This document shows, in pieces, positions 1-40,600 of a stretch of 40,600 nt of DNA; positions within the stretch are counted from its first letter, which is position 1, and the number at the start of each line of letters is the position of its first letter. The stretch comes from Verrucomicrobiia bacterium (lineage in GTDB: Bacteria; Verrucomicrobiota; Verrucomicrobiia; Limisphaerales; DSYF01): positions 1 to 40,600 of the forward strand of contig DASTWL010000062.1 of the NCBI GenBank assembly GCA_035765895.1, in the 5' to 3' direction. The notes beneath the pieces were generated by a model that made no database searches, was not told the origin of the DNA, and was given only the letters and a program-made list of their open reading frames with translations. Position numbers and translations under genes: made by a program.

Positions 1-1271
1 CGCAGATCGATGAGGCTCATGTCCACGCCGTCCAGCAAAATGCGCCCGCTCGTCGGCCGGTGAAATCCCGTGATCAGGCCGGCCAGCGTGGACTTGCCGG
101 AGCCGCTGGGACCAATCAGGCCGATGGTTTCACCCGCGGCGACCCGAAACGTGAGGTGCTGCAATGCCGGCGGCGCATCGCCGTCGTCGCTCGCGTAGCG
201 GAAGCTGACCGCTTCAAAGACAAACTCGCCCCGCACCGGTTGAACGCATCGTTTGCCGCGATTTTCTTCAATGTCCGGACAGGCGAGGACTTCGCCAATG
301 CTGCGCAGTCCATCGAAGCCGCGCGTGATGAGCGGCAGCATGGCATTCAACTGCATGACCGCCGCCATGATCGCGTTGAAGTATCCCGCCAGCAGAACCA
401 GGTCGCCCGGCGTCAGCGGCAGGAGTCCGCGATAACTCAGCAATGCCGCCGCGCTCAGGCCGGCGAGATTGAACAGCATCAAAACCGCCCAGCCGGTGGC
501 CCCGAACGTGCCCGCCACAAAGTCAAACGCACGGGCGGCGCTGCGGACGCTGGCAAACCGGTTCTCCAGGCGCGCCACCTCTTCTGCCTCCGCGGCGTGG
601 GCGCGGGTGATGGGAATCATGCTGATCATCCCCAGCACGAGCGAGTTCATGCCCTCGATTTCCCGGCGCAGGTTCTCGTTGTGCTGCTGCAGGCGCCCCG
701 CCAGGCAATGGCGCACAAGCCAGATCAGCGGCACGAAGAACAGGAACACCGGCAGAAACGCCGGCACGCGCCACGCCGTGACGCCCAGCGCCACCAGAAT
801 CGTTACCGCCGCAAAGAAGCCAACGTCCACAATCTGGCGGCTCAACATCTCAACGGACTCCACGTCGCGTGTGACCTTCGTCTGCAAAGCGCCGGTGCTG
901 GCCCGGCTGTGGTAACTGATTGAAAGCATCTGCAACCGCCGCACCAGCGCCGAGCGCAACCGGACCTCCATGTTGCGGATGCCCCGGCTCAGGCAATGGA
1001 CATACGCGGCCGCACTCGGAATGTTCTGGGCAATCGCCACCGCACCGACGGCGGCGTTGAGCCAGAGCGAGCGCAGTCCGCCGGCGCGTTGCCGGGCGAT
1101 GAGGTCAATGATGTTTGCCGTAATGACGGGCAGAATCCAAACGGGGCTGGCCTTTAACACATAGGAAACCAACGCCAGCAACATCCAGCGGCGCTCAGGG
1201 CGATAAAGCTGATACAGCGTCCACCACGGACGCCGGTCATCAAACCGCATGTCCACCGGATCGGGTTCCAT
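1..1271 (-). CDS. ABC transporter, fused permease-ATPase, exporter type (3' end outside window)
   Basis: About 423 N-terminal residues are visible; the rest lies before base 1. From the ATG at 1271 the protein begins MEPDPVDMRF and has an N-terminal membrane region of the exporter type, with hydrophobic stretches near residues 30-55, 60-85, 140-190 and 260-300. The nucleotide-binding domain then starts near residue 350, with the Walker A motif GPSGSGKST at about residues 387-395. The signature motif and Walker B would fall outside the window. The family (MsbA/MdlB-like half-transporters) acts in the inner membrane as a dimer and exports lipids, drugs or peptides. The start lies 8 bases after the stop of the upstream symporter gene, so the two are probably cotranscribed. 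The substrate is unknown, and its role next to sugar-degradation genes is unclear. Confidence 0.88.
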   Translation of the reverse strand, partial: MEPDPVDMRFDDRRPWWTLYQLYRPERRWMLLALVSYVLKASPVWILPVITANIIDLIARQRAGGLRSLWLNAAVGAVAIAQNIPSAAAYVHCLSRGIRNMEVRLRSALVRRLQMLSISYHSRASTGALQTKVTRDVESVEMLSRQIVDVGFFAAVTILVALGVTAWRVPAFLPVFLFFVPLIWLVRHCLAGRLQQHNENLRREIEGMNSLVLGMISMIPITRAHAAEAEEVARLENRFASVRSAARAFDFVAGTFGATGWAVLMLFNLAGLSAAALLSYRGLLPLTPGDLVLLAGYFNAIMAAVMQLNAMLPLITRGFDGLRSIGEVLACPDIEENRGKRCVQPVRGEFVFEAVSFRYASDDGDAPPALQHLTFRVAAGETIGLIGPSGSGKSTLAGLITGFHRPTSGRILLDGVDMSLIDL

Positions 1272-1279
1272 GGGCGAAT

Positions 1280-3361
1280 TCAAGAGGTGCGGCCCGCGGC
1301 CGCCTGACGGGCCTTTCGCCGGCCATGGGAAAACAACAGCCACCCCACGCCAAACATCATCCCGCCACAGAAAAGAAATGCGAGCCGGCCGCTGAACGGG
1401 TTCGGGATGGCCATGAGCAGCAGAATGAAGCCGCCATACACCAGGCACAGTGCGCCGAGCAGTTTGTAAATCGCCGTCTGCACGCCTTCAACACCGTGCT
1501 TGTCCACCGGCGTCGCCAGATTCGTGAAGAAGTGCTCAATCCTTTCCTGCTCCGGCACCGGCGCGGACTTGTAGAACAGGCTCGTGAAGAAATACCACGC
1601 CGAGCCGATGATGACTGTGCCGCCGAGCGTGGTGACAGCGAGCTTGAGGTAGGTGGTCTCATCGCCATTGAGTCCGCGCAGCCATTGCAAGGCATTGGCA
1701 ATCCGAGGCGAATCCATCACGCCGAGCACAGATGCAGCCGATGCGAAGTGCTGAAAGTCATGTGAAGGATTATTCGGGTCTAAAAGCCAGGAGAAGGCAT
1801 ACGACACCAGTCCCGCGACGAGCCCCGTGCTCCACGCCGACCAACCCGGAGTGCGTTTGCAAAAGAGCCCGTAAATCAGCGGCAGGGCCAGCGGCATGAG
1901 CAAATTGGCCGCGAGCTGGTTCACAAAGTCAAACAGGTTCGTCTCGCGGAAGCGATTCACGGTCAGGGCCAGCACGATGATGATGACGCCAAACAGCAGT
2001 GTGCAGAGTTTGCCCGCCACAAGGAGGTGCTTTTCGGAGGCATTCGGACGAAATATCGGCTTGTAAAGACTGCGGATGGCGATGCCGACATTTTTGTTCA
2101 GACCGGCATCCATGCTGGTCACCGTGGCGCCGAGCATCGCGGACAGCAGCAGGCCGAGCAGCCCCTGGGGCATCACATCCATGGAGACCGCGACAAACGC
2201 CGCTTCGTGTGGCTGCTTGAGCGCCGGGAAGTCTGCCGCGAGATTGGGATGCATGATGGTGGCGGCCATCGACGGAATGAACCAGATGAGCGGCCCCAGC
2301 AGCGTGCCAATCAATGGAATCAACACCATGCGCCGCGCGTCGCGGTCGCTGCGCGTCATCAGATACATCGTCGCGCGTTCCATGTTGTTTTCGTCGGAAA
2401 ATTTCAACCACATCGTGGCCACAACCCAGATCACGATCAGTTCGGGCCGGGCCAGTTCGGTCCAGCGGAAATGCGCGGATGGCACTCTGGCCACCAGGCC
2501 GCTCAGCCCGCCAATCTCCGGCCGCACCAGCACCATGATTGCCGTGCAAAGCGTGACCGTCACAATCAGGAACGCCTGCACGAAGTCGCTCGCCAGCACC
2601 GCCCACGAACCGCCCGCGAACGCCACCAGCGTCACGACCAGGCCCAGCACGATGAGGATCAGGTTCATCTCCTGCCCAACGAGCGCGGCCAGTGGAACGG
2701 CAAGAAAATGCGGCAAGGCGCCCGCCAGCTGCACCAGCCACCCGGACAATTCATGCAGCTGCACCTCAAACACGGACGCCATGAACACGCCGATGGCATT
2801 CAAACCGACGCCAGCGAACAACAGCAACAGCGGCAGTTTGATCCAGGTGTAGAACTGCTCGTTGAACGGCCCGTAACGCAACCGCACGCCTTCCATCCAC
2901 GTGATCACCCGCATGCGCCGGAACCGCACACACGTCACGGTGATGGCGACGAACAGGCCCAGGATCGTGGCGTAAAAAACACACAGCACGAGCGGCCCCG
3001 TTTCATAAACCTTTCCGGCCGCGCCCGTGAACGTCCAGGCGCTGAAACTGAAAATCCACGCTGAGGCACCCGTCAACCACCAGGGCATCGCACCACCGGC
3101 CCGGAAATAATCCGACGTGTCCCTGCTCATGCGCCGGAACACGACGCCAATGACCAGCATGAAGACGAGGTAGAAACCGATGATGACGTAGTCAAACGGA
3201 GAGATGCCACCCCGCATCCCCGCGGCCGGAGCGCCCGCCACCGCCGGGGCCACTTCCGCGCCGACGGCGGAGAACCCGGTCAACGCCCCAACTCCCAGGC
3301 CCAAAAGCAGCAGGGCTCGCACGGTCTGAATCAGCTTCACAGGCATTCGGTAAATGGGCAT
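1280..3361 (-). CDS. sodium:solute symporter (SSS/SLC5 family)
   Basis: A 693-residue inner-membrane protein with 13-14 hydrophobic helices. After an N-terminal hydrophobic segment the SSS core begins with FDYVIIGFYLVFMLVIG and continues with DYFRAGGAMPWWLTGASAW, the helix 1-2 region typical of Na+-coupled symporters. Later segments such as SDFVQAFLIV and GATVTSMDAGLNKN also fit the family. Members import sugars, amino acids or organic acids using the Na+ gradient. The reading frame extends upstream to a TTG at 3382, but ATG at 3361 (or 3346) is the more natural start. It sits 86 bases downstream of the heparinase-like lyase and directly upstream of the ABC gene. By position it is the best candidate for uptake of the mono- or disaccharides released by GH88, GH43 and the lyase; that role is inferred. 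Confidence 0.9.
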   Translation of the reverse strand: MPIYRMPVKLIQTVRALLLLGLGVGALTGFSAVGAEVAPAVAGAPAAGMRGGISPFDYVIIGFYLVFMLVIGVVFRRMSRDTSDYFRAGGAMPWWLTGASAWIFSFSAWTFTGAAGKVYETGPLVLCVFYATILGLFVAITVTCVRFRRMRVITWMEGVRLRYGPFNEQFYTWIKLPLLLLFAGVGLNAIGVFMASVFEVQLHELSGWLVQLAGALPHFLAVPLAALVGQEMNLILIVLGLVVTLVAFAGGSWAVLASDFVQAFLIVTVTLCTAIMVLVRPEIGGLSGLVARVPSAHFRWTELARPELIVIWVVATMWLKFSDENNMERATMYLMTRSDRDARRMVLIPLIGTLLGPLIWFIPSMAATIMHPNLAADFPALKQPHEAAFVAVSMDVMPQGLLGLLLSAMLGATVTSMDAGLNKNVGIAIRSLYKPIFRPNASEKHLLVAGKLCTLLFGVIIIVLALTVNRFRETNLFDFVNQLAANLLMPLALPLIYGLFCKRTPGWSAWSTGLVAGLVSYAFSWLLDPNNPSHDFQHFASAASVLGVMDSPRIANALQWLRGLNGDETTYLKLAVTTLGGTVIIGSAWYFFTSLFYKSAPVPEQERIEHFFTNLATPVDKHGVEGVQTAIYKLLGALCLVYGGFILLLMAIPNPFSGRLAFLFCGGMMFGVGWLLFSHGRRKARQAAAGRTS

Positions 3362-3447
3362 ACCGCCAACCGCAAGGCACAAACCGCTTTCCCAGTTAAA
3401 CTGTGTCCTTTTGGTTTCGAGTGGTTTGGCGTTTCCGCGGCCGCGAC

Positions 3448-5784
3448 CTAATCGTGCGGCCGGGTGATTCGGATCACTTGCTGGCGGGCGTCATAAGGCA
3501 CCTCGCACGCGGCGCCGTTGACAATCACCCGTTCTGGCCGGCTCGCCGCGCGCAGCCGCACATCCATGGTTGGCTGGCCTTGCAGCAGGACATTCAATGT
3601 GCCCTGCCGGTCTCCGGCCGTGAGAAAGACTTTCGACAGCGAATCCAGCACCACCTTGTCATCGCGCCGCAGGTAACTGCCCTGGGCGATAAAGCAGCGT
3701 GAAACCGCATCTGGATCACCCTGGTCACTGTCGCCGGCAAACGTCAGCGCGGTGAGGCAGGCATCCGTCTCCCAACCGTTGACCTTGAGATTCGCGTTGC
3801 GGTGCATGATGCGGCCATCGGCCTGCAGGTTCAGATACACGTCGGTTGTGGTGCCTGCCTGTCGAACCCGCACGCCGATGTAGTTTTCCCCGGTCAACCG
3901 CTCCAACTGCGGCAGGTGGTTCTGGTTGGTTGCATTCACCAGCAGAATGGCGGTGATGAATTTCGTGCGGCGGGTCTGCTCTGACGGCGCGAACGCAAAG
4001 TAGGTGACTTTGGCATCGGGGTCGTGATCCTTGAGGCCGGTCTTTTCGACGAGCCGCATGTCCTCGGGGTAATCCGATGGCAGACCGGCATTCGGAAACG
4101 GTCGCGGAAACAGCGGGCGCACCCGCACCTGCGCCGTCCGCTTCGTGACCGTCAAATCCAGTCCGTCCCGCTTTGCCTCGCCATCCACGTGCAGCAGCCA
4201 CTCGAATTTTCCGGGTTCGAAGGTCTTTAAATCATCAATGATCAGAATCACATCGCCCAGCCAGAGAAAATGACGGTAATTGCGGATGAACAAATGGGAT
4301 GTCGGCCCGGTGGCATCGGCCAGAACATATTTCAAATCCCCTGCGTCCATCAGGTGCGACACGGTGCCGGGGAACTTCGAGCCGAAATAGGTGTCCTCCG
4401 GATTTTCCGCCATGCCGTCGAACAACACGACGTTGTGGGCCCGGCTTTGGCGGTAGTATTCGTCGTATTCAGGGCGGCTGTAGCTGCAATTCCCCGAATC
4501 AATCAGCAAATTTTCGCCATCGTGAAACAGGATGAATGAGCCCGCATCGGCATGGGAATGGTTCCAAGTCATGCCGGATTTCACCGCCAGCAGCGTGGCG
4601 TTCTTGTTCCACGAGGACCGCAGCGTGGCCCAGCCCATGTCGCCATAAAGGTTCGACGGTGGCAGGCCGGGCGCGGCCGGCTTTGTGGCCATTTCCGCCT
4701 CACCGGGGAAATACACCAGGCCGAAGGGCGACGTGCGGTCCAGCCCTTCGCGATACTGTGCGGTGCGGAGCTGATTCAAATACCATAGCAAGCGTGGCTG
4801 GTGAAAACCATTCGCCCAGAGCAGCGCCACGGGCCGGCTGCCATCGGCATATAGATTGCCGTCCCCGAAGTTCAGCGACATCACCTTGTCGTCGGCGGGA
4901 TACGAGGTGTTGATGAAGAAATCACCAATCCGGTCCAGCATCGGAATCTCCGGCGGCGCGGGCGCCGCGAGCGCATGATTCCAAGCCAGGCGGAAGAACA
5001 GATACTGCGACAGCGCAAAGGAGGCGTAGTTCACACTCTCGTAAAAGCCGCCCTGCGGGTCAAAGGTGCGCGGCTTGTTGTCAAGCCGGCTGCCCGCGAA
5101 ATCGAACCACTCGACCGAGCCGCCCGAGATGCGCGCCAGCCAGTCCTGCGCCCGCGGCTCCTCGTCCATGACCGCCAGTGCCGCAATGCCGGCATCAAAA
5201 ACACAGGCGCTCCACCAGTTGTGCCCCATCGAATCGAGCGCGTGAATGCGGGTTTCGCCCAGCATCCAGTCATCCAATGTGGGCAACACTCCAAGGTCAA
5301 CGATGCCCTTGGCGATGGCCTTGCGTTCGTCCGGCGAAAGCGCGTCATAAATCGCATCAAAGGCGACAGCGGTTTCAAAGCAACTGTGCGCCGTGCCCAG
5401 ACCGGCGTGCCACGATGGATCACGCCGAAGCAGCACGGGATCGCCCCAATTGGGCTGGGTGCACTCGCGGCTCAAAACAGCGCGCGCCTTCAGGGCAAAG
5501 CGCTTGTCGCCCGTCATGCGGTAGGCAAGACCAAGTTCCTCCAGCGAATCCAGTCCCGGGTTCCCCCGCTCCAGATCTTTGGTCGCGCGAACCAGCAGAT
5601 TCGACCACGCGCGGGCACTCGATGGCTCGCTGGCAATTCGCTCCCTCAGCCGGGTCATTTGCTCCGGCGTGAAGAACAAGCGTGGATGTTCGCCACGCAC
5701 GACCAGGGGTTGAACGGCTGCTGAAAGCCCCGCCGCCAGGAAGGCAACGCCCGTCAGAATAATAAAAACTGCTTTCGTATTCAT
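3448..5784 (-). CDS. heparinase II/III-like polysaccharide lyase, secreted
   Basis: A 778-residue protein with a clear signal peptide (MNTKAVFIILTGVAFLAAGLSA). The N-terminal half is helical (alpha/alpha toroid type) and includes the motif HNWWSACVFDAG. The second half holds the heparinase II/III-like beta-sandwich, with W407-N408-H409-S410-H411-A-D and a following LLIDSGNCSY and RAHNVVLFDG. Proteins of this fold cleave uronate-containing polysaccharides by beta-elimination, leaving an unsaturated uronate end. That product is the substrate of the GH88 enzyme encoded two genes upstream, which supports a shared pathway. Its ATG overlaps the GH43 stop as ATGA (5781-5784), indicating translational coupling. 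The PL family (12, 15, 17, 21 or other) and the polymer cannot be set by eye. Confidence 0.85.
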   Translation of the reverse strand: MNTKAVFIILTGVAFLAAGLSAAVQPLVVRGEHPRLFFTPEQMTRLRERIASEPSSARAWSNLLVRATKDLERGNPGLDSLEELGLAYRMTGDKRFALKARAVLSRECTQPNWGDPVLLRRDPSWHAGLGTAHSCFETAVAFDAIYDALSPDERKAIAKGIVDLGVLPTLDDWMLGETRIHALDSMGHNWWSACVFDAGIAALAVMDEEPRAQDWLARISGGSVEWFDFAGSRLDNKPRTFDPQGGFYESVNYASFALSQYLFFRLAWNHALAAPAPPEIPMLDRIGDFFINTSYPADDKVMSLNFGDGNLYADGSRPVALLWANGFHQPRLLWYLNQLRTAQYREGLDRTSPFGLVYFPGEAEMATKPAAPGLPPSNLYGDMGWATLRSSWNKNATLLAVKSGMTWNHSHADAGSFILFHDGENLLIDSGNCSYSRPEYDEYYRQSRAHNVVLFDGMAENPEDTYFGSKFPGTVSHLMDAGDLKYVLADATGPTSHLFIRNYRHFLWLGDVILIIDDLKTFEPGKFEWLLHVDGEAKRDGLDLTVTKRTAQVRVRPLFPRPFPNAGLPSDYPEDMRLVEKTGLKDHDPDAKVTYFAFAPSEQTRRTKFITAILLVNATNQNHLPQLERLTGENYIGVRVRQAGTTTDVYLNLQADGRIMHRNANLKVNGWETDACLTALTFAGDSDQGDPDAVSRCFIAQGSYLRRDDKVVLDSLSKVFLTAGDRQGTLNVLLQGQPTMDVRLRAASRPERVIVNGAACEVPYDARQQVIRITRPHD

Positions 5785-7469
5785 GCCTCAGAGCCCGGCC
5801 GGTAATAAAAATAGTCAAAATCCGCCACGGCACGCGTGCCGCCGACATCCTGGGCGCAAACGCCTATCATGGCACCCGTGAAACGCAGCGTGCCGCCGTA
5901 GTCGTCTGAGAGTTTGGACGCATCGAGCACCGGACCGATGTTGCACCACGACCGGCCATCCGACGACGCACTGAACTGGAGCCGTTCGCAGTCGAAGCGG
6001 GCGCGCAGGAAGACCTGTTTCCAGTCGTTGATGGCAACTTGACTGTCCAGCAGTTCATCGTAAACGCCGTCATCGGTCAGCACGATGCCGAGCACTTTGC
6101 CGAGTTTTTCATCATGTGTGACGCGCAGATAAAAATGCTGCCGCGTGTCGTAGTAGCCGATCAGCCCCGCCATCTGCGTGAAGTGCGTGGGAGCGAACTC
6201 CAGACACGTTTCGACCGTGAATTGAAAGTGTTGAACGCGCCGCGCGATCAAACTTTGCGTGAACAGCGAATGCATCGAATCACGCCCGCGCAACCGGAGC
6301 CAGCCGGGCCGTTCGGTGAGAGAAAGCCACGATTCATCCGGCGGCACCCGCAACGAACTCCAGCGCAGATCAAGCATCTCCGAGCTGAAGTCATCATGCC
6401 ACGAGGCGCCGTCGTCCGAGCCGGCCGCCAAATCATTCCGGGCGGATGGAATTCCCGACGAGACTCCCAAAGCAACCTTCGGCGCCGGCCATGTTTCCTG
6501 CGGCCTTGTCTCGCCCGTCGCCAGACGCAGCCAGCCATCGCGCCATTCCACGCGCTGGAGGCAGGTTTCGCGCCCCAGCATGCAGCGATGGCCCGCATGC
6601 GCCTCCGCCGAAGCCGTTTTGTCCGGCGAAGCGAGGTTTTTGCCCGCCTTGGTCCTGATGGGCCGGCTGGCCAGGTGCGCGAGATACCATTCACCCGCGG
6701 GCGTCTCAACGAGTTCCCCGTGCCCGGCCTTTTGGAGCATGAGCATCGCGTCCTCGCGCGATGTCAGCACGCTTGGCTGCGGATCCAGTTCGTAAGGCCC
6801 GAGAAGGTCCCGTGCGCGCGCCATCGAGATGCCGTGATTCCAGCCGGTGCCCCCCTCGGCGAGCATCAGATAATACCAGCCGTCGTGTTTATAAAGGTTC
6901 GGTCCCTCGGTGAGGATGTTTGGTTTCTCCAGAATCTTGGTCTGCGGTCCGGCCAGCTTGCGTGCGGTGGCGTCGTATTCCTGAATCACGATGCCCGCGA
7001 AGCGATGACGGCCCTTGCGGAAATCCCATTCCATGTTCACGAGCCACTTGCGGCCATCGTCATCATGAAACAGCGACGGATCGAAGCCAATGGAGTTCAG
7101 CTCCACCGGCTCGCTCCACGGTCCACAAACATTTCGGGCCGTCGTGAGGAAAATCCCGATGTCCTTGAATGGCCTGCCCATCCCGGTCTGCCGGATGTTT
7201 GTGTAAACGAGCCAGAATTGCCCGTCCGCATGGCTCAACGACGGCGCCCAAACGCCCGCCGAATCCGCGACGCCGCGCAAATCGAGCTGCGACGTCCGGG
7301 TCAATGCATGTCCGATGAGCTGCCAGTTGGCGAGATCGCGCGAGTGATGAATCGGCACTCCCGGAAACCACTCGAAGGTTGAGTTGGCGATGTAGTAATC
7401 CTCACCCACCCGGCAGAGGCTTGGATCAGGATGAAAGCCCGGCAGAATGGGATTCCGAATCGCAGGCAT
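5781..7469 (-). CDS. glycoside hydrolase family 43 enzyme with C-terminal beta-sandwich
   Basis: A 562-residue enzyme. The GH43 five-bladed propeller opens with NPILPGFHPDPS, where D15 is the expected general base. IGFDPSLFHDDDG follows, and TEGPNLYKHDGWYYL contains the expected general-acid Glu. The last 200 residues or so (from about WHDDFSSEMLDLRWSSLR) form a concanavalin-like beta-sandwich as found in GH43 xylosidase/arabinosidase enzymes. No signal peptide is evident from the ATG at 7469, so it may be cytoplasmic and act on imported oligosaccharides. The frame is open upstream to a TTG at 7547, but those residues do not resemble the family. Likely activities are beta-xylosidase or alpha-L-arabinofuranosidase; other GH43 activities are possible. 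Confidence 0.9.
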   Translation of the reverse strand: MPAIRNPILPGFHPDPSLCRVGEDYYIANSTFEWFPGVPIHHSRDLANWQLIGHALTRTSQLDLRGVADSAGVWAPSLSHADGQFWLVYTNIRQTGMGRPFKDIGIFLTTARNVCGPWSEPVELNSIGFDPSLFHDDDGRKWLVNMEWDFRKGRHRFAGIVIQEYDATARKLAGPQTKILEKPNILTEGPNLYKHDGWYYLMLAEGGTGWNHGISMARARDLLGPYELDPQPSVLTSREDAMLMLQKAGHGELVETPAGEWYLAHLASRPIRTKAGKNLASPDKTASAEAHAGHRCMLGRETCLQRVEWRDGWLRLATGETRPQETWPAPKVALGVSSGIPSARNDLAAGSDDGASWHDDFSSEMLDLRWSSLRVPPDESWLSLTERPGWLRLRGRDSMHSLFTQSLIARRVQHFQFTVETCLEFAPTHFTQMAGLIGYYDTRQHFYLRVTHDEKLGKVLGIVLTDDGVYDELLDSQVAINDWKQVFLRARFDCERLQFSASSDGRSWCNIGPVLDASKLSDDYGGTLRFTGAMIGVCAQDVGGTRAVADFDYFYYRPGSEA

Positions 7470-7515
7470 CGTTATCGCGTGTGGACCAAATTCTAGCCGA
7501 CTCCGGAGGAGGGCC

Positions 7516-7531
7516 AAAGCGGTTTCGCTTT
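7516..7531. repeat. inverted repeat AAAGCG-GTTT-CGCTTT between GH88 and GH43
   Basis: Perfect 6-base arms with a 4-base loop lie in the 84-base gap between two genes of the catabolic operon. A bulged extension adds a GCC/GGC pair. It could be an mRNA stem that tunes relative expression, or an operator half-pair. No U-tract follows, so it is not a standard terminator. Confidence 0.4.
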
Positions 7532-7553
7532 CGGCAAAAACCCGCAAAGCCCT

Positions 7554-8720
7554 TTACCACCATCCCTCGAACTGGAACAAAGCCCGGGACAGCGCCTCCA
7601 TGAGGAAATAGTCGCCCCAGCTCGAGTAGGCGACCCGATTGCCGTAGGCACTCCGCAACACACCGCGGCATCGTTCGTCGGCATTCAGGTAGTCCGGGCC
7701 ACAAATGCGGTTTAACAGGGCATGCAGGGCCTGCTGGATCGCCGCGTCGGCTGCCCCTTGTATCCGCAATTCCTGAAAGCCACAGACGGCCACGGCGGCC
7801 GCCGAGGCGTCCCGGACCCGTTCGGCGCCAGCCGGCAGCCGGAAGTCCCAGACCGGCACCACTTCAGCGTCGAGCTGGGCAATGAATTTGCGCGCCAGCC
7901 GCAACGCGGCCTCGAGATACTTCGGATCGCCGGTGTGGCGATGACTGAGCGCAAATCCATAAATGGCCCACGTCACCCCGCGCGCCCAAAAGGAATCGAC
8001 GGAATGACCGCAGTAGTTGTCACCCCCGACTGGCCGGCCGGTTTGCAAATCAAAGCGAAAGGCGTGATACACCGAACCATCAGGCCGAATGAAGCATTTC
8101 AAGGTGGTATCAGCCTGCCGCACGGCGGCGTCGTAATACTTGGAGCGTCCGGATTCACGCGCGGCCCAGTAGAACAACGGCAGGTTCATCATGCAGTCGA
8201 TGATGGCCAGGTTGTCCTGCTCGGCGGTGTCCAGGCGGCCCCAGGCGCGGATGAAATTGCCAGTCTGGTTGAAACGCTGGTAGAGCGCCTCAGCCGCGGC
8301 CAAACCCACTTCCCGATGTGCCGGGTCGCCGGTCAACTTGTGGAGCGCCACCGAATAGAGCGTGTAAAGGAATCCGGCATCGTGATGCATGTCGAGGAAG
8401 CGCTCCGTCGCCTTCTCGCGATACAGCGGCGCCAGACGCAGGGTATGGTTCAGGAAGTATTCGTCCTTGGTCTGCCGCCAGGCGAGCAACGCCATGCCCG
8501 TGAAGAAGGATGACGTCCAGTTGCCGATATCAAAGAAACCTTCGGTGAAGGTCTCGTAACGCCCGTCCTCGGCCCACGCCCAGGTTTTCGGCGCATCCGC
8601 CAGATCCGCAATGTTGCGGCGCGTCTTGCGCACACACACCTCAAAAGCGTGCCGCAACGTTTCCTGCGCCAACGGCAGCGGCTGCACCGCCGGCGTGCCC
8701 GTAATTGTTCCTTCACACAT
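7554..8720 (-). CDS. glycoside hydrolase family 88, unsaturated glucuronyl hydrolase
   Basis: A 388-residue (alpha/alpha)6-barrel enzyme that removes unsaturated glucuronate or galacturonate from the non-reducing end of lyase products. Family signatures are visible in order: FFDIGNWTSSFFTGM near residue 62, MHHDAGFLYTLYS with D114, AIIDCMMNLPLFYWAA with D175, and the C-terminal barrel motif SFWARGVTWAIYGF. D114 and D175 correspond to the two conserved acidic residues of the family. No signal peptide is seen, so action is probably cytoplasmic. ATG 8720 was chosen because the extension to TTG 8780 has no family similarity. It is the first gene of a five-gene run (GH88, GH43, lyase, symporter, ABC) and lies 158 bases downstream of the lacI-type gene. 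Confident as GH88. Confidence 0.93.
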   Translation of the reverse strand: MCEGTITGTPAVQPLPLAQETLRHAFEVCVRKTRRNIADLADAPKTWAWAEDGRYETFTEGFFDIGNWTSSFFTGMALLAWRQTKDEYFLNHTLRLAPLYREKATERFLDMHHDAGFLYTLYSVALHKLTGDPAHREVGLAAAEALYQRFNQTGNFIRAWGRLDTAEQDNLAIIDCMMNLPLFYWAARESGRSKYYDAAVRQADTTLKCFIRPDGSVYHAFRFDLQTGRPVGGDNYCGHSVDSFWARGVTWAIYGFALSHRHTGDPKYLEAALRLARKFIAQLDAEVVPVWDFRLPAGAERVRDASAAAVAVCGFQELRIQGAADAAIQQALHALLNRICGPDYLNADERCRGVLRSAYGNRVAYSSWGDYFLMEALSRALFQFEGWW

Positions 8721-8878
8721 GGTCTTTGCGCAAATCTCCCAACCTCGCGGTGATTGATTTGCGACAACGAATAAACACAATTCGCCACGCTTGCGACAGC
8801 ATCGCCGTGTTTACACCGTTAAGTCGGAACTTCCATCGGCGGCCAACGCCTCACGTCGGGCGAGGAAAGCAGCAAACT
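8721..8878 (-). promoter_or_regulatory. upstream region of the GH88 operon with a direct repeat
   Basis: This 158-base gap separates the LacI-type regulator gene from GH88. The octamer TTGCGACA (plus strand) occurs at 8759-8766 and 8791-8798, spaced 32 bases start to start, about three helical turns. A weak dyad lies near 8816-8827 (TTACACCGTTAA). These are candidate regulator sites only; no clear sigma-70 promoter was recognised. Confidence 0.25.
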
Positions 8879-9973
8879 TCAACCGCGCGCCGTTTTCCGG
8901 GGCAGAGATTTGCCGTCCTGCCAGAGGCTTTCCACCAGAATGCGGCAGGGCGCGGGCGGCTCACCGCGCTCGTTGACGTTGACCAGGCCGACCAGCATCT
9001 CCACCGCGGTGCGGCCAATGGCTTCGCCATTTTGGTTGATGCCGGCGTCCACCGGAATGTCGCTGATGGAAGTGCCGGCCACGGCAATGTCCTCGGGAAT
9101 CCGGTAGCCCAGTTCACGGATGAACGCAGGAATCAGAATGTCCGTCGTCAGCACGGCATCCGGCTTCGCCTTCACCAGCCAACGTCGCAGCGCATCCTTC
9201 ACTTTCCCCGGCTGCCGGTGATACGCCTCCTCCTCCGTGATGAGCAGCGACTTTACACTGCGCAATTTCAACAACTGCTGGGCCGCGTAAAAGCCGCCCG
9301 TGTAATTGCCGCCAATGTTCCGGTCAAGATGGTCGCCCACCACCATGCCGATGCGTTGATAGCCATAGCTGCTGATTTTCTTCAACGCCATCACCGTGGC
9401 GCGCTGCTGGTCGGATGTCACCAAATGCGAATCGGGGCTCGGCACCGACAGGCCGAAGCGAATGATGGAAAACTTGCTCCAGTCGAAGCCGCCCCAATCG
9501 GGCACGGAAGGATGCGGTGGAATCAGGACGCCGCGCACGCCGCGGGTGAGCAGGATGCGCTCGAAGCGCTCGGCCGTGATGTCCGCCGTCCAGCGGATTT
9601 CCTCCAGCCGATAGCCAAATCGTTCCGCCGCCGCCGAAGCGCCCCGCCAGTAGGCATCAAACTCGCGATGCTCGGCCCGGAGCCGATCCGGCTGGTCCCA
9701 GTGATTCAACCAGACCAGTGAACTCTGCACCCGCACTGGCCGCTTGCTGTGGCGATACACCACCAACGACGACAACAGGGGGTCCGGCCGGTAGCCCATC
9801 TGATCGGCCACCTTTTTGATTTGCTCGCGGCGCGGCGCCGGAATGGACGGATGATTCCGGAGTGCGAGTGAAATTGTGACATGGGACACACCGACCCGGG
9901 CCGCCACGTCGCGCAACGTGACCCGCCCAGGCTGTCGGACGGCGGCACCGGATTTGTTTGAATCCCGTTCCAT
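8879..9973 (-). CDS. LacI-family transcriptional regulator
   Basis: A 364-residue regulator. The N-terminal helix-turn-helix and hinge region is unmistakable: VTLRDVAARVGVSHVTISLALRNH at about residues 18-41, then REQIKKVADQMGYRPDPLLS. The rest is a periplasmic-binding-protein-like effector domain with YQRIGMVVGD, PDAVLTTD and IAVAGTSISDIPVDAGINQNGEAIG, the last matching the conserved C-terminal effector-binding segment. The effector is probably a sugar or a lyase/hydrolase product. Immediately downstream lies the GH88 operon, the likely target. ATG 9973 was chosen; the frame extends to TTG 10048, which would overlap the neighbouring gene. A perfect inverted repeat 26 bases upstream of the start may be its own operator. 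Confidence 0.93.
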   Translation of the reverse strand: MERDSNKSGAAVRQPGRVTLRDVAARVGVSHVTISLALRNHPSIPAPRREQIKKVADQMGYRPDPLLSSLVVYRHSKRPVRVQSSLVWLNHWDQPDRLRAEHREFDAYWRGASAAAERFGYRLEEIRWTADITAERFERILLTRGVRGVLIPPHPSVPDWGGFDWSKFSIIRFGLSVPSPDSHLVTSDQQRATVMALKKISSYGYQRIGMVVGDHLDRNIGGNYTGGFYAAQQLLKLRSVKSLLITEEEAYHRQPGKVKDALRRWLVKAKPDAVLTTDILIPAFIRELGYRIPEDIAVAGTSISDIPVDAGINQNGEAIGRTAVEMLVGLVNVNERGEPPAPCRILVESLWQDGKSLPRKTARG

Positions 9974-9998
9974 GGGTGATGCGGCCGGAGCTTGGCGC

Positions 9999-10016
9999 GA
10001 AGCGGCCCACCGCTTC
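9999..10016. repeat. inverted repeat GAAGCGG-CCCA-CCGCTTC before the lacI-type gene
   Basis: Perfect 7-base arms with a 4-base spacer, 26 bases upstream of the regulator's ATG (9973) and 24 bases after the stop of the propeller gene (10041). It may be an autoregulatory operator or a small attenuating hairpin. No run of T follows on the minus strand. Confidence 0.45.
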
Positions 10017-10040
10017 AAGGGCAAACGCGCTCGACGGCAC

Positions 10041-10943
10041 TCAACCAATGGGCTGCATCACCCCAGACCGCTCATCATGCAACAGTCTTAGATCCAATCC
10101 ATCCAGCACCAGCACCCCCTGCAACGAGGAGATCAAATCAGGTTTGCTCCACGACCAAACAATGTCCCCCGCAGGATTGAACTCGAGCAACTGCACACCC
10201 GAATGGCCGTAGCCGGGACCGTGGCCCTGCCAGTTCGCAAGCACCACATCGCCATTGGGCAGCAGTTGAAACATGGCGTAGAAGAATGGACGCACTTGAT
10301 CCGGGACCTGATCCTTGCCGCCGAACTGGCGGAGGATTTTCCCGTTCGTGTCCAGTTCCACCACAAACGCGCCGTAACCCGCCGTCACGAGCAGGTTCCC
10401 GTTCGGGACTCGCAGCGCCTTCCACGCGTGGTAAAAGCCCTCAACTGGAAATTCCCGCAGATATTTGCCGTCGGGCGTCCCCTCCCGGATCCGGTCGTTG
10501 CAGGACATCAGATACGTCCCCTGCCCTGTCTGCCGTATGAGGCGCACATAGTCGCCGGGGAAAACCGCACGCCGCACCTCGCGGTCGCTGGCATCGAGTT
10601 CCAACACCACGACGCCTTTGGTCCCGGCCATGTCCAAACCAGCCATTAGCGTATGCCCGTTGGGCTGGCGTCGCACCGCCGTCACACCGGCGAGGTCCGC
10701 AAACTCTTTCACCACCCGCGCCCGCGCGATGTCAAATTCTGTGTAGCCGTGGTAATGCCCGATCAAAACCCGGCCATCACCAGTCAGCTGCATGTCGCGC
10801 GCCTGGGGATGCCCGATAGGCACGAGCCAATTCTTTGACGCATCGCGTTCGTTTATGTGCAACAGGGACGCGTGGCCTTCGTCGATGGCGAGGAATTCGT
10901 GCTGAATGCATGCCGCGTTCGCTTCGTTCATGAGGAGTTGCAT
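10041..10943 (-). CDS. beta-propeller protein of unknown function (PQQ/arylsulfotransferase-like repeats)
   Basis: A 300-residue protein made of repeated beta-sheet blades. Recurrent patterns are NGHTLMAG, NGNLLVTAG and NGDVVLANW, each at the start of a blade, with intervening V-x-E-L-D turns (VVVLELDAS, FVVELDTNG). This resembles the propellers of arylsulfotransferase-like or PQQ-like proteins and would have 6-7 blades. No signal peptide is visible. The start is ATG 10943, with an in-frame ATG at 10931 as an alternative. It follows the chimeric 139-aa gene after 9 bases and so is probably cotranscribed with it. No reaction can be assigned. Confidence 0.75.
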   Translation of the reverse strand: MQLLMNEANAACIQHEFLAIDEGHASLLHINERDASKNWLVPIGHPQARDMQLTGDGRVLIGHYHGYTEFDIARARVVKEFADLAGVTAVRRQPNGHTLMAGLDMAGTKGVVVLELDASDREVRRAVFPGDYVRLIRQTGQGTYLMSCNDRIREGTPDGKYLREFPVEGFYHAWKALRVPNGNLLVTAGYGAFVVELDTNGKILRQFGGKDQVPDQVRPFFYAMFQLLPNGDVVLANWQGHGPGYGHSGVQLLEFNPAGDIVWSWSKPDLISSLQGVLVLDGLDLRLLHDERSGVMQPIG

Positions 10944-10952
10944 CTATTCCGG

Positions 10953-11372
10953 TTACAGCCCGATGGCTTCGCCATCGCCATCGAGCGATGACAGCAGCAT
11001 GTCACAAACGGTCACCGTGCGAGCTGTCGCGCTCACATGGGTGCACGTTTGGATGACGCCATCGTCGGCGACAATGTGCGAACGGAACCAATGATCAACC
11101 GGCAGCGCCCTCCAGACTTCAGCTAAGTTCAAATCCGCCAGCGCCGCCCGGAACCGGGAATGTTCCACGATGAAAATATCCTCCACGTTGTGCGGGGCGA
11201 CCACCACGCCCCGCATGCGCGCACACGAAAGTAGAATCCACAGCCAGACACGGGTGGAATCGTTCTTCTTTCCGCCGCGCTCCGCCACAGACCGTTGCCA
11301 TTCGGCAGCGTCCACTGGCGTGACAATCATCGCAGCCAAAGTTGCGAGAGCCAACAGGTGCAAGAGTTTCAT
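10953..11372 (-). CDS. truncated chimeric paralogue of the adjacent secreted hydrolase
   Basis: A 139-residue frame with a good signal peptide (MKLLHLLALATLAAMIVTPVDAAEW). Residues about 1-95 align with the N-terminus of the 554-aa hydrolase encoded next to it. Matches include AEWQRSV/ADWQWSQEV, VWLWILLSCARMRGVVV/AFLWIPPNCRRVRAVVF, VEHSRFRAALADLNLAEV/LEHPTFRSTLTELGMAEL and DHW/DTW. After that the sequence (from about HIVADDGVIQTCTHVS to the end) has no match in the neighbour and was not recognised. The copy lacks the whole catalytic part, including the GHS nucleophile motif. It looks like a tandem duplication later fused to other DNA by a deletion. It may still be expressed as a small secreted protein, or be a pseudogene. 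Confidence 0.65.
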   Translation of the reverse strand: MKLLHLLALATLAAMIVTPVDAAEWQRSVAERGGKKNDSTRVWLWILLSCARMRGVVVAPHNVEDIFIVEHSRFRAALADLNLAEVWRALPVDHWFRSHIVADDGVIQTCTHVSATARTVTVCDMLLSSLDGDGEAIGL

Positions 11373-11406
11373 TGTGTCGGCAGCTTGGGTTTCAAATGTT
11401 CAGCGG

Positions 11407-11425
11407 GGCGCGGCGTTTCCGCGCC
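11407..11425 (-). terminator. GC-rich hairpin downstream of the hydrolase gene
   Basis: GGCGCGG-CGTTT-CCGCGCC forms a perfect 7-bp stem with a 5-base loop, 20 bases after the hydrolase stop codon (11445). No T-run follows, so it may be a weak terminator or attenuator between the hydrolase and its truncated copy. Confidence 0.35.
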
Positions 11426-11444
11426 TTGCTCCATCCGTTTCAGC

Positions 11445-13109
11445 TCATTTCGTCAATCGAAAGGTTTGGACCACAGGAACCGCTGACTGCAAACGCGGTG
11501 GAATTGTCCGTCCATATTGCCACGCCACGACGGCAACCTGAACCGGCCACCGCGTGCGGGGTGGCAGCGCAATGAACCGCAGGGTGTTTCCGTCCACCTC
11601 TGCGGGCCCTTCGCGGACATAATAATAGACCGGCACACCCGCATCCGAAGTGGCGTTGAGTTTGAGTTGCTTCGTCCCCGCCGGCTGGTCCGGAACCGGC
11701 GGGAAGTTGAGATGTTGTTCCGCCCCTTCCGTGAGTCGCAGGGGGATGGTCAACAACCCTTGCTGCACGGCGCTCTTGTAATGCGCATCGCCGGGGTGAC
11801 TGGCCAGCAGCCAGATGTCGCCCGCCCGCCGGTCCGCCGCCATGCTCGAGTGGTTGAAGCGAATGGCAAACGTATCGGGCGTCAGTTGCTGCACCGGTCC
11901 GGAAATCCGCGAGAGCACAACCGGGCCGCCCTTGGTGGCGTGCCCCAGCGGCGCTCCATTGGTCAGACCGGTCCATTTGGCCGGATTATTGCCCGGCGGC
12001 ACCGCCTCGAGAAAAGCGCCCCGTAGTTGGAAAGTGAGTGCATCACCCAAGGGCGGTAGCTTGAGAAAAACCTGCGCATGCGTGTTCGGTGTCTGGGGAA
12101 CCACCCTGCCAGCCTGCACAAAGCCGACTAATTGAGGCCGTTTGCCATGCTGGGGATTGAAGCGCTCCGTTGCGCGCGCCATTTCGCGGTCAAAGCACCA
12201 GAACGCCTCTTGGCGGTCGCCGTCATACGCTGCAAAAGGTGATGCGGGGGCGCGTGGCGCTTCATGTGGCCGCCAGCGGTCCACCAACCAGCCACGCTGT
12301 GGATCGACGGGCCTCAATGGGACCAGCCCTGCCGGCGGCATCTCACCTGGCAATCGCTGCTCAGCAGCCTTGCGAATGAACATCGCGAGAAAGCGCACCA
12401 GTTGCCCGGAATAATCAAAATGTCCATGTCCCTCGTCACCCAACAGCGCCACCGGCGCGTCCGGATGCTTCGCCCGAAAGGCCATGGCCGGGGTCAGCCG
12501 GTCTTCCCACCACTCGTATTCCCCCATCACCATCAGCCCTGGAATGCCATCAATACGACGGCTCCCCCAATCCACGTTCGGTCGTCCATTGCCAACAAGC
12601 GTGGTTTGCGGTGCGTCGCCGTGAACCGACAGAATGGCCAGCGTGCGCTCCGGGTTCCACGCCGCAAAATTCCAGGGAAAACTGGCCATGGCGGAATGTC
12701 CAACGACAACGACGGGTGCATCCGCCAGTTCGCCATAGCCTGATTCGGCGGCCAAGGCCTGCAACAAGGCGGCAAACTTGACGTTGGTTTCGGCGTTGTT
12801 GGTCGCGTTCTGCCAGGTGTCGAACGTCGGAGCGATGTAAAGTTCGGCCATCCCCAACTCAGTGAGCGTGCTGCGGAAAGTGGGGTGCTCCAGAATCCCT
12901 TCCTCGATCATGTTGTTCTGACCGAACACAACCGCCCGCACGCGCCGGCAGTTCGGCGGGATCCAGAGAAACGCCCGCGGATGGGCTGCGCCATTTCCCA
13001 ACGTGACGGCGGTCACTTCCTGCGACCATTGCCAATCCGCGGCCAGCGTCGAAAACACGGCTGCGGCGCCCAGCCACAGAATCACCAGCCGATGCGTTAA
13101 TTTCTTCAT
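11445..13109 (-). CDS. secreted alpha/beta hydrolase
   Basis: A 554-residue protein with signal peptide MKKLTHRLVILWLGAAAVFSTLA. The nucleophile elbow is VVVGHSAMASFPWNFA near residue 137, giving the G-H-S-x-x form. MGEYEWWEDRLTP and LLGDEGHGHFDYS near residues 210-235 supply candidate acid and His residues of a triad. The C-terminal 300 residues carry beta-rich modules, with NATSDAGVPVYYYVREGPAEV resembling Ig-like repeats common in large secreted bacterial proteins. It is probably an esterase or deacetylase acting on polysaccharide decorations, but this is inference. A short open frame ends on its start codon (ATGA). A truncated copy follows downstream. Confidence 0.75.
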   Translation of the reverse strand: MKKLTHRLVILWLGAAAVFSTLAADWQWSQEVTAVTLGNGAAHPRAFLWIPPNCRRVRAVVFGQNNMIEEGILEHPTFRSTLTELGMAELYIAPTFDTWQNATNNAETNVKFAALLQALAAESGYGELADAPVVVVGHSAMASFPWNFAAWNPERTLAILSVHGDAPQTTLVGNGRPNVDWGSRRIDGIPGLMVMGEYEWWEDRLTPAMAFRAKHPDAPVALLGDEGHGHFDYSGQLVRFLAMFIRKAAEQRLPGEMPPAGLVPLRPVDPQRGWLVDRWRPHEAPRAPASPFAAYDGDRQEAFWCFDREMARATERFNPQHGKRPQLVGFVQAGRVVPQTPNTHAQVFLKLPPLGDALTFQLRGAFLEAVPPGNNPAKWTGLTNGAPLGHATKGGPVVLSRISGPVQQLTPDTFAIRFNHSSMAADRRAGDIWLLASHPGDAHYKSAVQQGLLTIPLRLTEGAEQHLNFPPVPDQPAGTKQLKLNATSDAGVPVYYYVREGPAEVDGNTLRFIALPPRTRWPVQVAVVAWQYGRTIPPRLQSAVPVVQTFRLTK

Positions 13110-13165
13110 TTTGCCGGATCGCGTAACGCGGCGATCGTCTTGTCGGTGAGGGGCAGCATGCGCAT
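13106..13165 (-). CDS. possible 19-residue leader peptide overlapping the hydrolase start
   Basis: The frame reads MRMLPLTDKTIAALRDPAK and its TGA overlaps the hydrolase ATG as ATGA (13106-13109). An in-frame stop precedes it by two codons. The overlap geometry is that of translational coupling, but the peptide could equally be the last scrap of a lost upstream gene. No homologue was recognised. Confidence 0.25.
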   Translation of the reverse strand: MRMLPLTDKTIAALRDPAK

Positions 13166-13168
13166 CAA

Positions 13169-13386
13169 CTACGCTGACCAGACGGCCGCGGCAACGCTGA
13201 AAGGACTTTCCCTGTAAACTCGCAGTGCGATTCGGCGTCCGGCCGCCGGCAGATCGACGACCATGGCCGAATCATGCAGTTGAATGCAGGGGCGGAACCG
13301 GCCAGGTCGACCGTCCCACCCAGACCGACCGCATGGTTCCGCTTAGGCACGCGGGCGGGAGAATGCAGGCGCTGGCCGGCCGGCTT
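13169..13386 (-). other. gene-free stretch with a possible gene remnant
   Basis: Between the response-regulator stop and the small peptide above, one minus-strand frame ending at 13169 reads plausibly as protein: HDSAMVVDLPAAGRRIALRV, then YRESPFSVAAAVWSA and a stop. It has only a short ATG-initiated part (31 residues from 13264). It may be the 3' end of a decayed gene or chance coding in GC-rich DNA. No promoter or terminator was recognised. Confidence 0.2.
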
Positions 13387-14046
13387 CTATTCTTTGGGCT
13401 GGGCACCCTGCCGGCCGAGGAATTTCATGACCGCCTCGTGGCGCGAGTGCACCTGGAGCTTGTTGTAAATGTGCTGCAAATGGGAGCGCACGGTGTCGAG
13501 GCTGATGCCCATGTGTTCGGCGATCTCCTTGTAAAGATTGCCCTTCGCAAGCTGGGAAAGAATCTCCGTCTCGCGTTTCGTGAGCGCTTCCATTTCTGCG
13601 GATGCTTCCGCGGCACCGAGATGGCGCTGGTGAAAGAACAGCACCACCTTGCGGGCAATCTCCGGCGACATCGGCGACCCGCCCTTGAAGACGTCATGAA
13701 TCGCGCTGACAATCTCCGACGGCCGTGCCCGCTTGAGCAGATAGCCCGTCGCTCCCGCCTGGAGGGAGTTGAAAATCTGCTCGCTGTCCTCATAGACCGT
13801 CATCATGACCAGATGCAGCTTCGGATGACGGATCTTGAGTTCGCCCACCAGCTCGATGCCGCTGCGCCCGGGAAGATTGATGTCCACCAAGGCGACATCG
13901 ACCGCCTCACCCCGGAAGTTCTTCAGGGCCGCCTCCGCACAATCAAACTGCGCCACGCAGCGCAGGCCGGGGGCGTTCTCCAGAATTTCCACGAGCGCAT
14001 CACGCACCGGGGCGTCGTCTTCGACAATGGCTACTCGGATTGGCAT
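13387..14046 (-). CDS. response regulator, NarL/LuxR type
   Basis: A 219-residue two-component regulator. The receiver domain (residues 1-120) shows the acidic pair E9-D10-D11, the phosphoacceptor D55 in LVDINLPGRSG, MMTVYED with the conserved Thr, and YLLKRA with the conserved Lys. The LuxR-type output domain follows near residue 152: LTKRETEILSQLAKGNLYKEIAEH, then DTVRSHLQHIYNKLQVHSR. The gene starts 8 bases after the stop of the sensor kinase, so the pair is a cognate set. It probably binds DNA as a dimer after phosphorylation and controls part of this sugar locus. Targets are not visible; the twin palindromes at 18388 and 27512 are candidates. Confidence 0.95.
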   Translation of the reverse strand: MPIRVAIVEDDAPVRDALVEILENAPGLRCVAQFDCAEAALKNFRGEAVDVALVDINLPGRSGIELVGELKIRHPKLHLVMMTVYEDSEQIFNSLQAGATGYLLKRARPSEIVSAIHDVFKGGSPMSPEIARKVVLFFHQRHLGAAEASAEMEALTKRETEILSQLAKGNLYKEIAEHMGISLDTVRSHLQHIYNKLQVHSRHEAVMKFLGRQGAQPKE

Positions 14047-14054
14047 GGCTCAGG

Positions 14055-17000
14055 TCAGGCGGAGGATGAGGACGGCGCGATGGCCGGCCCGCGGGTTTTC
14101 GGGTCGTGGTTGGGAACCACCGGCAGTTTGACGTGCAGGCAGACCTTCGTGCCGTGACCGGGCAGGGATTCCACGCGACACCCACCACCGATGGCGGCGA
14201 GACGGGCGTTCAGGTTCGCGACCCCGTTGCCGCTGGCCGAGGTGGTCTCGATCACGAAGCCACGTCCGTTGTCCTCAATGATGATTTCGAGATCCCCAGC
14301 GGTTACGTTGAGCTTCAGCCAGACCTCGGTGGCTTGGGCGTGCTTGGAGACATTGTTCAGGGCTTCCTTGCAGGCGAGGAAAAGGTGGTGGCGAAAGTGG
14401 GTGGGCAGCGGAAGGTCCGGAATCATCAGGGGCAGATTCTGCCGGCAGCGCGTGCTCGAAGGGCGGAAAAATTCGTTGGCGTAGTGGCTGAGGTAATCAA
14501 CAAAATCGGGCAGCGAGTCCTTGCGCGGGTTCACCGCCCAGACGATTTCGTCCAGTGAACGGATCGCCGCCCGCGAACTGTCGGCCAGCCGGACCAGGCG
14601 TTCGCCCGCCTTGCCCGATTTGGCCGCATCGCCAACTTCGTCGGCCACCATTTCGCTGAGGAAGGCCATCTGGGTCAGCCGGGCGCCAAGGTCGTCATGA
14701 ATGTCGCGGGCAATGCGCATCCGTTCCTGTTCCACGGCGCGCGCCTGCTCCAGGGTTCTTAGTTTGCGGCGCATCTTCTGCACGTAACGATAGCGGACGC
14801 CGCTGGCCACCAGGCCGCCGAACACCAGCAGAGCCGCGGCGCGGAACCACGCGGTCTGCCAGCAGGCGGGCGTGACCTCGAAGGGAATGGAAACGGGCCC
14901 CTCGTTCCAGATCCCCTCCCGGTTGCAGGCTGTGAATCGGAAGACATATTTTCCCGGGGCCAGCCGCGGATAGGAGGCGCTGCGCGCCGGGCCGTCTTCA
15001 ATCCAGTCCGCCTCCAGCCCCACGAGTTGATGCCGGAAGTGAACCTGCTCCGGGGCGTTGAAACTGGGCGCGGTGAATTTGAAATCCAGTTTGCGGTAGC
15101 CGTAGGCAAATTTCAGGTTGAAGCGATTCGTCACCGCCTGGTCGTCCAGCAGGATCTTTTCCAGCACGGGCATCGGGGGAGGCGTATTCGTCGGAATGAC
15201 CGCGGGATTCACAACCACGGCGCCCTTGCTGGTGGCAAACCAGATGGCGCCCGAACGAGTCTGCCACACCGAGGGTTGGTAGCCGCCGATGCACTCCATG
15301 TTCGCCAGGCCGTCGTCCTTGCCATAACGGATGGCGCGGAAGCGTGCCTGCCGGCCGTCGGCAAACTCCTCCAAATCGCGCTGGCTCACGCGGACAATTC
15401 CCCGGTCCGAACTTAACCAGAAGAACCCCAGGCCATCGTCCACGATGCTGGAAATGGCGTCGTCAGCCAGCCCGTGTCGCATGTCGGCAAAGACGAACCG
15501 GCCCTGGCGCAACCGTCCCAGGCCGCCGCCCAATGTGCCAATCCACAAATCTCCATTGGGCGTGAAATGCAGCGCTCCGATGGAAGCGCCCGGCAAACCG
15601 TCCGCCGTCCCATAATGAGTGAAGCGTGTGCCATCGTAACACCACAGTTCACCGCCGATGGTTCCCAGCCACAAGTTGCCGCGCGCATCGTCGGCCATGG
15701 ACCAGATGGCATCATGGGGCAGGCCCTGATCAGCAAACTGTTGCGGGGGCGTGAACGCCCCTTCGGACAGCCGGGCCAGGCCGTCGGGCAGACAGCCCAC
15801 CCACAGGCGACCCTGCGCATCCTGATGCAGGGTTCGGATCTGCCGGTTCCGAAATTCCCGCGAATTGCCCACCCGCACGGGCATGCCCGCCTCAACGGAA
15901 TAGAGTCCCCAGCCGACGGTGCCAACCCAGACCCCGCCGCCCGGCTTGGGCAGCACGCAGGTCGTGCCAATGTTCGTAAAGCCGGCCACGCTCTCCAAGC
16001 CACCGGCCGCCGTCCATTTCAGCAACGCGGGTCCCTGGCCAGACAACCAGATGTCTCCGTTCGCGGCCTCGCACACGGAGCGCAAAACGGATTGGGGCAG
16101 CCCCTCCCGCACCGTCAACGTGTGAAATATTCTCGGCTGCAAACGACTCACCCCACCCCCCTCCGTCCCCACCCAAAGGTTGAGCTCGGCATCCTCGAAA
16201 ATCGACTGGATCCGGTGCGACGAACTGAACTCCAGGATGAACTGCTGACCCGACCGGCGAAACAGGTCACCGTGCGGCGTGCCGATCCAGAGGGTGCCCG
16301 CGTGGTCCTCGAACAGCGTCGGCTGGTCGTTCGGCTTGACGGGTGAGCGGAAGGTTTCAACGGGCTGATTGGATTCCGGGGAAGGCAGCTTTTCCAACGC
16401 AGAGCCGGCGCTCACCCACAGGCCACCGCGACGGCCCGGGCACAGGACCACGGCGGCACCAGGGATTACCGCAACGTTGGTGGCCGCGCCTTCCGCCAAC
16501 TGGCCATACGCATTGCCCTGCGCGAACCAGAGCGTTCCCTGGACGTCCCGCACCAGTTGAATGGCGCCGGAGATTCGCTCGCCCCGAAACAGCGCGACGG
16601 GATGCACCCGGTCCTCCGCATCCACCCACGAAAGACTGCCATCCTGGCAACCCACCCAGACCGTTCCGCGCAGGTCCTCGCAGAGGGTGCTGACCGTCGG
16701 ATGCGGCAGGCCGTTGCGACTGTCGATGACCGTGAAGCCGTTGCCATCATACCGGATGATCCCGGCCGTGCCGGTGCCAATCCACAAGCGCCCGTGCAGA
16801 TCAGTGTAAAGCACGCGGCTCCGCGCCCGGGTGAAACCGGCATAAAAGTCGCCCTCCATGCGCGTGAACGTGACGCCGTCGAAGCGAACCACCCCAAAGG
16901 GCGTTCCGAGCCACAAATAACCATCCGGCGTCTGGTTGATGGAGATGACCGTGTTGCGCGGGAGGCCATCATCAGTCTGCCACGTCCGGGCCCAATATCC

Positions 17001-17153
17001 GGCGTCGTCCAGCACGCCGTCGCTGCCCGGACTGCTGAACGCGCCCGGCCCCAGCAGCCATCCGAACGCAAGAATGGCCGCCCAGCAACGCGTGCGGTTG
17101 AAAGCGGGGTGAGGCAACGGAACAAGATTCGATGAAGCGCGCACAGCCGTCAA
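14055..17153 (-). CDS. sensor histidine kinase with two periplasmic Reg_prop propellers and Y_Y_Y domain
   Basis: A 1032-residue membrane sensor. After an N-terminal hydrophobic segment (AAILAFGWLLGPGAF) there are about 14 repeats of the form G-x-L-W-[LIV]-G-T-x-x-G, consistent with two seven-bladed propellers. Examples are GYLWLGTPFGVVRFDG, GRLWIGTGTAGIIRYDG, GTLWIGTPHGDLF and GDLWIGTLGGGLGRL. A Y_Y_Y domain (HFRHQLVGLEADWIEDG ... SYPRLAPGKYVF) and a transmembrane helix (AAALLVFGGLVASGV) precede the kinase. The HisKA_3 dimerisation helix has RIARDIHDDLGA with phosphoacceptor H819, and the ATPase has NNVSKHA and EDNGRGF. Family members sense oligosaccharides in the periplasm. The start is unusual: TTG 17153 or GTG 17144, with no ATG until far inside. 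Confidence 0.93.
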   Translation of the reverse strand: MTAVRASSNLVPLPHPAFNRTRCWAAILAFGWLLGPGAFSSPGSDGVLDDAGYWARTWQTDDGLPRNTVISINQTPDGYLWLGTPFGVVRFDGVTFTRMEGDFYAGFTRARSRVLYTDLHGRLWIGTGTAGIIRYDGNGFTVIDSRNGLPHPTVSTLCEDLRGTVWVGCQDGSLSWVDAEDRVHPVALFRGERISGAIQLVRDVQGTLWFAQGNAYGQLAEGAATNVAVIPGAAVVLCPGRRGGLWVSAGSALEKLPSPESNQPVETFRSPVKPNDQPTLFEDHAGTLWIGTPHGDLFRRSGQQFILEFSSSHRIQSIFEDAELNLWVGTEGGGVSRLQPRIFHTLTVREGLPQSVLRSVCEAANGDIWLSGQGPALLKWTAAGGLESVAGFTNIGTTCVLPKPGGGVWVGTVGWGLYSVEAGMPVRVGNSREFRNRQIRTLHQDAQGRLWVGCLPDGLARLSEGAFTPPQQFADQGLPHDAIWSMADDARGNLWLGTIGGELWCYDGTRFTHYGTADGLPGASIGALHFTPNGDLWIGTLGGGLGRLRQGRFVFADMRHGLADDAISSIVDDGLGFFWLSSDRGIVRVSQRDLEEFADGRQARFRAIRYGKDDGLANMECIGGYQPSVWQTRSGAIWFATSKGAVVVNPAVIPTNTPPPMPVLEKILLDDQAVTNRFNLKFAYGYRKLDFKFTAPSFNAPEQVHFRHQLVGLEADWIEDGPARSASYPRLAPGKYVFRFTACNREGIWNEGPVSIPFEVTPACWQTAWFRAAALLVFGGLVASGVRYRYVQKMRRKLRTLEQARAVEQERMRIARDIHDDLGARLTQMAFLSEMVADEVGDAAKSGKAGERLVRLADSSRAAIRSLDEIVWAVNPRKDSLPDFVDYLSHYANEFFRPSSTRCRQNLPLMIPDLPLPTHFRHHLFLACKEALNNVSKHAQATEVWLKLNVTAGDLEIIIEDNGRGFVIETTSASGNGVANLNARLAAIGGGCRVESLPGHGTKVCLHVKLPVVPNHDPKTRGPAIAPSSSSA

Positions 17154-17264
17154 TCCATGAAGCCACCCGACGTGCCTGCGGATTGCCTGTTCAGTTTGGC
17201 GGACGCGACAAAATCATGGGGCGAACCCGGCGCGCACCGCCTTCGTCCAGCCGGCGCGCCGCAG

Positions 17265-18284
17265 TCACTGGCTTTTGTCCTTGAGATAGAAGGCGATGTT
17301 TTTCTGCTCGGCAATGTAATGCTCCACATTTGTTTTGGTGAGGGCGCGGGAGTCAGTGAAGATCTTCTTCCCGGACAATTGCGCATGGTCGCCCCGCAGA
17401 TACTTTTCCATGTGGGTGATGGTTTGCTTGCCAATCTGGAAGGGCTTTTGCGTGATGGTGCCGTAAATGTCGCCCGCCACGATGCCCGCCAGGGTGTCCG
17501 TGTTGTCGTCAAAGCAGACAATCTTCACCTGGCCGGTCTTACCCGCATCATGCAGCGCCGTGCGCAGGGCGGGCCCGTGATAGCCCGAGATGCCGACCAC
17601 GCCTGCCAAGTCCGGATGTTTCGCCAGTGCCGTGCGCACGTTGTTGCCGGTCACGGAACCTTTCTGGCCGTCTTCCAGCGTTTCCACAATTTCAACCTTG
17701 GAGCCGGCGAGACCGGCCTTGATGCCTTGCAGACGGTCCCGGGTGTTTTGCGCATTGGCGTAGCCGACGAACAGGACAACTTTGCCGCCGGCGGGCAGCG
17801 CTTCCTTGATCAATTCGGCGGCCTGGGCGCCCGCCGCCACGTTGTCGGTGCCAATGTAACCGAGGCGTTTGCTTTGCGCGGCGTCGCTGTCCGCGCAGAC
17901 CAGCAGGGTCCGGCCGGCCACGCGGTTGAGAAAATCCAGCTGCTTGTCCGCGTCAATCGGGCTGATCGCGATTCCGTCCACGCCGGCGGCAAGGAGATTG
18001 GACACAATTTGCTGCTGCGCCTCGACCGTTGTTTCGGACGGATAGCGGAAGTCCACGTCCACGTCGCCGAGCTGTTGGGCGGCGATGTCGCAACCGAGGT
18101 TCACCACGGCCCAGTATTCGCCGGGAGAGTTCGCCACGAAGGCCAGGTGCCATCGCTTCGGCGCCGCGCCTTCCGCCGACGGACCGTCTTTCCCGCTGCA
18201 GCCGGCGAGCACTGCCGCGAGGCACAGGGCCGGCATGAGTTGAAACAGTTGTTTTGTGATGTTGCGCGAGTGGAGCGTATTCAT
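17265..18284 (-). CDS. sugar-binding lipoprotein (RbsB-like periplasmic binding protein)
   Basis: A 339-residue protein with a lipoprotein signal: hydrophobic MPALCLAAVLAGCSG with lipobox L-A-G-C and Cys29. The mature part is a type 1 periplasmic binding protein, with LAFVANSPGEYWAVVNLG, LAAGVDGIAISPIDAD, RLGYIGTDNVAAGAQAAELI and GVVGISGYHGPA. Such proteins bind ribose, xylose, galactose or related sugars and normally feed an ABC importer. No matching permease or ATPase gene is nearby. Instead it stands immediately upstream of the sensor kinase and response regulator, on the same strand with a 111-base gap. This suggests a sensing role, or an importer encoded elsewhere. Confidence 0.9.
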   Translation of the reverse strand: MNTLHSRNITKQLFQLMPALCLAAVLAGCSGKDGPSAEGAAPKRWHLAFVANSPGEYWAVVNLGCDIAAQQLGDVDVDFRYPSETTVEAQQQIVSNLLAAGVDGIAISPIDADKQLDFLNRVAGRTLLVCADSDAAQSKRLGYIGTDNVAAGAQAAELIKEALPAGGKVVLFVGYANAQNTRDRLQGIKAGLAGSKVEIVETLEDGQKGSVTGNNVRTALAKHPDLAGVVGISGYHGPALRTALHDAGKTGQVKIVCFDDNTDTLAGIVAGDIYGTITQKPFQIGKQTITHMEKYLRGDHAQLSGKKIFTDSRALTKTNVEHYIAEQKNIAFYLKDKSQ

Positions 18285-18387
18285 GGCTGATCAAGGTTGC
18301 GGCCCGCGAACTGGAAATACGGTTCAAGTCCGCGGACCGTGGTGGGATTCATCGTTCACAAGGTAGGCTGCATTGTCGCATCAAAAA

Positions 18388-18405
18388 ATCACATCATGAT
18401 GTGAT
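18388..18405. promoter_or_regulatory. 18-bp perfect palindrome ATCACAT-CATG-ATGTGAT (candidate operator)
   Basis: A perfect dyad in the divergent region between the sugar-binding lipoprotein gene (start 18284, minus) and the prepilin-like gene (start 18441, plus), 35 bases before the latter. The same 7-base arms with the same 4-base spacing recur at 27513-27530 upstream of the sulfatase operon. That repetition makes a transcription-factor site likely. The orientation TCACA...TGTGA is the reverse of a CRP site, and the centre is not the CG usual for LacI operators, so the binding protein is unknown. Confidence 0.65.
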
Positions 18406-18440
18406 AGCGAGCGGGCGCGGACGGGCGATAGATTGTCATC

Positions 18441-19226
18441 GTGAAACCCTCCATCCCATCGCCCCAAAACGCCATGCCCGCGCGCGCGGCCTTCACGTTA
18501 ATTGAGTTGCTGGTGGTCATCGCCATCATCGCCATCCTGGCGGCCATGCTGTTGCCGGCCTTGTCCAAGGCCAAAGCCAAGGCGTATAATATCCAATGCG
18601 TCTCCAACCTGAAGCAGGTCATGCTGGGCATCACGCTGTTTGCCGCGGACAATGATGACCGGCTGCCGTTCAACACCGATCAAAACGGCAACCCCAACGG
18701 CCTGCCCTTGGGCCTCAACACGCGGAGCTCGTGGGCCGACGTCTATCCGACCCGGCCGGAGCTGGGCTTCCACATCGCGCCCTATCTGGCCAACGCCAAG
18801 ACGCTGGCCAGCGCGGGCACGTCCGAAAGCAAGGTGCTGGTTTGTCCGGCGTTTGTCCGCAACCCGCAGTATGCCGCGCGGGCGCCGCAGGCGGGGGACA
18901 TCAATCAGATGCGCCGCATGTATCGGCAGCGAGCTTACGTGGAGGGCGCCACGCTCTGGGCTTACTCGTCGCCCAAAATTGGCAACATTGCCCAGCCCTC
19001 CAGCAATGGGGCCATCGTGGACTCCGACCGGGAGTTGCCGGGCGGTGCTCCCGCCACCATGGGCGACGCGTGGGACCAGTTGCCGGACGATCCGGCTCAC
19101 GGCAAGACCCGCAATTACGCCTTCTTTGACAACCACGTGGCAACCTACTCGGCCACGACCAACCGTCACGCGGAGACGATGACCACCGGCAAACAACCTT
19201 ACGGCTGGTTCACCACCACCCGCTGA
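18441..19226 (+). CDS. prepilin-type N-terminal methylation domain protein
   Basis: A 261-residue protein with a classic type IV prepilin leader and helix: [20 protein letters not shown], then [15 protein letters not shown]. The prepilin peptidase would cleave before the Phe. The C-terminal globular part includes [19 protein letters not shown] and [12 protein letters not shown], a variant of the FADGHV-like motif near the end of many planctomycete/verrucomicrobial members. These families are greatly expanded in that superphylum, and their function is mostly unknown; pseudopilus or secreted polymer-binding roles have been proposed. GTG 18441 gives an [10 protein letters not shown] leader; ATG 18474 is an alternative. 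It heads the plus-strand block. Confidence 0.88.
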
Positions 19227-19271
19227 AACGCTTCACACGTCGTCACCTGCAAGTTTTTATCCCCAGACCCA

Positions 19272-19279
19272 CCCCCCCC
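19272..19279 (+). repeat. C8 homopolymer just upstream of a start codon
   Basis: Eight consecutive C residues lie 5 bases before the ATG at 19285, where a ribosome-binding site would normally be. No Shine-Dalgarno sequence is present. Length variation by slippage could change spacing and expression of the large surface protein. Confidence 0.5.
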
Positions 19280-19284
19280 ACACC

Positions 19285-22200
19285 ATGAAACACACCATCA
19301 AACCATTCAGCACATTCGCCGGCGCCCTGGCCGCGATTGTGTGCCTCATCTCCGGCACGTCCGCGCCCGCCGGCGTCATCAGCGTCAACCTCGCCAATCA
19401 GGGCGGCCCGGCGTATATCGTTGGCACCGGCACGAACTATGGCATCGCCAGCCAGGGAACCTACGTCAGCGGCTGGCTGAACCTGAACAACACGGCCAAC
19501 GCCCAGAACCTGCCCTTCTCCGACGGCACGGCCAGTTCCATCGGCATGTTTGGCGTCACGGTCGGCGGCAATTTCAATTCTTACAATGGGGCCTACGCAT
19601 ATACGCCGCTTTATGCGGGCTACACCGCCTATGCTGGGGGAGCCAATTATAACGCCATCACCTTGACCAATCTGGCGGCCAATTTTCCCAACGGTTACAA
19701 GGTGATTGTTTATGTGTGTGGTTACCTGAGCGCCACGGCGGACCTCATTACGGATGGCACGACCACCAATTACTGGCATCCCTACACCACCGCACCCACG
19801 GCACCGGTGACACCCACGCAAATCACCAACACCACCCCGGGCAGTTACCAGCTCGGCCAGTATGTGGTGTATGGCGATCCAGCCTTGTTGACGGCAGACA
19901 CATTGACGCTCACGGTGCAGGCTCTTACCGGTGGCGGCGTGGGCATTTGCGGCATTCAAATTGCGGGTGTCTCCGCCAATGACGTTTTGCAACGGAAGTG
20001 GGTGGGCAATTTGAACAACAACTGGGACGACTCCAGCCTCAACTGGGCCAATGACACTTTTGGCACCACCAATTACGCGGATGGCACCTATGTTTACTTC
20101 ACCGACGCGGCGGTGGCCGCAAATCCCACGGTGAATCTTGCGTCGGCCTGGCAGCCGGGGCGGGTCATCGTCAGTTCCACCAAGAACTACACCTTCACCG
20201 GCAGCGGCATTGCGGGGGCCACGGGATTGACCAAGCAGGACACTGGCACGCTCACCCTTGGCAATCCCAATACCTACCAGGGCAACACCACCATCAGCGG
20301 CGGCAACCTCAAGCTCGGGGCCAGCAACGTCATCCCGGATGGAGCGGGCGCGGGCGATGTGTCCGTCGCCGCGGGCGCGACCTTCGACTTGAACGGCAAC
20401 AACGAAGGCATCAACGGTCTGAGCGGGTCCGGCACGGTGGACGACACGGGCGCGGCGGCGACCCTGACCGTGGGACTGGACAACGACACAATCACCTTCC
20501 CGGGCACCCTGCAAGGTGCGCTGGGCTTGACGAAATTGGGAACCAACAGCCTGACCTTGACTGGCACCGCCTATCACACGGGCGCCACCACCGTGGGCGA
20601 AGGCGGCCTGGTGCTGAATCCATCAACCTTCTCCGCCTCCGGCGACCTCGTGGTGAGCAACGGCGCGAATCTGACTCTGAGCTTCACCAACGGCGTCGGC
20701 CTTTACGCCTCCTCCACCATCAGCTTCAACGGTGGCGCAGGCCTCACGGTGGATTACGGCGATGCCAGCGCGACGGCTTACGGCGTGCCCATCACCACCG
20801 CCGGCGCGTTGAACCTGAATGGCGTCACCCAGATCGGCATTCGCGGGGTGAACTTCGGCGTCGGCACGTTCACCATCGTCAGTTACGGCGCCAAAACCGG
20901 CACTGGCTCCATCAGCAGCACCCCGGCGTTCCTGCCCAGTGGCATGGTGGCCACGATCCAGGACACCGGTTCCGCCATCAACCTGGTCGTCACCACGCCT
21001 TCCGTGCAAAGCCTGCTCTGGACGCAGGGCGACGGCGAATGGTCCACCAACGGCTACTTCAACTGGAACTTTGGCACGGCCGAATACAAGGAATACCCCG
21101 GCGGCTTCGGGGACCTGGTCAACTTTGACAACAGCAATTTTGGCACGGTCACCCTGCCCCACGACGTGCATCCCTTCGCCGTGACCGTGGCGGGCAATTA
21201 CGTGTTGACCGGAAGTGGCCGCATCACGGGCGCCACCGGCATCACCCGGGCAGGCTTCAGCGGCACCACCTTCGTGCTCGACACGACCAACACCTACACC
21301 GGCTTGACCACGGTCAGCAACGGCACCCTGCAGATCAACCGTCCCGGCGCGCTGGGCTCGGCGGCGGCTGGCACGCTGGTGGTTTCGGGGGCATCGTTGG
21401 CCTTGAGCAACGGGATCACGCTGGCGGATGAACCGCTCACGCTGAACGGCAACGGCACGGCCAGCAACAACGGTGCGCTGCGCACCGTGGACACAAACAA
21501 CCCGATCACCCTCGCCTGCCCCATCACGCTCGGCAGCACCGCCCGCATCCGCCCGGCCGACTTCGGCCAGTTGATCCTCACCTCGCCGATCACCGACAAC
21601 GGCAGCAACTACGTGCTGTTCCTGCATGCGGATCAGACCAACACGCTCGTGGTCGTTGACACCGCCAGCAACACCGTGGGCCAGGTGACCCTCTACGGAA
21701 ACACCCCGTGGCGGGGTCGCATCCGCTTCGATGTGGCAAACGCCTTCCCGTTCTCGCTGGTGAACATTGGCGGCGGCCTGTTCGATCTGAACGGCAAAGA
21801 CCAAACCTTCGCCGGCCTGGGCAACGGCTTCGGCCCCCAGTTTGGCGTCATCACCAACAGCAGCGCCTCGCCGGTCACGCTGGACGTCAACTACTCCGGA
21901 ACCAACGCCCCGCAGCTGCTGTCGGTCATTTCCGGCAATGTCAACGTGGTGAAAGACGGCACGGGATTGCAGTCATTCGGAGGCGGCGGCGGGATTGTTC
22001 ACACCTACAGCGGCACCACGACGGTCAACGGAGGCGTCTTGGGCTTTGCCAGCGACCTGTCGCAGGTGACCAACCGCTTCATCGTGAACAGCGGCGGCAC
22101 CATGCGGGGCATCACCACGATTGGCGGTCCGGTCACCATCAACCCCGGCGGCACGTTCTACGCCGGCTACGCTTCCAATGCGGTGGGCTCGTTGACCATC

Positions 22201-22677
22201 AGCAACGACCTCACCCTGGCCGGCAATACCATCGTCGCGTTGAACAAGGATGCGTCGCCGTCAAACGACGTGATCAACGTCACGGGTGCGTTGTCCTACG
22301 GCGGCACCCTGACGGTTTACAACCTTGGCACCAACGCGCTCGCGGTGGGCGACACATTCCGGATCTTCCCCAGCGGCGGCACGGGCAATTTCGCATCCAT
22401 CGTTAGCGACCCCGGCGTGACCTTCAACTTCACGGACGGCGTGTTGACAGTGGCGAGCGTTTCGTCGGTGACGTCACCCACGTTGGATGCGGCCAACCTC
22501 GGCGGCGGCGTGCTCCAGTTCAGCTGGACCGGCGCCTTCAAGCTGCAATACCAGACAAACAGCGCGGCCGTCGGCCTGGGAACGAACTGGATGGATTACC
22601 CGGATACCAGCAACCCGGTGAACGTCACCAACAGTCCGGCCATTCCGGCGACCTTCTTCCGCCTGAGTTCACAGTGA
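19285..22677 (+). CDS. large secreted autotransporter-strand repeat protein
   Basis: An 1130-residue secreted protein. Signal peptide: MKHTIKPFSTFAGALAAIVC then LISGTSAPAG. Residues about 31-230 form a domain shared with the next two genes (VISVNLANQ ... FPNGYKVIVYVCGYL ... CGIQIAGVS). About four autotransporter-associated beta-strand repeats follow, for example TGTLTLGNPNTYQGNTTISG, NTYTGLTTVSNGTLQINRPG and TYSGTTTVNGGVLGF. These build an extended beta-helix. There is no C-terminal beta-barrel, so it is not a classical autotransporter. The last 60 residues (LQYQTNSAAVGLGTNWMDYP ... ATFFRLSSQ) form a short module found at the C-terminus of many verrucomicrobial secreted proteins. Surface display or matrix binding is likely; no enzymatic motif was seen. 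Confidence 0.85.
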   Translation: MKHTIKPFSTFAGALAAIVCLISGTSAPAGVISVNLANQGGPAYIVGTGTNYGIASQGTYVSGWLNLNNTANAQNLPFSDGTASSIGMFGVTVGGNFNSYNGAYAYTPLYAGYTAYAGGANYNAITLTNLAANFPNGYKVIVYVCGYLSATADLITDGTTTNYWHPYTTAPTAPVTPTQITNTTPGSYQLGQYVVYGDPALLTADTLTLTVQALTGGGVGICGIQIAGVSANDVLQRKWVGNLNNNWDDSSLNWANDTFGTTNYADGTYVYFTDAAVAANPTVNLASAWQPGRVIVSSTKNYTFTGSGIAGATGLTKQDTGTLTLGNPNTYQGNTTISGGNLKLGASNVIPDGAGAGDVSVAAGATFDLNGNNEGINGLSGSGTVDDTGAAATLTVGLDNDTITFPGTLQGALGLTKLGTNSLTLTGTAYHTGATTVGEGGLVLNPSTFSASGDLVVSNGANLTLSFTNGVGLYASSTISFNGGAGLTVDYGDASATAYGVPITTAGALNLNGVTQIGIRGVNFGVGTFTIVSYGAKTGTGSISSTPAFLPSGMVATIQDTGSAINLVVTTPSVQSLLWTQGDGEWSTNGYFNWNFGTAEYKEYPGGFGDLVNFDNSNFGTVTLPHDVHPFAVTVAGNYVLTGSGRITGATGITRAGFSGTTFVLDTTNTYTGLTTVSNGTLQINRPGALGSAAAGTLVVSGASLALSNGITLADEPLTLNGNGTASNNGALRTVDTNNPITLACPITLGSTARIRPADFGQLILTSPITDNGSNYVLFLHADQTNTLVVVDTASNTVGQVTLYGNTPWRGRIRFDVANAFPFSLVNIGGGLFDLNGKDQTFAGLGNGFGPQFGVITNSSASPVTLDVNYSGTNAPQLLSVISGNVNVVKDGTGLQSFGGGGGIVHTYSGTTTVNGGVLGFASDLSQVTNRFIVNSGGTMRGITTIGGPVTINPGGTFYAGYASNAVGSLTISNDLTLAGNTIVALNKDASPSNDVINVTGALSYGGTLTVYNLGTNALAVGDTFRIFPSGGTGNFASIVSDPGVTFNFTDGVLTVASVSSVTSPTLDAANLGGGVLQFSWTGAFKLQYQTNSAAVGLGTNWMDYPDTSNPVNVTNSPAIPATFFRLSSQ

Positions 22678-22798
22678 GCAACAAAAAAACGACTTTGACC
22701 TTGTTGGTTGGCGGCGGTGGGCGCTCGCCTGCTGGGGAGCTGACGGACGTCCCGCCGCCACATTTCAAACAGCGCAAAACCCATCCTTCAGAAAAATC

Positions 22799-23575
22799 AT
22801 GAACCACACCCATCATCGCCCCTCCCAACACCTGCTTCCCTGCCTGCATCTGGGCTTGCTATTCAGCAGCCTGGCCGCGTCCGCACAGATTGTGAGCGTG
22901 AACCTGATTCAAAACCCCGGCAACAACGCCCAGCAAATCGATGCCACCGAAACCTTCGGCATTGCCACCTTGGGCTCGGTGGTTGGCGGCTGGCACAATA
23001 TTAATGCCGCGTCCTCCAATCTCACCGACGCCGCCGGAATCACCACCAGTCTAGATGTCTCCCTCACCCAGCCGAATGGCCAGGCGACTTTCAACTCCGC
23101 CTACTCCGACACGCCCCTGTTCGCCGGCTTGGACGATTACACCACCACAGCCAGTCCGGTCTCGATCACCATCAGCGATCTCAACGCCACGTTCAGCTCC
23201 GGCTACTTTGCCATCGTTTATGTCGGCGGCTTCAACGCCAACACGGGCGCCTCGATTACCGATGGCACCACAACTTATTTCTACCGTCCCCTGCCCTCGC
23301 CTTCGGCGCCGGTGAACTTCGTTCAAACCCTCCAGACCACGGATCTCGGCGACGGTAACAATCCAACGGCGCAGTATGCGGTCTTCGGCAGCTACGAGTC
23401 GCCGCTCACCGCCGACAGCATAACCTTTACACTCAATACGCTTTACGGTGGCGGCGCGGCCATCGGCGGGCTGCAGATCGTGGCCGTGCCCGAGCCGGCG
23501 TCATTTTCGCTGGCCCTGATGGGAGGCTTGGGCTTGCTGTTGCTGGCCCAACACCGGTCACGAAATCGGGAGTAA
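22799..23575 (+). CDS. PEP-CTERM protein carrying the shared N-terminal domain
   Basis: A 258-residue secreted protein. Signal peptide ends near LAASAQ (residue 30). Residues 31-227 are the domain shared with its two neighbours (IVSVNLIQN ... GWHNINA ... TPLFAGL ... SSGYFAIVYVGGF ... ITDGTTTYFYRP ... AQYAVFG ... GGLQIVAV). The C-terminus is a textbook PEP-CTERM sorting tag: VPEPAS, a hydrophobic helix (LALMGGLGLLLLAQ) and a basic tail (HRSRNRE). In known systems exosortase cleaves here and the protein is released to the exopolysaccharide or surface. No exosortase is in the window. This gene is nearly the isolated shared domain, which makes it useful for defining the domain's borders. Confidence 0.88.
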   Translation: MNHTHHRPSQHLLPCLHLGLLFSSLAASAQIVSVNLIQNPGNNAQQIDATETFGIATLGSVVGGWHNINAASSNLTDAAGITTSLDVSLTQPNGQATFNSAYSDTPLFAGLDDYTTTASPVSITISDLNATFSSGYFAIVYVGGFNANTGASITDGTTTYFYRPLPSPSAPVNFVQTLQTTDLGDGNNPTAQYAVFGSYESPLTADSITFTLNTLYGGGAAIGGLQIVAVPEPASFSLALMGGLGLLLLAQHRSRNRE

Positions 23576-23618
23576 ACTCCCGGCCATCAGGGGCGGCCGC
23601 GGGCCGGTTGCTTGGACA

Positions 23619-23645
23619 AACTCTCCCGCACAATGCGGGAGAGTT
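23619..23645 (+). terminator. strong hairpin terminator after the PEP-CTERM gene
   Basis: AACTCTCCCGCA-CAA-TGCGGGAGAGTT forms a perfect 12-bp stem with a 3-base loop, 43 bases after the stop at 23575. Only a short T-rich tail (CTT) follows. It implies that the next gene starts downstream of this point. Confidence 0.75.
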
Positions 23646-23796
23646 CTTGGCTTGGGATGGACAACCATTGATGCACGAACAAATGCGGACCGGACGCGAA
23701 CAAGACCACTGGCAACAATTCGCCAATAACCGACTGATCCTGCCTCTGACAGAGCAGAGCGCCTCGATTGGCATTTACCCCCACCGCTCACAGCAT

Positions 23797-26700
23797 GTGC
23801 AGAAAGCGGCCGAGGCCCGCTGGTTCTTTGCCGCGATTGTGGCGTTCGCGATGATTTGCTCGGCCAGTGACGCAAGCGCCGCCGTCATCAGCGTGAACTT
23901 CATGCAATACGCGTCGCAGACCGTCAGCGGCGTTTATGGCGTGACCAACCAGGACAGCGTCGCGGCCGGCTGGTTGAACTTGAATCAGGTAAACAATTTC
24001 AATGCGCTGCCGCTGGCGAACGGGACGAACAGCACGGTGAATCTTTCAGGCGGCACGCCATTGTGGGCGTCCGGCTCCGCGGCGTATGCCGGCACGCCGC
24101 TCGGCGCGGGCAAGGCGACTTACGTGGGCGGCAGTTCGCCGACCATCACGCTGGCCAATCTAAACGCCAATTTTCCCTTTGGCTGCAAAGTCATCGTTTA
24201 TTTCGCGGGCTATCTGGACAACGCCAATGCGTTGGTCACGGATGGCGCCACGACCAATTATTTTCGCTCCGCGAGCAGCACCGCGGAAATCACCAATGCG
24301 CTCGCGGCGGGACTGTATCCCACCACGCAGACCACGGATTTGGGCAGCGGCAATAATCCGCTCGCGCAATACGCGGTGTTCGGCAACGGCGCGTTGCTCA
24401 CCAATGACACGGTCACCATCTCCTTGACGGAACTGGCCGGCTCGGGCGCGTGGATTGCGGGATTTCAAATCGTGGGCGCGGCGGCGGACACCGCGGCCCC
24501 GCGACTGTTCACTTCGGAAGGTTTTGCCGCGAGCAATTATGCGGCGGGTGTTTCGCTGATCAACAACGCCACGCTGGGCTACGGCTTTGACGGGCCGTGG
24601 ACGGGTTACGGCGGCCAGGTCAAAGCGGTGGCGGGCAGTCTCAATTATTCCGGCTACGGCGCGGACGGCGAGAACCACGTGATGGTGACCAACAACGCGG
24701 CCATCCGCCGGACCTTGCTCGCGGGTAACAACGGGCCGCTGGGAAATTACTGCGACACGAATGGCTTGGTTTCTCTGTCGCGAGATGGCGCGCCGCTTTA
24801 CCTCGCGTTTCTCGTTTATGCGTCCACAAACCAGTCGCCGGGCGGCAACTTCAGCCTGTATATCGGCGATTACTCCGGGACCAACCGGTTCTTCATGGTG
24901 CAACTGGCCACGACGAATCCGTATCCGCTCACCATCACGATTCCCTACGACGGTGCGCCGCAGACGTTGGGTAATAATAATGGCGCGGCAAATCTGGTCG
25001 TGGCGCGCTTCGATTTTGCCGGCGCCAACGGCGCTGTCCGGCTCTGGCTGAACCCTTCGACCAGCGGCGCGGAACCGATGCCGGATGTTACACTCACCAA
25101 TTTAAACATCGCGTTTGACCGCCTGCAACTGACGCATGGCTATGCGAGCGGCGCGGCTGAATTTGACGAAATTCGCTTCGGCAACAACTGGGCCGCGACC
25201 GTCCAGTCGGCGGCGCTGGCGACTTTACCCGGCCAACAAACATTGGTCGGCATGCGCGGCCTGCCGCCTTCGCCCATCGGCGGCACCAATTTTCCGCGCG
25301 AATTTTTTCCGTTCGTGGACGCGTTCGGCCAGTATCGCTTTCTGGACTGGACCAACAAGGTGCATTCGCTGGCCGAATTGCAACAGCGCGCGGCGGACGA
25401 GACGGCGGATCTGTCGTCGCATCCCGGCTCCGATCAGTGGGACCAATACGGCGGCTGGCTGAACGGCCCACAGCTCGCGGCCACCGGGTTTTTCCGCGTG
25501 CAAAAATATCAGGGCGACTGGTGGTTCGTGGATCCGGATGGACACCTGTTCTGGTCGCACGGCGTCACCGGCGTCAACGCGCCGAGCGTGCCCACGGCGG
25601 TGACGGGCCGGAAAAATTATTTCGCCAACCTGCCGCAACCGGGCGACCCGACGGTTGAATTTCTCGCCCCGAATGGAAGCAACGTCACCGGCGTCAACGC
25701 GCCGAGCGTGCCCACGGCGGTGACCGGCCGGGAAAATTATTTCGCCAACCTGCCGCAGCCGGACGATCCAACCGCCGGCTTCCTGACGCCGTGGGGCAGC
25801 ACGGTTTCCGGCGGGTATTACAATGGCAGCAATCCGTTGACGATGGATTTTTACGCCGCCAACGCCTTTCTGAAATACGGCCCAAACTGGTATTGGTTCA
25901 CGCGCGATTTGGACCAGACGCGCCTGCGGAGCTGGGGCTTGAACACAATCGGTTCGTGGACTGTCAGCGACACGTATCTGCTTCGCCGCACGCCTTACGC
26001 TCGTGTGTTTTACCCGTATGTCGGCAACATCAATGGCGACAGCCGGCTGCCCGATTATTTCAATCCGGCGTTTGCCACGGCGCTGACGAATGTCCTGAGC
26101 GGGCCGGAACGCAACGATCCCTGGTGCCTCGGATTTTACATCAACAACGAATTGGTGTGGGCAAACCAAGGGCTTTTTACGGACGAGAAAGACGTGGCGC
26201 GCACGGCTTTGGCCGCCGTGAACACGTCGTTCGCCAAAGCGGCGTTGCGCGACCAGCTCATGAGCAAGTATGGCACGATTGCCGCGCTCAACGCCCAATG
26301 GGGCACGAGCTACGCGTCCTGGACCGATTTCCTGAACCAGCGTGCCACACTGCCGAGCGGCACGAGCGGCGACACGGATTTGACGGCGTTTTACCGCAAT
26401 TACGCCGAGCAATTCTTCCGCACCTGCGGCACGGTCATTCACAGTTACACGAGCAATCTGTTTCTCGGCTGCCGCTTTGCCGGGCCGTATCCGGACGCCG
26501 CGCGCGCCTGCACGAACTACGTGGACGTGGCGAGCGTCAATTCCTACGCGAGCACGTTCAGCATTCCGGCGGGATTGGAGGCGGACATTCCGGTGCTCAA
26601 CTCGGAACACAATATTTGCGCCAAGGACACCGGCTTGTTCTGGGGCGGCCTGAACACCGTTTCCAGCCAGGCCCAGCGCGCCAGTTCCTACACCAGCCAT

Positions 26701-27423
26701 TTCAACAGCGCGATCGGTAATTCGCGCATCGTGGGCACGCATTGGTTTCAGATGCTGGACCGCAGCACGACGGGCATTCTTAATTCCGATGCGGACGGCG
26801 ACAACAACAACGGCCTCGTGGACGTTTGCGACACGCCGTATTATCCATTGATCGCCGCCGTGCGCAGCGCCGGTCAGGCGATGTATTCCCAGCGCCTCGG
26901 CACCGCGCCGCCGACGATTTCCGCCCTCACCAATCGCACCATCCAGGTCAACACCAGCACGGGGCCGATGGCTTTCACCGTGGGCGATGACACGACGGCG
27001 GCGGGCTCTCTGACGGTGAGCGGGGCGTCGTCCAACAACAATCTGGTCCCGCCGGGCAACCTTGTTTTCGGCGGCAGCGGCGCGAATCGCACCGTCACCG
27101 TCACGCCGCAAGCCGGCTGGGCGGGCACGGCCGACATCACGCTCACGGTGACGGATGCCTCCGGCGCGCGCGGCTTCGCGACCTTTACGTTGACGGTGCT
27201 GCCGAATCCGCCGGTGCTGAACAGCTTCGCGGTCAGCGGTCAAAACTTTCAGCTCACCGTTTCCGGCAATGCCGGCCTGAACTATTACCTGCAAACTTCG
27301 ACGAATCTGACGGATTGGCAGACGGTGTTTACCAATCTGAACGCCACGCCGCCGTTCGTCTGGAGCGATGCTGGAACTACGAATTATCGCAGCCGGTTTT
27401 ACCGCGTTTTATTGAGTCCGTGA
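23797..27423 (+). CDS. secreted GH50/agarase-like glycosidase with shared N-terminal domain
   Basis: About 1208 residues from GTG 23797, which gives a clean signal peptide (MQKAAEARWFFAAIVAF, then AMICSASDASA). The frame is open upstream to TTG 23608 (ATGs at 23671 and 23683), but that region overlaps a terminator hairpin. Residues 29-228 are the domain shared with the two preceding genes. A beta-sandwich segment (about 240-470) leads to a clan-A-like glycosidase core with FFRVQKYQGDWWFVDPDGHL, LRSWGLNTIGSW, FYINNELVWA (E785, likely acid/base) and IPVLNSEHNI (E937, likely nucleophile). These fit GH50 beta-agarases best; a related family is possible. Ig-like and QTSTNLTDW-type C-terminal modules follow. 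A 40-codon tandem duplication lies inside the catalytic core. Confidence 0.8.
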   Translation: MQKAAEARWFFAAIVAFAMICSASDASAAVISVNFMQYASQTVSGVYGVTNQDSVAAGWLNLNQVNNFNALPLANGTNSTVNLSGGTPLWASGSAAYAGTPLGAGKATYVGGSSPTITLANLNANFPFGCKVIVYFAGYLDNANALVTDGATTNYFRSASSTAEITNALAAGLYPTTQTTDLGSGNNPLAQYAVFGNGALLTNDTVTISLTELAGSGAWIAGFQIVGAAADTAAPRLFTSEGFAASNYAAGVSLINNATLGYGFDGPWTGYGGQVKAVAGSLNYSGYGADGENHVMVTNNAAIRRTLLAGNNGPLGNYCDTNGLVSLSRDGAPLYLAFLVYASTNQSPGGNFSLYIGDYSGTNRFFMVQLATTNPYPLTITIPYDGAPQTLGNNNGAANLVVARFDFAGANGAVRLWLNPSTSGAEPMPDVTLTNLNIAFDRLQLTHGYASGAAEFDEIRFGNNWAATVQSAALATLPGQQTLVGMRGLPPSPIGGTNFPREFFPFVDAFGQYRFLDWTNKVHSLAELQQRAADETADLSSHPGSDQWDQYGGWLNGPQLAATGFFRVQKYQGDWWFVDPDGHLFWSHGVTGVNAPSVPTAVTGRKNYFANLPQPGDPTVEFLAPNGSNVTGVNAPSVPTAVTGRENYFANLPQPDDPTAGFLTPWGSTVSGGYYNGSNPLTMDFYAANAFLKYGPNWYWFTRDLDQTRLRSWGLNTIGSWTVSDTYLLRRTPYARVFYPYVGNINGDSRLPDYFNPAFATALTNVLSGPERNDPWCLGFYINNELVWANQGLFTDEKDVARTALAAVNTSFAKAALRDQLMSKYGTIAALNAQWGTSYASWTDFLNQRATLPSGTSGDTDLTAFYRNYAEQFFRTCGTVIHSYTSNLFLGCRFAGPYPDAARACTNYVDVASVNSYASTFSIPAGLEADIPVLNSEHNICAKDTGLFWGGLNTVSSQAQRASSYTSHFNSAIGNSRIVGTHWFQMLDRSTTGILNSDADGDNNNGLVDVCDTPYYPLIAAVRSAGQAMYSQRLGTAPPTISALTNRTIQVNTSTGPMAFTVGDDTTAAGSLTVSGASSNNNLVPPGNLVFGGSGANRTVTVTPQAGWAGTADITLTVTDASGARGFATFTLTVLPNPPVLNSFAVSGQNFQLTVSGNAGLNYYLQTSTNLTDWQTVFTNLNATPPFVWSDAGTTNYRSRFYRVLLSP
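25563..25802 (+). repeat. 120-bp imperfect tandem duplication within the glycosidase gene
   Basis: Two consecutive 120-base units begin at 25563 and 25683. The first 75 bases or so of each differ at only two or three positions; the rest has diverged. Both keep frame and encode TGVNAPSVPTAVTGR followed by K/E-NYFANLPQP. They sit just after the WWFVDPDGHLFWSHGV motif at about residues 589-668. Confidence 0.9.
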
Positions 27424-27467
27424 CGGAAAAGGCCAATCATGTTTCCCATGAAACCATGCGCCACAAA

Positions 27468-27485
27468 GCCCGTCTATTGTCGGGC
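27468..27485 (+). terminator. small hairpin after the glycosidase gene
   Basis: GCCCG-TCTATTGT-CGGGC gives a 5-bp GC stem about 45 bases after the glycosidase stop. It lacks a T-run and is weak. It may separate the glycosidase from the sulfatase operon. Confidence 0.3.
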
Positions 27486-27511
27486 GCAGGCGCGATTTGC
27501 TGTCGGCGCGG

Positions 27512-27531
27512 CATCACATTGTCATGTGATG
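27512..27531. promoter_or_regulatory. 20-bp inverted repeat CATCACAT-TGTC-ATGTGATG (candidate operator)
   Basis: Perfect 8-base arms with a 4-base spacer, 49 bases upstream of the first sulfatase ATG (27581). The inner 7-base arms and spacing match the palindrome at 18388-18405 exactly; only the spacer differs. The position suits an operator or activator site for the four-gene sulfatase operon. The -10/-35 elements could not be placed with confidence. Confidence 0.65.
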
Positions 27532-27580
27532 GCGTTAAAATCAGCATGGCCTACAATGGGTTAAGGCGATTAAAAATGAC

Positions 27581-29029
27581 ATGCAAACCAACGTCCTCAT
27601 CACGGCCCTGCTGGGCAGTTTGCTGGCGCTGACGGCGTCGGCTGAATCCGTCGGCAACGGCGCGGCTTCGTCGGCGAATCGTCCGTCGGCCAAGCCGAAT
27701 TTGATCATCATCCTGACCGATGATCAGGGTTATCACGACGTTGGGTTCAACGGCTGCAAAGACATTCCCACGCCGAATCTGGACTCCATCGCCGCCAACG
27801 GCGTGCGGTTTTCCAATGGTTACGTTTCCTACTCCGTGTGCTCGCCCAGTCGCGCCGGGCTGCTGACCGGCCGTTACGAGGAGCGTTTCGGTCACGAACG
27901 CAATCCGCAATGGCAGCCGGAGAACATTCATTCTGGCCTGCCGCTGACCGAAACCACGCTGGCGGACGCGCTGGGCCATGTCGGTTATCACAGCGGCATC
28001 ATTGGCAAATGGCATTTGGGCAGCCATCCGGCGTTGCATCCGCTCAAGCGCGGGTTCAATGAGTTCTTCGGCTTTCTCGGTGGCGGGCATCGGTATCTGC
28101 CGGAAGAATTGACGCTCAAAGAAACCAGCGAGGCTAAAAATGCAAACGAGAGCGACAGTTATCGGCTTTGGATCTTGCGCAATTACGAGCCGGTCAAGAC
28201 GACGAATTATCTGACCGATGAATTTTCCGATGAAGCCGTGCGTTTCATTGATCGGAACAAAGACAAACCGTTCTTTCTTTATCTCGCCTACAACGCGCCG
28301 CACGCGCCGCTGGAGGCGACGGAAAAATATTTGAGCCGGTTTCCGAACATCAAGAATCCCAAGCGCCGCACTTACGCGGCGATGATCAGCGCCGTGGACG
28401 ACGGCGTCGGGCGCGTGCTCGCGGCATTGCGCCAGCAGGGATTGGCCGACAACACGCTTGTCTTTTATCTCTCGGACAACGGCGGGCCGACCGACGCGAA
28501 TGCGTCCAACAATCACCCGTTGCGCGGCGGCAAAGGCAGTCCGTGGGAGGGCGGCTGGCACGTGCCGTTCGCGTTGCAATGGCCGGGACATTTGACGGCC
28601 GGAAAAGTTTATGAGCAGCCGGTGTTGTCGCTGGACATTTTTGCCACGATGGCCGCGCTGGTGAACGTGCCGACCGATCCGGTGCGTCCGCTCGACGGCG
28701 TGAATTTGCTGCCGTATCTCACCGGCCAGAAATCCGGCGCGCCGCACGACACAATTTATCTGCGGATGTATGACAAGGGCGCGTTTGCCGTTCGCAGTGG
28801 CGATGACAAACTCGTGATTCCCAAGCGCGGCGCCGCGCCGGAGTTGTTCAACCTCTCCCGGGACATTGGCGAATCAAAAAACCTGGCGAACGATTCCGGG
28901 ATGCAGCCAGTCGTGGAAAAGCTGGAAAAACGGCGCGCCGACTGGAACAGTCAGCTGGTGCCGCCGGTCTTTCCCGGCCTGATGCAGGCCGGCGGCCTGC
29001 CAAAGAAACCCACAGCAGCGGAGGATTAG
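27581..29029 (+). CDS. sulfatase, S1 family (formylglycine type)
   Basis: A 482-residue secreted sulfatase, first in a four-gene operon. Signal peptide MQTNVLITALLGSLLALTASA. Metal-site residues D47-D48 lie in IIILTDDQGYHDVG. The modification motif is C87-S-P-S-R in SYSVCSPSRAGLLTGRYE, where the Cys becomes formylglycine. GIIGKWHLG and FYLSDNGGP complete the active site. S1 sulfatases remove sulfate esters from carbohydrates or aryl compounds. The regiospecificity cannot be read by eye. Length is normal for the family. The next gene starts 3 bases after its stop. No formylglycine-generating enzyme or anSME is in the window. Confidence 0.93.
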   Translation: MQTNVLITALLGSLLALTASAESVGNGAASSANRPSAKPNLIIILTDDQGYHDVGFNGCKDIPTPNLDSIAANGVRFSNGYVSYSVCSPSRAGLLTGRYEERFGHERNPQWQPENIHSGLPLTETTLADALGHVGYHSGIIGKWHLGSHPALHPLKRGFNEFFGFLGGGHRYLPEELTLKETSEAKNANESDSYRLWILRNYEPVKTTNYLTDEFSDEAVRFIDRNKDKPFFLYLAYNAPHAPLEATEKYLSRFPNIKNPKRRTYAAMISAVDDGVGRVLAALRQQGLADNTLVFYLSDNGGPTDANASNNHPLRGGKGSPWEGGWHVPFALQWPGHLTAGKVYEQPVLSLDIFATMAALVNVPTDPVRPLDGVNLLPYLTGQKSGAPHDTIYLRMYDKGAFAVRSGDDKLVIPKRGAAPELFNLSRDIGESKNLANDSGMQPVVEKLEKRRADWNSQLVPPVFPGLMQAGGLPKKPTAAED

Positions 29030-29032
29030 GAA

Positions 29033-30607
29033 GTGCGTCGCAACAGATTCCCATTCTTTACTCTGATCCTTTTGGCACTGAGCTTGGGTCTGGGCGACCG
29101 TGCCCTGGCCGACAAACCGAACGTTCTTTTCATTCTGGTGGATGACTACGGCGTCAAGGACGTGGGCATCGAAGGCAGCAAATTTTACGAGACGCCCAAC
29201 ATTGATGCGCTGGCCCGCAGCGGCATGCGGTTCACCCAAGGCTACGCGGCGTGCTGTGTGTGCAGTCCTTCGCGCGCGAGTATTTTGCTCGGCCAATACA
29301 CCACGCGCCACGGCATCACCGACTGGGTCGGCGAAGATGCAGGCGCAAAATTTGCCCGCGAACGCCACACCCCGTTGCTCGTTCCCGATTACGCTCGCAA
29401 TCTGCCCGCGAACGACACCACGCTGGCCGATGCGTTCAAGCAGGCGGGTTACGTGACGTTCTTTGCCGGCAAATGGCATCTGGGCAGCAAAGGCGCCTGG
29501 CCGGAGGATCGCGGCTTCGACATCAACAAAGGCGGTTGGGATGCCGGCAGTCCGATGGGTGGTTATTATGCGCCGTGGAAAAATCCCAATCTGCCCAACG
29601 GTCCGCGCGGCCAGTCCTTGACCCAGCGGCTGGCGGACGAAACGATTTCGTTTCTCGAACAAAGCACGAACAAACCGTTCCTGGCCTATCTCGCGTTTTA
29701 CGCGGTGCATGGGCCGATTGAAACCAGCAAGCCGCTCTGGGAAAAATTTCGCGCGAAGGCGGCGGCGCAACCCAAGCCCAGGGAACGCTTTGAAATGGAT
29801 CGCACCTTGCCGGTGCGCGTCGTGCAGGATAATCCGATTTACGCGGGACTGATTGCCAACATGGACAACGCCGTGGGACGCGTGCTGCAAAAGCTCGACG
29901 AGCTCGGCCTGGCCAGCAACACCATTGTGGTTTTGACCGGCGACAATGGCGGCGTGGTTTCGGGCGACAGTTACAGCTCGTGTGAATTTCCGTTTCGCGG
30001 CGGCAAGGGACGCCAATGGGAAGGCGGCACCCGCGTGCCATTTTACATCCGCGCTCCCGGCGTTACCCAGCCTGGCAGCACTTGCACCACGCCGGTCAGC
30101 GGCATTGATTTCTTCCCGACCCTGCTGCAACTGGCCAATGTCCAAGTGCAGCCCAAACAGGTCATTGACGGCGTGAGCCTCGTCCCGTTGTTAAATGGCG
30201 GCAGCATCACGCCCCGACCGTTGTTCTGGCATTACCCGCATTACGGCAATCAGGGCGGCGAACCGTCGTCCATCGTTCGCGACGGGGATTGGAAGCTGAT
30301 TCATTACTGGGAGGACGGCCACAACGAACTTTACGACCTGGCCACCGACATTGGCGAACGACAGGATCTGGCCAAAAGCGAACCGCAACGCACGGCGGAA
30401 CTGTGGTCGGAATTGTCGGCGTGGTTGAAGGCAACGAACGCCAAGCTGCCGCAGCCCAATCCGGATTACCAGCCGGCCTGGGCGGTGCAACAGCACACGG
30501 CGGCGCTGAAGCTCAAGGAGCGGCTGGAAAAACAACACGCGGAATTTCTGGATCCGAACTGGCAGCCGGATCCCACCTGGTGGAAAAGCCTGACGACGAA
30601 GGACTGA
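29033..30607 (+). CDS. sulfatase, S1 family (formylglycine type)
   Basis: A 524-residue secreted sulfatase starting at GTG 29033, preceded by a good ribosome-binding site (GGAGGATTAGG at about 29019-29029), one of the few in this window. Signal peptide: RFPFFTLILLALSLGLGDRALA. Metal site FILVDDYGVKDVG (D37-D38), formylglycine motif C77-S-P-S-R in ACCVCSPSRASILLGQY, FFAGKWHLGS and VLTGDNGGV are all present. The C-terminus ends with NWQPDPTWWKSLTTKD. It is distinct from its upstream neighbour in sequence, so the two may act on different sulfate positions of one polymer. Translation is probably coupled to the preceding gene. Confidence 0.93.
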   Translation: MRRNRFPFFTLILLALSLGLGDRALADKPNVLFILVDDYGVKDVGIEGSKFYETPNIDALARSGMRFTQGYAACCVCSPSRASILLGQYTTRHGITDWVGEDAGAKFARERHTPLLVPDYARNLPANDTTLADAFKQAGYVTFFAGKWHLGSKGAWPEDRGFDINKGGWDAGSPMGGYYAPWKNPNLPNGPRGQSLTQRLADETISFLEQSTNKPFLAYLAFYAVHGPIETSKPLWEKFRAKAAAQPKPRERFEMDRTLPVRVVQDNPIYAGLIANMDNAVGRVLQKLDELGLASNTIVVLTGDNGGVVSGDSYSSCEFPFRGGKGRQWEGGTRVPFYIRAPGVTQPGSTCTTPVSGIDFFPTLLQLANVQVQPKQVIDGVSLVPLLNGGSITPRPLFWHYPHYGNQGGEPSSIVRDGDWKLIHYWEDGHNELYDLATDIGERQDLAKSEPQRTAELWSELSAWLKATNAKLPQPNPDYQPAWAVQQHTAALKLKERLEKQHAEFLDPNWQPDPTWWKSLTTKD

Positions 30608-30639
30608 TTCTCCCTGACGTGTTGCCAGACCTCAAATTT

Positions 30640-32259
30640 ATGACCACGAAGAAGTCATTGTTCCCAAAAAATGCGCGCCGCTTGGGCTGTGTGCTGGTCG
30701 CCTGGTTTTCCCTGCCGGGTCTCGCTCCGGCGGCAACCGCCGCGCCCGTGCCCATCGGCAACTCCAAGCCCAACATCGTGCTCATCGTGGCCGACGATTT
30801 GGGCTATGGCGACCTCGGTTGCTACGGAGCGACAAAAATCCAAACGCCCAACGTGGACCGGCTCGCCTCGGAAGGCGTGCGCTTCACCCAAGGTTACGCG
30901 CCGTCCTCGACCTGCACGCCGTCGCGGTTTTCGCTGCTGACCGGTGAATACGCCTGGCGCCAGAAGGACAAGAAGAACAGCATTCTCGATGGCGACGCGC
31001 CGTTGTGCATTGACGTGGGGCGCTTGACGCTGCCGGAAATGCTGCGCCGCGCGGGCTACTACACCGGCATTGTCGGCAAATGGCATCTCGGCTTGGGTGA
31101 CGGCCAGACGCCGGTGAATTTTAACAACGAAATCAAACCCGGTCCGCTCGAAGTGGGCTTTGATTATTCCCACATCATTCCCGCCACCGTGGACCGCGTG
31201 CCGAGCGTGTGGATTCAGAATCACCAGGTTGTCGGCCTCGACCCGGTGGACCCGATCACAGTGAGTTACGTCACCAACATCAGTGACGACTCCACCGGCA
31301 TGGATGCCATGGAACGTCCCGACTTGCTCACGCACTACGGCGCGGACAAACAGCATTCCGGCACCATCGTCAACGGCATCAGCCGCATCGGTTATATGCG
31401 CGGCGGCCACGCGGCGCGGTTCAAGGACGAAGACTTGGCGAAGACCGTCGTGGCGAAATCCGTGGCTTATCTCGAACAGCACAAGGACGGTCCGTTCTTT
31501 CTCGAAATCGGCCTGTTCGAGCCGCACGTGCCGCGCGTGGCCGAATCACCGTTTGTCGGCAAAAGCCAGGCCGGGCTGCGCGGCGATGTGATTGAGCAAA
31601 TTGACTGGGAAACGGGCGAAATCATGAAGGCGCTCGACCGGTTAAATCTTACGACGAACACGCTCGTCATTCTGACCAGCGACAACGGCCCGGTGCTGTT
31701 TGATGGTTACTATGACCATGCCAGGGAACAGTTGAACGGCCATGAACCCACCGCCGGGCTGCGCGGCTGGAAATATCTGGTGTTTGAAGGTGGTTGCCGC
31801 GTGCCGTTGATTGCGCGGTGGCCGGAGCAAATCAAGCCGCGCGTGACCGATCAACTGTTCAACCTGGTAGATTTCATGGCCACATTGGCAGGCATAGTGG
31901 GACAAAAAGTTCCGTCTTCCATCGCGCCGGACAGCCTCGATTTATCCGCCGTGCTGCTGGGTCAGACGACGAAGAATCTGCGGCAGGACACCGTGCTGCA
32001 TGGCATTTCGGACACATTGGCGCTGCGCTGGGGCGATTGGAAATATGTTCCCGCCAACGCCAAGGCCAAAGCGAGCGGCATGGGCAGCGGGGCCAATCCA
32101 AGTGACAACCGTTTTGTGGAGGCGCGCATCACTCATCCGTTGCTGTTCAACCTCGTCAAGGATCCCGACGAACAGACCAACGTCATCAGTCAGTTTCCGA
32201 AAAAGGCGGCCGAGATGCGCACCCGGCTCGCGGCAATCAAGAATCGGACGGCAAAATGA
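30640..32259 (+). CDS. sulfatase, S1 family (formylglycine type)
   Basis: A 539-residue secreted sulfatase from ATG 30640. The frame is open further upstream inside the previous gene (to TTG 30289), but only ATG 30640 gives a proper signal region (NARRLGCVLVAWFSLPGLAP ... ATAA). Motifs: NIVLIVADDLGYGDLGCYG (D52-D53), C92-T-P-S-R in STCTPSRFSLLTGEYAWR, TGIVGKWHLGLGDG and ILTSDNGPVLFDGYYDH. This resembles the subgroup of arylsulfatase A-like enzymes. It starts 32 bases after the second sulfatase and overlaps the beta-helix gene by ATGA. Three different sulfatases in one operon imply a polymer with several sulfate positions. Confidence 0.93.
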   Translation: MTTKKSLFPKNARRLGCVLVAWFSLPGLAPAATAAPVPIGNSKPNIVLIVADDLGYGDLGCYGATKIQTPNVDRLASEGVRFTQGYAPSSTCTPSRFSLLTGEYAWRQKDKKNSILDGDAPLCIDVGRLTLPEMLRRAGYYTGIVGKWHLGLGDGQTPVNFNNEIKPGPLEVGFDYSHIIPATVDRVPSVWIQNHQVVGLDPVDPITVSYVTNISDDSTGMDAMERPDLLTHYGADKQHSGTIVNGISRIGYMRGGHAARFKDEDLAKTVVAKSVAYLEQHKDGPFFLEIGLFEPHVPRVAESPFVGKSQAGLRGDVIEQIDWETGEIMKALDRLNLTTNTLVILTSDNGPVLFDGYYDHAREQLNGHEPTAGLRGWKYLVFEGGCRVPLIARWPEQIKPRVTDQLFNLVDFMATLAGIVGQKVPSSIAPDSLDLSAVLLGQTTKNLRQDTVLHGISDTLALRWGDWKYVPANAKAKASGMGSGANPSDNRFVEARITHPLLFNLVKDPDEQTNVISQFPKKAAEMRTRLAAIKNRTAK

Positions 32260-33920
32260 GGGGCGGCGTTTCATTCTGGCGCAGGGGCATGCTGGTAGCA
32301 TGCGTTTGGCTGGGCGCGGCGCTGGGCCACGCCGGAGTCAATTACTACGTCGATCCGGGGCTGGGTGATGACGCCAACTCCGGCACCAGCCCAAAGGCTG
32401 CGTTCCGGACACTGGCTCGAGCAGAAACGCTTCTGCTCCAGGCGGGGGATCATTTGCTCCTGGCGGCAGGACAGACCTTCGCCGGACAGTTGCGCCTTAA
32501 AGGGCTGAGCGGCTCTGACACTCAGCCCATCGTCATCTCCAGTTATCCAGCCGCTGACAAAGGTAGCGACGCGATGGCGCGCATTGATGCCAAAGGGCAC
32601 GCCGCCGGAGTGCTTTTGAAGAATTGCTCACATGTCACGCTGGCGAACCTCGGCATCACCGGAAACGGCGGCGGCATGGACCCCGCGGCACCATCCGGAA
32701 AGGCCGCCATGCGTTGCGGGGTTTTGGTCCAGGCGGACCGGCCCGGCGTTTATGGCGGCTTCACTCTTTCCAACCTCGTGGTCGAAAATGTGTTCTTTGA
32801 AGAACCGGGTTTCCGCCGCAATCCCGAAGAGGTGCGAAGCGCCAACGGCACCCAGAACTACGGCTGGGGCATCCGCTTCATCAGCAGTTCGCCCGCAGCC
32901 GTCATGCAGGACATCACCATCCACGATTGCCGCATCGCAAACGTCAGCCACACGGGACTCAAGTTGACCGCTCCGGGCAACGGCCTCCGAAACGTGACCG
33001 TTCAAGGCCTCCGCATCGCCAACACCGGTGGGCCGGGTGTGCAAATGTCCGGAGTAAGCGGCGGGCACTTCAGCCAGTTGGAGGTCAACCACAGCGGCAG
33101 CACGAACGACACCCGAAACTGGGGCCGCGGCAGCGGATTGTGGACCTGGGGATCCAGCGACGTCGTAATCGAAAAGAGCCGCTTCCTGAATGCCAATGGC
33201 CCGGGTGACTCGGCCGGCGTCCACATCGACTTCAACTGCCGCAACGTCATCGTCCAATACAACCTCAGCGCGCACAACGCGGGCGGCTTTTGCGAAATTC
33301 TCGGCAACAATTACAACTGCGCCTATCGCTACAACGTGAGCGTCAACGACGGTTACCGCATCAAGGGCCAAGGCGGTGCCTTTCAGGAGGGAAAAACTTT
33401 CTGGCTGAGCGGTTACACGGGTGACAAGAGCCCCAGACAGGGACCGTTTAACACCTACTTCTACAACAACACGATTTACGTCAGCCCGGATATTGTCGCG
33501 AAAATTGCCGTGACGCCAACCGCGCGCGGCGTGCTGATTGCCAACAATATTTTTTACTTCGCAGGTTCCAGCGTGTTGGTGCCAGGCGACCAAAACCGTC
33601 CGGATGCCAGCCGGCCGGACTCCATTCCGGAGGTCGTGTTTGAGAACAACCTGTTTCTGCGTCCAGACACCTGGCCGGCGGTGGCGCCCGTGCAGGACAA
33701 TTCCCCCATCCTTGGCGACCCGGAGTTCAAAAATGGCGGCGGCCTGACGTTGGACGATTACGTGCCAGCGAATGTGAACTTGATCCGCGACCGGGGCATC
33801 GCGATTCCCAGAATCCCCAATGATCAAATCGGGCTGGCAGGAGGAATGAATCCCGGCCAGGACATCCTCGGCCATGCGATTCAAGGCCAGCCCGACGTGG
33901 GCGCCATTGAACTGCCCTAG
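32256..33920 (+). CDS. secreted right-handed parallel beta-helix protein
   Basis: A 554-residue protein with signal peptide (MLVACVWLGAALGHA; basic n-region RGGVSFWRRG). Mature start VNYYVDPGLGDDANSGTSP is the usual opening of secreted beta-helix (pectate-lyase-like) proteins, followed by AAFRTLARAETLLLQAGDHL. Short repeated turns such as NCSHVTLANLGITGN, HTGLKLTAPGNGLRNVTVQG and IVQYNLSAHNAGGFCEILGN build the helix. The fold is shared by polysaccharide lyases, pectinases and carbohydrate epimerases, so it could cleave the desulfated polymer. Its ATG overlaps the stop of the third sulfatase (ATGA at 32256-32259), so it is coupled to desulfation. The exact activity is unassigned. Confidence 0.85.
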   Translation: MRGGVSFWRRGMLVACVWLGAALGHAGVNYYVDPGLGDDANSGTSPKAAFRTLARAETLLLQAGDHLLLAAGQTFAGQLRLKGLSGSDTQPIVISSYPAADKGSDAMARIDAKGHAAGVLLKNCSHVTLANLGITGNGGGMDPAAPSGKAAMRCGVLVQADRPGVYGGFTLSNLVVENVFFEEPGFRRNPEEVRSANGTQNYGWGIRFISSSPAAVMQDITIHDCRIANVSHTGLKLTAPGNGLRNVTVQGLRIANTGGPGVQMSGVSGGHFSQLEVNHSGSTNDTRNWGRGSGLWTWGSSDVVIEKSRFLNANGPGDSAGVHIDFNCRNVIVQYNLSAHNAGGFCEILGNNYNCAYRYNVSVNDGYRIKGQGGAFQEGKTFWLSGYTGDKSPRQGPFNTYFYNNTIYVSPDIVAKIAVTPTARGVLIANNIFYFAGSSVLVPGDQNRPDASRPDSIPEVVFENNLFLRPDTWPAVAPVQDNSPILGDPEFKNGGGLTLDDYVPANVNLIRDRGIAIPRIPNDQIGLAGGMNPGQDILGHAIQGQPDVGAIELP

Positions 33921-34001
33921 CCGCAACACCTGGCATTCGGCGCAATTATTCCCGCCAGAAAATTGCCACAGACGGGCAGCAAGAATTTTGAAAGGATCTC
34001 G

Positions 34002-34018
34002 CGCCCGGTCAACGGGCG
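34002..34018. terminator. hairpin between convergent genes
   Basis: CGCCCG-GTCAA-CGGGCG (6-bp stem, 5-base loop) lies in the convergent gap between the beta-helix gene (ends 33920) and the GH105 remnant (ends 34068). It could serve as a terminator in either direction, but lacks a T-run. Nothing else was recognised in 33921-34067. Confidence 0.4.
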
Positions 34019-34067
34019 TTGCCCCAACCATCTTCAAAACGAGACCAACGCCGGCATGCAAATGCCA

Positions 34068-34500
34068 TTAACGTCGGTCGATTAACGCCATCAGCCGCAC
34101 GGCATTTGGTGCCTGATGGATTTGATACACTTCACTACCAGCGAGCAAAAATGCGCCGACGGCGTAAACTTCCGTGTGCTCAGGATCAAACTTCTTCGGA
34201 TCCGCGCCGACCGGTTGCACATGCGTCAGTTTTCCGTCGGCATTCACGCAATGCGTCAGCGCCGCCCAGGCTGTTCGCGCCGGGGCTCAAACCGTTTCCG
34301 GCAGCGGATAATCTTCCGGGTCCAGCAAACTCGAGCGCCACAAACCATCCGGCTGCTGACAGGCCAGAACCTTGTCGGCCATTTCGCGGAACTGCTGGAT
34401 GAAGCGGGCCCGCGACGGATGATCTTCCGGAAGATATTGCAACACGCGAACCAGACCGCCCATGACCCAGCCGTTGCCGCGGCCCGCGACCGTCAATTGT
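34068..34500 (-). pseudogene. decayed 3' end of a GH105-type unsaturated rhamnogalacturonyl hydrolase
   Basis: One minus-strand frame encodes GRGNGWVMGGLVRVLQYLPE, then FIQQFREMADKVLACQQPDG and LLDPEDYPLPET. It then hits a TGA (34287-34289) and resumes in the same frame with TAWAALTHCVNADGKLTHVQ, PVGADPKKFDPEHTEVYAVG and AFLLAGSEVY. These are conserved blocks from the C-terminal half of GH105 enzymes. In intact members about 25-30 residues lie between the PET and AWAAL blocks; here they are gone and replaced by a stop. The N-terminal half is absent, cut at the end of the GH2 gene. The original enzyme would have trimmed unsaturated uronate ends, as GH88 does. It is clearly non-functional as read. 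Confidence 0.8.
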
Positions 34501-34528
34501 GATCGGAACCGCCCCAGACTTTTCCGCT

Positions 34529-37500
34529 TTAAAAAATCCGGCCCGCACCTGCCGCATCGGCACTGCCCGTCGAATCGGTCGCGCCCGCGGGTTTGCCTTC
34601 TTCGAGCACATTGAACTCCGCCATCGAGGTGAACCGGTCGTCGCCAAAGCCGGTCCGCGCAACGAAACGAACGAAGCGCGTTTTCACTGGCCGGGCAAAG
34701 GTCACCGTCTTCAACTTGGCGTCCGCGCTGAACGTCCCCGTTGCCACGGGCTCGCCCCAGTTCGTTCCGTCCTCGCTGACGTAGCATTCGTAATCCTTGA
34801 TCCAGCCGTTGTGATTTCCGTCCTGCCGCGGCAACACGGTGACGCCCCGCAGCGTCAGGGGTTCCATGAGCCGAAGCCGAAGTTCATGCGGATGCGGCTT
34901 CAGCCCGTCGGACCACGACGTGTGCCAGAGCGTGCTCGAGTCGCGGTCCATCATGTTGGCGGCCTCGTAACCCAGTTCCTCACTGTCTGCTTCAATGGAC
35001 GCGACGGCCAAACCGCGCGCCTTGTCAGCGGACGTCATCAAAGCGCGCACCTGTTCGGGCGTGATGGAGAGGTGCGGCTTGAAGCGCGAACTCTCCAGGT
35101 AATCCAGCAGGCTTTGCCGGAACTGTCGCCGCACAGGATCGGCTTCCAGGTCGTTCTCCAAATCAATGCTGCACACGGCGAGTTTGCCCGCGCCGACTTT
35201 CGCTTCAAAAAGCAGGCCAAGTTTCCGGTTCGTCACCCAGTCGTCAATCACCTGCACGGTCGGACGCAATTTCGCGGGCAGATCGTCGAGTATCATCGCC
35301 CCGGCGCAACTCACGAGATACCACCATTGCCAGTTGCTGTGAAACTCAGTCGGAAACTCCGCCAGCGCGGGACTCTTCGGATCGCACAAAATTCCGAGCG
35401 TCGTCGGTGCCTGCCGGCCCGTCCAGGCGGTGTTCCAGAAAATGCTGGAGAATCCGAGTTTTACCGGTGCCTTTTCGGCGTTTTTGACGCGTTGCGGCGG
35501 GATAAGCAACAGCACCTTGCCGCCCGCGTTGAGTTTGGCGAGCGCCGCGTCGCTCAATTCGTTGACCACCGTGAGGTCGGCAGGAACCGCAGCGGTCACC
35601 CTCGGCGGATAGATCCAGATGTCCCAGTCGTTTTCATATCGGGCCGGCGAAATTGTTTGGTGAGCTGAAGCCGATTGTTCGACCGCCACCACGAGTTTGC
35701 ATTGCTGCGGGGCGGACGCGCGTTTGAGTGGAGCACGGATGTGTCCCAGCGCAATTCCATTGCCAATGGGAAGGTCTTTGGCCGGAAATTCCCCCTGCGC
35801 GATCACCTCTCCATCTGCCGCCACAATCTTCCAGATAGTTGTGGCATGAATGGGCGCGGGTCCAAAATGAGCCAGTTCGAGATCGGCTTCGAGCGTCTCG
35901 TCCGTCGTAAAAACGCGCTGGGTCAATCGCGCGAGCGGCACGGTGCTGTTGCAAAAGCGGCTGTATTCCCCGGCTGTCACATAGCCCTTGTCCTCCCAGA
36001 ACGGATCAAGCACACCCACCAATGCCGTGCCTTGACCGGGAAAATCATGCAGGTCGAGCAACTCGAACCCACCCATGCCCGGCGTGCGCAGCGCAGATTC
36101 GATGTCCTCCTTGTAACAGAGTGTTTGGAGCTTGCCGGATGCCAGCAGAAATTGCCGCGCTTCGTCGCCCATGTGATGCGCTCCGAGTGAATCGCGGAAA
36201 ATCTCGAAGTTTCGCGGCTTGAGATAGCCCGTGTATTTCTTCATCTCGTCAAAATTGGGATACACGCACCATTGCCCGACCTCGTGGCTGATGACCGGCA
36301 CGTTGCGCTTTTGGATGTAATCACGGTAATCGGTCGTGGTTTCCGGCGGCTTCGCATTGAGGCGCGATTTCAGCCCGGCGCCCCAAAGCTGGATACGCGG
36401 ATCGGGCGTAACGTGGAATTGATTCTCGGGAATCTGCGGCCATCCGGCGCCGCTGGTCCAAAGCCGGCGTGGGTCGAGTGATTTGTAGTAATTCACCCAT
36501 TTCGCGAGATACTCCGAATGATTTTTCCCGCCGGGCTCGTTGCCGTAAGGCATGAGGATGAACGACGGATGATTGCCATAATATTTCAAGATGCGATCCG
36601 TCTCGGCGTAAATCCAATCGTCCACGGGCTTGCCGTCGCCCAGCGTCGTGGACTGATTTGCCCATGAGGACGCCTCGACATGAAAGTAGAAGCCCAGTTC
36701 ATCCGCCGCCTCGAACGCCGCTTCGGGCGGACACCACGAATGAAACCGAATCAAATTCAATCCATGCGCCTTGCAGATTTTGATGACCCGCTTCCATGAT
36801 TCCACGTCGGTGGGCAGATGGCCGGTCTTGGGATAGATGCAGCAATCGAGCGTGCCGCGAATGAAGGTTTTGCGACCGTTGATGGTGAATTGCGTGCCTT
36901 CCGTTGAAATATCCCGCAGACCGAGGGTGACGCGGCGTGTGCTGCGTGCTGCGTGATCCGTGACGAGTGTTGCGGTGAGTTCGTAGAGCGCCGGGTGGAA
37001 TCCGTCCCAGAGTTGTGCGCCGGCGCCCAGCGGGATTTCGGTTTCAAGCGAACCGCCGGAGTTGTTCCACGTCACATCAATTTTCCAGGTCCGTTCCCCA
37101 TCACCCCGACTCTCTCCCGCTGGGAGAGGGAGTTCTTTCCGTCCGTCGTTGGAGGTTCTCGAAGTCGCAGGTTCACGAGACACAGGAGTTGGATTCTCCC
37201 TCTCCCCGGGGGAGAGGGTCGGGGTGAGGGCGATCGTGATCTCAACAGTTCCCGTTCCAGAAGTGCCGCCCTCGTTTCCAATCCGCCCCTTTACCGTCAC
37301 CGATTTCTTCGCCGCGTTTGGATACATCTGCAAATCCGCGATCCACACCAGCGGCGTCGCGCGCAGTTCGATTTTGCCGACGATGCCGTTCCAATCGCCC
37401 TGCGTGTGATCGCTGACGCTGTGCGAGTTCTCGCCGATGTCCACAACCAGCCGGTTGTCCACGCGGATTGTGAGCGTGTGCCTGCCGGGGGCGAGCGAGC

Positions 37501-38008
37501 CAAGGTCATAATCGTGCGGCGTGGCCAGGGAATTGTTCGTGCCGATCAACTGGTGATCCAACCAGACGCGCGTCTCCCAATGCGGCCGTTCAAGGGAAAG
37601 CACAACGCGTTTGCCCGCCCAATCGGGCGGAATTTCAATCTCGCGCTGATACCAGGCGGCGCCCGCGTAATATTTTTCCGGCGTCAGCCAGAACGGCACC
37701 TTCACGTTCCCCGGCTCGCGGTATTTCGCATATTGCGGTTCCGTGAACCATGAGCGGTCCACGATGCCGCCAATCCACTTCGTATCCACGGTCACGGGAT
37801 CACCGATGCCTTGCCCGGGCAGCGAGCCGGGCAGTTTGATGCGGTCCGGCAATGCACGCTCAAACCAGCGCTCATGGACACCAGCATCAGCGCGGTCCAG
37901 GGCAAAGCGCCAGCCGCCCGCCAGGGAGATCGAATCGTCCGCCGCGCCGCTGGCGGCAAGCCAGCCGAGCCAAAGCACACCAGCAAGAATTGTTGTTTTC
38001 ATCCTCAT
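34529..38008 (-). CDS. large glycoside hydrolase family 2 enzyme with C-terminal discoidin-like domain
   Basis: About 1159 residues. Signal peptide MKTTILAGVLWLGWLAASGA (alternative ATG 38002). The GH2 sugar-binding and Ig-like domains precede a TIM barrel with ILMPYGNEPGG (acid/base E491) and VPVISHEVGQW (nucleophile E576). The C-terminus holds an F5/8 type C-like module (ANMMDRDSSTLWHTSWSDG ... KTRFVRFVARTGFGDDRFTS), likely for carbohydrate binding. Family activities are beta-galactosidase, beta-glucuronidase or beta-mannosidase. ATG 38008 overlaps the SGNH gene stop (ATGA). An in-frame palindromic element adds about 45 residues at 260-304 (LTPTLSPGERE ... ESRGDGE). The last residues after FNVLEE look non-homologous and end next to a GH105 fragment. 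Confidence 0.88.
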   Translation of the reverse strand: MRMKTTILAGVLWLGWLAASGAADDSISLAGGWRFALDRADAGVHERWFERALPDRIKLPGSLPGQGIGDPVTVDTKWIGGIVDRSWFTEPQYAKYREPGNVKVPFWLTPEKYYAGAAWYQREIEIPPDWAGKRVVLSLERPHWETRVWLDHQLIGTNNSLATPHDYDLGSLAPGRHTLTIRVDNRLVVDIGENSHSVSDHTQGDWNGIVGKIELRATPLVWIADLQMYPNAAKKSVTVKGRIGNEGGTSGTGTVEITIALTPTLSPGERENPTPVSREPATSRTSNDGRKELPLPAGESRGDGERTWKIDVTWNNSGGSLETEIPLGAGAQLWDGFHPALYELTATLVTDHAARSTRRVTLGLRDISTEGTQFTINGRKTFIRGTLDCCIYPKTGHLPTDVESWKRVIKICKAHGLNLIRFHSWCPPEAAFEAADELGFYFHVEASSWANQSTTLGDGKPVDDWIYAETDRILKYYGNHPSFILMPYGNEPGGKNHSEYLAKWVNYYKSLDPRRLWTSGAGWPQIPENQFHVTPDPRIQLWGAGLKSRLNAKPPETTTDYRDYIQKRNVPVISHEVGQWCVYPNFDEMKKYTGYLKPRNFEIFRDSLGAHHMGDEARQFLLASGKLQTLCYKEDIESALRTPGMGGFELLDLHDFPGQGTALVGVLDPFWEDKGYVTAGEYSRFCNSTVPLARLTQRVFTTDETLEADLELAHFGPAPIHATTIWKIVAADGEVIAQGEFPAKDLPIGNGIALGHIRAPLKRASAPQQCKLVVAVEQSASAHQTISPARYENDWDIWIYPPRVTAAVPADLTVVNELSDAALAKLNAGGKVLLLIPPQRVKNAEKAPVKLGFSSIFWNTAWTGRQAPTTLGILCDPKSPALAEFPTEFHSNWQWWYLVSCAGAMILDDLPAKLRPTVQVIDDWVTNRKLGLLFEAKVGAGKLAVCSIDLENDLEADPVRRQFRQSLLDYLESSRFKPHLSITPEQVRALMTSADKARGLAVASIEADSEELGYEAANMMDRDSSTLWHTSWSDGLKPHPHELRLRLMEPLTLRGVTVLPRQDGNHNGWIKDYECYVSEDGTNWGEPVATGTFSADAKLKTVTFARPVKTRFVRFVARTGFGDDRFTSMAEFNVLEEGKPAGATDSTGSADAAGAGRIF
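37098..37230. mobile_element. palindromic REP/MITE-like element inside the GH2 gene
   Basis: A 133-base stretch with terminal inverted repeats of about 30 bases, each itself a stem. The left end reads CCATCACCCCGACTCTCTCC and the right end, in reverse complement, CCCTCACCCCGACCCTCTCC. Each end contains a CTCTCCC...GGGAGAG hairpin. Its translations (LTPTLSPGERE, SPRPSPPGRG, LSQRERVGV) are the peptides commonly seen where this class of dispersed repeat is mistranslated. It keeps the GH2 frame open. Confidence 0.75.
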
Positions 38009-38868
38009 TCTTTCGGAAACCACTTTAAGAGTTCCGCAGCCACCAACTCGTGACCGCGACCGTTCGGGTGATTGCTCTGAGCCATCAAATCCTCGAGTCG
38101 CACGCCCGCTTTCACCTTCGCACGAAATGCTTCCAGGCTGTCCACCAAAGCGACGTGATACTCCGCCGCCAGCCGCCGAATTTGCGCCGCGTGCTGATTC
38201 AAGGGATCGTTCGGATCATCCAGCTTCGCCGTCGTGGCGGGTGTTGGCGTGAGCAGGATCACTTTTACATTGTGAGCCAGCGCATTCGTGATCATCGAAC
38301 GCCAGGCTGCCTCCGCGCGTTTGAGTCCGATGGCGCGGTCGTTCAACGCGTAGTCAATCGTCACCACGTCGGGCCGTAGCGCGAGCACGTCGCGTTCGAA
38401 CCGTTTTGCCCCGCTCTCGGAATTCTCGCCGCCGATGCCCGTGACGATGACGTTGATGACCGCATGCGGGAACCGTCCGCATAATGCGCGGTGCAGCCGA
38501 TTGGGATAGGCCGTCAACATCCGCACTTCCGGCGTCTGCGCGTAACCCGCCGGCACGCTGTGGCCATGGCAGACGATGTTGACCGTGCGATTCGACGGCC
38601 ATTCCCGTCCAAGTTCCGCCACGACGTTGGCCAAGTAATTCGCCGACTCCGCGACGCCGGCTGGTGCGGCCGAAACGGTCACCGTAAAAATCAAAACCGC
38701 GAGACTCGTGAGATATGCGAACCGCGGTGAGAAAGACCGGTTCCGCCCGACAACCTCAGCGTTGCGACGAACAAACTCGTCGCCGGACTCGAACGGCTGG
38801 GTCCACGTCCCATTTTTGCGTGCTTCTTGTGTTTCGTGGTTCAGCTCAGCCGCCATAGGGAAGTTCAT
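38005..38868 (-). CDS. SGNH/GDSL-type hydrolase with long N-terminal extension
   Basis: A 287-residue protein. The SGNH core starts near residue 95 with VNIVCHGHSVPAGYAQTPEV, where GHS replaces the usual GDS and carries the nucleophile Ser. It continues with VTGIGGENSESGAKRFERDV (block II Gly), VTIDYALND (block III Asn) and SNHPNGRGHELVA with the C-terminal catalytic His. The fold deacetylates or deesterifies polysaccharides. About 50 hydrophilic residues precede a hydrophobic segment (FAYLTSLAVLIFTVTVSAAPAG), which is unusual for a signal peptide; no alternative ATG exists between. It lies 15 bases after the MFS gene and overlaps GH2 by ATGA, so it belongs to that operon. Confidence 0.8.
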   Translation of the reverse strand: MNFPMAAELNHETQEARKNGTWTQPFESGDEFVRRNAEVVGRNRSFSPRFAYLTSLAVLIFTVTVSAAPAGVAESANYLANVVAELGREWPSNRTVNIVCHGHSVPAGYAQTPEVRMLTAYPNRLHRALCGRFPHAVINVIVTGIGGENSESGAKRFERDVLALRPDVVTIDYALNDRAIGLKRAEAAWRSMITNALAHNVKVILLTPTPATTAKLDDPNDPLNQHAAQIRRLAAEYHVALVDSLEAFRAKVKAGVRLEDLMAQSNHPNGRGHELVAAELLKWFPKE

Positions 38869-38883
38869 GAGTTTGCGCGAAGT

Positions 38884-40344
38884 TCAGTCCACCAGTTCGC
38901 GCTCGATTCGTTCAAGCGATTTGCCTTTGGTCTCGGGCAGTTTCGCGAGAATGAACACAAACCCGGCCACGCAAATCGCCGCATAGAGCCAGAACGTGCC
39001 CGCCGGACCGAGTTGCTGGTTTAAAATTGGAAACGTGTAGGTCAGCAAAAAGCACGCAATCCACAGCGAACTGACCGCCACGGACATCGCCGCACCCCTA
39101 ACGCGGTTGGGGAAGATTTCGGAAATCACCACCCAGGTCACGGGCGCGAGCGACATCGCGTAACAGCCGATCGCAGCCAGCACGAGCAGGAGCATCGGCA
39201 GACCAGTGACATGCGCGTGATAACACCAGCCCATGCCCGTGTAGATCACCGCCAGACCGGCGGCGCCGATCAGCATCAGCGGCCGGCGCCCGCCGCGATC
39301 CACCGTGCCCAACGCGACGAAAGTGAACGCCATGTTCACCGAACCGGTCCAAGCGATGTTCTTCAGCACGTCCGAAATGTCGTAACCCGCCGCGCGGAAG
39401 ATTTCCTCGGCGTAGTTGAAGATCACGTTGATCCCGCACCATTGCTGAAACACCGCGAGCACGACACCGAGCACCAGCATCTTCGTCAACTTCGGTTCAA
39501 GCAGATCGCGAAAGCGAACGTGCTGGATTCCCTCGCCGGCCAGCGTGGATTCGATCTCCGCCACCGCGTCCCGGGCGTAGCCCTGACCGCCGACCTTTTC
39601 GAGCACGGCTCGGGCGTGGTCACGCCGTCCGTTCTTGGCCAGCCAGCGCGGGCTTTCGGGCACGACCAACATGCCCAGGAAAAACAAGACCGACGGCGCA
39701 GCCGTAAGACCGAACATCCAGCGCCAGCCGGACCGACCAAACCACGAATTGCGGATGAATTCATCCTTCGCCGCCACCGCGGCATCCGGTCCGAGGGCCT
39801 GCAAAATCTGATGGCCCAGATCGCGGACCAGCCACCAGTTGATGAGCTGGGCCGCGAGAATACCGACGACAATGGTGAGCTGGTTAATGGCCACGAGCCG
39901 TCCACGCATCTGCGCGGGCGCAATCTCGGCGATATACATGGGCGAAAGATTCGAGGCCAACCCAATGGCGACACCGCCCATAATGCGCCACGCGATGAAC
40001 AAATTGAAGTTGTGCGCCAGCCCGTTGCCGATCGAGGTCACCGCAAAGAGCAGGGCCGAAAAGATCAGCAGCCGCTTGCGCCCGAACTTGTCGCTCAATG
40101 CGCCGGCGATCAACGATCCCACGAGACAACCAAGCAGCGCGCAACTGTTCGCCCAGCCTACCAGCGCAGGATCGTTCAATTGAAAGTAGCGCTCGAAAAA
40201 TGGCTTCGCTCCACCGATGACGACCCAGTCCCAGCCGAACAGCAAACCGCCGAGCGCGGCGACCATGGACGTCAACCAGATATAGCGCAGGTTGAATTCC
40301 GCGCGGGTTTGAACAGTTTGGGCTGTGGGAGCAGCAGCAATCAT
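38884..40344 (-). CDS. MFS sugar transporter (sugar porter family)
   Basis: A 486-residue inner-membrane protein with 12 predicted helices. Sugar-porter signatures are present in order: GGLLFGWDWVVIGGAKPFFE (helix 1), the loop motif GALSDKFGRKRLLI, PMYIAEIAPAQMRGRLV, PESPRWLAKNGR (central loop), QQWCGINVIFNYAEEIF (helix 7), DRGGRRPLM and the C-terminal PETKGKSLERIE. Members import mono- or disaccharides by proton symport. ATG 40344 was chosen; the frame extends to TTG 40401 without similarity. It is the first gene of the minus-strand operon MFS, SGNH hydrolase, GH2, and so probably imports a GH2 product. Confidence 0.93.
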   Translation of the reverse strand: MIAAAPTAQTVQTRAEFNLRYIWLTSMVAALGGLLFGWDWVVIGGAKPFFERYFQLNDPALVGWANSCALLGCLVGSLIAGALSDKFGRKRLLIFSALLFAVTSIGNGLAHNFNLFIAWRIMGGVAIGLASNLSPMYIAEIAPAQMRGRLVAINQLTIVVGILAAQLINWWLVRDLGHQILQALGPDAAVAAKDEFIRNSWFGRSGWRWMFGLTAAPSVLFFLGMLVVPESPRWLAKNGRRDHARAVLEKVGGQGYARDAVAEIESTLAGEGIQHVRFRDLLEPKLTKMLVLGVVLAVFQQWCGINVIFNYAEEIFRAAGYDISDVLKNIAWTGSVNMAFTFVALGTVDRGGRRPLMLIGAAGLAVIYTGMGWCYHAHVTGLPMLLLVLAAIGCYAMSLAPVTWVVISEIFPNRVRGAAMSVAVSSLWIACFLLTYTFPILNQQLGPAGTFWLYAAICVAGFVFILAKLPETKGKSLERIERELVD

Positions 40345-40443
40345 AGAGTCGTTTTCAACCACCAGTAGCTGCGGAACTGAGTTTGCCCAAACTTTCCACA
40401 AATTGGAGCGAACCCACCACTACTGTTGCAGATTGAAAGGATT

Positions 40444-40600
40444 TCATACAATAGACATCAGGTCCGCGGCGAGCGGGTGGTTGGGGTCGCGTTGGAGCAC
40501 GGTGTGGAGGAGCGTCCGCGCGGCGGCCGGGCGGCCCAGGCCGAGCTGCGCCTGTGCCTGCAGGAACAGCGCGGTGGTTTCCTGGCGTTGTTGCAGGTCA
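40444..40600 (-). CDS. 3' end of a TPR-like protein (5' part outside window)
   Basis: Fifty-one residues are visible, ending LLHTVLQRDPNHPLAADLMS-IV. The pattern TTALFLQAQAQLGLGRPAAA, with small residues at helix contacts and an Asp-Pro-Asn turn, matches tetratricopeptide repeats. The stop lies 99 bases upstream of the MFS gene on the same strand. Nothing can be said of its function. Confidence 0.65.
   Translation of the reverse strand, partial: DLQQRQETTALFLQAQAQLGLGRPAAARTLLHTVLQRDPNHPLAADLMSIV

Follow-up and report, generated by a model that had tools for sequence, protein, structure and literature searches.

The Verrucomicrobiota are well known for degrading sulfated polysaccharides, and to our knowledge the way in which their secreted enzymes are held near the substrate and the cell is poorly described. 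In the window (the whole 40,600-nucleotide stretch of Verrucomicrobiia DNA analysed here), three adjacent forward-strand genes encode secreted proteins with unlike bodies, and they raise the question of what domain these proteins have in common and what it could do for them. The first open reading frame (19285..22677) encodes a 1130-aa protein with a signal peptide, the common domain, PATR/autotransporter-type repeats and a C-terminal NW...FFRL tail; the second (22799..23575) encodes a 258-aa protein with a signal peptide, the domain and a PEP-CTERM tail; and the third (23608..27423) encodes a GH50-family enzyme of 1271 aa from a TTG start or 1208 aa from the GTG at 23797. The original prediction was that one N-terminal domain of about 200 residues is common to all three, and pairwise and multiple alignment bore out the homology of the segments at 19375..19974 (residues 31-230 of the 1130-aa protein), 22886..23488 (residues 30-230 of the 258-aa protein) and 23881..24480 (residues 29-228 of the enzyme in 1208-aa numbering). 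The pairwise identity is 39-43% (79/201, 89/209 and 80/205 aligned columns), and the local BLOSUM62 scores of 305-353 compare with 47-51 on average, and 93 at most, for shuffled sequence (z = 29, 35 and 32; 2000 shuffles per pair). About 50 columns are invariant across the three copies in a MAFFT alignment, including SVN, GWxN, TPLxAG, IVY, DGxTT, QYxVxG and QI; the landmark motifs originally proposed hold in this alignment, except that the DG motif fits slightly less well, reading DGTTTYFY in the 258-aa copy. In a genome search, three strong copies were found, all at this locus, together with one more weak, partial match on another contig.

As had been suspected, the domain is not a named family. 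No Pfam or NCBIfam model for it was found when the three proteins and 18 diverse domain copies were scanned; the 18 copies scanned alone gave only isolated weak matches, one member each (best E = 0.013-0.021), and among the best stretches listed for full-length relatives no Pfam family lies over the domain itself. Profile searches of PDB sequences with the domain returned nothing significant, and the domain is therefore unnamed in the libraries searched (Pfam, NCBIfam and PDB sequences), where no named carbohydrate-binding family matches its sequence. Moreover, the domain had no match in phage records, a search of IMG/VR with it found no relative, and no plasmids with a divergent copy were found. 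With an 18-member profile, it is found in at least 54 of the 388 Verrucomicrobiota genomes sampled (few candidates were scored per genome, hence the lower bound), and iterated profiles gathered 76 copies in 65 proteins. Its distribution in the close clade is patchy: strong copies occur in 2 of 293 genomes of the order, and a sampled genome of the same genus has none. One copy lies outside the phylum, on a T9SS protein from Flammeovirga (Bacteroidota), where it adjoins a GH88 gene with SusD/TonB-receptor genes within the same stretch. This is a real, widespread accessory domain, the general kind of which is already known and which is itself unnamed.

The three C-terminal fates foreseen for the proteins (autotransporter-type repeats, a PEP-CTERM tail and a glycosidase) were all recovered. 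The PATR repeats of the 1130-aa protein match PF12951 and TIGR02601 in Pfam and NCBIfam scans. No autotransporter barrel model matched this protein at E up to 1, and we do not identify it as a type V autotransporter, since the repeats are present but the C-terminal barrel match is absent. In the 258-aa protein, a PEP-CTERM sorting tail (23483..23548, + strand) with VPEP, a hydrophobic stretch and a basic end directly follows the domain; its profile match of 19.5 bits is just below the cut-off of 20.7, and the motif was seen directly. The genome encodes two exosortases away from the locus and has eight other PEP-CTERM matches, and we take the tail as a member of this class by its three-part motif together with the genomic exosortases.

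The third protein belongs to GH50. Its catalytic half matches the beta-agarase 4bq2 (E = 2.4e-66, 552-1099 aligned), and both GH-A catalytic Glu of the GH50 region (25261..26904, + strand) align to Glu534 and Glu695 of Aga50D. The region contains an in-frame tandem duplication of 120 bp (25563..25802, + strand; 40 aa, 83% DNA identity), the unit of which is single in a relative (L012), and is followed by a Big_9 immunoglobulin-like domain (26908..27195, + strand; Pfam scan). Among the Aga50D active-site residues whose roles have been described (PMC11079163), Asn533 and Phe742 are kept, and Arg752 and Glu757 are replaced by Ile and Asp. Because these two agarase residues are changed, we do not label the protein an agarase and its substrate need not be agar; beta-1,3-glucanases are also among GH50 members (PMC11079163).

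The three genes belong to a polysaccharide-utilisation cluster that also encodes three sulfatases. On the + strand, they are followed by the sulfatases at 27581..29029, 29033..30607 (from the cluster annotation) and 30289..32259 (an ORF from TTG, with the Pfam match from residue 161), of which the first and third are 75% and 76% identical to their syntenic relatives, and by a right-handed beta-helix protein (32256..33920; cluster annotation and synteny). They are preceded by a prepilin-like (N_methyl) protein (18441..19226, + strand) and, on the - strand, by a periplasmic sugar-binding-type protein (17265..18284) and a sensor kinase with Reg_prop and Y_Y_Y sensor regions (14055..17153), which is likely the regulator of the cluster. 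Other genes in the window encode GH2, GH43, heparinase-like and GH88 proteins, a GDSL esterase and sugar transporters. The gene order is conserved in a second genus of the family (G390, isolate Prado241), where the sensor kinase, binding protein, prepilin-like protein, PATR protein with the domain and short PEP-CTERM protein with the domain are encoded on one contig (C151, 10,429 bases; JALOTU010000084.1), and a beta-helix protein with a fourth domain copy comes next. A second contig of G390 bears a GH50 protein with the domain, two sulfatases, a beta-helix protein and a further sulfatase, in this order, and the two contigs presumably adjoin each other. The PATR and GH50 fusions with the domain thus already exist in a second genus.

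Two AlphaFold2 models of the domain, built from a five-sequence alignment, are all-beta (pTM 0.66 and 0.73, mean pLDDT 60 and 68.5). The PDB neighbours of the first model include 2o14 (the YxiM N-terminal domain, Z = 7.9), TmCBM61 and the pectate-lyase carbohydrate-binding domain 8x8h (Z = 7.0 each), and those of the second include 8x8h, 6d50 and 2o14 (Z = 6.4), the malectin-like ANXUR and FERONIA (Z about 6), CBM86 and CBM35. CBM36, a porphyran-binding module (Z = 6.5), SGBP-B and MAM/Eph domains were also among the structural neighbours. The nearest structures are galactose-binding-like jelly rolls, most of them tied, and because no Z reaches 8 the match may reflect only the common jelly-roll arrangement. 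Foldseek alone gave low TM scores to mixed jelly rolls, from which just the shared fold class was used, and in a BFVD fold search most matches were phage tail proteins or unnamed entries, among which no coherent family stood out. These models suggest only a fold class, the galactose-binding-like jelly roll.

The company that the domain keeps is consistent with an accessory module. Apart from its place in the polysaccharide cluster, it is fused to catalytic partners that include sulfatases (L013, L032 and L106), GH50 (the window and L012/L031), GH16 (two proteins) and GH27. Other partners are beta-helix, PATR, DUF1800, PKD, TSP3, PA14/LamG, CotH and trypsin-like regions; since many copies lie on proteins with no sugar-active domain (DUF1800, trypsin-like, PKD and TSP3), in some branches the ligand may be something other than a glycan. 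The loci were picked by profile score, so that counts of partners and of stand-alone copies do not describe a random sample. The domain may be N-terminal, internal or C-terminal (internal or C-terminal in L013, L032, L034, L036 and L092), and the idea of a recurrent, position-independent module stands, as copies take up terminal and central places in many protein types. The same variation bears on the proposed targeting role, in which the domain would route its secreted carriers to one particular layer of the envelope. It comes after the signal peptide in each of the three window proteins and occurs on proteins with unlike C-termini, as a sorting module might; however, its internal and C-terminal positions elsewhere, and its coexistence with dedicated sorting tags (the T9SS tail of the Flammeovirga protein, and PEP-CTERM, with which 10 of the 11 short copies end), make a sorting role highly improbable, and the targeting part of the original prediction was not supported.

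Comparison of the two genera shows that the PATR and GH50 bodies are 67% and 72% identical, whereas the fused domains are only 50% identical; the domain is thus the fastest-changing part. Such divergence could be expected of a structural spacer, a ligand-free generic beta-sandwich like the Ig-like linkers of large secreted proteins, and multi-domain proteins with many PKD, Ig, TSP3 and fn3 repeats do carry the domain. A spacer is nevertheless quite unlikely, as it would not account for stand-alone proteins consisting of little else than the domain and an anchor, nor for a Trp and a Gln that persist across the phylum, the Trp invariant and the Gln nearly so. Across the 76 copies, Gly23 and Trp34 (numbered from the start of the aligned 258-aa protein copy) are invariant, and Gln195, Tyr110, Phe165 and Gly49 are nearly so. 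As for the origin of the copies, the proposal that duplication spread them is borne out only in a loose sense. AU tests disfavour a clade made up of the three window copies alone (p = 0.013 and 0.019, two models), which makes one recent local triplication in the window unlikely, and a second genus already has the PATR and GH50 fusions. In the tree, copies from one locus frequently cluster with one another (L036, L039 and L030), a pattern that suggests concerted evolution within a genome; this was not adopted, since strict orthology was not rejected (AU p = 0.17), and the LG+C20 test against orthology of the GH50 domains was borderline (p = 0.04).

Stand-alone copies were found in 11 proteins of <340 residues with little beyond the domain, and in 10 of them a PEP-CTERM tail begins directly after it. 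Five of these 10 (in the window, L030, L036, L039 and L071) adjoin a longer domain-bearing protein. We regard this recurring pair, an anchored stand-alone copy and a larger copy, as the most interesting feature of the analysis.

It could be asked whether the copies interact among themselves, or with one partner in the envelope, and so assemble proteins at the surface or in a surface matrix. The pairing just described, the unlike bodies of neighbouring proteins that bear the copies, the within-locus grouping in the tree and the many partners that have no sugar-active part would all fit such a protein-protein module, and some neighbours in the fold searches (MAM and Eph) bind proteins. On the other hand, single isolated copies are common, the grouping of window and G390 copies by genome is statistically no better than orthology, and glycan binding explains the carbohydrate cluster at least as simply; we therefore consider protein-protein assembly unlikely, although less so than a spacer or a sorting signal.

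Glycan binding fits a locus of polysaccharide degradation and partner proteins that are carbohydrate-active or presumably at the surface. It is thus probable that the domain is a carbohydrate-binding-module-like accessory module, with a galactose-binding-like jelly-roll fold, that gives the products of the cluster a common glycan target. The GH50 glycosidase, the long PATR-repeat surface or fibre protein and the small envelope protein each carry one copy, and the small protein would be held at the envelope via its PEP-CTERM tail and exosortase. If all the copies recognise one polysaccharide, or closely related ones, the enzyme would stay on its substrate and the substrate near the cell, and the neighbouring sulfatases and other hydrolases of the window could process the polysaccharide meanwhile. 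Glycan binding, common specificity and surface location are our inferences, and to name a sulfated galactan or the like as the target is no more than a guess. More speculatively, the domain family might serve as the common glycan receptor of a verrucomicrobial degradation unit, in which enzyme, repeat fibre and anchored stand-alone copy from one cluster all attach to one sulfated polysaccharide and make up a functional surface assembly with neither cohesin/dockerin nor SusCD; we consider this unlikely, but if it were true, the signature of such an assembly would be a PEP-CTERM stand-alone copy beside a larger copy-bearing protein. A domain with no name that occurs in roughly one of every seven Verrucomicrobiota genomes sampled, is fused to sulfatases and glycosidases and recurs in a stand-alone PEP-CTERM form is a concrete, assayable candidate for holding enzymes near substrate and cell, and would close a gap in the annotation of many proteins.

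Several known systems resemble parts of this arrangement. The PEP-CTERM/exosortase system is alike in the VPEP tail on a short protein and the exosortases in the genome, but it accounts for the anchor only and not for the common domain. The GH50 agarases Aga50D and AgWH50C have an N-terminal carbohydrate-binding domain, as is the case in solved GH50 agarases (PMC11079163), and the window GH50 protein also has an N-terminal domain; however, a further stretch of about 260 residues separates this domain from the catalytic part, and with phmmer the alignment to Aga50D begins only at the catalytic half. Malectin and malectin-like domains show a similar strand order by eye, with ANXUR and FERONIA among the structural neighbours, whereas the Pfam malectin profile does not match the domain at a permissive threshold. 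The surface glycan-binding proteins of Bacteroidota (SusE/F, SGBP type) are likewise non-catalytic, glycan-binder-like proteins encoded beside enzymes, and SGBP-B is itself a neighbour of the domain models; the window protein differs in being attached via PEP-CTERM rather than a lipoprotein anchor, and no SusC/D pair was seen among the window genes scanned. Compared with the galactose-binding-like carbohydrate-binding modules (CBM6/35/36/61/86 type), the domain is longer (about 200 aa, as against 124-151 aa for most matched CBM chains), has no sequence match to a Pfam, NCBIfam or PDB entry and is only a putative binder, but its models are all-beta, possibly jelly rolls, with such modules among the nearest solved folds, and like them it lies as an accessory module on secreted glycosidases and sulfatases.

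The PATR-repeat protein (ending at 22677) and the GH50 enzyme (ending at 27423) share a recurring C-terminal tail, TxL..W....(F/Y)(F/Y/L)R(L/V), which is found in 25 of the 65 proteins bearing the shared domain versus 10 of the 560 other ORFs of at least 250 aa at the same loci; this enrichment is a rough guide, because many of the ORFs used for comparison may be spurious. This tail is possibly a further unnamed module that acts in sorting or at the surface. Within the GH50 catalytic region lies an in-frame tandem duplication of 120 bp (40 aa; 25563-25802), and its two units show 83% DNA identity. The relative in L012, a related locus, bears a single copy of the 40-aa unit, so the duplication is either specific to this lineage or an artefact of assembly. 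The stretch between the GH50 gene and that for the 258-aa protein holds an inverted repeat (AACTCTCCCGCA...TGCGGGAGAGTT; 23600-23660) with no T-run after it; this repeat is possibly a transcription or mRNA-stability element.

Several large verrucomicrobial proteins (about 1650-1760 aa; at the related loci L040, L073, L076, L087 and similar) also carry the shared domain, there N-terminal to a DUF1800 region at the C-terminus, and this architecture is recurrent. In another genome, three neighboring genes (L036:5337-11025) encode a GH27 enzyme, a stand-alone copy with PEP-CTERM and an Ig-domain protein, each carrying the shared domain, and this trio parallels that in the window, where three domain-bearing genes are likewise adjacent.
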